From assembly GCF_937425535.1 (NCBI RefSeq), contig NZ_OW485601.1, positions 5,687,501 through 5,751,500 of the forward strand: a stretch of DNA of 64,000 bases, given 5' to 3'. Source of the DNA: Rhodovastum atsumiense. Lineage in GTDB: Bacteria; Pseudomonadota; Alphaproteobacteria; Acetobacterales; Acetobacteraceae. This document shows, piece by piece, positions 1-64,000 of the stretch. The notes beneath the pieces were generated by a model. That model searched no databases, was not told the DNA's origin, and saw nothing but the letters and a program-made list of their open reading frames with translations. The translations under genes and the position numbers were made by a program. Within the stretch, counting starts at the first letter, position 1, and each line of letters starts with the position of its first letter.

Positions 1-260
1 CCACTGGAGGAGACCACCAGCAGGTTGGGCGCCCGCGCCAGCAGCCCGGCGGTCGCATGGAACCGCAGCGGCAGCTCGGAGCGGGTGGCGCCGATCTGGT
101 AGGCGTGGGCGGCGCCGATCACCGCCTCGACCTCGCTGTCCGGGCTGTCGTTGTCCAGCCGGTCCAGGCGGATGTCGGGCCGGGCCAGCAGCAGGTCGGC
201 GAAGACCTGATGACTCAGGCGGTTGAAGTAGAAGACGCGCTTGGTCTCGACGGTGGCCAT
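1..260 (-). CDS. D-2-hydroxyacid dehydrogenase family protein, N-terminal part (runs off left edge)
   Basis: Only the first 86 codons or so are in the window; the gene continues past base 1. The translation starts MATVETKRVFYFNRLSHQVF and includes a stretch ending LLARAPNLLVVSSS, which resembles the substrate-binding N-terminal half of NAD-dependent D-2-hydroxyacid dehydrogenases just before the Rossmann domain. The ATG at 258-260 is preceded by a GAGGTCC Shine-Dalgarno sequence. It is divergent from the MoxR gene, with about 200 bases between them. The catalytic Arg/Glu/His residues lie outside the window, so substrate and activity cannot be judged. The family call is moderately secure; the specific enzyme is unknown. 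Confidence 0.6.
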   Translation of the reverse strand, partial: MATVETKRVFYFNRLSHQVFADLLLARPDIRLDRLDNDSPDSEVEAVIGAAHAYQIGATRSELPLRFHATAGLLARAPNLLVVSSS

Positions 261-459
261 GCAACGGACCTCGACAGACGGGCGCGGCAACCTAATGGCG
301 GATCCCCAAGGCCACAATCGCGCCCGGGGCGTCCGAGGCGCGCCCCCATTGCATGCCACGCGGCTGAGCAGGAACGGTTTCCGGCCCGGCTTTCTTTGGG
401 TCTTCGCCTTTGCCGCCCCGACCCGCTACCCTTTCGCCAGCCAGACGGAGGACCGATCC

Positions 460-1302
460 TTGGGATTCAGGAGCACGCAGCGTTACATCGCCTCGCGCGA
501 TCTGGAAGTGGCCGTGAACGCGGCGGTGACGCTGCAACGGCCGCTGCTGGTGAAGGGGGAACCCGGCACCGGCAAGACCGTGCTGGCCCAGGAAGTCGCC
601 ACCGCGCTGGGGCTGCGCCTGATCGAATGGCACATCAAGTCAACCACCAAGGCGCAGCAGGGGCTTTACGAGTACGATGCGGTATCCCGCCTGCGCGATG
701 GCCAGCTCGGCGATCCGCGGGTGCATGACATCTCCAACTACATCCTGCGCGGCAAGCTCTGGGAAGCGTTCGAGAGTCCCGATCCGGTGGTGGTGCTGAT
801 CGACGAGATCGACAAGGCCGACATCGAGTTTCCCAACGATCTGCTGCTGGAACTCGACCGCATGGAGTTCCATGTCTACGAAACGCGGCAGACCATCGCC
901 GCCCGGCACCGCCCGATCGTGCTGATCACCAGCAACAACGAGAAGGAACTGCCCGACGCCTTCCTGCGGCGCTGCTTCTTCCACTACATCCGCTTTCCCG
1001 ACCGCGAGACGATGGAGCGGATCGTGCAGGCGCATTACCCGGACATCCGCCAGGACCTCGCGCGCGAGGCGCTGGAGCTGTTCTTCCGCATCCGCGACGT
1101 GCCCGGCCTGAAGAAGAAGCCGGCGACTTCCGAGCTGCTGGACTGGCTGAAGCTGCTGATGACCGAGGACCTGCCGGCCGAGGCGCTGCGCGCGCGCGAG
1201 CCGCAACTGGTGATCCCGCCGCTGCACGGGGCGCTGCTGAAGAACGAGCAGGACGTGCAACTGTTCGAGCGGCTGGCCTTCCTTTCGCGCCGCGGCGGTT
1301 AG
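460..1302 (+). CDS. MoxR family AAA+ ATPase
   Basis: A 280-residue cytoplasmic AAA+ ATPase of the MoxR type, a chaperone-like ATPase that usually works with a von Willebrand factor A (VWA) partner to mature or insert cofactors into client enzymes. Walker A GEPGTGKT is at residues 33-40 and Walker B VVVLIDE at about 110-116; a sensor-like ITSNNEKELPDAFLRRC segment follows. The TTG at 460 is chosen because GGAGG lies at 447-451 with 8 bases of spacing, and the family usually begins a few residues before this YIAS motif; the frame is open upstream to 241 but that part looks non-coding. The VWA partner gene starts 4 bases after the stop, so the two are probably one transcript. The client is unknown; no cox or dehydrogenase genes are adjacent. 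Confidence 0.88.
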   Translation: MGFRSTQRYIASRDLEVAVNAAVTLQRPLLVKGEPGTGKTVLAQEVATALGLRLIEWHIKSTTKAQQGLYEYDAVSRLRDGQLGDPRVHDISNYILRGKLWEAFESPDPVVVLIDEIDKADIEFPNDLLLELDRMEFHVYETRQTIAARHRPIVLITSNNEKELPDAFLRRCFFHYIRFPDRETMERIVQAHYPDIRQDLAREALELFFRIRDVPGLKKKPATSELLDWLKLLMTEDLPAEALRAREPQLVIPPLHGALLKNEQDVQLFERLAFLSRRGG

Positions 1303-1306
1303 CGCC

Positions 1307-2485
1307 ATGTTCGTCCCCTTCATCCTGGCGCTGCGGCAGGCCGGCATCCCGGCCTCGCTGACCGAGTACCTGGCCCTGCTGGGCGCGATGAAGGCGGGGG
1401 TGGCCGCCTACAGCATTGAGGATTTCTACTATCTCAGCCGGGCGGCGCTGGTGAAGGACGAGCGCCTGCTCGATCGTTTCGACCGCGTCTTCGCCGAATG
1501 CTTCAAGGGGGTGGAGACGCCGCCGGGCGAGGCTCCGCGCGAACTGCCCGAGGAATGGCTGCGCAAGCTGGCCGAGAAGCTGCTCACGCCCGAGGAGATG
1601 GCGCAGATCGAGGCGCTCGGCGGCTTCGAGAAACTGATGGAGACGTTGCGCCAGCGCCTCGCCGAACAGAAGGGACGGCACCAGGGCGGGTCCAAATGGA
1701 TCGGCACCGCCGGGACCTCGCCCTTCGGCGCCTATGGCTACAACCCCGAGGGCGTGCGCATCGGCCAGGAGGAAAGCCAGCACCGGCGCGCGGTGAAGGT
1801 GTGGGACCGGCGCGAGTTCCGCGATCTCGACGGCGATGTCGCGCTCGGCACCCGCAACCTGAAGCTGGCGTTGCGCCGGTTGCGCCGCTTCGCCCGGCAG
1901 GGGGCGGCGACCGAGCTCGACCTGCCCGACACCGTGCGCGCCACCGCGAGCAATGCCGGGCAACTTGACCTGAAGCTGGTGCCGGAGCGGCACAACGCGG
2001 TGAAGCTGCTGCTCTGCTTTGACATCGGCGGCTCGATGGACGAGCACGTGCGGCTGTGCGAGCAGTTGTTCTCGGCGGCCCGCACCGAGTTCAAGCACCT
2101 CGAGTATTTCTATTTCCACAACTGCCCTTACGAGCAGCTCTGGCGCGACAACCGCCGCCGCGGCGAGAGCGCCATGCCCACGCTGCAATTGCTGCGCACC
2201 TACGGCGCCGATTACCGCCTGATCTTCGTCGGCGACGCCTCCATGAGCCCGTACGAGATCACCCATGCCGGCGGCAGCGTCGAGCACTGGAACGAGGAAG
2301 CCGGCATGGTCTGGCTGCAGCGGCTGACCGGGCAGTACCGCCGCGCCGCCTGGCTCAATCCGCTGGAGCCGCAGCGCTGGGCCTATACCCGCTCGGTCGG
2401 GATGGTGCGGCAGTTGATGGAAGGGCGGATGTACCCGCTGACGGTCTCGGGCATCGAGGACATGACCCGCGACCTCGCGCGGTAG
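1307..2485 (+). CDS. VWA domain-containing CoxE-like protein
   Basis: A 392-residue protein whose C-terminal half is a VWA fold with a MIDAS metal site: the DIGGSM motif begins at residue 239 (DxGxS, a common variant of DxSxS). The N-terminal half (FVPFILALRQAGIPASLTEY) matches the CoxE/YehP-like family seen next to MoxR ATPases. Members pair with the ATPase to remodel or metallate client proteins in the cytoplasm. No signal peptide or membrane segment is visible. It follows the ATPase by 4 bases, which supports co-translation and a shared job. The client enzyme cannot be inferred from the neighbours. Confidence 0.85.
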   Translation: MFVPFILALRQAGIPASLTEYLALLGAMKAGVAAYSIEDFYYLSRAALVKDERLLDRFDRVFAECFKGVETPPGEAPRELPEEWLRKLAEKLLTPEEMAQIEALGGFEKLMETLRQRLAEQKGRHQGGSKWIGTAGTSPFGAYGYNPEGVRIGQEESQHRRAVKVWDRREFRDLDGDVALGTRNLKLALRRLRRFARQGAATELDLPDTVRATASNAGQLDLKLVPERHNAVKLLLCFDIGGSMDEHVRLCEQLFSAARTEFKHLEYFYFHNCPYEQLWRDNRRRGESAMPTLQLLRTYGADYRLIFVGDASMSPYEITHAGGSVEHWNEEAGMVWLQRLTGQYRRAAWLNPLEPQRWAYTRSVGMVRQLMEGRMYPLTVSGIEDMTRDLAR

Positions 2486-2509
2486 CGCAGGCTCACGTGC
2501 GGACGGCGA

Positions 2510-3640
2510 TCAGATCGAGAAGCGCTTCACCGCGTCCGGATCGAGCGCGATGCCGAGCCCCGGGCCGGTCGGCACCTCGAGCATGCCTTCGCGCAGGCGG
2601 GGCGGTTCGGTCAGCACGTCGTCGCGCAACGGATTGCGGCCCACGTCGTACTCGATGAAAACCGGGGAGGGGTCCTCCTGACCGAGCGGCAGCGAGGCCA
2701 CCCAGTGCAGCGCCGCCACGAGGCCGACCCCGGTGCCCCGGCAGTGCGCCGACAGGCGCAGATGCCCCGCGCGCGCCAGGACTTCCACCGCCCGCGCGCC
2801 TTCGAATCCGCCGCACAGCGTCAGGTCGGGCTGCAGCACGGAGGCGATCCGCCCGTCTACGGCACGATGAAACTCGAACAGCGTGGACAGGGCCGCGCCG
2901 GCCGCGACCGGCATCGGCGCCTGTTGCGCCAGCGCGGCATAGCCATGCCAGTCCTGCGGCGCGAGCGGTTCCTCGTACCAGTGCACCCCGAAGGGCGTGA
3001 TGCGGCGCATGCTCTCCAGCGCGATTCCCGTCGTGTAGCCGCCGCCGGCCTCCACCAGCAGCAACGGGCGCTCGCCCAGCAGCCGGCGCGCCATGCGCAC
3101 GCGCATCAGGTCGTCGGCGGGGGAGCGGCCGATGCGGATCTTGGCCGCGGTGACCCCGCTCGCGTGCAACGCATCGAGCTGTGCCTCCAGCGCCATGTCC
3201 TGGTCGGCATCGGCGGTGAAATACCCGCCGGAGGCATAGACCGGCACGCGGTCGCGCTGCCGCCCGCCGATCAACTCGCTGACCGGCACGCCGAGCAGCT
3301 TGCCCATCGCGTCATGCGCGGCGATGTCGATGCCGCCGAGCAGCGCCGCCAACCCGCCCCGCAGCCCCGGATGCGGATGCCGCGCCAGCAGCGTCCGCGC
3401 GACACCGCGCTGGGCGAACACGCTGGTGCCGAGGAACGCCTCCCGGACCCGCTCCAGCCAGGCGCGGGCCACGCCACCCGGCCCCGCGACCTCGCCGATG
3501 CCACTCACGCCATCCTCGGTGTCGAGGATCACCAGCCCGGCCTCGCGCGTCGCTTCCAGCCCGCGCGCCGTGCCGTAGGCATCGCCGGGATCCATCCTGT
3601 AGGTAACCGGCACGATGGAAATGTCGCGGATGCGCGACAT
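2510..3640 (-). CDS. Mandelate racemase/muconate lactonizing enzyme family protein with altered metal ligands
   Basis: A 376-residue enolase-superfamily protein: an N-terminal capping domain (about 1-125) and a TIM barrel. The Lys-x-Arg of the catalytic KxK position is at K167/R169 and the second metal ligand region WYEEP is at about 221-225. The first ligand position, normally an Asp in a VDAN motif, reads VEAG (E197). At the third, normally Gly-Glu or Gly-Asp, it reads AAGAAL, with Ala at 249 where the acid is expected. The enzyme therefore may bind Mg2+ poorly, use another ligand or have lost catalysis. The start has a good GGAGGCAGAC ribosome site. It converges on the VWA gene with 24 bases between stops. 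Substrate unknown. Confidence 0.85.
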   Translation of the reverse strand: MSRIRDISIVPVTYRMDPGDAYGTARGLEATREAGLVILDTEDGVSGIGEVAGPGGVARAWLERVREAFLGTSVFAQRGVARTLLARHPHPGLRGGLAALLGGIDIAAHDAMGKLLGVPVSELIGGRQRDRVPVYASGGYFTADADQDMALEAQLDALHASGVTAAKIRIGRSPADDLMRVRMARRLLGERPLLLVEAGGGYTTGIALESMRRITPFGVHWYEEPLAPQDWHGYAALAQQAPMPVAAGAALSTLFEFHRAVDGRIASVLQPDLTLCGGFEGARAVEVLARAGHLRLSAHCRGTGVGLVAALHWVASLPLGQEDPSPVFIEYDVGRNPLRDDVLTEPPRLREGMLEVPTGPGLGIALDPDAVKRFSI

Positions 3641-3774
3641 GTCTGCCTCCGCTCAAGCGTCCGGGAGATAAGGATAGGAAGCCGCATCAGGCCGCACAAT
3701 CACCCTGCGCCACCGGTTGCGCGCCGGACCGGCGGGTACACATCGCGACATAATGCAGAAACAGGGAGGCCAGG

Positions 3775-4572
3775 ATGACGCGTGCGTCACGGGAATGGCG
3801 AATCAGCCTGTCGGAAGGGGAGTTGGAGGCCGCCTGGTGGGGCGCGCCACCCGAGGCCGCCCCCAGCTTCGTGCTGCTGCACGAAGGGCTTGGCTGCATA
3901 TCCCTCTGGCGCGACCTGCCGGCATGGCTTGCCGGGCGAACCGGCTTCGGCGTGTTCGCCTATTCGCGCCTGGGCTATGGCAAATCCGGCCGCAATCCGG
4001 CGCCCTGGCCGCTCGACTACCTGCGCCGGGAAGCCGGCTGGGTGCTGCCACGGGTGCTGGACGCGGCGGAGATCCGCCAGGCCGTGCTGATCGGGCATTC
4101 CGACGGCGGCTCGATCGCGGCGATTCACGCGGCCACGCAGGATGACCCGCGCATCGCCGGGCTGGTGCTGATCGCCCCGCATTTCCTCATGGAGCCGCAG
4201 GTGCTGGCCGGGATCACCGCCGCCCGCGAAGCCTATCTCGAAAGCGATTTCCGCGTCCGGCTCGGGCGGTACCACGCCCATGTGGACGACGCCTTCTGGG
4301 GCTGGAACCGGGCCTGGCTCGATCCGGCCTTTGCCCGCGACTTCGACCTCTCGGGCGATCTGCGGAACGTGAGCAAGCCGATGCTGGTGATCCAGGGAGA
4401 AGACGACCCGTACGGGACGGCAGCACAACCGGAGGCGGCGGCGCGGCTGGCGCGCGCGGAGGTGGAAGTGGCCATGATTCCCGGCGCCAGGCACGCCCCG
4501 CATCTGGAAGCGCCGGACCGGACACGCCCGCTGATCGCTGCTTTTTCCGAACGGATGCTCAAGCGAATATGA
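3775..4572 (+). CDS. Alpha/beta hydrolase
   Basis: A 265-residue cytoplasmic alpha/beta-hydrolase. The nucleophile elbow is GHSDGGS with the catalytic Ser at about residue 109; an oxyanion region LLHEGLG lies near 35-41. The later IQGEDDPYG and GARHAPHLEAP segments supply the likely Asp and His of the triad. There is no signal peptide. The ATG at 3775 follows GGAGGCCAGG. Substrate is not readable from sequence. It lies upstream of, and convergent with, the BoxR-like gene; alpha/beta hydrolases also occur in benzoyl-CoA (box) gene sets, so a link to aromatic acyl-CoA metabolism is possible but unproven. Confidence 0.85.
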   Translation: MTRASREWRISLSEGELEAAWWGAPPEAAPSFVLLHEGLGCISLWRDLPAWLAGRTGFGVFAYSRLGYGKSGRNPAPWPLDYLRREAGWVLPRVLDAAEIRQAVLIGHSDGGSIAAIHAATQDDPRIAGLVLIAPHFLMEPQVLAGITAAREAYLESDFRVRLGRYHAHVDDAFWGWNRAWLDPAFARDFDLSGDLRNVSKPMLVIQGEDDPYGTAAQPEAAARLARAEVEVAMIPGARHAPHLEAPDRTRPLIAAFSERMLKRI

Positions 4573-4585
4573 ATTATATTTCGCT

Positions 4586-4614
4586 TTGCCGCCGTGCGAT
4601 TCGGGCATTATAGT
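4586..4614 (+). promoter_or_regulatory. Sigma-70-type promoter upstream of a candidate structured RNA
   Basis: TTGCCG at 4586-4591 and TATAGT at 4609-4614 are separated by exactly 17 bases, close to the sigma-70 consensus and conspicuous in such GC-rich DNA. It lies 14 bases after the hydrolase stop and points into a region with no credible gene on the plus strand, so transcription would begin near 4621 and produce a non-coding RNA. Confidence 0.45.
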
Positions 4615-4619
4615 GCCTG

Positions 4620-4815
4620 CAACCCAAGGCGGAGGATGGTTCGACGGCGTTGTGCTCCGGTTGCGAGACCGGTACACGGCAGCGGTTTGACCTCCGAAGG
4701 CCGACCCAGGCAGCCAAGTCGGCGCTGATGACCGATGTGCCAGGCAGCTTTCGTCCAGGAGAGCAATGCCAAACACTGCGGCAGCAGGACGGAGGGGGTT
4801 AACCTCTCCGTCCTT
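4620..4815 (+). ncRNA. Candidate structured non-coding RNA, family not recognised
   Basis: About 195 bases downstream of the promoter at 4586-4614 contain nested pairing: CGGAGG (4630-4635) with CCTCCG (4691-4696) enclosing CCGGT (4657-4661) with ACCGG (4668-4672) around a TGCGAG loop. The region ends in a perfect 9-bp hairpin, AGGACGGAG (4786-4794) with CTCCGTCCT (4806-4814). Alternatively, bases 4626-4635 can pair with 4803-4815 (two bulges), joining the two ends in a 6S-RNA-like way. Size and end pairing are compatible with 6S RNA, but I cannot recognise the family. It is not a tRNA: there is no proper anticodon or T arm on either strand. Neighbouring small open frames look like chance. 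Confidence 0.3.
4786..4814. terminator. Strong hairpin, possible terminator without a clear U-tract
   Basis: Perfect 9-bp arms AGGACGGAG and CTCCGTCCT enclose an 11-base loop containing GGTTAACC. The sequence after it (TGTGCTG) is not a run of T, so intrinsic termination would be weak. It could end the candidate RNA on the plus strand or the convergent BoxR-like transcript on the minus strand. Confidence 0.4.
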
Positions 4816-5011
4816 GTGCTGTTGCGGCGGCTCCGGTGGCGCCCCACCACAGCTTCCATTGAAAACAAAAGCATGACGCGCCCCGACCGGGCGTTGTCAG
4901 TGCAGGAGCGGTCCGGCCGTCATGGCCCCCACGAGAGTCGGTTGCATCCGCAACATCATGCAAAATACCCCGCCTGCCGGTCCGGCGGCCACGGATGCTG
5001 CGGCGCCGGCA

Positions 5012-5902
5012 TCAGGGCTCCAGCAGGTCCAGCAGGTCCCTGAAACTGCGGTCCTCGTCCTGGCCCGAGGTATCCAGCACCAGGTCGGCGCGGGCATAGA
5101 GGCTTTCGCGGCTGGCCAGGATCGACTTCAGGTCGCGCATCGCCTGCCGTGAGTCACGGATCGGCCGCAAATCGCCCTGCTCGACCACCCGGCGCATGTG
5201 CTCGTCGGGCGAGGTGCGGATCCAGACCACGCGGCAATGCGCGAGCAGCGTCTCGTAGGTGTCGGGCTCGGTGACGAGGCTGCCGCCGGTCGCGATCACC
5301 ATGCCGCCGGGACCGGCGAGCAGCCGGTCCAGCGCCGCCCGCTCCAGCCGCCGGAACGCCGCCTGGCCCTGCATCTCGAAGATCTCGCGCAGTTCCACCG
5401 CGGCCTCGCGCTCGATCTCGCGATCGAGTTCGTGGAAGGGCACGCCACGCCGCCCGGCGAGGCGGCGCCCGAGCGTGCTCTTGCCGGCGCCGCGCAGGCC
5501 GACCAGGGCGATGCGCTGGCGCCGCAAGTCCGGCCGCACCGCCAGGAAGCGCTCGGCGAGCAGGTGCCGCGCCTCGGCCAGTTGCGCCGGCGAGAGGCGT
5601 TCGAGCAGGCGTTGCACCGGCAGCAGTTCCGGTGGTGGCTCGGCCACCTCCTGCAGCAGCACCCCGACCGGCACCCCGAGTGCCGCGGCGATGCGGTGCA
5701 GCAGCACCAGCGAGGCATTGCCCGTGCCCGCCTCGAGCTGGGCGATGTAGCGCTCCGACACGCGCGATTGCCGGGCCAGGGCACGGCGGGTCATGGCCCG
5801 GCGCGCCCGCAGCAGGCGCAGCCGGGAGGCGAGGGCCTGCAGCACCGGATCGCCGGAGTCCGTGTCCGCGGCTTCAGGCATGGCAGCTTGCCGGCGGGTC
5901 AT
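5012..5902 (-). CDS. boxR: BoxR-like XRE regulator with shikimate-kinase-like domain
   Basis: A 296-residue fusion of an XRE-type helix-turn-helix (about 20-80, including SRVSERYIAQLEAGTGNASL) and a shikimate-kinase-like domain with Walker A GLRGAGKST at 135-143. This architecture is that of BoxR, the benzoyl-CoA-responsive repressor of aerobic benzoate (box) genes, where the kinase-like domain binds the effector. No boxABCD or benzoate-CoA ligase gene is visible here, so its targets are elsewhere or the name does not fit exactly. The start ATG at 5900-5902 is a choice; ATG at 5879-5881 is an alternative, and both have weak ribosome sites. It is divergent from the ABC permease gene, 84 bases away. 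Confidence 0.78.
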   Translation of the reverse strand: MTRRQAAMPEAADTDSGDPVLQALASRLRLLRARRAMTRRALARQSRVSERYIAQLEAGTGNASLVLLHRIAAALGVPVGVLLQEVAEPPPELLPVQRLLERLSPAQLAEARHLLAERFLAVRPDLRRQRIALVGLRGAGKSTLGRRLAGRRGVPFHELDREIEREAAVELREIFEMQGQAAFRRLERAALDRLLAGPGGMVIATGGSLVTEPDTYETLLAHCRVVWIRTSPDEHMRRVVEQGDLRPIRDSRQAMRDLKSILASRESLYARADLVLDTSGQDEDRSFRDLLDLLEP

Positions 5903-5986
5903 CTTCGCCCGATAGTCCGGGCTACGTGCGCAGCGATAAGGCCCCATGGTGGCCGCGGGGGAAGCAACTTGGCAGCACGCGTGAAC

Positions 5987-7645
5987 ATGTCAGCCGACAT
6001 AGCGCCGGATGCGACGGCGCGCCGGCCGCAGAGAGAGGCGACGGCGCGGCTGTGGTCCGGCCTGTTGCTGGCCGTGCCCGTCCTGCTGTTGCTGGTGCCG
6101 TTGGCGCTGCTGCTGCTCGATGCCCTGATCGACACGGATTCGCGTGCCGGGGACACGGCGTTTCCGGAGCTGTCCGTCCGGCATTTTGCGGACGTGCTGG
6201 CGGACCCGGCCTTGCGCGCGGCCATCCTGAACGGGGTGGCGGCCTGTGGTGGCGGAACGGTGGTCGCGGTGATCATCGGATTTGCCTTCGCCTGGATCGT
6301 GGTACGGACCGACGCCCCTGGGAAGCGCTTCATCGCGGCAGCCGGCCTGCTGCCGCTGCTCATGCCGCCTCTGGTCGCGGGCATCGCCTGGTCGATGCCG
6401 GCCTGGCCCGGCCTGGAGGCGTGGGTGGATCTCCGGTCCCTGTCGGGCATCATCATCCTGTTCGGCTTCTATCATGCCCCCTATGTCGCCCTGTTCACCG
6501 CGGCGGCGCTGTGGCGCATGGATCCCACGCTCGAAGACGCCGCGGAGCTCGCGGGGGCGGGCGCGCTGCGCCGCGTGGCCACGGTGACCTTGCCATCGAT
6601 CCTTCCGATGCTTCTCTCCACGGCGCTGCTGGCCTTCGCGGTCATGCTCGGCAATTACGGCATTCCGGCGGCATTGGGCACGCCCGGCCATCGCTCCCTG
6701 CCCAGCACCGCCATCTTCGCGCTGGCCGCATCGCCTGGTCATGGGCACGCGGCTGCCGCGCTGGCGGTGATGCTGGCAGGCGTCACCGCGCTGCTGGTGC
6801 TGCCGCAACACCGGATCCTCGTCGCGCCGGAAATTCGCCCACGTGCCGGCGGGGCGTTCCGGCCGCGACAGGTGAAACCACGCGCGTGGCAATGGCTGAT
6901 GCCCGGGCTGGCAGCGCTGTATCTGCTGCTGGTGCTCGGCCTGCCCCTGCTGGGGTTGCTGCTCGCGGCGCAGCATGACGGCTGGCTGCAGGTCCGGCGC
7001 CTGTTCCAGGATCCGCAGGCCATGTCGTCGATCGGCACCACGCTCCGCCTCGCGCTGGTCACTGCCTTTGCCGGCACCGGGCTCGCCCTGGCGATCGCCT
7101 ACACCCTGGCGCGCACGCGCGTGCCCGGACGCTGGGTGATCGGCCTGCTGGCCACGCTGCCGCTTGCCGTTCCTGGCCTGGTGATCGGCTTTGCCCATGA
7201 CCGGACCTGGATCGACCTGTCTCCCGGTTCGTACGGCACGGTGTCGATCCTGGCGCTGGCTTTCGTGATCCGCTTCCTCCCCATCGGCATCCGGGCGGCC
7301 TCGGCCGCGCTGGCGGTGGTGCACAAGGATCTGGAAGAGGCAGCCTGGATCTGCGGACATCCGGTGCCCTCCGCCATCCGCACCATCGTGCTGCCGCTGG
7401 CCCGGCCGGGCCTGGCCGCCGCCCTGGTACTGTCGTGCATCCTGACGATCCGTGAACTTGGCACCGCGCTGTTGCTCTGTTCCGATGGCGACCGGGTGAT
7501 GACCGTGCAGGTGCTGGCCATGTACGAACGCGGCGATGCCGGCCTCGCCGCGGTATTGAGCCTGGTGCTGATGCTCCTGCTCGGCACGCTGCTCGGCGGC
7601 GCGGCCTGGCTCTTGCGCGTCGGCGCCCGCCCGCGGCGCCGGTGA
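5987..7645 (+). CDS. ABC transporter permease, fused two-domain FbpB/iron(III)-type
   Basis: A 552-residue inner-membrane permease with about 12 transmembrane segments in two homologous halves, as in FbpB-type permeases for iron(III), thiamine or 2-aminoethylphosphonate. Each half has an EAA-type loop for contact with the ATPase: EDAAELAGAGALRR in the first, EEAAWICGHPVPSA in the second. The ATG at 5987 is chosen; in-frame GTG (5981) and TTG (5969, close to GGGGGAAG) are alternatives. The frame is open upstream into the boxR region, where it is only antisense shadow. The ATPase gene overlaps the stop. No periplasmic binding protein gene is adjacent, so the substrate is unknown. Confidence 0.85.
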   Translation: MSADIAPDATARRPQREATARLWSGLLLAVPVLLLLVPLALLLLDALIDTDSRAGDTAFPELSVRHFADVLADPALRAAILNGVAACGGGTVVAVIIGFAFAWIVVRTDAPGKRFIAAAGLLPLLMPPLVAGIAWSMPAWPGLEAWVDLRSLSGIIILFGFYHAPYVALFTAAALWRMDPTLEDAAELAGAGALRRVATVTLPSILPMLLSTALLAFAVMLGNYGIPAALGTPGHRSLPSTAIFALAASPGHGHAAAALAVMLAGVTALLVLPQHRILVAPEIRPRAGGAFRPRQVKPRAWQWLMPGLAALYLLLVLGLPLLGLLLAAQHDGWLQVRRLFQDPQAMSSIGTTLRLALVTAFAGTGLALAIAYTLARTRVPGRWVIGLLATLPLAVPGLVIGFAHDRTWIDLSPGSYGTVSILALAFVIRFLPIGIRAASAALAVVHKDLEEAAWICGHPVPSAIRTIVLPLARPGLAAALVLSCILTIRELGTALLLCSDGDRVMTVQVLAMYERGDAGLAAVLSLVLMLLLGTLLGGAAWLLRVGARPRRR

Positions 7646-8730
7646 TGTCGACCGATCTCTCCGTCCTGCGGTTGTCCCGGTGGTTCGATCCGCTGCCGCC
7701 GACAGTCGATGATGTCAGCTTCGACGTGGCGGCCGGCGAGATCGCCGTTCTGCTCGGGCCATCCGGTTGCGGCAAGACCACGACGCTGCGCTGCGTCGCC
7801 GGTCTCGAGCATCCGACATCGGGACGCATCCGCATCGGCGAAACGATCTGCTGCGATCCCGCCCAGGGCATCCTGGTGCCGGCGCGGCGTCGCGGCGTCG
7901 GCATGCTGTTCCGCTCCGGCGCGCTGTGGCCGCACATGACCCTGCGGCAGAACGTGGCCTATCCGCTGCGCCATCGCGGGCTGCCCCGCGCGGAGATCGA
8001 CCGTGCCGTCACCGAGGCCCTGGCGCTGGTCGGCCTGCGCGCGCAGGCCGACCGCGCGGTGGGCCCGCTGTCGGGCGAGCAGATGCAGCGCGTCGCGCTG
8101 GCGCGCAGCCTGGTCTACCGGCCACGGCTGCTGCTGCTGGACGAGCCGCTCGCCGGGATTGATGCGCGGCTGCGACCGGGTTTGTGCGACGAGCTGCGAC
8201 GGATCATCCGTCAGGTCGGCGTGACGGCGCTGTACGTCACCCGCGACCAGGCCGATGCGGTGGCGCTGGCCGACCGCATCGGCATCATGCAGGCGGGCCG
8301 GCTGCTGCAGTACGACACGCCGGACGCCATCTTTCACTGCCCCGCCGACCTGTTCGTGGCCGGCTTCACCGGCGCCTCCAATCTGATCGACGGACGTCTG
8401 CTCGAGCGCACCAGCAGCTTCGGCACGGTTCAGATCAGTCCAGGCCGGCTGCTGCTGGCACGCATGCCCGGCAGCCTCTCCGAGGGCCAGAAAGTCCGGG
8501 TGGCCCTGCGGCCGGATACCGTGCAGTTGCTGCCCCCGGCCGGCGGCCCCAACCACTTCAGCGTGCCGGTCATTGCCCGGCATTACCAGGGAACGCGGAC
8601 CCTGTACGTCCTCGACCTGTTCGGCACGCCTATCGACGCCATCGATCCGGGATCACGCCCAAGATTCCCGGTGGGCTCCTCGCTGCCGATCGCGCTGCCG
8701 CCGGATGCATGCTGGGTCTACGCGACGTAG
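7645..8730 (+). CDS. ABC transporter ATP-binding protein (FbpC/PotA-like)
   Basis: A 361-residue ATPase subunit: Walker A GPSGCGKT at 38-45, signature LSGEQ at about 142, Walker B LLLLDEPLAG at about 161-170, and a C-terminal TOBE-like region (about 240-355) as in spermidine/iron/maltose-type importers. The ATG at 7645 shares its A with the permease TGA stop (TGATG); the preceding GTG at 7642 could also start. It energises the permease encoded just upstream at the cytoplasmic face. The usual Q-loop glutamine region reads GMLFRSGALWPHM, with Arg-Ser in place of the common Gln-x, a possible divergence. Substrate unknown. Confidence 0.87.
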   Translation: MSTDLSVLRLSRWFDPLPPTVDDVSFDVAAGEIAVLLGPSGCGKTTTLRCVAGLEHPTSGRIRIGETICCDPAQGILVPARRRGVGMLFRSGALWPHMTLRQNVAYPLRHRGLPRAEIDRAVTEALALVGLRAQADRAVGPLSGEQMQRVALARSLVYRPRLLLLDEPLAGIDARLRPGLCDELRRIIRQVGVTALYVTRDQADAVALADRIGIMQAGRLLQYDTPDAIFHCPADLFVAGFTGASNLIDGRLLERTSSFGTVQISPGRLLLARMPGSLSEGQKVRVALRPDTVQLLPPAGGPNHFSVPVIARHYQGTRTLYVLDLFGTPIDAIDPGSRPRFPVGSSLPIALPPDACWVYAT

Positions 8731-8958
8731 CCGCCGCTCCCGCACCCGGCATTGCCGCGCCCTGCCTCGCACAGTGTTGCCCGCGAGCCCATGCAACAGA
8801 AAAAGCATTGGAATAATCATCGGCTTTCCGATGGCAAACGACAGTCCCGGCGGAACTGCCGGCGCCGACAGGCTTTGCCTGCACATCGGACCGGTGTGAT
8901 CGGGCGAGGCTTCGCCTGTGCCCGGCCATGGGCCTGTAAACATAAAAGGGAACGCACC

Positions 8959-9489
8959 GTGGAACGCACATTGCTGACCGCCTCGGAGCAGGCGCAGAGC
9001 ATCTACACCGCCGGCCTGCGCAACCAGCATGCGGTCGAGAACCAGGCGATTGAAATACTCGAACGCCAGATCGGCCGCCTGGAGAACTACCCGGAGATGC
9101 GGGCGCGCCTGCAGCAGCATCTGGAGGAATCGCGCCAGCAGGCACAGCGGCTGGATCAGCTCCTGGCCTCGCTCGACAGCTCGCCTTCGGTCCTGAAGGA
9201 TACGGCCATGTCCTTCATGGGCAACGTGATGGCGCTGGCCCATGTCCCTGCCAGTGACGAGGTGATCAAGAACTCCTTCGCCAACTACGCGTTCGAACAC
9301 TACGAGATCGCCAGCTACAAGAGCCTGATCACCATCGCCGAGGTGGTGAGCCATGCCGATGCGATCCGCCTGCTTGGCCAGTCCCTGACCGAAGAGCAGG
9401 CGATGGCGCAATGGATCGATGATCACCTCAAGGACACCACGCTTACCTTCCTGCGGCGCTCCGAGCAGGGCGAGAAGGCGGGGCTGTAA
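8959..9489 (+). CDS. Ferritin-like DUF892 (YciE/YciF-type) protein
   Basis: A 176-residue, all-helical protein matching the YciF/DUF892 ferritin-like family, small cytoplasmic proteins tied to stress response. Helices such as IYTAGLRNQHAVENQAIEI and NYAFEHYEIASYKSLITIAE carry the Glu/His pattern of the family's metal site. The start is GTG at 8959 because AAGGG lies 8 bases upstream; the frame is open further upstream but that part looks non-coding. A small stress-type gene follows 12 bases later. A GGAAC sequence at 8852-8856 is a possible -35 for an EcfG-type general-stress promoter, but no convincing -10 was found. Confidence 0.82.
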   Translation: MERTLLTASEQAQSIYTAGLRNQHAVENQAIEILERQIGRLENYPEMRARLQQHLEESRQQAQRLDQLLASLDSSPSVLKDTAMSFMGNVMALAHVPASDEVIKNSFANYAFEHYEIASYKSLITIAEVVSHADAIRLLGQSLTEEQAMAQWIDDHLKDTTLTFLRRSEQGEKAGL

Positions 9490-9501
9490 GGGAGAATCCG
9501 C

Positions 9502-9774
9502 ATGGCCGACAAGCGACGGGAAGACCAGGCGGTGGACCGCATGAGCGAGGACAGCTTCCCCGCCAGCGATCCACCCAGCACCACGCCGCCGGGCGGCACG
9601 CGGGCCGCCCGGGAACTGCACGAGGCGCAGGCCGGCGCGCCGCATGCGGGCGCCGGTGAAGCGGAGCCGAAGGGGCATCCGACCAGCGAGCGTTACGCGC
9701 AGGAAACCACGGCAGCCCGCCAGAGCGGGGTTAACCCGCCAGAGGGCGACAAGACCGGCGCCAACCGTCGCTGA
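9502..9774 (+). CDS. Small hydrophilic protein with SFPASDPPS motif
   Basis: A 90-residue, highly charged and probably disordered protein. The N-terminal DRMSEDSFPASDPPSTTPP motif is common in small alphaproteobacterial proteins near stress genes; function unknown. It has a good ribosome site (AAGGGAGAATCCGC) and follows the DUF892 gene by 12 bases, so the two are likely co-transcribed. There is no signal peptide or membrane segment. Confidence 0.75.
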   Translation: MADKRREDQAVDRMSEDSFPASDPPSTTPPGGTRAARELHEAQAGAPHAGAGEAEPKGHPTSERYAQETTAARQSGVNPPEGDKTGANRR

Positions 9775-9822
9775 GGCAGGGTGGATGTCCGGCCCCCGGG
9801 CATCCACCGCCGCCGCCCACGC

Positions 9823-10899
9823 TCATTCCAGCGCGCCGAGCTGGCGCAACACCCGCCTGATGTCGCCCCCGTTCAGCGCGAACGGATAGCTCGCGATATC
9901 CCAGGGCGGGCCATCCCCGTACGGGCGTTCGCACACCGACAGATCCTCGCGCGTTGCCCCGGGGCAGCCGGAGGTGCGAAACGGTACCCCGCTGCGCACG
10001 ATGCGCTCGAGTGTGATGCCATCCAGGCCGAACCGGACCAGGCCACCCTCGGCGTCGAAGGCCAGCGCACCGAAGCCATGGTCCTGATACTCCAGCAGAT
10101 AACGCGCCAGTTGCAGCCGCCGCCAGCGCCGGCGGGACGGCACCATATGCTCGTGCAGCCGCACGCCGGGCGGGGGGGAAAAGCAGGAAAGGTGACTGTG
10201 CCCGCCGATCGCATGCAGGTCGCGGCAGAGTGCCAGGATGTCGCGGTCGGTCTCGCCCATCCCGACGGTCAGGTGCATGCCGATCCGCCCCGGCCCGAAC
10301 ACCATTCTCGCGCGGCCAAAGGTTTCCCAGTACTGCTCCCATCCGTGCCCACAGCCGCGATGGCGGGCGAACAACTCCGGCGTCGCTGCCTCCAGGGCCA
10401 CCGCGAAGATTCCGGCACCGGCCTGCGCCAGCGTTTCCACGTCGCCCGGACGCATGATGGCCGGATTCGCCAGCACCGAGATCGGCATGGCGGGAACCGC
10501 CTCGGTCCAGCGGCGCAGCACGGTCAGCGTATCTTCCGCCGCGCGCGGATGCGGGCCCATGGCGATGCAGATGCGCTCGAAGGGCAGGGTGGGATCGGTT
10601 GCCACCCTCGTGATCAGCGCATCCAGCGACAACCAGGGCCACTCCGTTTCCGTGGCACCGCATCCGGCTGCGTCGCCGGACCATGCCAGGCCGCAGCCAT
10701 GGCACTCCACGCCCGGTTCCTCCGGATAGGCCAGCAACAGGTTGAGGCAGCGGGTGAAGCCGCAGCGTTGCATCTGCTGGCGCAGCACCCCGAGCGTGAT
10801 CGCAGCCGCGGTGGAAACGCGCACCAGCCCGGGTGACCCCGCGCCCGGCGCCAGGGCGCGCAGGCGGCCCGGCGCGACATCAGGAAAACAGCTGCTCAT
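9823..10899 (-). CDS. Radical-SAM-like protein with incomplete cluster motif
   Basis: A 358-residue protein with the layout of radical SAM enzymes (TIM-barrel pattern, e.g. ISVLANPAIMRPGDVETL and IGMHLTVGMGETDRD). Radical SAM enzymes hold a 4Fe-4S cluster with CxxxCxxC. Here the region reads LLLAYPEEPGVECHGCGLAW: the second and third cysteines and the CGLA context are present, but the first is replaced by Pro. Two other cysteines lie just upstream (RCGFTRC). Either those substitute, or the protein has lost radical chemistry. The ATG at 10897-10899 is chosen over an upstream in-frame start at 10968. No functional partner is adjacent; substrate unknown. Confidence 0.65.
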   Translation of the reverse strand: MSSCFPDVAPGRLRALAPGAGSPGLVRVSTAAAITLGVLRQQMQRCGFTRCLNLLLAYPEEPGVECHGCGLAWSGDAAGCGATETEWPWLSLDALITRVATDPTLPFERICIAMGPHPRAAEDTLTVLRRWTEAVPAMPISVLANPAIMRPGDVETLAQAGAGIFAVALEAATPELFARHRGCGHGWEQYWETFGRARMVFGPGRIGMHLTVGMGETDRDILALCRDLHAIGGHSHLSCFSPPPGVRLHEHMVPSRRRWRRLQLARYLLEYQDHGFGALAFDAEGGLVRFGLDGITLERIVRSGVPFRTSGCPGATREDLSVCERPYGDGPPWDIASYPFALNGGDIRRVLRQLGALE

Positions 10900-11246
10900 T
10901 CCACGCCGCCACCGCAGCGGGCGATGCGGACAGGGACGGAGGGAGCGGGCGGCCCCTGGGCGCACCACGCTGCCCCACGCGCGCGAACGCCGCGAGACAG
11001 TGTCTCGAACACGGACTTTTCCTCCTTGCCGGCCCCGGCGTTATACGTGCCGGTCGTTTCCGTCAGGGCGGTGATGATCCGGTTTCCGGCCCGCGTCTGT
11101 CAAGAAATGGTAATGACCCGTTGCAACCTTGCCGGTCTGTCGGCGCCGGTCCGCCGGTGCCGGCGCCATCACTCTGCTGTTGCCCGGCTTTGATGCGTCG
11201 TTGCCTTGCCCTATTTCTGTCCTCCGCAATCGGGACACGGGATGCC
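10900..11246. other. Intergenic region with a 15-bp palindrome
   Basis: This 347-base divergent stretch between the radical-SAM-like gene and yccF holds no convincing gene. It contains a perfect palindrome, CGAGACA (10993-10999), G, TGTCTCG (11001-11007), about 95 bases from the start of the radical-SAM-like gene. This could be an operator for a dimeric repressor. No clear promoter boxes were recognised. Confidence 0.5.
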
Positions 11247-11696
11247 ATGACTCTGCTGAGCCTGCTGCTGAACCTGCTGTGGATCGTCACCGGCGGCCTG
11301 TGGATGGCGGCCGGCTGGGCGATCGCCGGGATCGTACTGGCAATCACTATCATCGGCCTGCCCTGGGCGCGCGCGGCCTTTTCCATCGCCATCTACACCC
11401 TGCTGCCCTTCGGCTATCGCGTGGTGCCGCGCGAGCAGGTGACCGGGCGGCACGACATCGGCACCGGCCCGCTCGGCGTGATCGGCAACCTGCTGTGGCT
11501 GCTCGTCGCCGGATGGTGGCTGGCGCTCGGGCATGTGCTGACCGCGCTGGCCCTGGCCATCACCATCATCGGCATTCCCTTCGCCTGGGCACATCTGAAA
11601 CTGGCCGGGCTGGCGCTGTGGCCGATCGGCCGTGCCGTGGTGCCGGCCGAGGACGCCGACGCCGCCCGCCGCTGGCCGCCGGTGGCCTATCGCTAG
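11247..11696 (+). CDS. yccF: YccF family inner-membrane protein
   Basis: A 149-residue membrane protein with two tandem YccF (DUF307) units, each with a WxxxGGxW or WxxxAGWW pattern followed by ITIIGLP or ITIIGIPFA, giving about four transmembrane segments. Function is not established. The ATG at 11247 gives the standard start (MTLLSLLLNLLWIVTGG); the frame is open far upstream, but that part lacks coding character. It lies 110 bases before copA on the same strand, probably as a separate unit. Confidence 0.87.
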   Translation: MTLLSLLLNLLWIVTGGLWMAAGWAIAGIVLAITIIGLPWARAAFSIAIYTLLPFGYRVVPREQVTGRHDIGTGPLGVIGNLLWLLVAGWWLALGHVLTALALAITIIGIPFAWAHLKLAGLALWPIGRAVVPAEDADAARRWPPVAYR

Positions 11697-11806
11697 GGCA
11701 GGCTGCTGCACCGCGGCATCGCTGTCCGCCGATGTCGCGGCGCGGGCCTGACCTGCCCATCCCGGGGTCTTGACGCCGGGATGGAGCATCACCCCATCTC
11801 CGTATC

Positions 11807-14203
<2,397 letters not shown>

Positions 14204-14279
14204 CGGAAGGCCAGGGCTTTGACCCGGTGTCGTGCGCCCTGGATCCGGTCAGCGGACATTCCGTCGCGCGATCATGCAT

Positions 14280-15302
14280 TCACGCCATTTCGATGACGAT
14301 CTTGCCGAACGCACCCCGGTCGAGATGATCGAGTGCCGCAGCCAGGTCGCCGAGTGGATAGCGCGCGTCGATCACAGGCTTCAGTCCCATCCGGTCAACG
14401 GCGCGGACGAGATCCTCCAGGGCGCGGCGATGGCCCGTGCCGATCCCCTGGATCGTCACATCCTTGAGCATCAACGGCATGGCCGGAGCCGCCAGGTCGA
14501 ACCCCGCCAGCGCGCCGATCTGATGGATACGGCCACCGACGGCGGCGACCTGGATGGCCTTGCCGAGATGCGGCCCGCCGACCAGTTCGAGGATGTGATC
14601 GGCGCCACGATCGGCGGTGATCCCGAGCACGGCGTCGACCCAGTCCTCCCGTCGACGATCGATGCCGTGGTCGGCTCCCAATGCCCTGGCGCGGGCGAGC
14701 TTCTCGACAGTGCCGGAGACGATCACCTCGGCTCCATGCGCCTTGGCGATCTGGAGAGCAAACAGTGCAACGCCGCCCGTACCCTCGACCAGCACCGTTT
14801 CACCCGCGTGCAACCGGCCGCGCTCGACGAGCGCGAACCAGGCGGTAAGCCCCGCGCAGGGCAAGGTGCTGGCTTCGGCATGGTCCAGCGTCGCCGGCGC
14901 TCGCACGAACCAGTCTTCGGGAAACGCCACATGGTCCGCCAGGACACCGGGATAATACCCCCCCAGCGTCCGGTAGGAGGGCGTGCGAGCGTTCCCGCGC
15001 CGGACGCCGTCGATCCAGTCAGGCGTGAAGGTTGAGATCACCTCGTCGCCGATGCTGAAGCGGGTGACACCCTCGCCGAGCGCGACCACCGTTCCCGCAA
15101 GATCGGATCCGGGTGTGAAGGGGAACGTGATCGGCAAACCGCGGCCACTCTCGATCACCATCTTGTCGCGATGATTGAGTGATACGGCCGCCACCTTCAC
15201 CAATACTTCCCGCTGCCCCGGTGACGGGATCGGCACCTCCCTCAGCCGGAGCCGGTCCCGGCCGATGGCATCCATTTCCCAACGCCGCATTGTCTTCGCC
15301 AT
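14280..15302 (-). CDS. Zinc-type alcohol dehydrogenase/quinone oxidoreductase family, NAD(P)-dependent
   Basis: A 340-residue MDR-superfamily oxidoreductase: GroES-like N-terminal domain (about 1-140, with LNHRDKMVIESG and PFTPGSDLAGTVVALG), then a Rossmann domain with VLVEGTGGVALFALQIAKAHG. The catalytic-zinc cysteine near residue 40 is replaced (NHRD), which points to the zinc-independent quinone-oxidoreductase-like branch. The ATG at 15300-15302 has AAGGGG upstream. It is divergent from a LysR gene, the usual arrangement when the regulator controls the enzyme gene. The substrate is probably an aldehyde, ketone or quinone; unknown. Confidence 0.88.
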   Translation of the reverse strand: MAKTMRRWEMDAIGRDRLRLREVPIPSPGQREVLVKVAAVSLNHRDKMVIESGRGLPITFPFTPGSDLAGTVVALGEGVTRFSIGDEVISTFTPDWIDGVRRGNARTPSYRTLGGYYPGVLADHVAFPEDWFVRAPATLDHAEASTLPCAGLTAWFALVERGRLHAGETVLVEGTGGVALFALQIAKAHGAEVIVSGTVEKLARARALGADHGIDRRREDWVDAVLGITADRGADHILELVGGPHLGKAIQVAAVGGRIHQIGALAGFDLAAPAMPLMLKDVTIQGIGTGHRRALEDLVRAVDRMGLKPVIDARYPLGDLAAALDHLDRGAFGKIVIEMA

Positions 15303-15455
15303 CGCACACCCCTTCGCACTGTTGGGAGACGTCCTTTCGCCCGGACAGGTGATGCCGGAACGGGACGTTGAATCGCCGGCCCATAACGTCGCACGCTCGA
15401 TTGTGTCGGATAATGACCTATAATCGGCACAGGCAGTTGCGTGTGGGGCATCAAT

Positions 15456-16370
15456 ATGAAGGGCACGGAGTTCGCCGAACTGGTGGCCTTCATGGCCGTT
15501 TCGCAGGAAAGGAGCTTCAGGCGTGCGGCACGGCGACTTGGGATGTCGCCTTCCGCCCTGAGCCATACCATCCGCTCGCTCGAGGAGCGCCTGGGTGCCA
15601 GGCTGCTCAACCGGACGACCCGAAGTGTCGCCCCGACCGAAGCTGGCCAGGTATTGTTCGATCGCCTGCGTCCCGCGATCGCCGATATGGAAGGTGCCGT
15701 TCGCGACGTCGGCGCCTGTCAGATGCAGCCCAGGGGCGTCGTTCGCGTGAACCTGCCGCGCATCGCCGCCTGCCTGGTCGTCACCCCCATCCTTGCGGAC
15801 TTCCTTCGCGGATATCCCGAGGTTCGGCTCGACCTGGTGATTGATGACGCTGTCACCGACGTCGTGGCCAAGGGTTTCGATGCCGGAATTCGGTCAGGCG
15901 AACGCGTGGCGCAGGACATGGTCGCGGTCAGGTTGACGCCCGACCTGAGGATGGCCGTCGTTGGCTCACCCGCGTATTTCAGGCATCGATCATTGCCCCA
16001 GGTGCCACGGGATATTCGCGATCATGCCTGCATCACCTATCGGTGGCACGAGACAGGGGCGCTGTACCGCTGGACCTTCGACAGCCCCGGCGGATCGATC
16101 GATGTCGACGTCGACAGCGTCATAACCGCCAACGACACGGATCTGCTTCTTGCGGCGGCGCTGCAGGGCGCAGGGCTCGCTTTCCTCCCCGAAAGCTTCG
16201 TGGCGGCCCACATCGCCAGAGGCGAGCTCATCCGCGTGCTGGATGCCTGTTGCAAGCCCTTTTCGGGATTTTATCTCTACTACCCCAACAGGACCCACCT
16301 GCCTGCCGCGCTGAGGGCCTTCATCGACTTCATAAAGCTGCCGGGTTCATCCCTCGCTGCCCGCCCATGA
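15456..16370 (+). CDS. LysR family transcriptional regulator
   Basis: A 304-residue LysR regulator: winged helix-turn-helix at about 1-65 (SFRRAARRLGMSPSALSHTI) and a two-lobed effector domain (about 90-295). The sequence resembles the AaeR/DmlR-like group paired with oxidoreductase genes. Its start lies 153 bases from the divergent dehydrogenase, so it probably regulates that gene and itself from the shared region. A TATAAT box at 15419-15424 is a likely -10 for this gene, although no good -35 was seen. Effector unknown. Confidence 0.9.
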   Translation: MKGTEFAELVAFMAVSQERSFRRAARRLGMSPSALSHTIRSLEERLGARLLNRTTRSVAPTEAGQVLFDRLRPAIADMEGAVRDVGACQMQPRGVVRVNLPRIAACLVVTPILADFLRGYPEVRLDLVIDDAVTDVVAKGFDAGIRSGERVAQDMVAVRLTPDLRMAVVGSPAYFRHRSLPQVPRDIRDHACITYRWHETGALYRWTFDSPGGSIDVDVDSVITANDTDLLLAAALQGAGLAFLPESFVAAHIARGELIRVLDACCKPFSGFYLYYPNRTHLPAALRAFIDFIKLPGSSLAARP

Positions 16371-16417
16371 CCGTTGCGTGTCAGGAACTTCTCCGTTCCG
16401 CGTCATCCGGTTCGGTC

Positions 16418-16885
16418 TCATCCCTTCCGTGCGCGGAGGAAGCGTGAGAAGGCGGCGAGCGTCGCGTCCGAGACGTGGTGTTCCAGTCCTTCCGCATCCT
16501 GCTCCGCCGCCTCCGGCGGCACGCCGACCGCCAGCAACAGGTCGACCACGGTCCGGTGCCGGGCGCGCACCCGCGCGGCCAGGGCCTCGCCCGCCTCGGT
16601 CAGGAACACGCCGCGATAGGGCCGTGCCGTCGCCAGCCCTTCGCGCTTGAGCCGCGCGATCGTCTTGATGGCGGTGGCGTGGGACACCCCGAGCCGGCGC
16701 GCGATGTCGGTCGGCCGCGCCTCGCCGTTGGCGGCCAGCAGGTCGGCGATCAGTTCGGCATAGTCTTCCAGCACCGCGGTCGAGAGGGCGGTCCGGGTCT
16801 TGCCGAAGCGGCGGGCCTGGGTCGGTTCCTCGGGCAGGTGGATAGGGGCATCGGCGTGCAGGACGATGTCGGGACGTCGGGCCAC
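16418..16885 (-). CDS. mntR: Manganese-responsive regulator MntR
   Basis: A 155-residue DtxR-family repressor that binds Mn(II) and shuts off manganese uptake. The N-terminal winged helix includes RPTDIARRLGVSHATAIKTI; metal ligands are expected among the Glu/His of DYAELI and EQDAEGLEHHVS. The GTG at 16883-16885 is the start because GAGGAG sits 8 bases upstream and gives the same length as E. coli MntR; longer frames to 16921 or 16945 lack ribosome sites. It is divergent from mntH across a perfect MntR operator, so it probably controls both genes. Confidence 0.92.
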   Translation of the reverse strand: MARRPDIVLHADAPIHLPEEPTQARRFGKTRTALSTAVLEDYAELIADLLAANGEARPTDIARRLGVSHATAIKTIARLKREGLATARPYRGVFLTEAGEALAARVRARHRTVVDLLLAVGVPPEAAEQDAEGLEHHVSDATLAAFSRFLRARKG

Positions 16886-17016
16886 GGGAAACTCTCCTCG
16901 GTGCGGCGACGCGGCGACCATGGCGGCGGGCGGCGACGATTTCAACGCCCTGTCATTTTATGCCGCGCCCGTGGTGATTGACAGGACAGCAGGGCGTACC
17001 GATATCCGAGGCCACG

Positions 17017-17038
17017 AAATGTAGCCGAGGCTACATTT
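17017..17038. promoter_or_regulatory. MntR operator (22-bp dyad)
   Basis: Perfect inverted repeat: AAATGTAGCC (17017-17026), GA, GGCTACATTT (17029-17038). It has the same layout as the E. coli MntR box (AAACATAGC, four bases, GCTATGTTT) and lies between mntR and mntH, 64 bases before the mntH start. It is the expected site for Mn-MntR repression of mntH and possibly autoregulation. Confidence 0.85.
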
Positions 17039-17101
17039 TACGCTGACCGTTGCAACGCGGCAGCCGCCGGATCGCATGCCAGAACAGCAAATGGGGGATT
17101 C

Positions 17102-18406
17102 ATGAGCGGGGCGACGGTACAGATGTCCATGTCGGAGCGCACGGTGGCCGCCGGGCGCGAGGTCCTGGCGGGCCGGCGGCGTGGCTGGCGGGCGGTGACG
17201 CCGTTCGTCGGACCGGCGGTGATCGCCTCGGTCGCCTACATGGATCCCGGCAATTTCGCCACCAACATCCAGGCCGGCGCCAAATACGGCTACGCCCTGC
17301 TGTGGGTGGTGGTGATGGCCAATGTCGTCGCCATGCTGTTCCAGGCGCTCTCGGCCAAGCTCGGCATCGTCACCGACCGCAGCCTCGCCGAGGCATCCCG
17401 CGACCATTTCCCCGCGCCGGTGGTGTGGGGGATGTGGGTGGTGAGCGAACTCGCGGCGATGGCGACCGACCTCGCGGAGTTCCTCGGCGGCGCGATCGGC
17501 CTGATGCTGCTGACCGGCCTGCCGCTGATGGCCTGCCTGGTGGTCACGGGCATCGTCACCTATGTGCTGCTGCTGCTCGGCAATCGCGGCTTCCGCCCGG
17601 CCGAACTGGTGATCGGCGGCTTCGTGATGATGATCGGCTTCGCCTACATCCTCGAACTGTTCATCGCCCCCCCCGAGCCCGGTGCCTTCCTGCGCGGCGC
17701 CATCACCCCCTCGCTGCCCGATGCCGGCGCGGTGACGCTGGCGGTCGGCATCATCGGCGCCACGGTGATGCCGCACGCGCTCTACCTGCACTCCAGCCTG
17801 ACCCAGAACCGCATGCCCACGCCGACGCGCACGGAGCGGCGCAAGGTGCTGCGCTTCTCCAACATCGAGGTGGTGGTGGCGCTCGGCGGGGCCGGGTTAG
17901 TGAACATGGCGATGGTGGCGATGGCCGCGGCGGCGTTCCATCTCGGCCATTCGGAGGTCGCCGAGCTGGAGCAGGCCTATCAAACCCTGGTGCCACTGCT
18001 CGGCGGTGGGGCCGCGGTGATCTTCGCGCTGTCGCTGCTGGCCTCGGGCTTCTCCAGCTCCATGGTGGGCACCATGGCCGGCCAGGTGATCATGCAGGAT
18101 TTCGTGCGCTTCCGCATTCCGCTGTGGCTGCGCCGCAGCCTCACCATGTCGCCTGCCTTCGTGGTGGTGGCGCTCGGCGCCAATCCGACCGAGGCCCTGA
18201 TCTGGAGCCAGGTGGTACTCAGCCTCGCCTTGCCGGTGCCGATGATCGCGCTGGTGTTGCTGACCGGCAACCGCCGGCTGATGGGCGAGTTCGTGAACCG
18301 GCCGCTGACCCAGGTTTTCGCGGTGCTCGCGGCGATGGTGGTGATCGCGCTGAACCTGGTGCTGCTCGCCCAGGTCGCGGGGCTGGAGCTGCCCTTACCG
18401 GGCTGA
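17102..18406 (+). CDS. mntH: NRAMP-type manganese/divalent cation transporter
   Basis: A 434-residue inner-membrane proton-coupled Mn(II) importer with about 11 transmembrane segments. The family metal-binding motif DPGNF begins at D48 (TM1), and MPH is at 223-225 (TM6). There is a GGGGGA ribosome site before ATG 17102. The gene sits downstream of the MntR operator and divergent from mntR, so it should be repressed by manganese. A perfect 9-bp hairpin follows 60 bases after the stop. Confidence 0.95.
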   Translation: MSGATVQMSMSERTVAAGREVLAGRRRGWRAVTPFVGPAVIASVAYMDPGNFATNIQAGAKYGYALLWVVVMANVVAMLFQALSAKLGIVTDRSLAEASRDHFPAPVVWGMWVVSELAAMATDLAEFLGGAIGLMLLTGLPLMACLVVTGIVTYVLLLLGNRGFRPAELVIGGFVMMIGFAYILELFIAPPEPGAFLRGAITPSLPDAGAVTLAVGIIGATVMPHALYLHSSLTQNRMPTPTRTERRKVLRFSNIEVVVALGGAGLVNMAMVAMAAAAFHLGHSEVAELEQAYQTLVPLLGGGAAVIFALSLLASGFSSSMVGTMAGQVIMQDFVRFRIPLWLRRSLTMSPAFVVVALGANPTEALIWSQVVLSLALPVPMIALVLLTGNRRLMGEFVNRPLTQVFAVLAAMVVIALNLVLLAQVAGLELPLPG

Positions 18407-18464
18407 ACCGGCGTCCCTTTTCGCGTGCCCGCCTTGCAGCCATTCTCTCCTGTCAACGTTATCG

Positions 18465-18487
18465 CCCGGCACTCGCAAAGTGCCGGG
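18465..18487 (+). terminator. Hairpin downstream of mntH
   Basis: CCCGGCACT (18465-18473), loop CGCAA, AGTGCCGGG (18479-18487): perfect 9-bp stem, no T-run after it. It is probably a terminator-like structure for mntH or a leader hairpin of the next gene. Confidence 0.45.
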
Positions 18488-18550
18488 GGTTCCGGCGCGG
18501 TCGCACAACCGTTACTCCTGTGTCACTGGCGTTGAAGAGAGAAGGCTCAC

Positions 18551-19561
18551 ATGACACGACCGACGCGGATCGCCATGGCAGCGGCAGCAGCGATCGGGGT
18601 TGGCGCGCTGACGGCGCCTCCCACCACCGCGCAACAGCCGGGCCCGGATACGGCTGCCATCTGGACGATCCAGGGCGAGAACGCGTCGATCACCACGGCG
18701 ACGCTGTCGGACCGCTACTACACCAACGGCCTGCGCCTCGGCTGGACCTCGGGCGAGGGCGGGGCGCCGGACTTTCTTGAGCGCATGGGCCGCACCCTGT
18801 GGGGTGACGGACGCATGCGCATCGGCTTCGACATCAGCCAGCAGATCTTCACCGCGAAGGACAACACCTCCGGCTATCCGCCGCCCGGTGACCGGCCTTT
18901 TGCGGGCGTGTTGCTGGGCACGCTGTCCCTGCAGCACGACGATGGCGAGGCCCGCAGTGCCTTCGCCGTCAGTGCCGGCGTGGTCGGCCCCTCCGCGCTC
19001 GGCGAGCAGGTCCAGAACGGCTGGCATGACCTGATCGGACAGAACCGGGTGCAGGGCTGGGACACCCAGTTGCACGACGAGCCGGTGTTCCAGATCCTCA
19101 GCGAGCGCACCTGGCGGCTGCCGGTCACCAGCCTGGGGGCCGTCGATGTCGATGCCCTGCCGTCGCTGATCGCCGGGGCCGGCACGCTGCGCGTCTACGG
19201 CCAGGGCGGCGTTACCTTCCGGCTCGGCCAGGGCCTGGATTCGGATTACGGGGTGTCGCGGCTGCGCCCCGGCCTGTCCGGCAGCGACGTGTTCCGACCG
19301 ACCCGGCCGCTCGCCTGGTACGTGTTCCTCGGGGCCGACGGCCAGGTCGTCGCCCATGACATCACCCTGAACGGCAATCTCTGGCAGGACAGCCGCAGCG
19401 TCACGTTGAAGCCCCTGGTGGGCGAGTTCCAGGTCGGGCTCGCGGTGATGGTTTCGGGCGTCCGCCTGACCTACACCCAGGTGTTCCAGACCCAGGAATT
19501 CAAGCACCAGAAGGGCGGTCTGCACCAGTTCGGCTCGCTGGCGCTGAACGTGCGGTTCTGA
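18551..19561 (+). CDS. LpxR-like lipid A 3'-O-deacylase family outer-membrane protein (DUF2219)
   Basis: A 336-residue protein with a signal peptide (about 1-27, ending TTAQQ) and a beta-barrel-like body ending in aromatic Phe (LNVRF). DRYYTNG at about 57-63, RPFAG and the VQNGWHDLIG motif (with the catalytic-type His) match LpxR, which removes acyl chains from lipid A in the outer membrane. The Asn-Asp pair near the LpxR N-terminus reads ENAS here, so calcium binding or activity may differ. Ribosome site AGAAGG. It stands alone, 31 bases before a dehydrogenase gene. Confidence 0.82.
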   Translation: MTRPTRIAMAAAAAIGVGALTAPPTTAQQPGPDTAAIWTIQGENASITTATLSDRYYTNGLRLGWTSGEGGAPDFLERMGRTLWGDGRMRIGFDISQQIFTAKDNTSGYPPPGDRPFAGVLLGTLSLQHDDGEARSAFAVSAGVVGPSALGEQVQNGWHDLIGQNRVQGWDTQLHDEPVFQILSERTWRLPVTSLGAVDVDALPSLIAGAGTLRVYGQGGVTFRLGQGLDSDYGVSRLRPGLSGSDVFRPTRPLAWYVFLGADGQVVAHDITLNGNLWQDSRSVTLKPLVGEFQVGLAVMVSGVRLTYTQVFQTQEFKHQKGGLHQFGSLALNVRF

Positions 19562-19592
19562 ACGGCCGGCACCCAACCGGGGAGGGGAAAGC

Positions 19593-20441
19593 ATGCGCAT
19601 TGCCGTGATCGCGCCGGGGGCCATGGGGGCGGCGGTGGCGCGACGCCTTGCCGGCCGGGGCGCGGAGGTGGCGGTGACCCTGCAGGGCCGCGGCCCCGCC
19701 TCGGCGACCCGCGCCCAGGGCCTTCCCACGCAGGAAAGCGAGGCGGCACTGGCCGGCTGGGCCGACCTGGTGCTGTCGATCCTGCCGCCCGGCGAGGCCC
19801 TGGCGCTGGCCCGGCGGCTGGCGCCGGTGCTGTGCCCGCGCGGTGCGGCGGTGGTGTTCGCCGACTGCAACGCGGTCAGCCCGGAAACCGTGCAGGCGGT
19901 CGCCGCCGCCCTGCCGGGGCTGCGCTTCGCCGATATCGGCATCATCGGCGGCCCGCCCAAGGGCGACGATGCCGGCCCGCGTTTCTACGTTTCCGGCGAA
20001 CCGGCCGGAGCGTTGCTGGCGCTGCGCGCGCACGGGCTGGATGTGCGGGCGGTCGAAGGCGGGATCGGCGCCGCCTCGGCGCTGAAGCTGAGCTATGCCG
20101 GCATCACCAAGGGGCTGACCGCGCTGGGCAGCGCCATGGCGCTCGGCGCCGCGCGGGCCGGCGTGGCCGGGCCGCTGATCGCCGAACTGGCCGAGAGCCA
20201 GCCCGCCTTGCTCGCTTACCTGCGGCGCGGCGTGCCCGACATGTTCGGCAAGGCCTATCGCTGGGTCGCCGAGATGGAGGAGATCGCCGCCTTCCTCGAC
20301 GGCATGCCCTTCGGCCCGGCCTACCTGGCCGCCGCGCGCCACTACGAGGCGATCGCCCGCGACGCGGCCGCGCCTGCGGAAGATGGCGAAACGGCGCGGC
20401 TCGCCGCCAGCTTTGCCGCACCGGCCCCGGGCGGCACCTAG
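19593..20441 (+). CDS. NAD(P)-dependent oxidoreductase, 6-phosphogluconate dehydrogenase-like with DUF1932 domain
   Basis: A 282-residue protein: N-terminal Rossmann fold with GAMGAAVARRL at about 9-19, then a helical DUF1932 C-terminal domain (GIGAASALKLSYAGITKGL, with the family Lys). It is related to beta-hydroxyacid dehydrogenases, but the substrate is unknown. Strong ribosome site GGAGGGGAAAGC. It converges with the YdjM-like gene, 16 bases between stops. Confidence 0.85.
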   Translation: MRIAVIAPGAMGAAVARRLAGRGAEVAVTLQGRGPASATRAQGLPTQESEAALAGWADLVLSILPPGEALALARRLAPVLCPRGAAVVFADCNAVSPETVQAVAAALPGLRFADIGIIGGPPKGDDAGPRFYVSGEPAGALLALRAHGLDVRAVEGGIGAASALKLSYAGITKGLTALGSAMALGAARAGVAGPLIAELAESQPALLAYLRRGVPDMFGKAYRWVAEMEEIAAFLDGMPFGPAYLAAARHYEAIARDAAAPAEDGETARLAASFAAPAPGGT

Positions 20442-20457
20442 CCCGGCATCGACGGGG

Positions 20458-21147
20458 TCAGCCGGCCGTCGCCGGCCGCGGTTCCGATCCGGCCGCGCGC
20501 GTCGGCGGCCTTGGACGCGCCGGCGGCGGGGCCGCGACGCGCGCCCGTTGCCGTTCCACCGCGGCCGGGGGCGGGCAGGCCTGGGCCTTCGACGGCGGAC
20601 CGCCGAGCGCCTGGCAGATCGCCGGCAGGTCCGGCACCAGCCGGCACAATCCGGTGGCGCGCACCGTCGCCTGCACGCGGTCGAGGCCAACCGTGGCGAC
20701 GATCGCGCAGCACAGTGCCACCATCACCACGAGCGGCTCGGAGGCCGAGCCGGTGCGGCAGATCGGCAAGGCCCAGGTGCCTTTCAGCGGCCAGGCCAGG
20801 CGCAGGCCCCGCGGGGTCAGCAGGTCGCCGCCGAGATGCGAGAGATAGCCCACCACCAGCGGTGCCACGGTGGCTTCGGAGAAGCCGTGCTCCACCAGCA
20901 ACCAGGTGCAGACCGCCACCGCGAACAGGGAATGGGTGATGCCGCGATGCCCGAGCAGCATGGCGCAGACGGTTGAAAGCGGCCGCGCGCGCTGGCCCAC
21001 CCAGGATTTCGGATGATCGATGTCGGGCAGCAGCGCCCCGATGACCGCCAGGCCAAGCGGCACCAGCCCGACCGCGGGCTGGCCGAGATGCGGGGCGACG
21101 ACCAACCATGAGGCCGCCCCCAGCGCCACATGCGACCCCACCATCAC
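20458..21147 (-). CDS. YdjM-like membrane metal-dependent hydrolase (DUF457)
   Basis: A 229-residue membrane protein with about four transmembrane segments. His/Asp motifs typical of the YdjM/DUF457 family are present: GSHVALG near the start, LPDIDHP at about 40-46 and HRGITHS at about 67-73. The last 70 or so residues are rich in Pro/Arg/Ala and look disordered, an extension beyond the core. GTG 21147 directly precedes ATG 21144; an AAGGA site lies upstream. Family activity is poorly defined. Confidence 0.82.
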   Translation of the reverse strand: MMVGSHVALGAASWLVVAPHLGQPAVGLVPLGLAVIGALLPDIDHPKSWVGQRARPLSTVCAMLLGHRGITHSLFAVAVCTWLLVEHGFSEATVAPLVVGYLSHLGGDLLTPRGLRLAWPLKGTWALPICRTGSASEPLVVMVALCCAIVATVGLDRVQATVRATGLCRLVPDLPAICQALGGPPSKAQACPPPAAVERQRARVAAPPPARPRPPTRAAGSEPRPATAG

Positions 21148-21255
21148 GGCCGTTACGTCCTTGCGCGAGACGCTTGAACCTAAATCTGAGGACTCGCCCC
21201 CACAAGTAAGAAATGTCGATTGGAATCCATCAACAAAGACGGCGCGCCGGTACAG

Positions 21256-22647
21256 TCACTCACCGGCGAGGCGGGCGCGCAGCGGTGGCACGCCGAAGCG
21301 CAGCACCGCGGCGATGTCGCGGGCCGCGTCCATCGTCAGCACCGCATCGGCCAGCCGCGAGGCGCGCTCGGCTCCGAGCGGCTCGCCGGCCAGCATGAGG
21401 AATTTGGCGCGCAGCTCGGCCGCCGAGGGGAAGGCTTCCGGCTCGCCCCGGGGCACGGCGACGGTATGTTCGAAAGTTGTGCCGCGTGCGGCGATGGTCA
21501 ACCTTCCGGCCATCGGGCCGAGCGCTTCCACCTCCGGATCGGCTTCGCTGTGGATCTTCGGCATCAGGGTGCGGATGGTGGGATCGCGCAGCAGCCGGTA
21601 GCTGTCCCAGCCCAGCGTGCCGGTGGCCAGGGCACAGGCGATGGCGAAAGGCGCGCTGAACTGGGCATCGACCACGCTCTGCGGGTTGGCCTTGCGCGCT
21701 TCCGGCTCGCCCAGTTGCAACATACCGGCATGGGAAATCGCGTAGGTGGCGCTCTCGATCTCCTGCGGCAGCAGGTCGTGCGCCGCGCGCAGGGCGAGCG
21801 CCGCGTCGATGCCGGCATGGCCGTAGCGGCAGGACGGGTAGGGCTTCACCGCCGTGCGCATCAGCTCGAATTCCGCCCCGAGACCTTCCAGCGCACGCGC
21901 TGGCGTGGCGTCGGGCGCATAGGCGTTGAAGAACCCGTAGCGTCCTTCCAGCGCGGCGGCGGCGCCGCGGAAACCCTCGGTGGCCAGGGTCGCGGCGGAA
22001 AGCCCGCCCATCGCCGCCCAGCCGACATGGAAGCGCTTGGTCCAGGCGCCGTTGGCGAGGAACTGCAGGCTGCCGGCGGACTGGCTGAGCGCAATGCCGA
22101 AGGCATCGGCGATGCCGTCGCCGTCCAGCCCGAAGCAGCGCCCGGCCGCGGCGGCGGCGCCGAACACGCCGCAGGTGGCAGTGGGATGGAAGCCGCGGTC
22201 GTAATGGGCGCGCACGGGCAGGGCGAGCGCCAGCCGGCAGGTCACCTCGTAGCCCGCGACGATGGCCGCCAGCACGTCGGCCCCGGTGGCGCCGGTCATC
22301 TCGCCGGCGGCAAGCGCCGCCGGGATCACCGCCGCCCCCGGATGCAGCGACGCCCTCGCATGGGTGTCGTCGAAATCCAGCGAATGCCCCAGCGCGCCGT
22401 TCAGCAGCGCCGCCCCCGCCGGCGTCCAGCGGGAAGAATCACCGAAGACGCAGGCATGGCCCGCCCCCAGCCCGAGCGCGCGCGCGGCGGCGAACAAGGG
22501 CGGGGTGCTGTCGGCGTCATGACGGGCGCGCACGATGCTGCCGACCAGGTCGAGCACGAGCAACCTTGCACGCGCCACCACCTCGGGCGGCAGGGACGAG
22601 AGGGAAATGACAGCACTGAAACGCGACAATTCGCGGGTTATTTCCAT
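21256..22647 (-). CDS. MmgE/PrpD family protein (2-methylcitrate dehydratase-like)
   Basis: A 463-residue cytoplasmic protein of the MmgE/PrpD fold: helical domain I and alpha/beta domain II. Recognisable segments are RHDADSTPPL, the GHSLDFDDTHARASLHPG active-site region at about 88-105, and YPSCRYGHAGIDAALAL. PrpD dehydrates 2-methylcitrate, but many relatives with this sequence act on other or unknown substrates. No prpB, prpC or prpF is adjacent, so methylcitrate-cycle function is not supported. Good GGGAGGACC ribosome site. Confidence 0.88.
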   Translation of the reverse strand: MEITRELSRFSAVISLSSLPPEVVARARLLVLDLVGSIVRARHDADSTPPLFAAARALGLGAGHACVFGDSSRWTPAGAALLNGALGHSLDFDDTHARASLHPGAAVIPAALAAGEMTGATGADVLAAIVAGYEVTCRLALALPVRAHYDRGFHPTATCGVFGAAAAAGRCFGLDGDGIADAFGIALSQSAGSLQFLANGAWTKRFHVGWAAMGGLSAATLATEGFRGAAAALEGRYGFFNAYAPDATPARALEGLGAEFELMRTAVKPYPSCRYGHAGIDAALALRAAHDLLPQEIESATYAISHAGMLQLGEPEARKANPQSVVDAQFSAPFAIACALATGTLGWDSYRLLRDPTIRTLMPKIHSEADPEVEALGPMAGRLTIAARGTTFEHTVAVPRGEPEAFPSAAELRAKFLMLAGEPLGAERASRLADAVLTMDAARDIAAVLRFGVPPLRARLAGE

Positions 22648-22781
22648 TTTCTTGGTCCTCCCAGCCGGGTGTTAGTGTACCGTGCCATCTGGGGCGGTGC
22701 CACTGCCGCATGAACAAGGGTTCACGAGCCCGAACGTTTGCCCCGCGACCCGACCGGTCCTGTTCCCGGCGCCGCTTCGCA

Positions 22782-22809
22782 ATGGTTGCGCTGTCGTCAA
22801 TGCAACCAT
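22782..22809. repeat. Inverted repeat upstream of lytic transglycosylase
   Basis: ATGGTTGC (22782-22789) and GCAACCAT (22802-22809), 8-bp perfect arms with a 12-base loop, 67 bases before the transglycosylase start. It could be an operator or a leader hairpin. Confidence 0.35.
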
Positions 22810-22876
22810 GACTGTAACAATGCGGAGGCGGACGATCGTTGCCGGCGACTCCGCCTCTGTGGCAGATGCCTTTCCC

Positions 22877-23884
22877 ATGCTCACCCGCCGTATCCTGCTG
22901 GCCGTCCCGCCGGCCCTGCTCGCTGCCTCCGCCCTGGCGCAGCAGCCTGCCAAACCCGCCCGTGTCTCCACCCCCGAAGAGACCGCGAGCTTCCGTCGCT
23001 ATCTCGACGATGTGGCGGCCGAGGCCCGCAGGAAGGGCATCTCGCCGGCCGTGATCGATCGCGCGCTCGGGCCGATCCGCATCAACTGGCGGGTCATCGA
23101 GCTCGACCGCAACCAGCCCGAAGTCAAGTTCACCTGGGAACAGTATCGTACCCGCATCGTCAATGACGGCCGCGTCGCCCGCGGCCGCGAGCAACTGGCG
23201 AAGCATCGCGCCATCCTCGACCAGGTCTCCGCACGCTACGGCGTTCCGGCCGGGATCATCGTCGGGCTCTGGGGGCTCGAATCCGACTATGGCCGCGCCA
23301 TGGGCGGCTTCAACGTGGTCGAGGCCGTGGCCACGCTCGCCTGGGAAGGGCGGCGCGGCGCCTATTTCCGTGGACAGTTGATGGACTGCCTGAAGATCCT
23401 GCAGGCTGGCGACATCCCGCCCGAGAAGATGGTCGGAAGCTGGGCCGGGGCGATGGGCCAGACCCAGTTCATGCCCGACAGCTTCCTGAAATACGCCGTC
23501 GATTTCGACGGCGACGGGCGACGCGACCTGTGGACCAGCTTCCCCGACGTGTTCGCCTCCACCGCCAACAACCTGGCCATGGACGGCTGGAAGGCGGGCC
23601 AGCCCTGGGGCACCCAGGTGCGGCTGCCGGGTGGGTTCGACCCGGCCTGGGGCGGCCGGGCCAACCGGCGCCCGACCAGCGAATGGGCCCGCATGGGGGT
23701 GGTGTCGTTCGACGGGGGCAGCCTGCGGCCGGGCGACGCCCCGGCCTCGATCATCCTGCCCGGCGGGCCGGGCGGCGAGGCGTTCCTGGTCAATGCCAGC
23801 AACTTCCGCGCCCTGCGCGCCTACAACCCGTCGGATTACTACGCGCTGTGCATCTGCCTGCTCGCCGATCGTATTACCACGTGA
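22877..23884 (+). CDS. MltB-type lytic murein transglycosylase
   Basis: A 335-residue periplasmic enzyme that cleaves peptidoglycan glycan strands. An N-terminal signal peptide (about 1-22, RRILLAVPPALLAASALAQ) precedes a SLT/MltB domain. The catalytic Glu lies in GLWGLESDYG, and the AGAMGQTQFMPDSFL segment is characteristic of MltB. The ATG at 22877 gives a normal signal peptide, though its ribosome site is weak; the frame is open upstream to 22682 without coding character. The stop overlaps the GTG of the RlpA gene. With RlpA and the carboxypeptidase downstream it forms a cell-wall remodelling group. Confidence 0.9.
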   Translation: MLTRRILLAVPPALLAASALAQQPAKPARVSTPEETASFRRYLDDVAAEARRKGISPAVIDRALGPIRINWRVIELDRNQPEVKFTWEQYRTRIVNDGRVARGREQLAKHRAILDQVSARYGVPAGIIVGLWGLESDYGRAMGGFNVVEAVATLAWEGRRGAYFRGQLMDCLKILQAGDIPPEKMVGSWAGAMGQTQFMPDSFLKYAVDFDGDGRRDLWTSFPDVFASTANNLAMDGWKAGQPWGTQVRLPGGFDPAWGGRANRRPTSEWARMGVVSFDGGSLRPGDAPASIILPGGPGGEAFLVNASNFRALRAYNPSDYYALCICLLADRITT

Positions 23885-24789
23885 CGCAAGCCGCCCGCCT
23901 CCTGCCGGTGCTGCTGCTCGCCGCGTGTGTCGGCGGCTGTCATACGGGGCCGCGACAGGCGGCCCCGCAACCGGGCCGCTACGTGGTCGGGGAGCCGTAC
24001 CAGACCGGGGGACTGTGGCGCTATCCGCGCGAGCAGTTCGAGTACGCCGATACCGGACTCGCCGCGGTGGCCGGCGCCCACGCGCCGCAGACCGCCAATG
24101 GCGAGACCTACGACCCCACCGCGCTCGCCGCCGGGCATCGCACGCTGCAACTGCCCGCGCTGGCGCGCGTGACCAGTCTGGAGACCGGCCGGGCGGTGCT
24201 GGTGCGCATCAATGATCGCGGCCCGGCCGACCCGGGCCGGCTGATCGAGCTGACCCCGCGCGCCGCCGAATTGCTCGGCGGCGGCAAGGGACCGCTGCGG
24301 GTGCGCGTGCAACTGCTCGAGGCCGAGAGCCGGGCGATGGCGGGCGCGCTTGCGGAAGTGCCGCTGCTCAGCGTCGCCACCGCCCCGCGCGGCGGCGTGC
24401 AGGCCGAGAGCCTGGCTCCGCCGCCCGGTGCCCGCCAGGCCGTGCGGGTCCGCGGCGCGGCTGCCGGCCCGGTGGCTCAGGCCACCGGCAATGCTGCCGT
24501 GCCGACCGTGCCCTTGCGCCTGCCCGAGCAGGTCTGGCAGCAGCCGGCGGACCCCGGATTGCTGTATATCGAATGCGGCAGTTTTGCCCGCCTGGAATAT
24601 GCCCGGGTCATGCAGCACACGCTCGCCGGCCTGGGGCCCCAGGTATCGACCGACTACAACGCCCCACGCGAGCGAGCATTTCGTGTTCGCATCGGTCCGT
24701 TTGCCGATACCACGCAGGCCGATGCGATGCTGGACCGTACCTTGCGGGCCGGCGTATCTGATGCCCGCATCGTCGTGGATTCCCGGTAG
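23881..24789 (+). CDS. rlpA: RlpA family septal lipoprotein/lytic transglycosylase with SPOR domain
   Basis: A 302-residue lipoprotein: signal peptide with lipobox LLAAC (a second Cys follows in VGGC), a double-psi beta-barrel RlpA domain (about 50-140; TANGETYDPTALAAGHRTLQ and INDRGP with the conserved Asp), a linker, and a C-terminal SPOR domain (about 225-300) that binds denuded glycan at septa. RlpA cleaves or binds naked glycan strands during division. The GTG start overlaps the upstream TGA by the GTGA arrangement, showing translational coupling. The carboxypeptidase gene follows 22 bases later. Confidence 0.9.
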   Translation: MTQAARLLPVLLLAACVGGCHTGPRQAAPQPGRYVVGEPYQTGGLWRYPREQFEYADTGLAAVAGAHAPQTANGETYDPTALAAGHRTLQLPALARVTSLETGRAVLVRINDRGPADPGRLIELTPRAAELLGGGKGPLRVRVQLLEAESRAMAGALAEVPLLSVATAPRGGVQAESLAPPPGARQAVRVRGAAAGPVAQATGNAAVPTVPLRLPEQVWQQPADPGLLYIECGSFARLEYARVMQHTLAGLGPQVSTDYNAPRERAFRVRIGPFADTTQADAMLDRTLRAGVSDARIVVDSR

Positions 24790-24811
24790 AGTCCACGCAA
24801 GGAGCCGCCTC

Positions 24812-26059
24812 ATGCTCAGCCGTCGATTCCTGCTGGCCGGCGCCGCCGTCGGCCTGCCCAGCCTTGCCGCTGCCCAGACGCGGCCCCAGCACCCGGCGCC
24901 GCGCCCGCCCGCGCCGCATCCCGCCGGGGCCGCGCCTGGCCGGGGCCGCCGCCCCGCCGAGCCCGTGCCCACCGGCACGCCGGCCAATACGCCGATCGGG
25001 CCGCTGGACACCGCCGCCCGGTGGGCGGTGGTCCTGGATTTCGCCACCGGGGCGACGCTGCTCGACAAGGACGCGGATGCGAGCATGCCGCCCTCGTCGA
25101 TGACCAAGCTGATGACGATCTACATCGTCTACAGCCTGCTGAAATCGGGGCGGCTGCAACTGACCCAGGAACTGCCGGTCTCCGAGCGCGCCTGGCGCAT
25201 GGGCGGATCGAAGATGTTCGTCGGCATCGGCACGCAGGTGAAGGTCGAGGACCTGATCCGCGGCGTGATCGTGCAGTCCGGCAACGATGCCTGCATCGTG
25301 CTGGCCGAGGCGATCGCCGGCTCGGAGGAACAGTTCGCCGAGCTGATGAACCAGAAGGGCAAGGAAATCGGGCTGCAGAACAGCAATTTCCGTAACGCCA
25401 CCGGCTGGCCCGACCCCGAGCACCGCATGAGCGTGCGCGACATCGCCGTCCTCGCGCGCCGGCTGATCCAGGATTTTCCGGAATACTACCATTACGATTC
25501 CGAAAAAGCTTTCAAATACAACAATATCGAGCAACAGAACCGCAATCCGCTGGTGCAGAAGAACCTCGCCGACGGGCTCAAGACCGGCCACACCGACGAT
25601 GGTGGCTACGGCCTGGTGGCAAGCGCCGAGCGCAGCGGGCGGCGCATCGTGCTGGTGGTCAACGGCCTGAACTCGATGCGCCAGCGCGCCGAGGAAGGCG
25701 AGCGACTGCTGGAATGGGCGTTCCGGGAATTCGAGAACGTGACCCTGTTCACTGCCGACCAGCCGGTGGAACAGGTGCCGGTCTGGCTCGGCACCCAGCC
25801 GACGGTGCCGCTGGTCGGCGGGCGCGACCTGGTGGTCACCATGCCGCGGGGCTGGCGCAACCGGGCAAAGATCACCCTGGAATATGACACGCCGGTGCAG
25901 GCGCCGGTGGCGCGGGGCGCCCAACTGGGTCGGTTGACGGTGATCGGGCAGGGCGTGCCGGAAATGCAGGTGCCGCTGCTGGCAGGGGCCGATGTGCCGC
26001 GGCTCGGGCTGCCGGGGCGGGCCTGGGCGGTGCTGACCCACTATGTGACGGGTAGCTAA
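24812..26059 (+). CDS. dacF: D-alanyl-D-alanine carboxypeptidase (PBP5/6 family)
   Basis: A 415-residue penicillin-binding protein trimming the terminal D-Ala of peptidoglycan stem peptides. Signal peptide about 1-22 (MLSRRFLLAGAAVGLPSLAA), a Pro-rich linker to about 60, then the peptidase S11 domain with SMTK (nucleophile Ser 96, Lys 99), SGND and KTGHTD, followed by the C-terminal PBP5-like beta domain. All active-site motifs are intact. Start supported by AAGGAGCCGCCTC. It is the third gene of the cell-wall group. The dacF name is by similarity only. Confidence 0.92.
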   Translation: MLSRRFLLAGAAVGLPSLAAAQTRPQHPAPRPPAPHPAGAAPGRGRRPAEPVPTGTPANTPIGPLDTAARWAVVLDFATGATLLDKDADASMPPSSMTKLMTIYIVYSLLKSGRLQLTQELPVSERAWRMGGSKMFVGIGTQVKVEDLIRGVIVQSGNDACIVLAEAIAGSEEQFAELMNQKGKEIGLQNSNFRNATGWPDPEHRMSVRDIAVLARRLIQDFPEYYHYDSEKAFKYNNIEQQNRNPLVQKNLADGLKTGHTDDGGYGLVASAERSGRRIVLVVNGLNSMRQRAEEGERLLEWAFREFENVTLFTADQPVEQVPVWLGTQPTVPLVGGRDLVVTMPRGWRNRAKITLEYDTPVQAPVARGAQLGRLTVIGQGVPEMQVPLLAGADVPRLGLPGRAWAVLTHYVTGS

Positions 26060-26070
26060 GACAAGGAAGG

Positions 26071-26195
26071 CAAGGGCTCCGCCCTTGACCCCATTCGCGC
26101 TGCGCGGCACAGGAAATAACGGGTTCCAAGGGCGAAGCCCTTGGCGGAGGTCCAGGAGGCGGAGCCTCCTGGTCGGGTGCGGGGCAACGCCCCGC
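26071..26195. repeat. Cluster of four perfect triloop hairpins
   Basis: Between the carboxypeptidase and tmk lie four perfect inverted repeats, each with a 3-base loop: CAAGGGC-TCC-GCCCTTG (26071-26087), CCAAGGGC-GAA-GCCCTTGG (26126-26144), CCAGGAGGC at 26152-26160 with GCCTCCTGG at 26164-26172 around GGA, and GCGGGGC-AAC-GCCCCGC (26179-26195). The first two share the same stem core. The look is that of REP-like palindromic units; they may also terminate or stabilise the upstream message. Confidence 0.7.
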
Positions 26196-26213
26196 CAAAC
26201 ATAGGTATCAGGG

Positions 26214-26840
26214 ATGCCGCAATCAGGCCGCTTCATCACCTTGGAAGGCGGCGAGGGGGCGGGCAAGTCCACCCAGGCGGCATTGCTGGCCCAGGCCCTG
26301 AACGCGGCCGGCGTGCCGGTGCTGCGCACGCGCGAGCCCGGCGGCGCCCCCGGCGCCGAGGCGCTGCGGCAGTTGCTGCTGGAAGGACCGGTTGCCTGGG
26401 ATCCGCTGGCGGAATGCCTGCTGCATTTCGCCGCGCGAGCCGAGCACGTGGCCAAGACGATCCGCCCGGCGCTGGAGGCGGGCACCTGGGTGGTGTGCGA
26501 CCGGTTCTTCGATTCGACCCTGGTCTACCAGGGCTGGGGGCAGGGTGCCGACCGGGCGGTCATTGCTCAACTGGTTGACATGCTCGGCCTGCGGCCCGAC
26601 CTGACACTGGTGCTGGATGTTCCGGTGGAGGTGTCGATGGCCCGGCTGGCCGGGCGAGGCACGGCGGCCGACCGTTACGAACGGTTGGGGGCCCCGTTCT
26701 TCGCCCGCATCCGCGAAGGCTTCCTGGCGGTGGCGGCGGCTGAACCGGGGCGCTGCGCGGTGGTGAACGCCGCCGATGCGATGGACGCGGTGGCGGCCCA
26801 GGTCACGGACGCGGTGCGCGTGAGGCTGGGGCGACCGTGA
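26214..26840 (+). CDS. tmk: Thymidylate kinase
   Basis: A 208-residue cytoplasmic kinase converting dTMP to dTDP. P-loop GGEGAGKST at 12-20, DR(F/Y) region CDRFFDSTLVYQGWGQG, and a LID-like segment near RLAGRGTAADRYE. The AGGG directly before ATG leaves little spacing; TAGG 7 bases upstream is the better ribosome site. Its stop overlaps the GTG of holB. The tmk-holB-metG-tatD-MBL order is a common bacterial arrangement. Confidence 0.95.
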   Translation: MPQSGRFITLEGGEGAGKSTQAALLAQALNAAGVPVLRTREPGGAPGAEALRQLLLEGPVAWDPLAECLLHFAARAEHVAKTIRPALEAGTWVVCDRFFDSTLVYQGWGQGADRAVIAQLVDMLGLRPDLTLVLDVPVEVSMARLAGRGTAADRYERLGAPFFARIREGFLAVAAAEPGRCAVVNAADAMDAVAAQVTDAVRVRLGRP

Positions 26841-27856
26841 CCCTGCCCGAGCCCCGCGCCAACCCGCTCCTGATCGGCCATGCAGCCGCGGAAGCGGCGA
26901 TGCTGGAGGCGCTGCGGGGCGGCCGGCTGCACCATGCCTGGCTGATCACCGGCCCACCCGGCATCGGCAAGGCCACCCTGGCCTTCCGCTTCGCCCGCCG
27001 GCTGCTCGCCGGCGGCGAGGAGGCACTGGCGCTGCCGGAGACCCACCCGACCTTCCGCCGGGTCGCCGCCGGCACCCATGCCGACCTGCTGACCATCGAG
27101 CGCGCCTGGGACCCCAAGCGCAAGAAGCTGCGCGGCGAGATCGTCGCCGACGACGTGCGCGCGGTGAGCGAGTTCCTGCGCCTCACTCCGGCCGAGGGCG
27201 GCTGGCGGGTGGTGGTGCTGGACGGGGCGGAAGAGATGAACCGCCACGCCGCCAACGCCCTGCTCAAGGTGCTGGAGGAGCCGCCGGCACGGGCGGTGTT
27301 GCTGCTGGTCTCCGCCGCCGCCGGCCGGTTGCTGCCGACCATCCGCAGCCGCTGCCGCCGCCTGCGCCTCTCCCCGCTGGCCGAGGAAGAGGTGCGGGAC
27401 CTGCTCGACCGGGCGCTGCCCGGCACCGACGCCGAGGAACGGGCGCGGCTGGCATCGATGGCCGAGGGCTCGCCCGGCCGCGCCTTGGCCCTGGCCGAGG
27501 GCGGCGGGGTGGCGCTGGCCGATCTTGTGTCCCAGGTGATCGAACGGCTGCCGGGCCTCGGCGCCGGCCAGGCGCACGAGGTCGCCGACACGGTGGCGCG
27601 GGACGAGGACAGTTTCGCCACCTTCATGGACCTGCTGCGCGGCACCGTGGCGAGCGCGGTGCGCGATGCTGCCAGGGGACGCGCCGATCCCGACCAGGCA
27701 AGGCTGCTCGGCGCCCGGCCCCTTGATGCCTGGGTGGAGGTGTGGCACGCGCTGACCCGCCTTCAGGATGAGACTCAGGCGTTTTATCTCGACCGGCGCC
27801 AAGCCATCGTCTCCGGCCTTGGCCTGCTGGCCGGCACTGCCCCGAGAATGTCATGA
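26837..27856 (+). CDS. holB: DNA polymerase III subunit delta prime
   Basis: A 339-residue clamp-loader subunit. The AAA+ core has GPPGIGKATLAFRFARRLL (Walker A GPPGIGKA), the VLDGAEEMNRHAANALLKVLEEPP segment typical of delta prime, and a sensor SRCRRLRLSPL (SRC). The P-loop ends in Ala rather than Ser/Thr, fitting a non-hydrolysing delta prime subunit. The GTG start overlaps the tmk stop (GTGA), and the stop overlaps the metG ATG (ATGA). Confidence 0.93.
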   Translation: MTLPEPRANPLLIGHAAAEAAMLEALRGGRLHHAWLITGPPGIGKATLAFRFARRLLAGGEEALALPETHPTFRRVAAGTHADLLTIERAWDPKRKKLRGEIVADDVRAVSEFLRLTPAEGGWRVVVLDGAEEMNRHAANALLKVLEEPPARAVLLLVSAAAGRLLPTIRSRCRRLRLSPLAEEEVRDLLDRALPGTDAEERARLASMAEGSPGRALALAEGGGVALADLVSQVIERLPGLGAGQAHEVADTVARDEDSFATFMDLLRGTVASAVRDAARGRADPDQARLLGARPLDAWVEVWHALTRLQDETQAFYLDRRQAIVSGLGLLAGTAPRMS

Positions 27857-29388
27857 AATCAAAATACTACATCACGACCCCGATCTATTACGTGAATGAC
27901 GTGCCACATATCGGGCACGCCTACACCACGCTGGCCTGCGACGTGCTCGCGCGCTGGAAGCGGCTGGACGGGTATGATGTGTTTTTCCTCACCGGCACCG
28001 ACGAGCACGGCCAGAAGGTGGAGAAGGCGGCCGCCGCCGCGGGGGTGGCGCCGCAGGCCTTCACCGACCGGGTCAGCCCGGCCTTCCACGAGATGGCGCA
28101 GGTGATGGGCGTCAGCAACGACGACTTCATCCGCACCACCGAGCCGCGCCACAAGCGGGCGACGGCGGAGCTGTGGCGGCGGCTGCAGACCAACGGGCAG
28201 ATCTATCTCGGCGGCTATGAAGGCTGGTACGCCGTGCGCGACGAGGCCTTCTACGACGAGAGCGAGCTGGTCACCCGGCCGGACGGCACCAAGGTGGCGC
28301 CCACCGGCGCGCCGGTCGAGTGGGTGGTCGAGCCCTCGTATTTCTTCAAATTGTCCGCCTGGCAGGACAAGCTGCTGGAATTCTACGAAACCCATCCCGA
28401 CTTCATCGCCCCGACCAGCCGCCGCAACGAAGTGCTGAGCTTCGTGCGCGGTGGGCTCAAGGACCTCTCGATCAGTCGCACCAGCTTCACCTGGGGCATT
28501 CCGGTGCCGGGCGATCCGGCGCATGTGATGTATGTCTGGCTGGACGCGCTGAACAATTACGTGACCGCGACGGGCTGGCCCGACCTGCAGGCGCCGCGCG
28601 CGGGGTTCTGGCCGGCCGACCTGCACATGGTCGGCAAGGACATCCTGCGCTTCCACACCGTCTACTGGCCGGCCTTCCTGATGGCGGCCGGGCTGGAACC
28701 GCCGAAGCGCGTCTTCGCCCATGGCTGGTGGACCATCGAGGGCGAGAAGATGAGCAAGTCGCTGGGCAACGTGATCGCCCCCGCCGAGCTGGTGGCCAGC
28801 TACGGGCTCGACCCGGTCCGTTTCTTCCTGCTGCGCGAGGTGCCGTTCGGCAATGACGGCGATTTCAGCCACCGTGCCCTGATCCAGCGCAAGAACGGTG
28901 AACTCGCCAACGACCTGGGCAATCTCTCTCAGCGCTCGCTCAGCCTGATCGCGCGCAACTGCGAGGGCAGGCTGCCGGTGCGCGGGCCGCTGAGCGAGGA
29001 CGACACCGCCCTGCTCGCCGCCGCCGAGGCGCTGCCCGGCGCGGTGCGGGAGCGCTTCGACCGCCAGGCCTTCCACGACGCGCTGGAGGAGATCTGGAAG
29101 GTGATCCGGGCCTCCAACAGCTATATCGACCGCCAGGCGCCCTGGGCGTTGCGCAAGACCGATCCGGCGCGCATGGCGACGGTGCTGCGGGTGCTGGCCG
29201 ACGTGCTGCGCGCGGTCGCGACCGTGCTGCAGCCGGTCATGCCGGGCAGCATGGCGAAGATGCTCGACCAGCTCGGCGTCCCGGAGGAGGCACGGACGAT
29301 CGCGGCGCTGGGCGCTCCGCTGCCGGATGGCACCATCCTGCCGCCGCCGCAGGGGGTGTTCCCCCGTCATGTCGAAGATGCCGCCTGA
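27853..29388 (+). CDS. metG: Methionyl-tRNA synthetase
   Basis: A 511-residue class I synthetase charging tRNA-Met. The HIGH motif is at 19-22 (VPHIGHAY) and KMSKS at 299-303. Its length and the absence of a C-terminal tRNA-binding extension or a four-Cys zinc knuckle place it in the short alphaproteobacterial form. It begins ATGA over the holB stop. The end overlaps the likely tatD start by about 20 bases. Confidence 0.96.
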   Translation: MKSKYYITTPIYYVNDVPHIGHAYTTLACDVLARWKRLDGYDVFFLTGTDEHGQKVEKAAAAAGVAPQAFTDRVSPAFHEMAQVMGVSNDDFIRTTEPRHKRATAELWRRLQTNGQIYLGGYEGWYAVRDEAFYDESELVTRPDGTKVAPTGAPVEWVVEPSYFFKLSAWQDKLLEFYETHPDFIAPTSRRNEVLSFVRGGLKDLSISRTSFTWGIPVPGDPAHVMYVWLDALNNYVTATGWPDLQAPRAGFWPADLHMVGKDILRFHTVYWPAFLMAAGLEPPKRVFAHGWWTIEGEKMSKSLGNVIAPAELVASYGLDPVRFFLLREVPFGNDGDFSHRALIQRKNGELANDLGNLSQRSLSLIARNCEGRLPVRGPLSEDDTALLAAAEALPGAVRERFDRQAFHDALEEIWKVIRASNSYIDRQAPWALRKTDPARMATVLRVLADVLRAVATVLQPVMPGSMAKMLDQLGVPEEARTIAALGAPLPDGTILPPPQGVFPRHVEDAA

Positions 29389-30175
29389 CCCGGCCATGCT
29401 GATCGATTCGCATTGCCATCTCGACTACTACCGCCCCGACGAGATCGAGGCCGTGCTGGCCCGCGCCGCCGCGGCGGGGGTGGGCGAGATGGTCACCATC
29501 GGCACCCGGCTGAGCCAGTCGGAGGTGATGCGGCGCCTTGCCGAGACCCATCCCAATGTCTGGTTCACGGTGGGCACGCATCCGCACCATGCCGCCGAGC
29601 AGGAGGTGCCGTCTCCCGAGGCGATCGCCGCCCTGGCGGAGCATCCGCGCTGCATCGGCATCGGCGAGGCCGGGCTCGATTATTTCTACGACAAGGCCCC
29701 GCGGGATGTGCAGCAGGCGGTGTTCCGCGCACATATCCGCGCCGCCCGGCTGGCCGGGGTGCCACTGGCCATCCATGCCCGCGACGCCGATGCCGACGTC
29801 GCGGCGATCCTGCAGGAAGAATGGGATGGCGGCGGTCCTTTCGCCTTCCTGTTGCATTGCTTCAGTTCCGGGCGAGGACTCGCGGAAGCGGCGCTGAAGC
29901 TGGATGGCCACCTGAGCTTCTCGGGCATCCTGACCTTCCCGAAATCCCAGGAAATCAGGGACATCGCGCGCGACGTTCCGATGGAACGTCTGCTTGTTGA
30001 AACCGATTCCCCGTATCTGGCGCCGGTGCCGTTCCGCGGCAAGCGCAACGAACCGGGCTGGGTGGCGCATACCGCGCGCGTGCTGGCCGAGGTGAAGGGG
30101 GTCAGCCCGGAGGCGATGGCCGCGACGACCACCGCGAATTTCCGGCGGTTGTTCAGGAAGGCGGCAGAGGCGTGA
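29369..30175 (+). CDS. tatD: TatD family metal-dependent DNase
   Basis: A 268-residue TIM-barrel hydrolase with two-metal motifs: DSHCHLD near the start, GTHPHHA, GEAGLDYFYD, HARDAD, LHCFSS and ETDSPYLAP. TatD proteins act as 3'-5' exonucleases in DNA repair or quality control. ATG 29369 (overlapping metG, with AGGGGG upstream) or ATG 29396 (MLIDSHCH, the usual family start but no ribosome site) are both possible. The stop overlaps the next GTG. Confidence 0.92.
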   Translation: MSKMPPDPAMLIDSHCHLDYYRPDEIEAVLARAAAAGVGEMVTIGTRLSQSEVMRRLAETHPNVWFTVGTHPHHAAEQEVPSPEAIAALAEHPRCIGIGEAGLDYFYDKAPRDVQQAVFRAHIRAARLAGVPLAIHARDADADVAAILQEEWDGGGPFAFLLHCFSSGRGLAEAALKLDGHLSFSGILTFPKSQEIRDIARDVPMERLLVETDSPYLAPVPFRGKRNEPGWVAHTARVLAEVKGVSPEAMAATTTANFRRLFRKAAEA

Positions 30176-30972
30176 ATACCATGATCCGGGCGGTGTTGAT
30201 GGGGACGGGGGGCTCGGCCGGCGTCCCGCATATCGGCGGCGCCGACGGGCACGGCGACTGGGGCGCCTGCGACCCGCAGGAACCGCGCAACCGCCGCACC
30301 CGCAGTTCGCTGCTGGTCAGCCAGGGCAGTGCGACCCTGCTGGTCGACACCCCCCCCGACCTGCGCGCCCAGTTGCTGGCCAGCGGGACCGCGCGGGTGG
30401 ACGCGATCCTGTTCACCCATGCCCATGCCGACCACATCCTCGGGCTGGACGACGTGCGCATGCTCAACCGCAACATCGGCCGGCCGATCGAGGCCTTCGC
30501 CACCGAGGCCACGCTGTCCGAGCTGAAGCGCCGCTTTGATTACGCCTTCCGCCCCTGGGAGCCGCCCGGCTTCTACCGGCCGGTGCTGATCGAGCACGTG
30601 GTCACCCCCGGCCAGACCGTGCATGCCAGCGGCATGCGGGTGCAGGTGTTCGACCAGGACCACGGCTATTCCCGCTCGCTTGGCATGCGCATCGGCGGGT
30701 TCGCCTATTCGACCGACGTGGTCGGGCTGGACGAGGCCGCCTTCGCCACGCTGGAAGGGGTGGACACCTGGGTGGTGGCCTGTTTCCAGCGGCAGCGCCA
30801 TCGCTGCCATGCCTGGATCGACCAGGTGCTGAGCTGGGTCGAGCGGGTGCAGCCGCGCCGGACGGTGCTGACGCATATGGGCCAGGACATGGACTGGGCC
30901 TGGCTGGTCGAGCACCTGCCGGCCGGCATCGAGCCCGGCTATGACGGCATGGTAATCGACGCGCCGGCCTGA
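30172..30972 (+). CDS. MBL-fold metallo-hydrolase (PhnP-like)
   Basis: A 266-residue metallo-beta-lactamase-fold hydrolase with THAHADH (the HxHxDH zinc motif at about 82-88), further His near LTHMGQDMD and a GSAGVPHIGG N-terminus, as in PhnP/RNase Z-like phosphodiesterases. The GTG start overlaps the tatD stop. It ends the housekeeping series and its 3' end overlaps that of the convergent hybrid kinase gene by 34 bases. The substrate is probably a cyclic phosphate ester; not proven. Confidence 0.88.
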   Translation: MNTMIRAVLMGTGGSAGVPHIGGADGHGDWGACDPQEPRNRRTRSSLLVSQGSATLLVDTPPDLRAQLLASGTARVDAILFTHAHADHILGLDDVRMLNRNIGRPIEAFATEATLSELKRRFDYAFRPWEPPGFYRPVLIEHVVTPGQTVHASGMRVQVFDQDHGYSRSLGMRIGGFAYSTDVVGLDEAAFATLEGVDTWVVACFQRQRHRCHAWIDQVLSWVERVQPRRTVLTHMGQDMDWAWLVEHLPAGIEPGYDGMVIDAPA

Positions 30973-33365
30973 TCCGGTGGCGGCTCGGTGGCGGCGAGCA
31001 GGCTCATGACCCGGTCGGCGAAGCGATCGGGATCGACCGGCTTGTGCAGCAACGCGAACGGCCCGGGGCCGAGCTCGCCGATCGCTTCCACCGCACCGCC
31101 GCCGATATAGCCGGTCATCAGGATGGCCGGCAGGCCGGGGAACCGCCGGCGCGCCTCGCGGATCAGGTCGGCGCCGTTGCGTCCGGGCATGGACAGGTCG
31201 GTCACCAGCACGTCGGGCGGCATCGGCAGCGCGGCCAGCAGCGTCAGAGCCGCCGCGGCATCGGCCGCTTCCTCCACCTCCTGGCCATAGCCGCGCAGCG
31301 ACGCCGCCAACATGCCGCGCACCAGAGCGTCATCGTCGACCAGCACCACATGCACGCGGGTGGCGGCGGGCAGGGCAGGCGCCGGCGCCGGCACGGGGGC
31401 CTCGGCGGCAGCCAGCAGCGCCACCGGCAGCCACAGCGTGACCCGCGTGCCGACGCCGGGCGTGCTGTCGATGGCCAGCGCCCCGCCGGATTGCTCGGCG
31501 AATCCCTTGGCCATCGGCAAGCCGAGGCCGGTGCCCTCGCCATGCGGCTTGGTGGTGAAGAAGGGCTCGGTGACACGGCCAAGGATGTCGGGCGGGATGC
31601 CGGCACCGTTGTCGATGATGATGATGCGCAGGTACTGGCCCGGCGCGAGCCCCGGCCCCGCGGTGTCGCCCACCGCCTCCAGGCAAAGCCGCGGATGCTC
31701 GATCCCGGTGAGGGCATCGCGGGCATTGATGGCGAGATTGACCAGCACGGTGCCAAGCTGGGCACGGTCCACCAGGATCAGGGGCAGGTCGGCGGCGGCC
31801 CGCACCTCCACCCCGATCCGCCCGCCCAGCGTCGGCGCCAGCATCTCGGCCAGCTCTCCGAGCAGCAGGGCCGGATCGACCGGCTCGGCCCGCAGCGCGT
31901 CGCGCCGGGCGAAGGCCAGCAGGCGCCGCACCACCGAGGCGCCGCGCTCGGTGGCCTCCACGATGAGATGCGCCAGCCGCTCGACCGCGGCGGCATCGCC
32001 GGCACGGCGGGTGATCAGGCGGGCGCCGCCGAGCACCGCCTGCAGCGTGTTGTTGATGTCATGTGCGATGCCACCGGCGAGCTGGCCCAGCGCCTCCAGC
32101 TTCTGCGCCTGGCGCAGCGCCGCCTCGGCCCGCTCGCGTTCGACCACCTCGCGGCGCAGACGTTCGTAGGCCTCGGTGAGGGCGCGAGTGCGGGCGGCGA
32201 CCTTGGCTTCCAGCATCTCGTTGGCTTCGCGCAGTGCCGCCTCGGCGCGGCGGCGGTCGCGGATGTCGCGCAGGATGGCGGAAACGCCGAGGACCCGCCC
32301 GTCGGGGGCGAGCATGCGGGCGGCGGCGATCGCCACGTCGATGCGCTCGCCGTCCTTGGCGCGGCGGATGGTCTCGAGATTGACAGGCGCACCGGCCATG
32401 GCGCGGCGGAACACCTCGCCATGGCCCTCCGGCCCCTCGGGGGGGACCAGCAAGCCGACCGGGCCGCCGAGCGCCTCGGTGGTGGTGTAGCCGAACAGGC
32501 GCTCGGCGGCCCGGTTCCAGCTGAGGATGCGACCGTCCTCGGCGGCGAAGCTGACCACCGCATCGGAGGTGGAGGAAATGATGGCGGCAAGCAGCGCGCT
32601 CTCCAGTTCGGCGCGCTTGAGCGCATCGACCTCCAGCGCGCTGCCGACCCATTGCAGGACGTGACCGGCCTCGTTGCGCACCGGGTTGCCGCGGGCGGTG
32701 AACCAGGACCACGCCCCGGCGGCATTGCGCAGCTGCATCTCCACCGCATAGGCGTGGCCCTCGGCGATGGCGCGGCCGTGCAGCTCGCGGACCTGGGCGC
32801 GCTGGTCGGGATGCACCGCCTCCAGCCAGCCGCCGTCCCGGGTCTGGGCTTCGGTGAAGCCGGAGAACTCGTACCAGTAGGGATTCCAGTAGGTGATCTC
32901 GCCCGTGGCGGTGCCGATCCAGACCACCTGGGGGGTGGCTTCCACCAGGGTGCGGAAGCGCAGCTCGCTTTCGCGCACCGCCTGCTCGGCGGCACGGATG
33001 CGCAGCAGCGCGCCCACGGCGGCCACCAGTTCCTCCGGTTCGACCGGTTCGTTGAGGAAGGAATCGGCGCCGCTCTGCAGGCTGCGCACGCGCGCGGAGC
33101 TGGCCTTCACGGTGGCGGAGATCTGCAGCACCATCATCGCCTGGGAATCGCGCTTCAGGCGCCGGCACACCTCGATGCCGTCGATGTCGGGCAGGCGGAC
33201 GTCCAGCAGCACCAGCGCCGGACGCCGCTCCGCGGCCAGCCGCAGCGCCTCGGTCCCGGTGGCGGCGTCGATGACCCGGTAGCCGGCCTGCTCCAGGATG
33301 CGGCGCTTGGCGTAGCGAATGGGTTCCTGGTCGTCGACGTTGAGGATCAGTCTGTGGTCGGGCAT
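30939..33365 (-). CDS. Hybrid histidine kinase: REC-PAS-PAS-HisKA-HATPase-REC
   Basis: An 808-residue soluble kinase, last gene of the stressosome operon. N-terminal receiver with phospho-acceptor Asp 55 (LLDVRLPDIDG), two PAS domains (about 130-250 and 260-375), a coiled-coil, a phospho-acceptor His 435 in GGIAHDINNTLQ, an HATPase domain (NLAINARDAL, GTGLGLPMAKG) and a C-terminal receiver with Asp 723 (VTDLSMPGRNG). No membrane segment, so it senses inside the cell. ATG 33365 overlaps the upstream gene end by 19 bases, so translation is coupled. It is closely similar in its catalytic core to the MASE1 kinase at 53671-56349. Confidence 0.92.
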   Translation of the reverse strand: MPDHRLILNVDDQEPIRYAKRRILEQAGYRVIDAATGTEALRLAAERRPALVLLDVRLPDIDGIEVCRRLKRDSQAMMVLQISATVKASSARVRSLQSGADSFLNEPVEPEELVAAVGALLRIRAAEQAVRESELRFRTLVEATPQVVWIGTATGEITYWNPYWYEFSGFTEAQTRDGGWLEAVHPDQRAQVRELHGRAIAEGHAYAVEMQLRNAAGAWSWFTARGNPVRNEAGHVLQWVGSALEVDALKRAELESALLAAIISSTSDAVVSFAAEDGRILSWNRAAERLFGYTTTEALGGPVGLLVPPEGPEGHGEVFRRAMAGAPVNLETIRRAKDGERIDVAIAAARMLAPDGRVLGVSAILRDIRDRRRAEAALREANEMLEAKVAARTRALTEAYERLRREVVERERAEAALRQAQKLEALGQLAGGIAHDINNTLQAVLGGARLITRRAGDAAAVERLAHLIVEATERGASVVRRLLAFARRDALRAEPVDPALLLGELAEMLAPTLGGRIGVEVRAAADLPLILVDRAQLGTVLVNLAINARDALTGIEHPRLCLEAVGDTAGPGLAPGQYLRIIIIDNGAGIPPDILGRVTEPFFTTKPHGEGTGLGLPMAKGFAEQSGGALAIDSTPGVGTRVTLWLPVALLAAAEAPVPAPAPALPAATRVHVVLVDDDALVRGMLAASLRGYGQEVEEAADAAAALTLLAALPMPPDVLVTDLSMPGRNGADLIREARRRFPGLPAILMTGYIGGGAVEAIGELGPGPFALLHKPVDPDRFADRVMSLLAATEPPPDQAGASITMPS

Positions 33366-35095
33366 GCGCCGGCCTCCATCGCCGCGGCGAGGTGCAGCGC
33401 TTCGCACAGGCTCGCCCGGTCGAGCACGCTCTTGGACAGGACGGGAACGCCCCGCGGCAGGCGCGCGCGCAGGGCGCCGTCGACGGGCAGGGAGGTGCAG
33501 ACCACCACCGGCACCGCTCGCGTGGCCGGATCGGCGGTGAGCGCGCGCAGCAGGGAAAAGCCGTCCAGCCCGGGCATGTTGAGGTCGAGCAGGATGGCGT
33601 CGGGCTGCAGCTCCCGCGCCTGCTGCAGGCCGCTCAACCCGTCGGCCGCCTCGATCGCCTCCCAGCCCGGCTCGGCGCCGATCAGGCGCCGCAGCACGTA
33701 GCGGGCGGCATCCTCGTCGTCGATCACCAGCACCCGCCGCCAGCCGGCGCGCGGCCCCGGCGCGGGCAGCGCCGCGGCGTGGCGCAGCGGGATGACGAGG
33801 CGGAAGCTGGCGCCGGCACCGGGGGTGGAACTGACCGTCAGCGTGCCGCCGAGCAACTCGGCGAGCCGCCGCGACAGCGGCAGGCCGAGGCCGGTGCCCT
33901 TGTTGCGCGCCTGCAGGCTGCTTTCCACCTGCTCGAACGGCTCGAAGATGCGCCCCTGGTCGACGGGCGCGATGCCGATCCCGGTATCGCTGACGGTAAA
34001 GGCCACCCGGTCCTCCTCCAACGCCGCCACGCTCACGCGGACCTCGCCCGTTTCGGTGAATTTCAGCGCGTTGCCGATCAGGTTGCGCAGGATCTGGGTG
34101 AGCTTGGTCTCGTCGGTGACGAGGTCCGGCGGATCGGCCGGCGGCTCGAACACCAGCTCCACGCTGCGATTGGCCTGCAGCGGCTTGAACATGCCGCGCA
34201 GCCCGGCGAACAGGTCGCCGACGCGCAGCGACGCCGGGCGGATCTCCACCTTGCCGGCCTCGATCTTGGCGAGATCGAGCAGGTCGTTCACCAGATCCAG
34301 CAGGCTGCCGGCGGACTGGCGGATGAACAGGACCTGCTTTTCCTGTTCGGCGGACAGCTCGCCGTCGGTGCGGTCGAGCAGCAGGCGCGAGAGCGCCAGG
34401 ATGGAGTTCAGCGGCGTGCGGAACTCGTGGCTCATGTTGGAGATGAAACGGGATTTCAGCTCGCTGGCCTCGCCGAGCTCGCGCGCCTTCTCGTCGAGCT
34501 CGGCATAGAGCGCGACCACGCCGCGATTGGTGTCTTCCAGCTCGCGGTTGAGGCGATCGAGGTCTTCCTGGCGCGCCTGTAGCGCCGACAGCGTGCGCAG
34601 CAACTCGCCGTTCGCCTCGCGCAGGGCGAGGGCGGGATCCTCGCGGCTGGCGGGGGGGGCGGCCAGGGCGCCGGCGGATGGCAAGGCTGTTCCCGGCGGC
34701 AGCGCCTTGCCGAGCAGGACGACGGTGCCGCCGGGGCGGCTTTCGATGATGAAACGGTCGGTCAGGCGGCGCGCGCCGAGCAATCCCATGCCGGCCCGCC
34801 AGCGATCGGCGCCGTACAGCGCGGCATCGAGATCGGCGATGCCCGGCCCCTGGTCGGCGATGCGGACGGCCAGCATCGGCTGCGGATCCTGCAGCAACAG
34901 GATCTCGGCACGGCCGCCGCCGCCATGCACGATGGCGTTGCGGGCGATCTCCGACACGGCGGTGGCGAGGCGGGTCTGGTCCTGCGGATCCATTCCCAGC
35001 CGCGCGGCGACATGGCGGACGCGCTGCCGCACGGCGACAACATCGGGTTCCTGGGCCAAGGCGAGAGTGACGAGCGGCCTGTCCATCTCAATCAT
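33347..35095 (-). CDS. RsbT-like ATPase fused to hybrid histidine kinase and receiver
   Basis: A 582-residue three-part protein. Residues about 1-130 are an RsbT/RsbW-type ATPase domain (EIARNAIVHGGGG, DQGPGI, GLLGARRL). Then come a coiled-coil and a HisKA with His 223 in NMSHEFRTPLNS, an HATPase (NLIGNALKFTETG, GTGLGLPLSRR) and a C-terminal receiver with Asp 504 (LLDLNMPGLDG). Joining a stressosome-type switch kinase to a two-component kinase suggests that the stressosome feeds a phosphorelay. ATG 35095 overlaps the stop of the phosphatase gene by 8 bases. Confidence 0.9.
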   Translation of the reverse strand: MIEMDRPLVTLALAQEPDVVAVRQRVRHVAARLGMDPQDQTRLATAVSEIARNAIVHGGGGRAEILLLQDPQPMLAVRIADQGPGIADLDAALYGADRWRAGMGLLGARRLTDRFIIESRPGGTVVLLGKALPPGTALPSAGALAAPPASREDPALALREANGELLRTLSALQARQEDLDRLNRELEDTNRGVVALYAELDEKARELGEASELKSRFISNMSHEFRTPLNSILALSRLLLDRTDGELSAEQEKQVLFIRQSAGSLLDLVNDLLDLAKIEAGKVEIRPASLRVGDLFAGLRGMFKPLQANRSVELVFEPPADPPDLVTDETKLTQILRNLIGNALKFTETGEVRVSVAALEEDRVAFTVSDTGIGIAPVDQGRIFEPFEQVESSLQARNKGTGLGLPLSRRLAELLGGTLTVSSTPGAGASFRLVIPLRHAAALPAPGPRAGWRRVLVIDDEDAARYVLRRLIGAEPGWEAIEAADGLSGLQQARELQPDAILLDLNMPGLDGFSLLRALTADPATRAVPVVVCTSLPVDGALRARLPRGVPVLSKSVLDRASLCEALHLAAAMEAGACPTTD

Positions 35096-36146
35096 CGGGG
35101 ATGGACGCGGGCGTCGCGGCGACCAGCACGCAGCAATCGTCGCGACCGCGCGCATGATCGCGGTAGAGCAGGGCGGCGGCCAGGGTCGGGTGCAGGGCGA
35201 GCAGGCCGGCCTGGCGCGGCGGCCACCAGGACGAGGCGAGCCCGTCGCTGTGCATGACCAGGACGGCGCCGTCCGGCCAGGGATACTCGAACTCCTGGAT
35301 GCGGCGCAGCTGGTGGCCGGCGGTGCCGTTATGGGAGAGCATCCGCCGGATCTCCGTGCCCGCGACCACCGCGGCGCCGATATTGCCGATGCCGGCGAAG
35401 GTCACGGCGCCACGCGCCGCATCGACGCGAGCGATGGCGACGGCGGCGCCGCGCGTGGGGCGCAACGCCTGGTGGATTGCCTCGAGAATGGCGCCGGGCG
35501 GGCGCAGCGGCGCCTGGCGAAACCGCCGCACCGCTTCCGCGGCGGCATGCGCCGCGTCGGGCCCGTGGCCAAGGCCGTCGGCCATCAGGAACACGCGCAG
35601 CGCGCCCTCGCTGATGGCGGTCCAGGCATCGCCACAGGCACGCTCGCCCCGATGCGGAACAGTGACGGCTCCCCAGGCAGGCGAGAGATCCATGGGCGAA
35701 TGATCCTGTATGGCAAGGCCGTCCGGCGTGGGACGGGACGCCGCGATGGCGAGCCGCGCCAGCACCGCGCTGCCGCTGCCCGGGGCGGATTGCAGCCGGA
35801 ACAGCCGGGCGTTGCGCCGCACCGCGCCGAGGCCCGTGCCGGACGTTCCCGCGGTAGAATAACCATCCCGCAGGCAAAGCCCGGGATCGCGCATGCCGGG
35901 CCCGCGATCGAGGGCCAGCAGGTCCAGCCCGGCATGGGAGGGATCGGAATGCGCGGGATCGGACCAGGGACCGCAGAGCAATTCGCCGCCGCCGCCATGC
36001 TTGAGGAGATTGGTGGCGAGCTCGGTCGCCACCAGCGCGACCCGGCCGACGCCGGCCGTGTCGAAACCCGCCTCCTGTGCCACCTCCACGCAGAGGCGGC
36101 GGGCTTCGCCAACCTGGCTCGTTTCGGTTATTGCAACCGCTAGCAC
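35088..36146 (-). CDS. RsbT-like ATPase fused to PP2C/SpoIIE-type phosphatase (RsbX-like)
   Basis: A 352-residue fusion: an N-terminal switch-kinase ATPase (about 1-130; VATELATNLLKHGGGG, DRGPGM, GTGLGAVRRNA) followed by a PP2C-type serine phosphatase domain (about 150-350; MADGLGHGPDAAHAAAEAV, GNIGAAVV, DDCCVLV). In Bacillus, RsbX resets phosphorylated RsbR/RsbS; this protein may combine kinase and reset roles. GTG start 4 bases after the rsbT stop. The fusion is also seen as an RsbT-RsbX type in other Gram-negative stressosome loci. Confidence 0.88.
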   Translation of the reverse strand: MLAVAITETSQVGEARRLCVEVAQEAGFDTAGVGRVALVATELATNLLKHGGGGELLCGPWSDPAHSDPSHAGLDLLALDRGPGMRDPGLCLRDGYSTAGTSGTGLGAVRRNARLFRLQSAPGSGSAVLARLAIAASRPTPDGLAIQDHSPMDLSPAWGAVTVPHRGERACGDAWTAISEGALRVFLMADGLGHGPDAAHAAAEAVRRFRQAPLRPPGAILEAIHQALRPTRGAAVAIARVDAARGAVTFAGIGNIGAAVVAGTEIRRMLSHNGTAGHQLRRIQEFEYPWPDGAVLVMHSDGLASSWWPPRQAGLLALHPTLAAALLYRDHARGRDDCCVLVAATPASIPDD

Positions 36147-36150
36147 CTGA

Positions 36151-36549
36151 TCATTTCCAGCGCGCGAGCGTCACCCGGGTTCCTTCACCGGACCGGGAGA
36201 CGATGTGAAATTCGTTGCAGAGCCGCCTGGCGCCGCCGAGCCCCAGGCCGAGGCCGCCGCCGGTGGTGAAGCCGTCGGTCAGGGCCTGCTCGATGTCGGG
36301 GATGCCGGGGCCCTGGTCCTCGAAGGTCAGGCGCACGCCGCGGCGCGGGCCATCGCTCAGGGTCTCGATCAGCACGGAGCCGCCGCCGCCATAGTCGAGC
36401 GTGTTGCGTGCGATCTCGCTGGCGGCGGTGATGATCTTGGTCTGGTCGACCAGGCCCAGCCCGGCCTGGACCGCATGCAGCCGCACGGCCTGGCGGATGC
36501 GCACGACGTCGTCGCTGCTGCGGATGGGCAGGCTTTCACGCCCGGGCAC
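36151..36549 (-). CDS. rsbT: Stressosome switch kinase RsbT
   Basis: A 132-residue serine/threonine kinase of the GHKL fold that phosphorylates RsbS and RsbR in the stressosome and is released on stress. N box with Glu 45 and Asn 49 (EIARNTLDYGGGG), G1 box DQGPGI at 78-83, and Gly-rich lid GGGLGLGLGGARRL. The GTG start lies inside the end of rsbS (14-base overlap), typical of stressosome operons. In Bacillus RsbT then activates RsbU; there is no RsbU or SigB here. Confidence 0.92.
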   Translation of the reverse strand: MPGRESLPIRSSDDVVRIRQAVRLHAVQAGLGLVDQTKIITAASEIARNTLDYGGGGSVLIETLSDGPRRGVRLTFEDQGPGIPDIEQALTDGFTTGGGLGLGLGGARRLCNEFHIVSRSGEGTRVTLARWK

Positions 36550-36892
36550 GGCGGATCAGCGCCATGCCGCGCTCGACATTGAGCGCGGTCCGCACGCCGG
36601 GCAGCGAGAGGCCGAGTTCGACCAGGGTGATCGCCACCGCGGGCCGCATCCCCACCACCACCGTCTCGGCGTCGAGCACGCGGGAGACGGCGGCGATGTT
36701 GCCGAGCATGCGACCGATGAAGCTGTCGACGATCTCGAGGGAGGAGATGTCGATCATCACCCCGCGCGCCCCGGTGGCGGCGATGCGGTTGGTCAGGTCC
36801 TCCTCAAGCGCCAGGACCAACTGGTCGTGCATGTCGACCTGGATGGAGACCAGCAGCGCGTCGCCCATCCTGAGGATCGGAATGCGGTCCAT
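36536..36892 (-). CDS. rsbS: Stressosome scaffold RsbS (STAS)
   Basis: A 118-residue single STAS domain. The segment DISSLEIVDSFIGRML matches the Bacillus RsbS phosphorylation site, the equivalent Ser being 57. The next conserved stretch is GMRPAVAITLVELGL. It would assemble with RsbR into the 1.8-MDa stressosome core and hold RsbT. ATG 36892 (MDRIPILRMG) is chosen over in-frame upstream codons because it gives the family length; the rsbR stop lies 10 bases before. Confidence 0.93.
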   Translation of the reverse strand: MDRIPILRMGDALLVSIQVDMHDQLVLALEEDLTNRIAATGARGVMIDISSLEIVDSFIGRMLGNIAAVSRVLDAETVVVGMRPAVAITLVELGLSLPGVRTALNVERGMALIRRARA

Positions 36893-36902
36893 CCTGCTTG
36901 CG

Positions 36903-37751
36903 TCACGCGCGTGGGGCGGAGGCGATGACCTCGCGGCCGATACGACGCAGCGCCAACGCCAGGGCGTCGGCAAGCGTTGCCTTGGACACGACGTTCAGCT
37001 CGACGCCGAGATGGACCATGGTCTGGGCGATCTGCGGGCGGATGCCGCTGACGATGCAGTCCGCCCCCATCAGCCGAGCCGCGGCGACGGTCTTCAGCAG
37101 ATGCTGGGCGACCAGCGTGTCGACGGTCGGCACGCCGGTGATATCGATGATCGCGATCTCGGCGCTGTGATCGACGATGCTCTGCAGCAGGTTCTCCATC
37201 ACCACCTGGGTGCGCTGCGAATCCAGCGTGCCGATCAGCGGCAGCGCCAGCACGCCGTCCCACAGCTTGACCACCGGCGTCGACAGCTCGGCGATCTCCT
37301 GCTGCTGGCGGACGATGATCTCCTCGCGGTTGCGCTGGTAGATCTCGAAGGCATGCAGCCCGAGGGTGTCGATCACCTGGGTGATGTCCCAGACCATGCG
37401 CGCATCGCCACGGTTGCGCTCGATCGTGGCGAAGACCGGCTGCTTGAGCGAGAACACGAAGATGGCGGTCTCGGCGCCGGAGAAGCCCTGCAGCGCGCGG
37501 CTGCGCGAAATCTCGGTGAGGCTGTCGCGCAGCGGGGCATAGTCGGGTGCGGCGGCATCGGTGCCGGCGGCGGCGAGGGCGGTGGCGAGGCGGTGCAGCA
37601 CGGTGCGGCACTGCGCCTGCAGTTCACCCTCGCGCAGCCGGCCGGACTGCAACGCCCCCTGCTGGCGCAGCAGGTCGAGCCAGTGCGCCAGGATGTCCGG
37701 CTCGTGCGCGGCGATGAGGGTGGCGAGATCGGACGGGGAAGCCTGGGACAT
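36903..37751 (-). CDS. rsbR: Stressosome sensor RsbR (N-terminal sensor plus STAS)
   Basis: A 282-residue protein with an N-terminal helical sensor domain (about 1-150, RsbRD_N-like rather than clearly globin), a linker helix (NREEIIVRQQQEIAELSTPV) and a C-terminal STAS domain. Both RsbR phosphorylation positions are conserved: Thr 212 in DITGVPTVDT and Thr 244 in GIRPQIAQT. It is the first gene of a six-gene operon. ATG 37751 is preceded by a modest GGAGCG site. The input signal is unknown; no haem or flavin motif was recognised. Confidence 0.92.
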   Translation of the reverse strand: MSQASPSDLATLIAAHEPDILAHWLDLLRQQGALQSGRLREGELQAQCRTVLHRLATALAAAGTDAAAPDYAPLRDSLTEISRSRALQGFSGAETAIFVFSLKQPVFATIERNRGDARMVWDITQVIDTLGLHAFEIYQRNREEIIVRQQQEIAELSTPVVKLWDGVLALPLIGTLDSQRTQVVMENLLQSIVDHSAEIAIIDITGVPTVDTLVAQHLLKTVAAARLMGADCIVSGIRPQIAQTMVHLGVELNVVSKATLADALALALRRIGREVIASAPRA

Positions 37752-38098
37752 ACCGGCGCAACGCTCCTGGTCAGGAATGGGGGCGGAATGGCTGGTGAAG
37801 GATTTGGGTGAGTGTAGGAGGGGCCTCGGCAGCGGGAAACGCACCGGGCTCCTGCCCGGGGGGCCATGGCGGCGCAAACGCGGTCACATGACCTTGAGAA
37901 GCGGTCCGGTCCCCCACGCCCTGCACGGCACGCATCCGCGGAAATGCAGGCGTGCGGAGGGCAACCGGAGGGCGAGCCCACCCGAGGTTGCGGGGCGCGA
38001 GACGACTGGCCTAGAAGGGGCGCCGTTGGCGGCGCCCGTCATCATGCGCTGACCCAGGCGGCCCGGCCGCTTCTCCTTTTCCAACATCGTTGCGTCAA
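37752..38098. promoter_or_regulatory. Divergent control region between stressosome and SPFH operons
   Basis: These 347 bases separate the minus-strand stressosome operon from the plus-strand SPFH/P-type ATPase operon and hold no convincing gene. Two hairpins are visible: CCGGGC-TCCT-GCCCGG (37844-37859) and GGGCGCCG-TTGG-CGGCGCCC (38018-38037). No clear sigma-70 boxes or EcfG-type GGAAC site were found. The placement allows shared regulation of both operons. Confidence 0.4.
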
Positions 38099-39982
38099 AT
38101 GAACGATCTTCCCGCTGCACGCCTCGAGCCTGCACATCTTGATCCTGGGCGCCCCGAGCCAGGGGAAGGTGCGGCGCTGCCGGACCGGGCCACCGCGGCG
38201 TCGGCGCTGCGGCTGGTGCGCCGGCTGACATTGGGCCTCGCCCTGGCGGCTGCCCTGCTGGCGGCGCCGCCGGCCCTGGCCGGGGTGTTTCCCTCTGTCA
38301 CGATGCTGCGGGAACTGGGCCGTGCCCCGTTCATGACCTTGCCCCTGGCGGCCCTGCTGGTGGCCCTGGCCGGGTTCGCCGGCAGTTGGGCGATGGCCTG
38401 GGCGAGGGGGCGCGGCGACCCCGATCTGGTGCGGCGCGCGGCGCGCTGGCCGCAGGCGCTGCTGGTGGTGCCGCTGGCCGGGGCGGTGGCCGCGGCCGTG
38501 CTGCTGCCACGGGCAGCGATCCCGCCGGCCGCCCCGGAGACGGCCTGGCTGTGGGGCGGGACCATGGTCGTCCTGGCCTTCCCGCTGCTGCTGGCCGAGC
38601 GGGTGCTGGCGACCCTGCCGCCGGCGCGGCTGCCGGAGGCGCCGGCGCTGCGCGGCCTGATCTTCCTGCCCACGATCCTCCTGCCGGCTGCCGGCCTGCT
38701 GGAAATCGCCGCCGGGCTGGGGGCGCCGTCCCTGGCCGGGCGGCTGGCGACGGCGTTGTCGCTGCTGCCCTGCGCCATCGCCGCCGAGCTGGCCCTGCGC
38801 GCGGCCGGGCGCTGCTTCCTGCCGCCGCCGCCGGCCGCCGAGGCTCGCGCGGCGGTGCGCTCGGTGCTGGCCCGCCTGCTGGCCGAGGGGCCGAGGGCAG
38901 GGGGGCTGGCCGCGCCGGTGCGGCAGCACCTGGGCATCGATTTCACCCGGAGCTGGGCGCTGGCCTATGTCCGCGCCGCCTTCGCGCCGCTGGTGCTGGC
39001 GCTGCTGCTGCTGTCCTGGGGCCTGAGCGGCGTCGCCATCGTCGGGGTCGACCGGCGCGCCGTCTATGAACGCTTCGGGGCGCCGGTGCGGGTGCTGCAG
39101 CCGGGGCTGCATCTGGTGTTGCCCTGGCCGCTCGGCCGGTTGCGAGCGGTCGAATTCGGCACCGTCCACGAAGTCGGTCTGAAGCGCGGTGATGCCGTCC
39201 CGGACCGCTTCGGCGCCGAGGATATTCCGCCGCCCGGTGCCGACCGCCTGTGGGAGCGCAGCCACGCCAACGAGACCTGGTTCCTGATCGCCGCCGCGCG
39301 TAACGGCCAGCAGAGCTTCCACATGGTCAACGCCGATATCCGGCTGTTCTACCGGATCGGGCTCGGCGACGCGGACGCGCTGCGCGCCACCTATGGCGTG
39401 GTCGACCTGCCGTTGCTGCTGCGCCGGATGGCGGGGCGGGTGATGGCGGGCTTCTTCGCCGGGCGCACGCTGGAAGCGGCGCTGGGCGAGAACCGCGAGG
39501 CCATGGCCGAGCGGCTGCGCGCCGTGCTGCAGCGCGACCTGGATGCGGCGGGCACCGGGCTCGACCTCACCGCGGTCATGATCGATGCGATCCATCCGCC
39601 CGGCGGCGCCGCCGATGCCTACCATGCCGTGCAGGCGGCGCAGATCAGCGCCGAGGCAAGCATTTCTGCCGAGCGCGGCCGGGCCCATGCCACCCAGGCG
39701 GAAGCCTGGCAGGGCGTGGCGGCGCTGGCCACCGATGCCCGGGCGACCTCGGCGGAGCTGGTCAACACGGCGACCGCCGACGCCACCCGTTTCGCCGCCG
39801 ACCGCGACGCCGCTGCGGCCGCCGGCCGCGCCTTCCTGTTCGAACGCCGCCTTTCCAGCCTCGCCACCGCCCTGACCTCGATGGACCTGCTGGTGGTCGA
39901 TCATCGCCTCGGCGGTGCGGAGGCGCCGCTGATCGACCTGCGCCCGCCCACCAGCAGCCTCGGCAAGGAGCCCACGAATTGA
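38099..39982 (+). CDS. SPFH (HflK-like) protein with large polytopic N-terminal domain
   Basis: A 627-residue membrane protein. Residues about 40-315 hold six or seven hydrophobic segments, far more than the single anchor of HflK. An SPFH/band-7 domain follows (about 315-560; VGVDRRAVYERFGAPVRVLQ, LHLVLPWPLGRL) and then an Ala-rich helical tail (SAEASISAERGRAHATQAEA). SPFH proteins build membrane scaffolds and HflK/C regulates FtsH. ATG 38099 is used; TTG 38090 is possible. It is the first of four genes with overlapping ends, so a complex with the other SPFH proteins and the ATPase is likely. Confidence 0.85.
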   Translation: MNDLPAARLEPAHLDPGRPEPGEGAALPDRATAASALRLVRRLTLGLALAAALLAAPPALAGVFPSVTMLRELGRAPFMTLPLAALLVALAGFAGSWAMAWARGRGDPDLVRRAARWPQALLVVPLAGAVAAAVLLPRAAIPPAAPETAWLWGGTMVVLAFPLLLAERVLATLPPARLPEAPALRGLIFLPTILLPAAGLLEIAAGLGAPSLAGRLATALSLLPCAIAAELALRAAGRCFLPPPPAAEARAAVRSVLARLLAEGPRAGGLAAPVRQHLGIDFTRSWALAYVRAAFAPLVLALLLLSWGLSGVAIVGVDRRAVYERFGAPVRVLQPGLHLVLPWPLGRLRAVEFGTVHEVGLKRGDAVPDRFGAEDIPPPGADRLWERSHANETWFLIAAARNGQQSFHMVNADIRLFYRIGLGDADALRATYGVVDLPLLLRRMAGRVMAGFFAGRTLEAALGENREAMAERLRAVLQRDLDAAGTGLDLTAVMIDAIHPPGGAADAYHAVQAAQISAEASISAERGRAHATQAEAWQGVAALATDARATSAELVNTATADATRFAADRDAAAAAGRAFLFERRLSSLATALTSMDLLVVDHRLGGAEAPLIDLRPPTSSLGKEPTN

Positions 39983-40914
39983 TCCCGATGCCACGCCTGC
40001 TGCAGGCCACGCTGCGCTTCACCCTGGCCGGCATCGTGCTGGCGGGGGCCGGGCTGGCCGGAACCGCCGTCATGGTCAGCTCCGGCGAGGCGGTGGTGGT
40101 GACCCAGTTCGGCGCCCCGGTGCGGGTGCTCACCGAGCCGGGGCTCGCCTGGAAGCTGCCGGCGCCGCTGCAGGCCACCATCCCCGTCGATTTGCGCCTG
40201 CGCACCAGCTCGACCGGGCTGCAGGACGTAGGCACTCGCGACGGGCTGCGCATCCTGGTGCAGACCTACGTCGCGTGGCAGGTGCCGCCCGAGCCCGAGC
40301 GCGTCCGCCAGTTTCTGCGCGCGGTCCGCAACGATCCGGACGAGGCGGCGCGCCAGTTGCGCAGCTTCGTCGGCTCAGCGCTGCAGGTCACCGCCAGCAG
40401 CTTCGATCTGGCCGACCTGGTCAACACCGATCCCGCCCGGCTGCGCCTCGGCGCCTTCGAGCAGCGGCTGAAGGCGCAGGTGGAAGGGCAGGTGCTGCAG
40501 ACCTACGGCATCCAGGTGCAGCAGGTCGGCATCGAGACGCTCAGCCTGCCCGACGCCAGCCTCGTCGCCACGGTGGCTCGCATGCGCTCCGAGCGCGAGA
40601 CGGTGGCCGCCGAGCGCACCGCGGAAGGGCTGCGCGCCGCCGCCGAGGTCCGCTTCAACGCCGAGCGCGACGCCCGCATCACCATCGCCCGCGCCCGCAC
40701 CGAGGCGGCGGAGATCGAGGCCACGGCACGGCGCGAGGCGGCGGAGATCCAGGGCCGCGCCTATGCGGCCGACCCGCAGCTTTACATGATGCTGCGCGGT
40801 CTCGACACGCTGGGACAGGTGGTCGGCAGCAACACCCGGCTGGTGCTGCGCACCGATGCCGCGCCGTTCTCGCTGCTGGTGCAGGAACCCCTCGCGGCGG
40901 AGCCGCGGAAATGA
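39979..40914 (+). CDS. SPFH domain protein (HflC-like)
   Basis: A 311-residue protein with one N-terminal membrane anchor (about 8-35), an SPFH domain (VVVTQFGAPVRVLTEPGLAWKLPAP at the start, in two overlapping blocks) and a helical Ala/Arg/Glu tail (ARTEAAEIEATARREAA), the HflC layout. TTG 39979 overlaps the previous stop (TTGA) and has AAGGAG 9 bases upstream, so it is preferred over ATG 39988. It is the probable partner of the HflK-like protein before it. No ftsH gene is nearby. Confidence 0.88.
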   Translation: MIPMPRLLQATLRFTLAGIVLAGAGLAGTAVMVSSGEAVVVTQFGAPVRVLTEPGLAWKLPAPLQATIPVDLRLRTSSTGLQDVGTRDGLRILVQTYVAWQVPPEPERVRQFLRAVRNDPDEAARQLRSFVGSALQVTASSFDLADLVNTDPARLRLGAFEQRLKAQVEGQVLQTYGIQVQQVGIETLSLPDASLVATVARMRSERETVAAERTAEGLRAAAEVRFNAERDARITIARARTEAAEIEATARREAAEIQGRAYAADPQLYMMLRGLDTLGQVVGSNTRLVLRTDAAPFSLLVQEPLAAEPRK

Positions 40915-41918
40915 CCGCCGGCCCTCTCGCGGGGGACGGGACGCCGGACGGGCCGGTCGTCCAGTCGCTGCGGATCAGCTTCCGCGTGCTGTCGCTGGCC
41001 ACGCTGCTGCTCGGGCTGGGTTGGGCCGTTTCCAATTGCCGCCAGGTGCCGCCGGAGTCGCAGATCGTCGTCACCCGGTTCGGCGACGTCGTGCGGGTGC
41101 AGCAGGCCGGGTTGCTGCTGGCCTGGCCACGGCCGATCGAGCAGGTCGAACTGCTGCCGGCGCCGGCGCGCCAGAACGAGATGAAGGTGACCGCGCGCAA
41201 TCCCGCTTTGCCGGACGGCGCCGGCACCTACCTGACCGGCGACGCCGGCGCGGTGCTGCTGGGCGGGACGCTGACCTGGCGCATCGTCGATCCGGTCGCC
41301 TATTTCCAGAGTCGCACCCATGTTGCCCCGGCGCTGAACCGGCTGTTCGCCGCCAGCGCGGTCAGCATCGCGGCGGGACGCTCGATCGACCGCTTCCTGG
41401 TGGTGCGGACCGAGCGCGACGGTGCCGACCCGCAGGTCCAGGCCCAGCGCCAGGCGCTGCGCGGCGAACTGGTGGAAGAGATCAACCGCCGGCTCCGTGC
41501 GCTGGAGACGGCGGGCGCGCCGCTCGGCGTCGAGGTGACCCGGGCCGATCTGGAAGCGTCGTTGCCCGCGCAGGCCCGGCCGGGCTTCGATGCGGTGCTG
41601 GCGGCCACCCAGCGCGCCGAGCAACGCCTCGCCGATGCCCGCACCGAGGCCACCCGCACCCTGCAGACCGCCGACCGCGAATCCGACCGCATCGTGACCC
41701 AGGCGCGCGGCGAGGCGGAGGAGCGGGTCGGGAAGGTCCGTACCGAGGTCGCCGCCGTGGCCGCGCTGGCGGCGCGCGACGCGCCCGCCGGCCGTCCCGC
41801 CTTGCTGGACCAGTTCTACCGCGAGCGCATCGCCGCGGTGCTGGGCCAGGCCGGCCGGGTGATCACCGTGGACCCGCAGGGCAGCAACCGCCTGATCCTG
41901 CCCGGAATACAGCCATGA
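40911..41918 (+). CDS. Third SPFH domain protein (HflK/HflC-like)
   Basis: A 335-residue protein: membrane anchor about 25-45 (VLSLATLLLGLGWAVSNC), SPFH domain (IVVTRFGDVVRVQQAGLLL, LTWRIVDPVAYFQSRTHV) and a coiled C-terminal tail. It is more diverged than the second SPFH gene. Start ATG overlaps the previous TGA (ATGA), and its own stop overlaps the ATPase ATG the same way. Three SPFH genes in a row is unusual; HflK and HflC normally come as a pair. Confidence 0.86.
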   Translation: MTAGPLAGDGTPDGPVVQSLRISFRVLSLATLLLGLGWAVSNCRQVPPESQIVVTRFGDVVRVQQAGLLLAWPRPIEQVELLPAPARQNEMKVTARNPALPDGAGTYLTGDAGAVLLGGTLTWRIVDPVAYFQSRTHVAPALNRLFAASAVSIAAGRSIDRFLVVRTERDGADPQVQAQRQALRGELVEEINRRLRALETAGAPLGVEVTRADLEASLPAQARPGFDAVLAATQRAEQRLADARTEATRTLQTADRESDRIVTQARGEAEERVGKVRTEVAAVAALAARDAPAGRPALLDQFYRERIAAVLGQAGRVITVDPQGSNRLILPGIQP

Positions 41919-43846
41919 GCATGAGTGCCACCGTCACCGAGTTGCCGACCGGGATGCTGGCGCGCAGCGAGCGGCTGCTGCTCGGGGCGCGGCTGACCCT
42001 GGCCATGCTCGCCGCCGGCTTGCTGGTGGTAGCGCTGGCCTGGGAGTTCGCCGTGCCCGAAGGGACGGCAGTGGCGACCCTGGTGGCGAGCACCGCCGCG
42101 GCGCTGGTCGCCGTGCCGGTGCTGATGGCCGCCTGGCAGAGCCTGCGCGCGCCGAGCCTGCACGGCATCGCCGACCGGCTGATCGCGCTGGCGCTGATCG
42201 CCGCCTGGGCGAATGGCGACATGATGACGGCGGCGGTGCTGCCGATCGTCATGATCATCGGCCATGTGCTGGAGGAACGCAGCCTGCTCGGCTCGCGCGA
42301 GGCGATCCGGGCACTCGGCCGCCTGACCGAGACGCAGGCGCGGCGGCTGCGCGGCGGCGTGGTGGAGATCGTGCCTGCCGCCTCGCTGCGTCCGGGCGAT
42401 CTTGTGGAACTGCGGGCCGGCGACCGCGTGCCGGCGGACGGCATCGTGCGGGCAGGGACCGCCAGCCTCGACATGGCCTCGCTGACCGGGGAATCGGTGC
42501 CGGTGGACGTCACGGTCGGCGAGACGGCGCTGCTCGGCGCCATCGCCACCAACGGCCGGCTGGAGGTCGAAGTCACGCTGACCGGCGCCGACACCACGCT
42601 CGGCCGGATCATTGCGCTGATGCGGGCGGCGGAAGACGCCAAGCCGCCGGTCACGCGGCTGCTGGAGCGCTATGCCGGGCAGTATCTGTCGCTGGTGCTG
42701 GTGATCGCCGGCGGCACCTGGTTCGCCTCGGGCAACATGGCGGCGACCCTGGCGGTGCTGGTCGCCGCCTGTCCCTGTGCCCTGGTGCTGGCGGCGCCGG
42801 CCACCGCGATCGCCGCCATCGCGGTGGCGGCGCGGCACGGCATCCTGATCAAGGGCGCCGCCTTCCTTGAAAGCCTCGCCGATGTCAGGTCGGTGGTGTT
42901 CGACAAGACCGGCACCCTGACCACCGGCGAGCTGTCGCTGGCCCGTGCCATGCCGTGCGCGGGGACGACGGAGCGGGACTTGCTGCTGGTCGCGGCGAGC
43001 CTCGGGGTTGCCAGCAGCCATCCGGTGAGCCGGGCCGCCGTCCGCGCCGCGATGCGGGCCGCGCCGGACGCGGCGTCGCCCGCCGTGACCGGGCTGCGGG
43101 AGGAAGGCGGTTTCGGCATGACCGGCAGTTGCGCCGGCGTGCCGGTCGCCTTCGGGCGGCCGGAGCTGTTCGGGCGGCTCGGGGTCGCGGTGCCGCCGGT
43201 CCCGGCGCATGACGGCCCGATCGCCGGGGTCGGCCGCGACGGCGTGTTCCTGGGATGGCTGCTGTTCGCCGACGCGCCGCGCCCGGAAGCCGCCTCGGTG
43301 CTGGCCGAGTTGCGGGGGCTGGGGCTGGAGCGGCAGTTGCTGCTGACCGGCGACCGGGCCGCCGTGGCACGACGCATCGGCGGCGAGCTCGGCATTCCCG
43401 AAATCTGCGCCGAGACCTTGCCCGAGCAGAAGATGCAGCGGGTGCAGCAGGAGACCCGCAACGGGTTTCCGCCCTTGGTGGTCGGGGACGGTATCAACGA
43501 CTCGCTGGCCTTGCGGGCCGGCGCGGTCGGTGTCGCCATGGGGGCGCAGGGCACTGACGTGGCATTGGCCTCGGCCGACGTGGTGCTGATCACCAGCGAC
43601 CTGCGGCGGATCGCCACCGCGATCCGGCTCAGCCGGCGCTGCCGCCGCACCATCCAGGTCAATGTCGCGATCGGCCTGGGCTGGACGATGGTGCTGGTGG
43701 CGCTGGCGGCCGCCGGCCTGCTGGGCGCCCAGGGCGCGGTGATCGCCGCCTTGCTGCATAACCTGTCCACCTTCATCGGCCTGGCCAATGCCGGGCGGCT
43801 GCTGCTGTTCGACGAGACCGGACGCGCGGTGCCGCCAACGCCATGA
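41915..43846 (+). CDS. P1B-type metal ATPase without N-terminal HMA domain
   Basis: A 643-residue heavy-metal ATPase. CPC is at 286-288, the phosphorylated Asp of DKTGT at 330, the actuator loop reads SLTGESVP, and an HP motif SSHPVSR is present. There is no CxxC metal-binding domain, and the first membrane segments start near residue 27. The hinge reads GDGINDSLAL (524-533), lacking the near-universal Pro after the residue following Asp. The C-terminal helix HNLSTFIGLANAGRLLLF differs from copper ATPases. It is tightly coupled to three SPFH genes; substrate unknown (possibly Zn, Co, Mn or another metal). Confidence 0.9.
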   Translation: MSMSATVTELPTGMLARSERLLLGARLTLAMLAAGLLVVALAWEFAVPEGTAVATLVASTAAALVAVPVLMAAWQSLRAPSLHGIADRLIALALIAAWANGDMMTAAVLPIVMIIGHVLEERSLLGSREAIRALGRLTETQARRLRGGVVEIVPAASLRPGDLVELRAGDRVPADGIVRAGTASLDMASLTGESVPVDVTVGETALLGAIATNGRLEVEVTLTGADTTLGRIIALMRAAEDAKPPVTRLLERYAGQYLSLVLVIAGGTWFASGNMAATLAVLVAACPCALVLAAPATAIAAIAVAARHGILIKGAAFLESLADVRSVVFDKTGTLTTGELSLARAMPCAGTTERDLLLVAASLGVASSHPVSRAAVRAAMRAAPDAASPAVTGLREEGGFGMTGSCAGVPVAFGRPELFGRLGVAVPPVPAHDGPIAGVGRDGVFLGWLLFADAPRPEAASVLAELRGLGLERQLLLTGDRAAVARRIGGELGIPEICAETLPEQKMQRVQQETRNGFPPLVVGDGINDSLALRAGAVGVAMGAQGTDVALASADVVLITSDLRRIATAIRLSRRCRRTIQVNVAIGLGWTMVLVALAAAGLLGAQGAVIAALLHNLSTFIGLANAGRLLLFDETGRAVPPTP

Positions 43847-43971
43847 CCGTGGCCCGGCGGCCCGGGTTCCGGCATGCTGACTTTCCATAATATATCTTAT
43901 ACGACTATCCTGTCAGGCTGAAGACGCCCGCCTCATTCTACCATGAGATGCAGGACGGCTTCCGCACCGGG

Positions 43972-44208
43972 TCAGTTGGCCAGCCAGCGCGCAATGTCCT
44001 CGGCCCTGGGCACCCCGCCCGCATGCACCACCTTGCCGTCGACCACGATGCCTGGGGTGGACGCAATGCCATAGCCTGCGATCGCGGCGTAATCGGTCAC
44101 CTTTTCGATGTGGACGGCCACGCCGAGCCGGGTGGCCTCGGCCTGCACCATCTCGGCGGTGGTCGTGCAGCGCCTGCACCCCGGGCCGAGAACCTTCACG
44201 TCCTTCAT
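43972..44208 (-). CDS. Thioredoxin-like small protein (TM0996 family)
   Basis: A 78-residue thioredoxin-fold protein with CRRC (Cys 11/14) and the STPGIVVDGKVV segment (cis-Pro) typical of the redox-active disulfide protein 2 family. Such genes regularly follow ArsP-like permease genes and may hand over or reduce the metalloid. Good ribosome site GGGAG. It ends the operon arsR-permease-thioredoxin, 19 bases after the permease stop. Function inferred from context only. Confidence 0.85.
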   Translation of the reverse strand: MKDVKVLGPGCRRCTTTAEMVQAEATRLGVAVHIEKVTDYAAIAGYGIASTPGIVVDGKVVHAGGVPRAEDIARWLAN

Positions 44209-44227
44209 GGGATGTCTCCCGCTTTCG

Positions 44228-45280
44228 TCAGAACAAGGCGTTGAACAGGAAGCCGACGGCCAGGATGCCGCAACCGACCACGGTGACGAACACGACGATC
44301 AGTCGCAGACTCATGACCTTGCGCAGGATGATCATTTCGGGAAACGACAGCGCCGTCACCGCCATCATGAAGGCCAGTACGGTGCCGAGCGCGGCGCCTT
44401 TGCCAAGCAGGGCCTCGACCACGGGAATCATTCCCGCGGCGTTCGAATACATCGGGATCCCGAGCAGGACGGCAGCCGGCACCGACCACCAACTGCCGCT
44501 GCCCATGATGGAGCCCAGGATTTCGGCAGGAACGTAACCGTGGATGGCGGCCCCGGCCGCGATCCCGAGCACGACCCAGACCCAGACCTTGCCGACGATG
44601 TCGCGAACCGCCTCCAGCCCCGCGGCGATGCGGCCGGCGACGGTCAGGTCGGTCGCCGGCAGTTCAACGGCGCCCGCACGGATCGTGCGGACCCACGCCT
44701 CGAGCCAGCCTTCCAGCCGGAGGCGCCCGATGACCAGTCCGGAAACGATCGCGATCCCCAGCCCAAGCACCAGGTAGGCCAACGCCACCCGCCACCCGAC
44801 CAGCGCGAACAGCAGCCCGAGCGCCACTTCGTTGATCATCGGCGCGGCGACCAGGAAGGAGAACGTGACGCCGAGCGGCACCCCCGCCGAGACGAAGCCG
44901 ATGAACAGCGGCACCGCCGAGCAGGAACAGAACGGGGTGACGATGCCCAGCGCCGCGGCCGCCACGTTGCCTGTTCCCACGCGCTTCCCCGCCAGCAGCG
45001 TCCGCGTGCGTTCCGCCGAGAAGTAGCTCCGCACCACGCCCATGCCGAACACGACGAGGATGAGCAGCAGCAGCACCTTGGGCACGTCATAGGCGAAGAA
45101 CGCGACAGCTTCGCCCAGGCGGCTCGCCCGCTGGATGGGCAGCAGCGATGTCACGGCCTCGGCGAAGGGACCGAGCAGCAGCCAGGCGCCGCTCCAGAGC
45201 CCGAGCGCGGCGGCCGTTCCCCCGAGCCAGAGCACGGGAGAGCCGGATCGTGCCGGGGCCGGCGGCGCCAGGGTGTTCAT
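44228..45280 (-). CDS. arsP: ArsP-like permease (DUF318), probable organoarsenical efflux
   Basis: A 350-residue inner-membrane permease with about eight transmembrane segments and the TPFCSCSAVPLF motif (around residues 113-124), whose cysteines are conserved in the ArsP/DUF318 family. ArsP exports trivalent methylated arsenicals such as MAs(III). That fits the nearby arsM. The ATG at 45278-45280 overlaps the arsR stop by 4 bases and has GGAGAGGGA upstream. Other family members have unknown substrates, so the specific assignment relies on the ArsR and ArsM context. Confidence 0.82.
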   Translation of the reverse strand: MNTLAPPAPARSGSPVLWLGGTAAALGLWSGAWLLLGPFAEAVTSLLPIQRASRLGEAVAFFAYDVPKVLLLLILVVFGMGVVRSYFSAERTRTLLAGKRVGTGNVAAAALGIVTPFCSCSAVPLFIGFVSAGVPLGVTFSFLVAAPMINEVALGLLFALVGWRVALAYLVLGLGIAIVSGLVIGRLRLEGWLEAWVRTIRAGAVELPATDLTVAGRIAAGLEAVRDIVGKVWVWVVLGIAAGAAIHGYVPAEILGSIMGSGSWWSVPAAVLLGIPMYSNAAGMIPVVEALLGKGAALGTVLAFMMAVTALSFPEMIILRKVMSLRLIVVFVTVVGCGILAVGFLFNALF

Positions 45281-45570
45281 GCGGCGTCCCTCTCCTGCCC
45301 GGGCAGCGCGGCCAGCACGGCGTCCACGACGGTCGCGATCGCCGCCGGCAGATGCGGATTGCGCCGGTAGCGGACCCATTGCGCGTCACGGCGGTCGATC
45401 ACGAGGCCCGCCGCCTTGAGCACGCCCATGTGGCGCGACATGCGGGACTGGGTGGCGCCCAGCCGGCGCATCAGTTCGCAGACGCAGTGCTCGTCGCCGT
45501 CCCACAGGATCCGGATGGCCCCAAGCCGGGTCGGCTCGGACAAGGCCCCCATCAGTCCGCAAACGTCCAT
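45277..45570 (-). CDS. arsR: ArsR family metalloregulator with CVC site
   Basis: A 97-residue winged-helix repressor with the classic metal site in the DNA-binding region: DEHCVCELM, Cys 29 and 31, equivalent to ELCVCDL of E. coli ArsR. As(III)/Sb(III) binding would release DNA and allow expression of the permease and thioredoxin-like genes behind it. A dyad just upstream of the start (45584-45601) is the likely operator. It is divergent from the chemotaxis receptor gene. Confidence 0.9.
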   Translation of the reverse strand: MDVCGLMGALSEPTRLGAIRILWDGDEHCVCELMRRLGATQSRMSRHMGVLKAAGLVIDRRDAQWVRYRRNPHLPAAIATVVDAVLAALPGQERDAA

Positions 45571-45583
45571 GCCTATATCCGCT

Positions 45584-45601
45584 TATGCGCTTATCCGCAT
45601 A
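45584..45601. promoter_or_regulatory. Candidate ArsR operator
   Basis: Perfect inverted repeat TATGCG-CTTATC-CGCATA, 13 bases upstream of the arsR start codon. It overlaps direct repeats of TTATGCGC/TTATCCGC type in an AT-rich patch. The position suits autorepression by ArsR. Confidence 0.55.
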
Positions 45602-45625
45602 TAATAGCCCCCTTCCTTGTTGCGC

Positions 45626-45670
45626 AAGGGAAGATCTAATTCCCTTTCCGAATGTAAGATCAGATCTTCC
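45626..45670. repeat. Two mutually exclusive hairpins upstream of the chemoreceptor gene
   Basis: AAGGGAA (45626-45632) pairs with TTCCCTT (45640-45646); GGAAGATCT (45629-45637) pairs with AGATCTTCC (45662-45670). The left arms overlap, so only one can form at a time in RNA. A smaller repeat ATAGG-TATAG-CCTAT follows at 45697-45711. The stretch ends 110 bases before the receptor start. Confidence 0.45.
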
Positions 45671-45780
45671 GATGGGCCTCGATTTATTTGGAAAATATAG
45701 GTATAGCCTATTGATAAGGAACGCTGTTTGAAATAATTCACAGCGGAAACAGATTGGGAATTCGGTACAGGTTCAGATCC

Positions 45781-47466
45781 ATGACTGTCTTGGCTGAAAT
45801 GAAGATCGGCAGAAAAATTCTCCTGGCCCTTGGGAGCCTGCTGTTCATGCTCCTTCTGGTCGGCGGCATTTCGCTGCACCAGTCGACCCACGCAAGCCAC
45901 ATCACCGCCGATCTGGCCCGTAACCGGTTGCCAAGCATCCTGATCGTCGGCCGTCTGGCCGAAGCAGTCACTCGCGTCCGTCTGGCGCAGGGCACAGCCC
46001 TGGCCGCCGCGGACGCCAAGGACAAGAGCCTCGTCGACGAGCGTCGGATGAAGGCGTTCGCCGACGTCGAGAGAGCGCGGCAGGAGTACCTTCCCCTCGT
46101 CGATGCCGGCGAAGAAGCGCAGACCATCATTCCCGCCATCGATGCGGCCTGGCGGGATTACAAGGAGCAGAGCGCGAAGCTGGACGCGCTCAAAGGCAAT
46201 GACGCCGCCGCGGCGCACTTCTTCATCAACGATCTCCATCCGTATTTCGCCAGATTGCGGGACGCGGTGCATGCCGACATCGCCTACAACGAGCGCATGG
46301 GGAAGATCGGCGCGAGTGACGCCGAGACGGAAGCCGCGCAGACATTCTGGATCATCGGCGGGATAACGGTCCTGTCCGCCCTGCTGGCATTGGTCGCGAC
46401 CGCATGGCTGAACAGCGATGTCACCGCCCGGGTGGTCAGGCTGGCCGGAACCATGCGCCAGCTCGCCCACCGGGACTATGCCTTCGACCTGCCATGCACC
46501 AGGCGGCATGACGAAATCGGGGAGATGGCCAGGGCCATCGAGGAATGCCGCAACGGCCTCAAGGAAGCCGATGCCATGGCGGAGGCCCAGCGGCGGCGCC
46601 ATGCCGAGGACGTCGAGCGCGCCGGCAGGCTGCAGACCCTGGCCAGGGCCTTCGAGGCAAAGATCGAGGAAATGACAGGCGTTCTCTCGTCATCGGCCAC
46701 GGAGCTGCACGCCACGGCGCAATCCATGTCGGACACGGCGGACGGCACCGCGCGGCAGGCCGAGGCGGTTGCCAGCGCCGCCGGGCAGGCCAACGGGAGC
46801 GTCCAGACGGTGGCGGCCGCGACCGAGGAACTCGTCAGTTCGATCACCGAGATCAACAACCAGATCACGCAGTCCGCCTCGGAGGCCGGCAAGGCCGCCA
46901 CCAACGCGCGGGAAACCGAGGCGATCGTGCAGTCGCTGGCCGACAGCGCCGAGCGCATCGGCCAGGTGGTCAGCCTCATCAGCGGCATCGCCGGCCAGAC
47001 CAACCTGCTGGCCCTGAACGCCACCATCGAGGCTGCCCGCGCGGGAGAAGCGGGCCGTGGCTTCGCCGTGGTGGCCTCCGAGGTCAAGACGCTGGCAAGC
47101 CAGACGGCCAAGGCCACCGAGGAAATCGCCACGCAGATCGGACAGGTGCAGACGGCCACCCGCGCCGCGGTGGCAGCCATCCAGGCGATCGCCGTGACGA
47201 TCGATCAGGTCAGCCAGAGGACGACGGCGATCGCGACGGCGGTCGAGGAGCAAGGGACCGCCACCCAGGAGATCGCGCGCAACGTCCATCAGGCCGCGTC
47301 CGGGACGCGCGACGTGACCGCGAACATCGGCGAGGTCGACAGGGCCGCGAAGAAGACCGGCAATGGCGCCCTCAATGTCGTTTCGGCCGCCGACAGCCTG
47401 TCCCGCCAGGCGGAGAACCTGAACCGGGAGGTCGGCGCGTTCCTGGCCGGCGTGAAGGCCGCCTGA
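45781..47466 (+). CDS. Methyl-accepting chemotaxis protein
   Basis: A 561-residue chemoreceptor: first transmembrane helix at about 10-33, a periplasmic four-helix-bundle sensor (about 34-190), a second membrane helix at about 192-212 ([19 protein letters not shown]), HAMP (about 213-265) and a cytoplasmic signalling domain with the hairpin tip [21 protein letters not shown]. The latter binds CheA/CheW. ATG 45781 is used; ribosome site weak. It sits between two arsenic operons on the opposite strand, which may mean chemotaxis tied to metalloids; no che genes are nearby. Confidence 0.92.
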
Positions 47467-47489
47467 CCGGCCGCGGCAGGCGCGTGCGG

Positions 47490-48572
47490 TTACGGCCGCG
47501 CCTGCCGCGATCCGTACCAGTCCTGCGTGCGGTTCACCACCCTCACGACGGCCAGCATGGCGGGCACCTCGACCAGCACGCCCACCACCGTGGCCAGCGC
47601 CGCGCCGCTCTCGAAGCCGTAGACCGTGATGGCGACCGCGACGGCGAGTTCGAAGAAGTTGCTCGCGCCGATCAGGCAGCTTGGCCCCGCCACGCATTGC
47701 GCCTCGCCGAGCGAGCGGTTCAACCAATAAGCCAGCGTCGCGGTGAAGAAGACCTGGATGATGATGGGGATCGCGAGCAGCAGGATGACCAGCGGCTGCG
47801 CCACGATCTGCTGGCCCTGCAGCGCGAACAGGATCACCAGCGTGGCCAGCAGCGCGCCGAGTGAGGGGGTCCGCAGATGCCCGAGCGTGCGCGCAAGGGC
47901 CACCTCCCCCCCGGCGGCAAGCAGCGACCGCCGCCAGAGCTGGGCTGCCAGCAGCGGCACCACGATGAAGATGACGACCGATGCGAACAGCGTGTCCCAG
48001 GGCACCGTGATCGACGACAGCCCGAGCAGCAGGCCGACGATGGGTGCGAACAGGACCAGCATGAGGGTGTCGTTCAACGCCACCTGGGAGAGCGTGAAAT
48101 TGGCATCCCCGTTCACCAGGCTCGACCAGGTGAACACCATCGCGGTGCAGGGCGCGGCGGCGAGCAGGATCAGGCCGGCGATGTAGCTGTCGATCTGCCC
48201 GGCCGGCAGCAGCGGGCGGAACAGGACGCCGACGAACAGCCAGCCCAGCAGGGCCATGGAGAACGGCTTCACCGCCCAGTTCACCCCGACGGTGACGGCG
48301 ATGCCGCGCCAGTGCCGCGTCACCTGGGCCAGCGAGGCGAAGTCCACCCGCAGCAGCATCGGCACGATCATCGCCCAGATCAGCGCCGCCACGGGCAGGT
48401 TGACCTGAGCCACTTCGAGGCGGCCGATCATGCGGAACACGCCCGGGAAGGCGCTGCCGAGCAGGATGCCGGCGAGGATGCAGGCGCCGACCCAGAGGGT
48501 CAGGTAGCGTTCGAAGATGCCGAGCGACGCCTTACGGGGGGCGTGGGCCTCGGTTGGCGCGGATGCGCTCAT
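47490..48572 (-). CDS. acr3: ACR3-type arsenite efflux transporter
   Basis: A 360-residue inner-membrane As(III) exporter of the ACR3 (BART) family with about ten transmembrane segments. The conserved essential cysteine is Cys 142 in AAAPCTAMVFTWS; the segment AQCVAGPSCLIGASNFFELA is also family-typical. Its ATG overlaps the arsC stop by 4 bases. It exports arsenite produced by ArsC and is probably controlled by the ArsR at 49793-50149. Confidence 0.94.
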   Translation of the reverse strand: MSASAPTEAHAPRKASLGIFERYLTLWVGACILAGILLGSAFPGVFRMIGRLEVAQVNLPVAALIWAMIVPMLLRVDFASLAQVTRHWRGIAVTVGVNWAVKPFSMALLGWLFVGVLFRPLLPAGQIDSYIAGLILLAAAPCTAMVFTWSSLVNGDANFTLSQVALNDTLMLVLFAPIVGLLLGLSSITVPWDTLFASVVIFIVVPLLAAQLWRRSLLAAGGEVALARTLGHLRTPSLGALLATLVILFALQGQQIVAQPLVILLLAIPIIIQVFFTATLAYWLNRSLGEAQCVAGPSCLIGASNFFELAVAVAITVYGFESGAALATVVGVLVEVPAMLAVVRVVNRTQDWYGSRQARP

Positions 48573-49006
48573 GCCGGATTCTCCGGAATGACGCGCCGTC
48601 CCCGGGCATCGACCACCTGCTCTCCCCCTTCCTTGCTGAAGGCGCCCTGCTGCGGCGTTGGCAGGATGTCCAGCACCGTCTCGGAGGGGCGGCACAGCTT
48701 CACGCCCAGGGGCGTGACCACGATCGGCCGGTTGATGAGGATGGGATGGCGCATCATGGCGTCGATGAGTTCGTCCTCGGTCCGCCCGGGATCGCCGAGG
48801 CCGAGTTCCGCATAGGGCGTACCCTTCTCGCGCAACAGGCCGCGCGCGCCGATGCCCATGCGCCGGATCAGATCGACCAGTTCGTCACGCGTCGGCGGCG
48901 TCCGGAGGTACTCGACGACCCGTGGCTCCTCGCCGCTGTTGCGGATCAGCGCCAGCACGTTGCGCGACGTGCCGCAGGCGGGGTTGTGGTAGATGGTGAT
49001 GCTCAT
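48569..49006 (-). CDS. arsC: Glutaredoxin-type arsenate reductase
   Basis: A 145-residue arsenate reductase of the E. coli plasmid R773 type, reducing As(V) to As(III) with glutathione/glutaredoxin. The catalytic Cys 11 lies in HNPACGTSRN; the substrate arginines are in the RHPILINRPIVV segment. It overlaps acr3 downstream and arsM upstream by 4 bases each, so the three are translated together. Confidence 0.94.
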   Translation of the reverse strand: MSITIYHNPACGTSRNVLALIRNSGEEPRVVEYLRTPPTRDELVDLIRRMGIGARGLLREKGTPYAELGLGDPGRTEDELIDAMMRHPILINRPIVVTPLGVKLCRPSETVLDILPTPQQGAFSKEGGEQVVDARGRRVIPENPA

Positions 49007-49806
49007 GCGGCCTCCGCGGGCTTGCGCGCCTCGATCATGGCGGACACGACGCAGTCCTCGATGCCCCGGCCCGGCGCCCAGGATGCGATCATCTCCCGGC
49101 TCTCCGGCTTCACCGCGACGCGCACCCCGGCGAACCCGGCCTCGCGGAGCCACCCCTCGATCCGCTCCACCGGAGCGGCGCCGCTGACGCAGCCACACAG
49201 CAAGGCCGGGTCGGCCTGCAGATCCGCCGACAGCGGCGCCACGTTGACCACGTCCGAGATGGCCACGCGCCCGCCGGGCTTCAGCACACGAAACGCCTCG
49301 CGGAACACCTGCGCCTTGTCGGGCACCAGGTTCACGACGCAGTTCGAGATCACCACGTCGGCGGTGCCGTCGGCGATGGGCAAATGTTCGATCTCGCCGA
49401 GGCGAAACGTGACATTCGTGACGCCCAGCTTGCCGGCGTTGGCGCGTGCCTTCGCCAGCATCTCGTGGGTCATGTCCACGCCGATGACCCGGCCTGCGGG
49501 CCCGACCTGCCTGGCTGCCAGGAAGCAGTCGATGCCCGCCCCGCTGCCCAGGTCGACGACGACCTCCCCCGTCTTCAGGTTGGCGATCGCCTGCGGGTTG
49601 CCGCAGCCAAGGCCGAGATTGGCGCCGTCCGGCACCGCGGCCAGCTCGGCTTCGGAATAGCCCATCGCCCGCGATCTCGTCTCCGGGGTCGGCTTGCCGC
49701 CGCAGCAGCCCGTGGCCGCCGGGGCGCAGCAACCGGACGCATCCGCGCCGGCGGCGACGCTGCCGTAGCGCGCGCGGACCAGATCCTTGATCTCAGCCGT
49801 GTCCAT
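49003..49806 (-). CDS. arsM: Arsenite S-adenosylmethionine methyltransferase
   Basis: A 267-residue class I methyltransferase that converts As(III) to methylated arsenicals. SAM-binding motif VVDLGSGAGIDCFLAA, N-terminal cysteine pairs (26/27 and 34/35), and the arsenic-binding cysteines in ISNCVVNL and the LLCGCVSGA segment. AGGAGCTGAAAG ribosome site before ATG 49806. Products such as MAs(III) are toxic and could leave by the ArsP-like permease about 4 kb away. Its start lies inside the end of arsR (14-base overlap). Confidence 0.94.
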   Translation of the reverse strand: MDTAEIKDLVRARYGSVAAGADASGCCAPAATGCCGGKPTPETRSRAMGYSEAELAAVPDGANLGLGCGNPQAIANLKTGEVVVDLGSGAGIDCFLAARQVGPAGRVIGVDMTHEMLAKARANAGKLGVTNVTFRLGEIEHLPIADGTADVVISNCVVNLVPDKAQVFREAFRVLKPGGRVAISDVVNVAPLSADLQADPALLCGCVSGAAPVERIEGWLREAGFAGVRVAVKPESREMIASWAPGRGIEDCVVSAMIEARKPAEAA

Positions 49807-50149
49807 CTTTCAGCTCCTGGGGCGATTGGGGACAGGTCGGGTTGCAGGCGGCGCCGGCTTGCGGGCCGCGGCCGCAGCAGTTCTCGGTGAGAAAGGCGAT
49901 CAGGCCGTTCATGGCCTCGTACCGGGCGGCATAGATCAACTGGCGGCCGACCCGTCGCTGCGAGATCAGCCCGGCCTGCAGCAACTGCGAGAGATGGAAG
50001 GACAGCGTCGTCGCGGGCACGCCGAGGCGCTCCGCCAGCAGGCCGGCCGGGCATCCGCCGGGGCCGTCCTGCACCAGTTCCCGGAACGCCTGCAGGCGCG
50101 TCTCCTGCGCCAGGGCGCCCAGGGCCTTCACGATCTGCTGGCTGTCCAT
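49793..50149 (-). CDS. arsR: ArsR family regulator with C-terminal cysteine cluster
   Basis: A 118-residue winged-helix repressor heading arsR-arsM-arsC-acr3. Unlike the first ArsR it lacks CVC; cysteines are at 91, 92, 102 and 106 (ENCCGRGPQ and AACNPTC), plus Cys 33, resembling C-terminal-site ArsR proteins such as those of Acidithiobacillus or Corynebacterium. The metal site has therefore evolved separately. GGAAGGATC ribosome site. Divergent from the GntP-type gene, with an AT-rich region between. Confidence 0.92.
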   Translation of the reverse strand: MDSQQIVKALGALAQETRLQAFRELVQDGPGGCPAGLLAERLGVPATTLSFHLSQLLQAGLISQRRVGRQLIYAARYEAMNGLIAFLTENCCGRGPQAGAACNPTCPQSPQELKDGHG

Positions 50150-50336
50150 GCCGCGATCCTTCCGTTCGCGGTGCCATCAGTGCGCCCGGTGAAACCCCGA
50201 GTCAACGACATTTTTAGAAATATCGAACTATCACTCCAGCATGAGTTACAATCATGATAAGAGGCGACATTAGTCGCTCTGCCATGGCCCTTTCATGCCC
50301 CATCATGATTCCCACGCGGAATCAGAGGTGAGGATC
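50150..50336. promoter_or_regulatory. AT-rich divergent region between arsR and GntP-type gene
   Basis: 187 bases containing an AT-rich core (about 50205-50270) with ATTTTTAGAAATATCGAACTAT-like sequence, the expected position for the ArsR operator and promoter. No perfect dyad was found, so exact boxes are not assigned. Confidence 0.4.
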
Positions 50337-51512
50337 ATGTCTCAGGCAGCGACGGTCGGCGCCAAGGCTCCCTGGTCGCGGGGACTGCCACTGCCGGTGG
50401 CCATGCTGCTGGCGGCGCTCGCGCTGGGCATCGCCGGAGGGATGGATACCGCGCATCTCCTTGCCGCCCTCGATGCCGGGTTCGGCGGCTCGCTGGGCAG
50501 CTATGCCCTCATCCTGATCCCTTCGTTCACGCTGGCGGCGGCGCTGGCGGGGGAAGGTGACGCCGTCGGCTCCGGCCGGGCGGCCGCCTTCATGGCCCCG
50601 TTTGCCGGTGCCGCGATGATCTGCCCGGACACGGCCTATGCGGCGCTCGGCCCCATGGCCGGGCGGCGGCGCCTGTCGGTGCTGTTCGGGGCCTATGCAG
50701 GCTTCAAGCTGCTGGTTCCCGCCGGGCCGGCCATCATCGGCACCGCGCTCGGGGGGCTGTCGGCCGACCTGATCGCACTGAGCCTCCCTGTGTTCCTGGT
50801 GGCCTGGGGAGTCGGCTGGGCCTATGCACGCCGCTTCGAGCCGGGCGAGCGGGCGCGCCGGCGCGAAGCTGGCGGCCCCCTGCCCCGCCGCGTGCTGGCG
50901 CCGCTGGCGACCCTCGCCGGCCTGCTCGCGCTCGGTTTCGTCCTGCGCGGTCGCTGGACGCCGCCCGCCTTGCTGGATTTCCTGCTCGACCCCAAGGGCG
51001 CGCTTCTGGCCGCGGGCGTGGTGGCCCTGGTGCCGCTGGCCGGTCCCGGGCGCGCCGCGGCGATCGAAAGCGGCATGCGCCGCACCGGTCCGCTGTTGCT
51101 GACCATCGGCTCGGCCAGTGCCTTCGGGGCCATGCTGGTCGCCGTGCTGCCGGTCGAGCGATGGGCGCAGGCCCTGGTCGGCACCGGCCTCGTTCTCCCC
51201 GCCTTGTTCATCTTCACCGCCAGCTTCAAGCTGGCCAAGGGCTCATCCATGGCGACCTTCGCCGGGACGAGCGGCATCGTGGCGGCGCTGCTGCCCGGCC
51301 TCGGCGTGTCGCCCGCCCTGGCCACCCTGGCCATGTGCGCCGGGGCCTTCGTCACCATCGCGCCGAACGACAGCCTCTACTGGCTCGCGCGCCAGGATGC
51401 GCTGCCCGGCCGGGACGGGGCCGCCATCACACGGATCCTGGCGGGTGGCGCGACCTTGCAGGGCCTCGCCGCGCTGGCCGTCGTGCTGGCGTTCCAGGCG
51501 GCGGGGTGGTGA
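50337..51512 (+). CDS. GntP family permease
   Basis: A 391-residue inner-membrane transporter with about ten transmembrane helices. The AGFGGSLGSYALILIP segment resembles the GFGGTLGSIAL signature of gluconate/H+ symporters (GntP). Related permeases carry gluconate, other sugar acids or organic anions; the substrate is unknown. ATG 50337 with GAGGTGAGG upstream. It is divergent from the arsenic operon, which may be coincidence. It converges on hisC with 13 bases between stops. Confidence 0.75.
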   Translation: MSQAATVGAKAPWSRGLPLPVAMLLAALALGIAGGMDTAHLLAALDAGFGGSLGSYALILIPSFTLAAALAGEGDAVGSGRAAAFMAPFAGAAMICPDTAYAALGPMAGRRRLSVLFGAYAGFKLLVPAGPAIIGTALGGLSADLIALSLPVFLVAWGVGWAYARRFEPGERARRREAGGPLPRRVLAPLATLAGLLALGFVLRGRWTPPALLDFLLDPKGALLAAGVVALVPLAGPGRAAAIESGMRRTGPLLLTIGSASAFGAMLVAVLPVERWAQALVGTGLVLPALFIFTASFKLAKGSSMATFAGTSGIVAALLPGLGVSPALATLAMCAGAFVTIAPNDSLYWLARQDALPGRDGAAITRILAGGATLQGLAALAVVLAFQAAGW

Positions 51513-51525
51513 GCGGCCAATCCGG

Positions 51526-52590
51526 TCAGGCGCGCCCCAGGATCTCCGACAGCGCGGACAGCAGCCGGTCCATCTGGGCCCGCGTGCCGATGGAAATGCG
51601 CAGATAGTCCGCGATCCGCGGCGATGCGAAGTGACGCACCAGCACGGCGCGTTCGCGCAGGGCTGCCGCCAGCCGGGCCCCTTCCTCCATCGGATGGCGG
51701 GCGAAGACGAAGTTGGCGCAGGAGGGCAGCACCGCGAAGCCAAGCCGCTCCAGCCCCTGGCGCAGATACGCGCGATTTTCCATCACCAGCGACCGGGTCT
51801 GGCGGAACCACGCCTCGTCTGACAGCGCCGCGATGGCCCCTTGCTGGGCCAGCCGGTCGAGCGGGTAGGAATTGAAGCTGTCCTTGACCCGGGTCAGCGC
51901 CTCGATCAGGGCGGCATCGCCGATGGCATAGGCCACGCGCAGTCCGGCCAGGGCCCGCGACTTCGACAGCGTGTGCACCACCAGCAGATTGGGATGGGAC
52001 GCGACCAGCGGGATGGCCGTCTCGGCGCCGAAATCGACATAGGCTTCGTCGATGACGACGGGCTGGTCGGGATGGGCATCCAGCAGGGCGGCGATCTCCG
52101 CGCGGGACAGCGCGATGCCGGTGGGGGCATTGGGGTTGGCCAGGATGATCGCCCCGGCCGGGCGGGCATAGGCTTCGATGCGGATGCGCATGTCGGCGTC
52201 CAGCGGAACCGTCTCGAAGCCGATCCCGTGCAGGCGACACCAGACAGGATAAAAACTGTAGGTGATATCAGGAAAAAGCAGCGGCGCCTCGTGCCGGAAC
52301 AGCGCCACGAACACATGCGCCAGCACTTCATCCGACCCGTTGCCGACGAAGACCTGCTCGGGCCGCACCTGATGACAGGCCGCGATCGCCTGGCGCAGCG
52401 CCGTGGCGGTGGGATCGGGATAGAGCCGCAGGGCGTCGGTGGTGGCGTCGCGGATCGCCTGCAGCACCAGCGGCGAAGGGCCGACCGGGCATTCGTTGGT
52501 GTTGAGCTTGACCAGATCCGCGAGCCGGGGCTGCTCGCCCGGCACATAGGGCGTCAGGTCGTGCACGATCTGGCTCCAGAAACGGCTCAT
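51526..52590 (-). CDS. hisC: Histidinol-phosphate aminotransferase
   Basis: A 354-residue class I/II aminotransferase: PLP Schiff-base Lys at about residue 210 in [13 protein letters not shown], the NPNAPTG motif, the DEAYVDFG segment and an N-terminal [12 protein letters not shown] typical of HisC. It converts imidazole-acetol phosphate to histidinol phosphate in histidine synthesis, and can act on aromatic keto acids. GAGGGGTGA ribosome site. It stands outside a his operon, so it may be a second copy. Confidence 0.9.
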
Positions 52591-52699
52591 TCACCCCTCA
52601 CCGAAGACATCGCTTCATCCGGACCGGCCCATCCCGGACCGCTGGTGTTCCGTACCACCGGCATGCGCAGCCGTGCACCCTGGCGCGGTGGCGCCACGC

Positions 52700-53614
52700 T
52701 CATGGCGGGTGTTCCGCGAGCACGCGGCTTCGCAGCCAGGCCATCATGGCCTGGGTGGCACGGTTGGCCGTCACGCCCTCCGGCTGCACGAGCCAGTAGG
52801 CGTAGCTCGCGCGCACCCGGACCGGGACCGGCGCGACCAGCCGCCCCGCGGCGAGGTCGCGTTCAACCAGCAGCGACCGGCCAAGCGCCACTCCCATTCC
52901 GGCCACCGCCGCCTGGTAGAGGCTGGTGCTTTCGTCGAAGCGCGGCCCCAGGCGCACGGGAAGGGCGCCGAGGCCGGCGGCGCGCAGCCAGCTCTCCCAT
53001 CCATCCGGGATGTCATCGCCGAGCAGCGGCACTGAGGCCAGCGCCTCCGCCGAGCGGAACAGGCCGTGGCGCTCCGCGAGGGCCGGCGCACAGACCGGGG
53101 TCAGCGTCTCCTCGGCGAAGAGGGCGGCGGCCACGCCGGGCCAGCTTCCCCGCCCATAGCGGATCGCCAGGTCGATGCCATCCCGCCGGAGGTCGGCGAT
53201 GGCGCGGCTGGCATGGATGCGCAGGTCGATGCCGGGATGCCGTGCGGTGAACTCGGGCAGGACCGGAGCCAGCCACAATGCCGCCAGCGACGGCAGCAGC
53301 GACAGCGTCACCCGTTCCTGCCGCCGCCCGCGCGCGGCCAGGGCGGCATTGGCGTCGCGGATGCGGGCGAGGCCATCGGCCACCGCGCCGAAATAGGCCC
53401 GGCCCGCCTCCGTCAGGGCGATGTGGCGGCCATGCCGTGCGAACAGCGGGGTGGTGAAATGCCCCTCCAGGGTGCGGACATGGCGGCTGATGGCGCTCTG
53501 GGTCAGGCCCAGCTCGGCGGCCGCCCGGGTGAAGCTTCCCAGCCGTGCCGCCGCTTCGAAGGCGCGCACCGCGAGCAGGGATGGCTGGCCTGCGGCTGCA
53601 TGATCGGAACTCAT
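52700..53614 (-). CDS. LysR family transcriptional regulator (GcvA-like)
   Basis: A 304-residue LysR regulator: helix-turn-helix at about 15-70 (SFTRAAAELGLTQSAISRHV) and an effector domain with IDLAIRYGRGSWPG, a segment typical of the GcvA/AmpR-like subgroup. ATG 53614 is used; no strong ribosome site. It is flanked by hisC and a histidine kinase gene, neither clearly a target. Confidence 0.9.
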   Translation of the reverse strand: MSSDHAAAGQPSLLAVRAFEAAARLGSFTRAAAELGLTQSAISRHVRTLEGHFTTPLFARHGRHIALTEAGRAYFGAVADGLARIRDANAALAARGRRQERVTLSLLPSLAALWLAPVLPEFTARHPGIDLRIHASRAIADLRRDGIDLAIRYGRGSWPGVAAALFAEETLTPVCAPALAERHGLFRSAEALASVPLLGDDIPDGWESWLRAAGLGALPVRLGPRFDESTSLYQAAVAGMGVALGRSLLVERDLAAGRLVAPVPVRVRASYAYWLVQPEGVTANRATQAMMAWLRSRVLAEHPP

Positions 53615-53670
53615 GATGAAGGCGGATATTAGGCCATCTGTCGCACGGCGCCGAGGGCCGGCGCGCGGTC

Positions 53671-56349
53671 TCAGCCCGTTGCCCTGTCTCCGGCGGCGAG
53701 CAGGGTCTCGATGCAATCCACCAGCTGGCTGACGCCGACCGGCTTGCGCAGCAGGGAACAGGCGCCGTGCGGCAGGCCATCGGCCAGATGCAGGGCCTCA
53801 TCTCCCGCGTGGCCGGTCAACAGCACCGCGGGCAGGCCGGGACGGCGTTGCAGCGCCGCGCGGATCAGCGCGAGCCCGCCCATGCCCGGCATCGACAGGT
53901 CGGACACCAGGGCGTCCACAGCCTCGCCCGCGTCCAGCATCGCGAGCGCCGCGGCCCCGCCGCCGGCGGCCAGGACGGCGAATCCGGCGTCCTCGAGCGT
54001 AGCGGCGAGGGTCTCGCGCACCATCGCCTCGTCGTCCACGACCAGGATGCGCCGGCCGGGGCTGGCCGCGGCGAGGCCGGCCGACCGTGCCGGCGTGGCC
54101 TCGGCCGCCGCCTCGGCCGCCGGCAGCCAGAGCGTGACGGCGGTGCCCTGCCCGGGTGCGCTCTCGATGGCCAGGGCGCCGCCGCTCTGTTCGGCAAAGC
54201 CCTTGGCCATGGGCAGGCCGAGGCCGGTGCCCTTGTCCTGCGGCTTGGTGGTGAAGAACGGCTCCGGCGCGCGCTGCAGCGTCGCCAGGTCCATGCCGGT
54301 GCCGGTGTCGGCCACCCGCAGGCGCACATATCGGCCGGGCGCCAGGCCCGAGGCATGCGGCGGGTCAGCCGCGATCGCCTCGGCTGCGACCTCCAGGGTG
54401 AGCCTGCCGCCCTCGGCCATGGCGTCACGGCCATTGGTCGCCAGGTTGACCAGCACGGTTTCCAACTGGCTCCGGTCGGCCAGGGCCAGGAACGGCCCCT
54501 GCCCGACCTCGACGCACACGGCGATATGGCTGCCCAGCGTCTGGGCCAGCACCTCCCGCAGGCCCTCCAGCAGCCGGGCCATGTCGATGCGCTCGGCCCG
54601 CAGGTCGCCGTGCCGGGCGAAGGCGAGCAGGCGACGGGTGATGGCGCCGCCACGCTCGGCCGCGCCCAGGACCGTGCGGGCGAATTTCCGCACCGTCGCC
54701 GGATTCTCGGCGCGGTGCGCGATCAGGGTCACGCCGCTTTGCACCGCCTGGAGGATGTTGTTGAAATCATGGGCGATGCCGCCGGCCAGTTGTCCCAGCG
54801 CCTGCATGCGCTGCGCCTGGGCCGCCCGCGCCTGCGCGTCCTCCCGCGCCGCCACCTCCTCGGCGACCCGTCTTTCCAGATCCCGGTTCATCCCGGCCAG
54901 GGCCGCCTCGGCCTGCCGGCGGGCGGTGACCACTTCCGAGAACAACAAGGCGCCCCCGATCGAGCCGTCGGCCCGATGCCAGGGGGTCATTTCCCAACGC
55001 ACCCAGTCGGTACGGCCGTCCGCGTGCGGGAATGCCTCGTCCTCGGCCGCCAGGGTCTCGCCGGCCAGCACGCGCCGGTGCACCTCGCGCCAGTGGTCCG
55101 ACATGTGCGGGAACACGTCGTCATAGCGGCGGCCGACCAGCGCCTCCGGCCCGGTTTCCTCCCGCAGCCGATAGTCCTGCAGGAAGCGCCGGCTCACGGC
55201 GAGGTAGCGCATCTCGGCGTCGAACATGGCAATGGCGGCGGGTGCGCGATCGACGAACAGCCGCAGCCGCGCCTCGCCCGCGGCCAGCGCCGCGTTCGCG
55301 GCCTGCAGCGCGGCGGTGCGCGCGGCCACCGTCGCCTCCAGCCCGGCATTCGCCGTGGCCAGAACGGACAGGGCGGCTCTCCGCTCGGTGGTGGCGGCGG
55401 CCAGCAACTGCGCCGTCGCCGCCGCCACGAACAGCATCAATTGCACGAAGACGACCCGCTCCGCCGGGGTCATGCCGGACCGCAGATAGGGCGTGGCATC
55501 GATGGCGAGGCTGGCGGCCATCATCAGGGCAAGGACCGCCACGGCAACGGTGGCGCCGAGCTGGCCATGGCGCAGGGAGGCCCAGATCAAAGGCGGCAGG
55601 GTCAGGGTCAAGGGCCGGATCGACGGTCCGGGCGCCCACAGCACTGCCGCCGTCCACAGCGTGACGATGACGGCGACAAGGCCGCAGGCGGCCAAGTGAC
55701 GTCCGGGCAGGCCGGGCGTCGCGTGGCACCTCGACCATCCCTGCGCTGCGGCCAGGGCTGCTGGCGTTCCCACCGCCACGCCCACGGAATCGGCCGCCCA
55801 GCAGATGCGCCAGACCTCGGCGAAGTCGGTACCGCTCTGGCCCGAGGCCGCCCAGGCGACGAGGGTGGCTCCGGCGACGGGGGCGACCAGCGCCGCCGCG
55901 CCCACGGCCAGGGTATCGCGCAGGCGCTGGCCGGGCGATACCTGCTCCCGGCCTTCCCGTAGGATCAGACGGACCACCGCCGCCCCCGCCAGGGCTTCGG
56001 TACCGTTGCCGGCGATGCCCCCCCCGACCAGGGGAATTGGCAGGCCCAGCACCAGGCCATCCGTGACGAGAGTGACTGCCGCCGCGGTGGCAAGCACCCA
56101 GGCCCAGCGCCGGGGAGGCGTCGCCAGGAGCGCCGCGAGAAGCACCCCCGATCCAGGCCAGAAGGTCGCGACGGCGATGGTGCGAAGGGACAGCGCGTGC
56201 CCAAGCATGACGGTGGCCAGGTAGGCAAGGGCGAAAAGCGCCATGGCGCCCGGCCAGGATGGGGCGCCTCCTGGGGTGGGCCGAAAAAGCAGAGGACCGA
56301 ACAAGTCGCGCATCGCCGTGCGCCTCAGCCGGGCACAAAGGCTGGGCAT
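53671..56349 (-). CDS. MASE1 hybrid histidine kinase with PAS and receiver domains
   Basis: An 892-residue membrane kinase. Residues about 30-330 form a MASE1 sensor with eight or so transmembrane segments; then come a coiled region, a PAS domain (about 365-480), HisKA with His 527 (GGIAHDFNNILQ), an HATPase (NLATNGRDAM, GTGLGLPMAKG) and a receiver with Asp 817 (VSDLSMPGMGG). Its core is very close to the stressosome kinase at 30939-33365, a paralogue. No separate response regulator is adjacent. The AT-rich island lies upstream. Confidence 0.93.
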   Translation of the reverse strand: MPSLCARLRRTAMRDLFGPLLFRPTPGGAPSWPGAMALFALAYLATVMLGHALSLRTIAVATFWPGSGVLLAALLATPPRRWAWVLATAAAVTLVTDGLVLGLPIPLVGGGIAGNGTEALAGAAVVRLILREGREQVSPGQRLRDTLAVGAAALVAPVAGATLVAWAASGQSGTDFAEVWRICWAADSVGVAVGTPAALAAAQGWSRCHATPGLPGRHLAACGLVAVIVTLWTAAVLWAPGPSIRPLTLTLPPLIWASLRHGQLGATVAVAVLALMMAASLAIDATPYLRSGMTPAERVVFVQLMLFVAAATAQLLAAATTERRAALSVLATANAGLEATVAARTAALQAANAALAAGEARLRLFVDRAPAAIAMFDAEMRYLAVSRRFLQDYRLREETGPEALVGRRYDDVFPHMSDHWREVHRRVLAGETLAAEDEAFPHADGRTDWVRWEMTPWHRADGSIGGALLFSEVVTARRQAEAALAGMNRDLERRVAEEVAAREDAQARAAQAQRMQALGQLAGGIAHDFNNILQAVQSGVTLIAHRAENPATVRKFARTVLGAAERGGAITRRLLAFARHGDLRAERIDMARLLEGLREVLAQTLGSHIAVCVEVGQGPFLALADRSQLETVLVNLATNGRDAMAEGGRLTLEVAAEAIAADPPHASGLAPGRYVRLRVADTGTGMDLATLQRAPEPFFTTKPQDKGTGLGLPMAKGFAEQSGGALAIESAPGQGTAVTLWLPAAEAAAEATPARSAGLAAASPGRRILVVDDEAMVRETLAATLEDAGFAVLAAGGGAAALAMLDAGEAVDALVSDLSMPGMGGLALIRAALQRRPGLPAVLLTGHAGDEALHLADGLPHGACSLLRKPVGVSQLVDCIETLLAAGDRATG

Positions 56350-56379
56350 GGAACGGCAACTTCAGTCGACACGTTGACA

Positions 56380-56580
56380 GAGATGAATCATTGTTGATGG
56401 GTAAAAAATCATTTGATGGAAGTTGACATGCGCTATGAAACGCACTGTGAAGCGATCACCCCCTACCCCGATAAGTACAAATAAATCTTGAGTCAAATTT
56501 TAAATGGCAAATTTTAATATTTAAAAATGCCAACAGTTTTATGTTGAATGATCGTGGCAATGCAACGCAGTAAGGGGCGC
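56380..56580. other. AT-rich island with imperfect inverted repeat
   Basis: About 200 bases of markedly low GC between the divergent MASE1 kinase and DUF72 genes. It includes runs of A/T, an imperfect hairpin with TGGCA (56505-56509) and TGCCA (56528-56532) arms, and several -35-like boxes (TTGACA at about 56422; TTGACT on the opposite strand). It is probably a promoter or protein-binding region for both genes; no gene seen. Confidence 0.5.
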
Positions 56581-56584
56581 GCCG

Positions 56585-57364
56585 ATGCCCGTGCATATTG
56601 GGATCGCGGGCTGGAGTATTCCGCCGCAATATGCGGCCGCCTTTCCCGCCGGCGAAACTCACCTGGCACGCTATGCCCGGCGCTTCGGTGCGGTTGAGAT
56701 CAACTCCTCATTCTATCGTCCGCACCGGCTGGCGACGTACGAGCGCTGGGCGCGCAGCGTGCCCGAGGCATTCCGTTTCGCGGTGAAACTGCCGAAGGAG
56801 ATCACGCATGTCCGCGGGCTGGAGGACAGCACCGGGCCACTGCTGCGGTTCCTCGCTGCCGTCAGCGGGCTGGGGGACAGGCTTGGCCCGCTGCTTGTGC
56901 AACTCCCCCCTGCCCTGCGCTTTGCCGCGGCCTCCGTGGAGCCGTTCCTTGACGGGCTGCGGCAACATTGCGCCGGTGAAGTGGTCTGCGAACCACGGCA
57001 TGCGTCATGGTTCACCGACCCGGCCGAGGCCATGCTGCGCCGCTTCGCCGTGGCCCGCGTGGCGGCGGACCCGGCAATCGTCGCCGCCGCGGCCGGACCG
57101 GGCGGAGACGATCAGTTGGTCTACCATCGCCTGCATGGCTCTCCACAAATGTACTACTCGGCCTATCCGACAGATGTCATCGAGGACCTTGCGACACGGA
57201 TCCTCCGACAAGCGACCTCGGCCCGGGTGGTCTGGTGCATCTTCGACAACACGGCTCGCGGAGAAGCCACCAACGATGCGTTGCGCCTCTGCCGGTGCCT
57301 GGCGGACAGATGTCGCCGGCCAATGGAAGGCGCTCACCGTGTGGGGCGGTGCGATGGCGGATGA
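56585..57364 (+). CDS. DUF72 domain-containing protein
   Basis: A 259-residue protein of the DUF72 (YecE-like) TIM-barrel family: GIAGWSIPPQYAAAFP at the start, EINSSFYRPH, FAVKLPKEITH, EPRHASWF and the YHRLHGSPQMYYSAY segment are all family landmarks. Function is not established, with nuclease or sugar-related roles proposed. AAGGGGCG ribosome site. It stands alone downstream of the AT-rich island. Confidence 0.9.
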   Translation: MPVHIGIAGWSIPPQYAAAFPAGETHLARYARRFGAVEINSSFYRPHRLATYERWARSVPEAFRFAVKLPKEITHVRGLEDSTGPLLRFLAAVSGLGDRLGPLLVQLPPALRFAAASVEPFLDGLRQHCAGEVVCEPRHASWFTDPAEAMLRRFAVARVAADPAIVAAAAGPGGDDQLVYHRLHGSPQMYYSAYPTDVIEDLATRILRQATSARVVWCIFDNTARGEATNDALRLCRCLADRCRRPMEGAHRVGRCDGG

Positions 57365-57507
57365 CGCTGGGCACGACATGTAAATGCGTGCATGTGCATG
57401 ACGCCGGGAGCGGAGCGCGGCCCCATCAGCATCAGGAAAGGCCAGGGCGCTGTCGCGTGACGGCCAAAAGACCCTTGCAACCCATTCGTGCTGATCCGCC
57501 TACATGA

Positions 57508-57849
57508 CTATTGGCCGGCATTGCCACAATGCAGTTCGATACTGTCGCCAACGCGGATGATGGTCACGCTGAGTGCGGGCTCGCCGAGTTTCTGCGGCAC
57601 GGAGAGTATGGCTTCCTGTCCCGGTGCCAGGGTCGCCACCATCCGTATCGGCTCCCCGCGCTCGTCGTCGATCCGTTGGGCGGTCGTGACCACGCGCAGA
57701 TCCGACCCGGCCCTGGTAAAGTAAGAAACAAGAGAATAAGACCCGATCTGCGTTTCAACGCCTTGGCCGGGCTTGATGGTAGCGGCGCATGCCTGCCCAG
57801 CCATGCCGAAGGCAATCAGGGCGCCAAGCGCTGCAACAAAGAATTTCAT
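57508..57849 (-). CDS. Small secreted protein of unknown function
   Basis: A 113-residue protein with a clear signal peptide (MKFFVAALGALIAFGMAGQ, cleavage probably after ACAA at about residue 23). The mature part of about 90 residues has a beta-rich pattern (IGSYSLVSYFTRAG, LRVVTTAQRI, ILSVPQKLG) and ends HCGNAGQ. It is likely periplasmic or surface exposed. GAGGT lies upstream of the ATG. No family recognised. Confidence 0.72.
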   Translation of the reverse strand: MKFFVAALGALIAFGMAGQACAATIKPGQGVETQIGSYSLVSYFTRAGSDLRVVTTAQRIDDERGEPIRMVATLAPGQEAILSVPQKLGEPALSVTIIRVGDSIELHCGNAGQ

Positions 57850-58263
57850 GATGACGATTACCTCAATACGAGCCGCGAATGAGTGCAGCTCATTTTTGTC
57901 CTATAACATGACTCCCTTCGCGACTGCAGCAATTAGGCTCATCCGTGCTGCCGGCACGCTTCACCGACGGAGGCCAGCCGTTTCGGGCCTGCACGGTTCA
58001 GGTTCCTGTTCTGGCGGAAAGGTTTATCGGTGGAGCGGCCAAAGGCCCGCCTGCCGGCCCCATGAGGCCGGAGCGTCACGTATCAGCCGTATCGTATCCC
58101 AGGCAGGAAGGCTTGCCAGCGGCGCCTGATTTGACTTGCAGCTACTTCGGCACAGGGCCGCTCAGCCCCCCAGCGGATGATCGCACGTGACGGCGATCAC
58201 CGCAGGCAGGGGCCAGGGGCGGGCGACCAACCTTCGGTCGGCCGCCTGGTCCCATGCCGGGAT
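57850..58263. other. Intergenic region, no gene seen
   Basis: 414 bases between the secreted-protein gene start and the end of the repeat-protein gene. A TATAGG-like -10 on the minus strand (about 57899-57904) could serve the secreted protein. The short frames here lack ribosome sites and coding character. Confidence 0.4.
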
Positions 58264-59244
58264 TTACTTCGGACGCTTGCGCGAAGATCCCTTCTTCGTC
58301 GGGGTCTTGGCCTCCACACGCGGCGCCGGAGTCACGGCGGCGGGACGCGCCGGGACCGCAGGGGATGCGGCTGCCGGCGCCGGAGCAGGCGCCGGGCGTG
58401 GCGCAGCGGCGGCAGGGGCCGGGCTCGGCGCGGGCGCCGGCGCCGGAGCAGGCGCCGGGCGTGGTGCGGCGGCGACAGGGGCCGGGCTCGGTGCGGGCGC
58501 CAGAGCAGGCGCGGGCGCCGGGCGTGGCGCGGCGGCGGCAGGGGCCGGGCTCGGCGCGGGTGCCGGAGCAGGCGCGGGCGCCGGGCGTGGCGCGGCGGCG
58601 GCAGGGGCCGGGCTCGGCGCGGGTGCCGGAGCAGGCGCGGGCGCCGGGCGTGGCGCGGCGGCGGCAGGGGCCGGGCTCGGCGCGGGTGCCGGAGCAGACG
58701 CGGGCGCCGGGCGTGGCGCGGCGGCGGCAGGGCTCGGTGCGGGCGTCGGCGCAGGCGCGGGCGCCGGGCGTGGCGCGGCGGCGACGACAGGGCTCGGTGC
58801 GGGCGTCGGCGCAGGCGCGGGCGCCGGGCGTGGCGCGGCGGCGACAGGGGCCGGCGCAGGCTTGGCCGCCGCCACGGCGACGGCCGCGGCGGCGGCCGGG
58901 CTCGGCGATGTTGCAACCACCCGGTCCGGCTTGGCAGCAGCAACGGCTTTGGGCGCGGCAGTGGCTGTTTCGGCCTTGTCGTTGCCTGTCATCAACGCCC
59001 AATGCGCGTCACGCACCGCGAACAGCGGCCAGGCGATCAGCACGAGAGGAAGGTAGTCGTGGGAAATCTTGTCCCGGCCCGGCCAGTCAGGACGGGCCCT
59101 GGCAACGATCGTCATAACACCGATCAGCGCATACAGCGCCGCGCCTGCAGCGCCGTGACCAGCGACCCACAGGAGCACCACAACGACGAAAGCCAGGAAG
59201 ACCAGGAAATGGTAAGGGCGCTTGACGAATTCTTCGGCGGTCAT
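58264..59244 (-). CDS. Membrane protein with long proline/alanine repeat tail
   Basis: A 326-residue protein. The N-terminal part (about 1-80) has two or three hydrophobic segments (FLVFLAFVVVVLLWVAG and AALYALIGVMTIVA, then YLPLVLIAWPLFAV). Residues about 95-300 are almost only Pro, Ala and Ser, in units such as APAPSPAPAAAAPRPAPA, and the end is basic (KKGSSRKRPK). The ATG at 59242-59244 has a perfect GGAGG site. It is probably a membrane-anchored protein with an extended spacer and a basic, perhaps nucleic-acid or cell-wall binding, tip. No TonB or other C-terminal domain was recognised. Confidence 0.75.
   Translation of the reverse strand: MTAEEFVKRPYHFLVFLAFVVVVLLWVAGHGAAGAALYALIGVMTIVARARPDWPGRDKISHDYLPLVLIAWPLFAVRDAHWALMTGNDKAETATAAPKAVAAAKPDRVVATSPSPAAAAAVAVAAAKPAPAPVAAAPRPAPAPAPTPAPSPVVAAAPRPAPAPAPTPAPSPAAAAPRPAPASAPAPAPSPAPAAAAPRPAPAPAPAPAPSPAPAAAAPRPAPAPAPAPAPSPAPAAAAPRPAPAPALAPAPSPAPVAAAPRPAPAPAPAPAPSPAPAAAAPRPAPAPAPAAASPAVPARPAAVTPAPRVEAKTPTKKGSSRKRPK
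58378..58860 (-). repeat. In-frame tandem repeat of about 63 bases (8 units)
   Basis: Units begin near 58378, 58441, 58498, 58561, 58624, 58687, 58744 and 58804, giving lengths of 63, 57, 63, 63, 63, 57, 60 and about 55 bases. The first seven are multiples of three, so the Pro/Ala frame is kept. Units 4 and 5 are nearly identical, indicating recent copying. The array encodes the tail of the membrane protein at 58264-59244 and could vary in length between strains. Confidence 0.8.
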
Positions 59245-59680
59245 GTCGTCCTCCAACGGCGCGATGGATAAACAGAAGGCAGGTCATGCCCGGTCGCGGC
59301 TGATGCCGAAGGGGCGCAACGCGCCACCTTGCATCGGCGCGGGCCGAGCATATGTGCCTCCTTGCACGTGAACTGGGTTGGCGCGACGGCGACCGTACCA
59401 GTGCACGTACAAAGAACGCCCGCGCAAGGGTCGGCCGCGGGCGGGCTGCACAGATATCCGGTCGTCTCGACGTCGGCGGGTCATGCGTCTCTGAGGCGAA
59501 GGGGCCTCTTCCATATGAATGAGGGGCCCCCAGGCGGCTAATCCGCCACCGGCATTCGTCGGACGCTAGCCTCTGCCCCGCGGCAAGCCAAGCGGAATGT
59601 TTCGTGCGACATGATAATTTGTGGAATTTCAGCAACCTCCGGCCCCCGAGGGGAACGAGAAGGGCTTTAATTCCCCTGCC
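59245..59680. other. Intergenic region, no gene seen
   Basis: 436 bases between the repeat-protein gene and the wrbA stop codon. Short frames on both strands lack ribosome sites and recognisable sequence. No strong hairpin was seen. Confidence 0.4.
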
Positions 59681-60280
59681 CTATCCTCGCAGCGCCGTCG
59701 CGACTCGGGTCACGCGGCACCCCTGCCATCGCGCCGCGGCGCGTTCATCCTCGGTGATCGGCCGGGGGCTCTGCCCGACGGCGGCGGTCGCGCCATAGGG
59801 CGTGCCGGCCTTCGTCATCGCCGGGTCGGCATAGCCCGTGGGCACGATGATGAAGCCCAGATGCGCGAGCGGCGGCCAGAGCGACAGGATGGTGGCCTCG
59901 TTGCCGCCATGCAGCGAAGCGGTGGAGGACAGCACCGATCCCACCTTCCCGACCAGCTTGCCGGCAGCCCACAGGCCACCGAGCGAATCGATCCAGGACT
60001 TCAGCTCCGAGCTGACGCATCCGAACCGGGTCGGCGTCCCCAGGATCACGGCGTCGGCCCATACCGCATCCTCGGCGGAGGGCGCCTCGTAGGCGGCATT
60101 CATGCGCTGCGCCGTCTCGTGCCAGCCTGGCACCCGGGTCATCACCTCGTCGGAGACAAGTTCACGCACGCGGCGCAGCCGTACCTCCGCCCCCTCGCTG
60201 CGGGCGCCCTCGGCTGCGGCGGCGGCCAGGCTCTCGATGGTACCGGAACGGGAATAGAAGGCGATCAGCACATTGGTCAT
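59681..60280 (-). CDS. wrbA: NAD(P)H:quinone oxidoreductase WrbA family
   Basis: A 199-residue flavodoxin-like protein. The FMN phosphate loop is YSRSGTIE at about 9-16; GTPTRFGCVSSELKSWIDS and SSTASLHGGNEATILSL follow the WrbA pattern. It reduces quinones by two electrons, protecting against oxidative stress. Strong ribosome site GGGGGAAAG. The lipocalin gene lies 123 bases upstream on the same strand. Confidence 0.9.
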   Translation of the reverse strand: MTNVLIAFYSRSGTIESLAAAAAEGARSEGAEVRLRRVRELVSDEVMTRVPGWHETAQRMNAAYEAPSAEDAVWADAVILGTPTRFGCVSSELKSWIDSLGGLWAAGKLVGKVGSVLSSTASLHGGNEATILSLWPPLAHLGFIIVPTGYADPAMTKAGTPYGATAAVGQSPRPITEDERAAARWQGCRVTRVATALRG

Positions 60281-60403
60281 GGTCTTTCCCCCGGCCTGCC
60301 GGCACGGCGGTGCCGGTCAGGGCTTGCGCAAGCTGACATGGCCTGGACCGCTGCCCTGGCCACCGGGCCAGCCACACAATCCCGCGCGAGGGGATGCGAC
60401 GGA

Positions 60404-60967
60404 TCAGGTCACCGCCGGCACCCTGACGATGGAGTCCTGCGCCGCCGACTGGAGCGTGGGCACGATGCGGGCCGGGTCGTAGCCCTGCGCCGCCGCGATG
60501 GAGAGCGCCCGGGCATAGTCGTCGGGCGGCAGGGCCGGCGTACGGGACAGCAGCCATAGCCGGCGGCGGCTGGGGGTTCCCACGACGGCCCAGCGATACG
60601 CCTCGTCCAGGCCGAGCACCCAGTAATCGCCGCCGAACAGCCCAAAGAACACGACCCGCAACCGCGCCCCGCTGTCGTCCACCGCGCGCGCCCGCGCCCG
60701 CACCGAGCGCCGGCGCAGCCCCGCCGCGGCATCGCGGGCGGTGTTGTGCACCGTGACCGTGCCGTCCGGGCGGGCCGTATAGGTGGCCACCACGTCGACA
60801 CAGCGTCGTCCGTTGCCATCCTGCTCCGGATTGGGCAACCGCCCGACCTCGTACCAGCGGCCGAGATAGCGCGTCAGATCGACCGAGGGCACCGTCATCA
60901 GGGGCGGCCCGGGCGGAGAGCGGCGACGCAGCGCATTGACGGCGGCGACGAGGATATCAGCAACCAT
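60404..60967 (-). CDS. Lipocalin family protein (Blc-like)
   Basis: A 187-residue protein with the lipocalin GxW signature in YLGRWYEVGRLPNPEQDG (about 35-52) and later GGDYWVLGLDEAYRWAVVGTP, as in bacterial Blc. Unlike Blc there is no lipobox; the N-terminus (MVADILVAAVNALRRR) is only weakly signal-like. Lipocalins bind fatty acids or lysolipids. The ATG at 60965-60967 is uncertain (weak ribosome site). Divergent from the MFS gene, 89 bases apart. Confidence 0.83.
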   Translation of the reverse strand: MVADILVAAVNALRRRSPPGPPLMTVPSVDLTRYLGRWYEVGRLPNPEQDGNGRRCVDVVATYTARPDGTVTVHNTARDAAAGLRRRSVRARARAVDDSGARLRVVFFGLFGGDYWVLGLDEAYRWAVVGTPSRRRLWLLSRTPALPPDDYARALSIAAAQGYDPARIVPTLQSAAQDSIVRVPAVT

Positions 60968-61056
60968 GCGCTCAAGGTGGCGATGGGCGCAGGCACCGCA
61001 AGATGCGCGATGCCGGGTTCTCGCCAAACCACAAGATGTTGCTCTAGCGTCACCGC

Positions 61057-62271
61057 ATGTTCGGCCCCCATGCTTCCCGCCCGCGCCTGCTGGTCGTTTC
61101 GGCGATCGGGGTGGCCCAGATCCTGGCCTTCGGTGCTTCCTACTACCTGCCGGCCATCATCGCCGCGCCGGTCGCCGCCGATACCGGCTGGCCGTTGCCG
61201 TGGGTCGTCGGCGCCCTCTCGCTCGGGTTGCTGGTCTCTGGGCTGGTCTCGCCCGCGATCGGACGGCTGATCGAGCGGTCCGGCGGACGGCGGGTACTGG
61301 CGGGCAGTGCCGTGCTGATGGCGGCCGGATTGGCGCTGCTGGCCGGCGCCCCCTCGCTGCCGATGTTCCTGGCTGCGTGGCTGGTGATGGGACTGGCGAT
61401 GGGGGCCGGCCTTTATGACCCGGCCTTCGCCGCACTCGGACGCCTGTACGGGGACCAGGCCCGCGGCGCGATCACCCAGGTGACGCTCTACGGCGGCTTC
61501 GCCAGCACGGTCTGCTGGCCACTCTCGGCCTTTCTGGTGGCACAGGTGGGCTGGCGGGGAACCTGCCTGGCCTATGCGCTGATCGCGCTGACCGTGATGC
61601 TGCCGCTGTATCTGATCGGACTGCCGCAGGAAGCGCCCCGTCCGCCCGCGCTGCCGGCAGCCGAGGCCGCCGCCCCGGCGCCGTCCCCGTGCGGGCGGCG
61701 CTCCGCGCTGATCGTCTTCGCCATGATCATGACCCTGTCCTCAGTGGTCACCACGGTGGTGTCGGTGCACCTGATCACCCTGGTACAGGCGCGGGGCCTG
61801 GACCTGGCCGCCGCGGTGGGGCTGGGCATGCTGATCGGGCCGGCCCAGGTCGGTGCCCGCGTGATCGAGGCCACGTTCGGCCGGCACCACCACCCGCTCT
61901 GGAGCCTGCTGGTCTCCATGGTGGCGGTGTCGGCGGGTCTGGCCATGCTGATGGGCGGCGCCGGCGTGATGGCCGCCGGGCTGGTACTGTACGGCGGCGG
62001 CAACGGCGTCCGCTCGATCGCCCGCGGCACGGTGCCGCTCGCGCTGTTCGGCCGGGAGGGCTACGCGGCGCTGATGGGGCAACTGGCGGCGCCTGCCCTG
62101 CTGGCGCAGGCGGCCTCGCCGGCGATCGGGACGGTGCTGATCGCGCAGGTCGGCCCCGTCGCGACGACCCTGCTGCTGTGCGCGGCGGCGGGGATCAACA
62201 TCGCCTTGTGCCTGGTGCTGCTGGCCATCGCCCCGGTCAAACGGATCGGGGCCGCACCGCCGCGCCCCTGA
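61057..62271 (+). CDS. MFS transporter
   Basis: A 404-residue major facilitator with about 12 transmembrane helices. The loop 2-3 region reads GRLIERSGGRRVL, close to the GxxxDRxGRR pattern. The fragment LGRLYGDQARGAITQVTLYGGFASTV and the N-terminal QILAFGASYYLPAIIAAP resemble the YfcJ-like/oxalate-formate-like group. The substrate is unknown. It converges with cysNC, with a perfect dyad between them. Confidence 0.87.
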   Translation: MFGPHASRPRLLVVSAIGVAQILAFGASYYLPAIIAAPVAADTGWPLPWVVGALSLGLLVSGLVSPAIGRLIERSGGRRVLAGSAVLMAAGLALLAGAPSLPMFLAAWLVMGLAMGAGLYDPAFAALGRLYGDQARGAITQVTLYGGFASTVCWPLSAFLVAQVGWRGTCLAYALIALTVMLPLYLIGLPQEAPRPPALPAAEAAAPAPSPCGRRSALIVFAMIMTLSSVVTTVVSVHLITLVQARGLDLAAAVGLGMLIGPAQVGARVIEATFGRHHHPLWSLLVSMVAVSAGLAMLMGGAGVMAAGLVLYGGGNGVRSIARGTVPLALFGREGYAALMGQLAAPALLAQAASPAIGTVLIAQVGPVATTLLLCAAAGINIALCLVLLAIAPVKRIGAAPPRP

Positions 62272-62301
62272 AGGTGCGAGCGGGACGGCACCCTGTCGAA
62301 A

Positions 62302-62328
62302 TGCTATTGCGAGTCAGTCGCAATAGCA
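62302..62328. promoter_or_regulatory. Perfect 11-bp dyad, Fur-box-like (or bidirectional hairpin)
   Basis: TGCTATTGCGA (62302-62312), GTCAG, TCGCAATAGCA (62318-62328). The core TTGCGA...TCGCAA resembles Fur boxes of GC-rich proteobacteria found before iron-uptake genes. Here it lies between two convergent genes, with no iron gene next to it. No T-run follows on either strand, so a classic terminator is less likely, but a hairpin role cannot be excluded. Confidence 0.5.
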
Positions 62329-62550
62329 GTAAAGACTTCGGCGTCGGCCACGATGACGGCCCGATCTTGCAGGAGCGCCGCGGCCCGGGTCCGCCCGACC
62401 GGGTCGCGGCATTCCTGGCGACAACCGGCGGTTCCCCTCTCTCTCGCGCCCGCCGGAGTGTCCGCGCACTGCCACCGCCGGCGCATCCGACCGGTTCCGG
62501 CCCGGATCGGCGCCCCGGCGGTGGCAGGTCATGTTGAACCGCGAAAGACC

Positions 62551-64000
62551 TCAGGACCGCTTTACCGCGCGGGCGCTCGGCAACATCAGCTTGCCCTCGA
62601 TATGGGCGGCCAGGCGCTCGGCCGCCTGCGCCGCGCTGCCCGCCGTGGTATCGACGACGAGATCGGGCGCCTCCGGGATCTCGTAGGGCGCATCGATGCC
62701 GGTGAAGCCGGCGAGCTTGCCCGCCCGCGCCGCCGCATACAGCCCCTTGGGATCGCGCCGTTCGCAGGTGTCGCGGTCGGCGTGGATATGGATCTCGTGG
62801 AACCCTTCGCCCACCGTCGTGCGGGCCAGTGTCCGGTCGACCGCGCGCGGCGAGATCAGCGCCACCAGCACCACCATCCCGGCATCAGCCATCATGCGCG
62901 CCACCACGGCGGCGCGGCGCACGTTCTCGTGCCGGTCGGCCGGCGAGAAGCCGAGATCGCGCGACAGCCGCGCCCGCAACGTATCGCCGTCCAGCACCGC
63001 CACGTCGAGGCCGTGCCGGAACAGCAATGCCTCGGTGGCGCGCGCGATCGTGCTCTTGCCCGCGCCGGGCAGGCCGGTCATCCAGAACACGCCACTGCGG
63101 TGACCCTTCGCCTGCGCCCGTTCCCAGGTGCTGACCGCGCTGTCGACCGGGAACACCGAGGGCGCGGCGACGGCGAGCGGCGCCGGGCCGAGCAGCGGGG
63201 CGCCGCCGACGATCTGCTGGTGACGGTCCACCAGCACGCCGCGCCCGCCGGCGCCGGCGGCAGCGAAGGGATCGAACAGGACGCCTTCCGGGGCCGCCAG
63301 CGTGATCTCGGCGAAGCCCTCGGGCGGCACGTGGTCGGCGGGGTGTTCGGTCAGGTCCTCGATCTGCAGCACGGACTCGATCGCCGCCACCGTCACCGTG
63401 TGCTCGGCGGTGGCCAGCCGCAGGCGGAAGGATTCACCCACCCGCAACGGCTCCTGCCGCAACCAGAACAGCCGGGCGCGCAGCCGCGCCGCCCGCAGCG
63501 GCGGCTGGCCGGGCGGATGCAGCAGGTCGCCGCGATCCACTACCACGTCGGGTTCCAGCACCAGCGCCACCGACTGGCCGGCGACGGCGGCGATCTGGGG
63601 ATTGGTGTGCCAGCCTTCGATCGCGGCGATGCGCGCCAGCGTGCCGTGCGGGCCGACCACCACGGCATCGCCGACCTTCAGCCGGCCGCTCTCGATCCGC
63701 CCGACCACCAGCCGCCGGTCATCGAACCGATAGACGTCCTGCACCGGCAGGCGCAGCGGCCCCTCCGCCTGCGAGGGCAGCGGCGGCACCTGCGCCAGGG
63801 CCTCGGTCAGCGTCGGTCCTTCGTACCAGGGCGTGTGCTCCGATCGCGCGGCCACGTTGTCGCCATGCCGCGCCGAGGCCGGGATCAGCACCACCGGGCG
63901 GATTTCCAGCCGCTCGAGCAGGGCCAGGACGGCGCTGCTGGCGGAAGCGATGCGGTCCTGGTCGAAGTCGAGCAGGTCGGCCTTGTTGAGCACCACGATG
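62551..64000 (-). CDS. cysNC: Bifunctional sulfate adenylyltransferase subunit 1/adenylylsulfate kinase, 3' part
   Basis: The 5' end lies beyond the right edge; about 482 codons are present. The upstream part is the end of the CysN GTPase: NKADLLDFDQDR (the G4 NKxD motif) at the very edge and two beta-barrel domains. The last 180 or so residues are a CysC APS kinase with P-loop TGLPGAGKST and DGDTLRARLSRDLGFSPADR. CysN with CysD makes APS from ATP and sulfate; CysC phosphorylates it to PAPS, in assimilatory sulfate activation. cysD would be expected beyond the window. Confidence 0.93.
   Translation of the reverse strand, partial: IVVLNKADLLDFDQDRIASASSAVLALLERLEIRPVVLIPASARHGDNVAARSEHTPWYEGPTLTEALAQVPPLPSQAEGPLRLPVQDVYRFDDRRLVVGRIESGRLKVGDAVVVGPHGTLARIAAIEGWHTNPQIAAVAGQSVALVLEPDVVVDRGDLLHPPGQPPLRAARLRARLFWLRQEPLRVGESFRLRLATAEHTVTVAAIESVLQIEDLTEHPADHVPPEGFAEITLAAPEGVLFDPFAAAGAGGRGVLVDRHQQIVGGAPLLGPAPLAVAAPSVFPVDSAVSTWERAQAKGHRSGVFWMTGLPGAGKSTIARATEALLFRHGLDVAVLDGDTLRARLSRDLGFSPADRHENVRRAAVVARMMADAGMVVLVALISPRAVDRTLARTTVGEGFHEIHIHADRDTCERRDPKGLYAAARAGKLAGFTGIDAPYEIPEAPDLVVDTTAGSAAQAAERLAAHIEGKLMLPSARAVKRS

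Follow-up and report, generated by a model that had tools for sequence, protein, structure and literature searches.

A stressosome operon in Rhodovastum atsumiense in which a hybrid histidine kinase carries an RsbT-like domain, with a possible phosphorelay output

The window analyzed here, a stretch of 64,000 nucleotides from Rhodovastum atsumiense, carries six head-to-tail genes on its minus strand, running from 37751 to 30939. These encode RsbR, RsbS, RsbT, a phosphatase with an N-terminal ATPase domain (T-PP2C), a hybrid histidine kinase that begins with an RsbT-like domain (here referred to as the T domain and the T-kinase), and a second hybrid kinase (kinase 2). Every domain named below for the six genes was matched in Pfam above the cut-off. 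With the start codons used, 10 bases lie between rsbR and rsbS and 4 between rsbT and the T-PP2C gene, while rsbS and rsbT overlap by 14 bases, the T-PP2C and T-kinase genes by 8, and the two kinase genes by 19. The Pfam matches and start codons thus bear out what a first-pass annotation of this DNA had claimed for the number, strand and place of the genes, the gaps of 10 and 4 bases and the overlaps of 8 to 19 bases. The features are as follows.

36903..37751, minus strand: rsbR, sensor-type RsbRD_N N-terminus and STAS domain, with Thr212 and Thr244 at the phosphosites (Pfam, locus alignment)
36536..36892, minus strand: rsbS, single-domain STAS scaffold with phosphosite Ser57 (Pfam, locus alignment)
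36151..36549, minus strand: rsbT, free switch serine-kinase domain with intact ATP-site residues and a GTG start (Pfam, residue comparison)
35088..36146, minus strand: T-PP2C, HATPase_c_2 domain of a separate class and SpoIIE/PP2C phosphatase, in the position of RsbX (Pfam, tree)
33347..35095, minus strand: T-kinase, RsbT-like domain, long helix, HisKA, HATPase_c and REC (Pfam, predicted fold)
34700..35095, minus strand: RsbT-like domain of the T-kinase, with Arg23 and Glu49 present and a G2 box two residues shorter (PF13581, alignment, predicted fold)
34490..34636, minus strand: linker helix of the T-kinase, at least 49 residues, reaching the end of the modeled piece, with a conserved TNRGVVALYAELDEK stretch (alignment, predicted structure)
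34253..34456, minus strand: HisKA phosphoacceptor domain of the T-kinase (Pfam)
33782..34117, minus strand: HATPase_c catalytic domain of the T-kinase (Pfam)
33488..33733, minus strand: receiver domain of the T-kinase (Pfam)
30939..33365, minus strand: kinase 2, REC-PAS-PAS-HisKA(CckA-like)-HATPase_c-REC, the presumed next relay step (Pfam, NCBIfam)
33015..33347, minus strand: N-terminal receiver of kinase 2 (Pfam)

The first three genes have the parts of a stressosome RST module, namely, a sensor-type RsbR with both threonines, a single-domain RsbS with its serine and an adjacent RsbT. RsbR matched RsbRD_N with 84.9 bits and STAS with 50.3 bits, both above the Pfam cut-off. The phosphosites RsbS Ser57 and RsbR Thr212 and Thr244 were found as described in the first-pass annotation and are kept across the 94 to 95 loci that were fetched: the Ser57 position holds S in 90 of 94 loci and T in the other 4, the Thr212 position holds T in 92 of 95 and S in the other 3, and the Thr244 position is T in 91 of 95. 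Asp23 of RsbS is an aspartate in all 94 loci. The rsbT gene lies directly after rsbS, and its product has an HATPase_c_2 match above the cut-off and a complete set of ATP-site residues. A search for RsbU_N (PF08673) gave no match in the whole genome, with a positive B. subtilis control, and thus the canonical target of RsbT is missing; neither the T-kinase nor kinase 2 has a Pfam match to this domain.

The gene directly after rsbT encodes a SpoIIE-type phosphatase (44.7 bits in Pfam) in which the metal-site motifs are present, and loose patterns for the three PP2C metal-site motifs were matched by 83, 87 and 87 of 88 homologues. This protein is not a single-domain phosphatase, as Pfam places an HATPase_c_2 domain at its N terminus. 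The first-pass annotation had counted three RsbT-like ATPase domains in a row, which holds insofar as all three belong to HATPase_c_2; the one fused to PP2C forms its own class, without the RsbT-type residues that are common to RsbT and the kinase domain.

In a search with PF13581 (cut-off, 27.4 bits), the T domain of the T-kinase scored 51.4 bits, free RsbT 32.6 bits and the T-PP2C domain 31.0 bits. Together with the best fold matches, SpoIIAB and RsbW, this confirms the earlier assignment of positions 34700 to 35095 to an RsbT/RsbW-type domain. The predicted structure of the T domain and linker (pLDDT 91) has a switch-kinase fold that leads into a helix of 49 residues or more, and the first sixteen PDB matches were chains of SpoIIAB, RsbV/RsbW and UsfX/RsfB complexes, with histidine kinases appearing only after them. 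The remainder of the T-kinase has HisKA, HATPase_c and REC domains, as does kinase 2 (Pfam). A tree built from SpoIIAB and 85 of the 250 T domains, with few columns and mostly weak forks, placed RsbT, phosphatase and kinase T domains in one group each (supports of 75, 79 and 94, respectively). As the kinase T domains form a single group, we rejected the idea that the fusion arose recently and in this genome only.

The residues within the T domain follow the same division. Arg27, Gln40, Thr45, Ser48 and Arg52 are present in 61, 62, 65, 64 and 67 of 69 kinase T domains and in 89, 78, 94, 94 and 93 of 94 RsbT sequences, respectively, and in only 4, 7, 0, 3 and 2 of 87 phosphatase domains. All 69 kinase T domains have both Arg23, at the STAS-contacting position, and the catalytic glutamate, Glu49. 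Arg23 and Glu49 of RsbW contact Asp23 and Ser56 of RsbV (PMC7340262). The SpoIIAB counterparts are Arg20, close to the site of SpoIIAA, and Glu46, which serves as catalytic base (PMC10345196). Arg23 of the window's T domain was equated with SpoIIAB Arg20 by an ungapped profile alignment extended by two positions.

The ATP site of the same domain is less well kept. In the window's T-kinase, the N-box and G1 are present and the GxGxG sequence is missing through a two-residue gap in the G2 box/ATP lid. Among the homologues, the full set of five ATP-site residues occurs in 60 of 69 kinase T domains, 85 of 87 phosphatase domains and all 93 RsbT rows that cover them, a count from which one further RsbT row, interrupted by a frame change, was left out. 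The excess of incomplete sites in kinase T domains (9 of 69) over RsbT (0 of 93; Fisher p=3e-4) and over phosphatase domains (2 of 87; Fisher p=0.012) is overstated by these p-values, since the losses lie partly in one branch of the tree and hence are not all independent. GxGxG is missing from 12 of 69 kinase T domains, including the one in this window, from none of 87 phosphatase domains and from 5 of 94 RsbT rows, four of which have a similar glycine-rich loop, the fifth being the row with the frame change. By either test, the ATP site is damaged in 14 of 69 kinase T domains, the window's among them, and looks intact in 55. In those 14 domains, the pattern points to docking rather than catalysis. 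The 55 intact-looking domains could be active serine kinases, and the conserved glutamate is also the catalytic base.

The first-pass annotation had named close relatives as the place to look for the two kinases beside rsbRST. An rsbS profile matched none of the 59 relatives searched, of which 6 belong to the same genus, 29 to the same family and 24 to the same class, and since these relatives lack rsbRST itself, the adjacency of the kinases was judged on distant genomes that have it, where it mostly holds, with exceptions. Of 385 genomes of the class, 14 encode proteins similar to RsbS, and the rsbS profile matched 36 of 398 genomes in a sample of the phylum, with some of these rows being rsbR; both counts include the genome studied here. 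Searching named genomes with the rsbS alignment yielded at least 573 relatives, and the best 80 loci were analyzed; as they were picked by rsbS similarity, the counts that follow describe this rsbS clade and not all stressosomes. The phosphatase was in the expected place in 72 of these 80 loci and was T-fused in all 72. Seven of the other eight break off at a contig end 75 to 926 bases past the rsbS frame; the eighth (L125) has its T-PP2C and T-kinase genes some 4 to 7 kb away on the opposite strand. The next gene after the phosphatase in the 72 loci encodes a T-fused protein in 59 cases; in 12, it encodes the same kinase, but no T domain was detected. In L158, the T-kinase gene precedes rsbR, and in L135, one of the 59, the contig ends ahead of the kinase core. 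By their record names, the 59 T-fused loci belong to eight phyla, and the 12 loci without the T domain are all from beta- or gammaproteobacteria. Among the 13 other genomes of the class set, 7 have the T-fused kinase, 3 the kinase without it and 3 (L073, L074 and L076) different rsbRST neighbors; the set also includes a second stressosome locus of the genome studied here, which brings the last of these groups to 4. Since 12 of the 72 named loci from the best 80, together with L066 of the class set, have this kinase with no detectable T domain, the fused domain is not essential to the operon. We noticed that the kinase at L128:11776-13821, counted as lacking the T domain, has a longer N terminus that, by eye, may be a decayed one.

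A ninth phylum, Deinococcota, is added by Deinococcus radiodurans, in which plasmid MP1 carries all six genes in the same order (L160; NC_000958.1, 25219-31023; DR_RS15570-15595). Their Pfam domains are RsbRD_N-STAS, STAS, HATPase_c_2, ATPase-PP2C, ATPase-HisKA-HATPase-REC and REC-HisKA-HATPase. The arrangement recurs in dozens of distant genomes and is far beyond chance. A profile of the T domain plus linker, run on the 398 phylum genomes, gave 11 matches reaching the linker in 10 genomes, this genome included, and as only seven candidates were scored per genome, T-kinases may have been missed. Ten of the 11 fusions lie 1.4 to 1.5 kb from an rsbS, and the eleventh (G685:C1:502177-502785) has, at 0.9 kb, a STAS gene about as long as an rsbR and is not near the rsbS of its genome. 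The full-length T-kinase (P0005) found unrelated hybrid kinases when compared with the relatives, and among the matches listed outside its own genome, none starts before residue 115 of 582. Within its own genome, the alignment with a hybrid kinase at C1:2853468-2855042 begins at residue 32 (35% identity); this protein does not match PF13581 and was not counted as a fusion. On MP1, the operon adjoins a ParB gene and is a few kilobases from several transposases.

The same T domain and linker precede three kinase cores: the HisKA core of the window, a CckA-like HisKA core and HisKA_2. The CckA-like core, which is nearer to that of kinase 2, was found by BLAST and Pfam in six loci (L087, L098, L109, L118, L085 and L129), four of them from Methylobacterium, and Pfam placed HisKA_2 behind the T domain in four loci of the class set. 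Behind the window's core, the next gene encodes a REC-first kinase in 47 of 55 loci, and five of the eight exceptions are at or near a contig end; a REC-first kinase also follows in 13 of 13 loci in which the kinase lacks the T domain. It follows none of the six CckA-like cores, with L098 continuing into another hybrid kinase, and none of the four HisKA_2 cores, one of which (L070) stops at a contig end. The window's kinase core and kinase 2 thus tend to occur as a pair, as would suit a relay linking the two. For the transmitter of kinase 2 itself, the nearest models are an NCBIfam histidine-kinase subfamily and CckA, with scores far under the curated cut-offs. Receivers usually carry a lysine where the first receiver of kinase 2 (33015-33347) reads LNEP, and this domain may be a non-standard receiver.

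Judging from gene content and sequence, we consider it somewhat more likely than not that this is a stressosome with a phosphorelay output, coupled to it through switch domains built into the output proteins. The first-pass annotation had proposed that a phosphorelay replaces RsbU/SigB, and this proposal finds partial support in the genome-wide absence of RsbU_N and in the kinases that usually lie beside rsbRST in the sampled clade. More tentatively, and with the odds in our estimate somewhat against it, the T domain may be an RsbT-derived docking domain, turned pseudokinase in some lineages, through which RsbR:RsbS captures and releases the kinase along with RsbT, the stressosome thus acting as a hub in at least nine phyla. 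Both the docking on RsbS and the direction of the signal are what we infer. At rest, the T-kinase would dock through its T domain on RsbS, in the groove that also takes RsbT, via the STAS-contacting arginine and the glutamate, and this would hold the T-kinase on the stressosome in a fixed state, either off or on. Under stress, RsbT would phosphorylate Thr212 and Thr244 of RsbR and Ser57 of RsbS, RsbT and the T-kinase would be released, the coiled-coil state of the helix would change, and the T-kinase would autophosphorylate. Phosphate would then pass from the receiver of the T-kinase to kinase 2 and on to a further regulator, and T-PP2C, docking through its own domain, would reset the phosphosites. 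The published RsbT-RsbU mechanism (PMC12143880) supports the helix as the part that may transmit the signal.

The main rival to docking is that RsbT acts in trans. RsbT released from the stressosome would bind the coiled-coil linker of the kinase as it binds that of RsbU, and the fused T domain would be an optional or decaying part for dimerization or modulation. We regard this as unlikely overall, yet several observations speak for it. Most of the 13 kinases without a T domain have some 50 to 60 helix-like residues before HisKA, no sensor by eye, and an rsbRST operon, and in the kinase of this type from Pseudomonas L133, Pfam detects only HisKA and HATPase_c. Moreover, RsbT orders the linker of RsbU, an idea that PMC12143880 extends to histidine kinases with RsbU_N. 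This domain is, however, absent from both kinases here, and the T domain, where present, is under a strong consensus across phyla that goes beyond what a vestige would keep.

Signal flow in the reverse direction, with the phosphorelay feeding the stressosome, seems to us improbable. In this reading, the fused T domain would be a second serine kinase for RsbS or RsbR and would be governed by the histidine kinase and its receiver. It has a precedent in SypE of Vibrio fischeri, which joins a serine-kinase domain, REC and PP2C and is switched by phosphotransfer (PMC10120452), and this reading would agree with the 55 of 69 kinase T domains that are free of ATP-site damage by both tests. The 14 domains with damaged-looking sites, the window's included, occur in operons that are otherwise kept, which argues against it, and the REC-first kinase that travels with this core suggests that phosphate leaves the T-kinase. 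That the kinases are mere neighbors of rsbRST with no functional link, as the class-set loci L073, L074 and L076 with other adjoining genes might suggest, is very improbable and was rejected, as the adjacency holds across phyla and a switch domain is fused to the kinase.

For the reading that we favor, a stressosome coupled to a phosphorelay, the general link to two-component signaling is already published. Heinz et al. 2022 (PMC9237108) describe two-component downstream modules for RSTX-D1-D2 of Vibrio vulnificus and for other RSTX modules, and rsbRST coupled to various outputs, including two-component signaling, is attributed to Pane-Farre et al. 2005, as cited in PMC10014275. Like the RSTX modules, the operon described here has an RST core, PP2C directly after rsbT, downstream kinase/receiver proteins and no adjacent SigB cascade. 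The RSTX modules, as presented in PMC9237108, have a single-domain PP2C and a globin-coupled-sensor RsbR, whereas here the PP2C is fused to an ATPase domain, RsbR is of the RsbRD_N type, and the first kinase bears an RsbT-like domain; it is this switch domain, fused to the kinase, that is newer. In the study of the RSTX modules, RsbU_N went undetected in the majority of the downstream proteins considered, and attempts to show that VvRsbT binds VvD1 were reportedly unsuccessful. The likeness to RsbT-RsbU (PMC12143880) lies in an RsbT-type domain beside a helical linker that connects to a dimeric catalytic domain; there, RsbT acts in trans on RsbU_N and linker, while here the RsbT-type domain is fused before the linker and RsbU_N is absent. 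Compared with rsbRSTUVW-sigB-rsbX of B. subtilis, RsbR, RsbS, RsbT and an RsbX-like phosphatase are shared, but the genome has no RsbU_N and the neighboring output consists of two hybrid histidine kinases. Precedents for a switch serine-kinase domain fused to signaling domains are SypE (serine kinase-REC-PP2C; PMC10120452) and Rv1364c, with RsbU and RsbW domains (PDB 3ke6); as described there, neither is fused to a HisKA histidine kinase in an rsbRST operon, unlike the T-kinase. In the openly licensed literature on stressosomes, RsbT and their outputs, we found no description of an RsbT-like domain fused to a histidine kinase, which is weak evidence of absence. A kinase with its own RsbT-like domain offers a concrete physical link for stressosome output outside the Bacillales, and with the whole operon on plasmid MP1 of D. 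radiodurans, it is accessible to gene removal in a standard laboratory strain. If the docking reading is true, the stressosome would sequester kinases and serve phosphorelays as a hub, instead of switching a sigma factor.

The genome encodes a second stressosome, rsbR-rsbS-rsbT-(T-PP2C), at G000:C1:3544000-3547500 (L078), followed by large hybrid kinases; no T-fused kinase was detected at this locus. In the window, an MBL-fold gene at 30172-30972 and the genes before it are kept in relatives, and in G006, a genome of the same genus, homologues of the window genes at 59618-62268 lie about 2.7 kb after the MBL-fold gene. From this one comparison, with G006, the stretch with the stressosome, approximately 30970 to 59600 of the window, may be an insert or part of one, and the spacing in G006 together with the absence of rsbS from the searched relatives raises the possibility of horizontal gain. 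Beside the operon, at 38090-43846 of the window, lie divergently read SPFH/Band 7 genes and a P-type ATPase gene recognized by eye from its DKTGT motif. A cluster homologous to this one is located on another contig in G004, also of the same genus.
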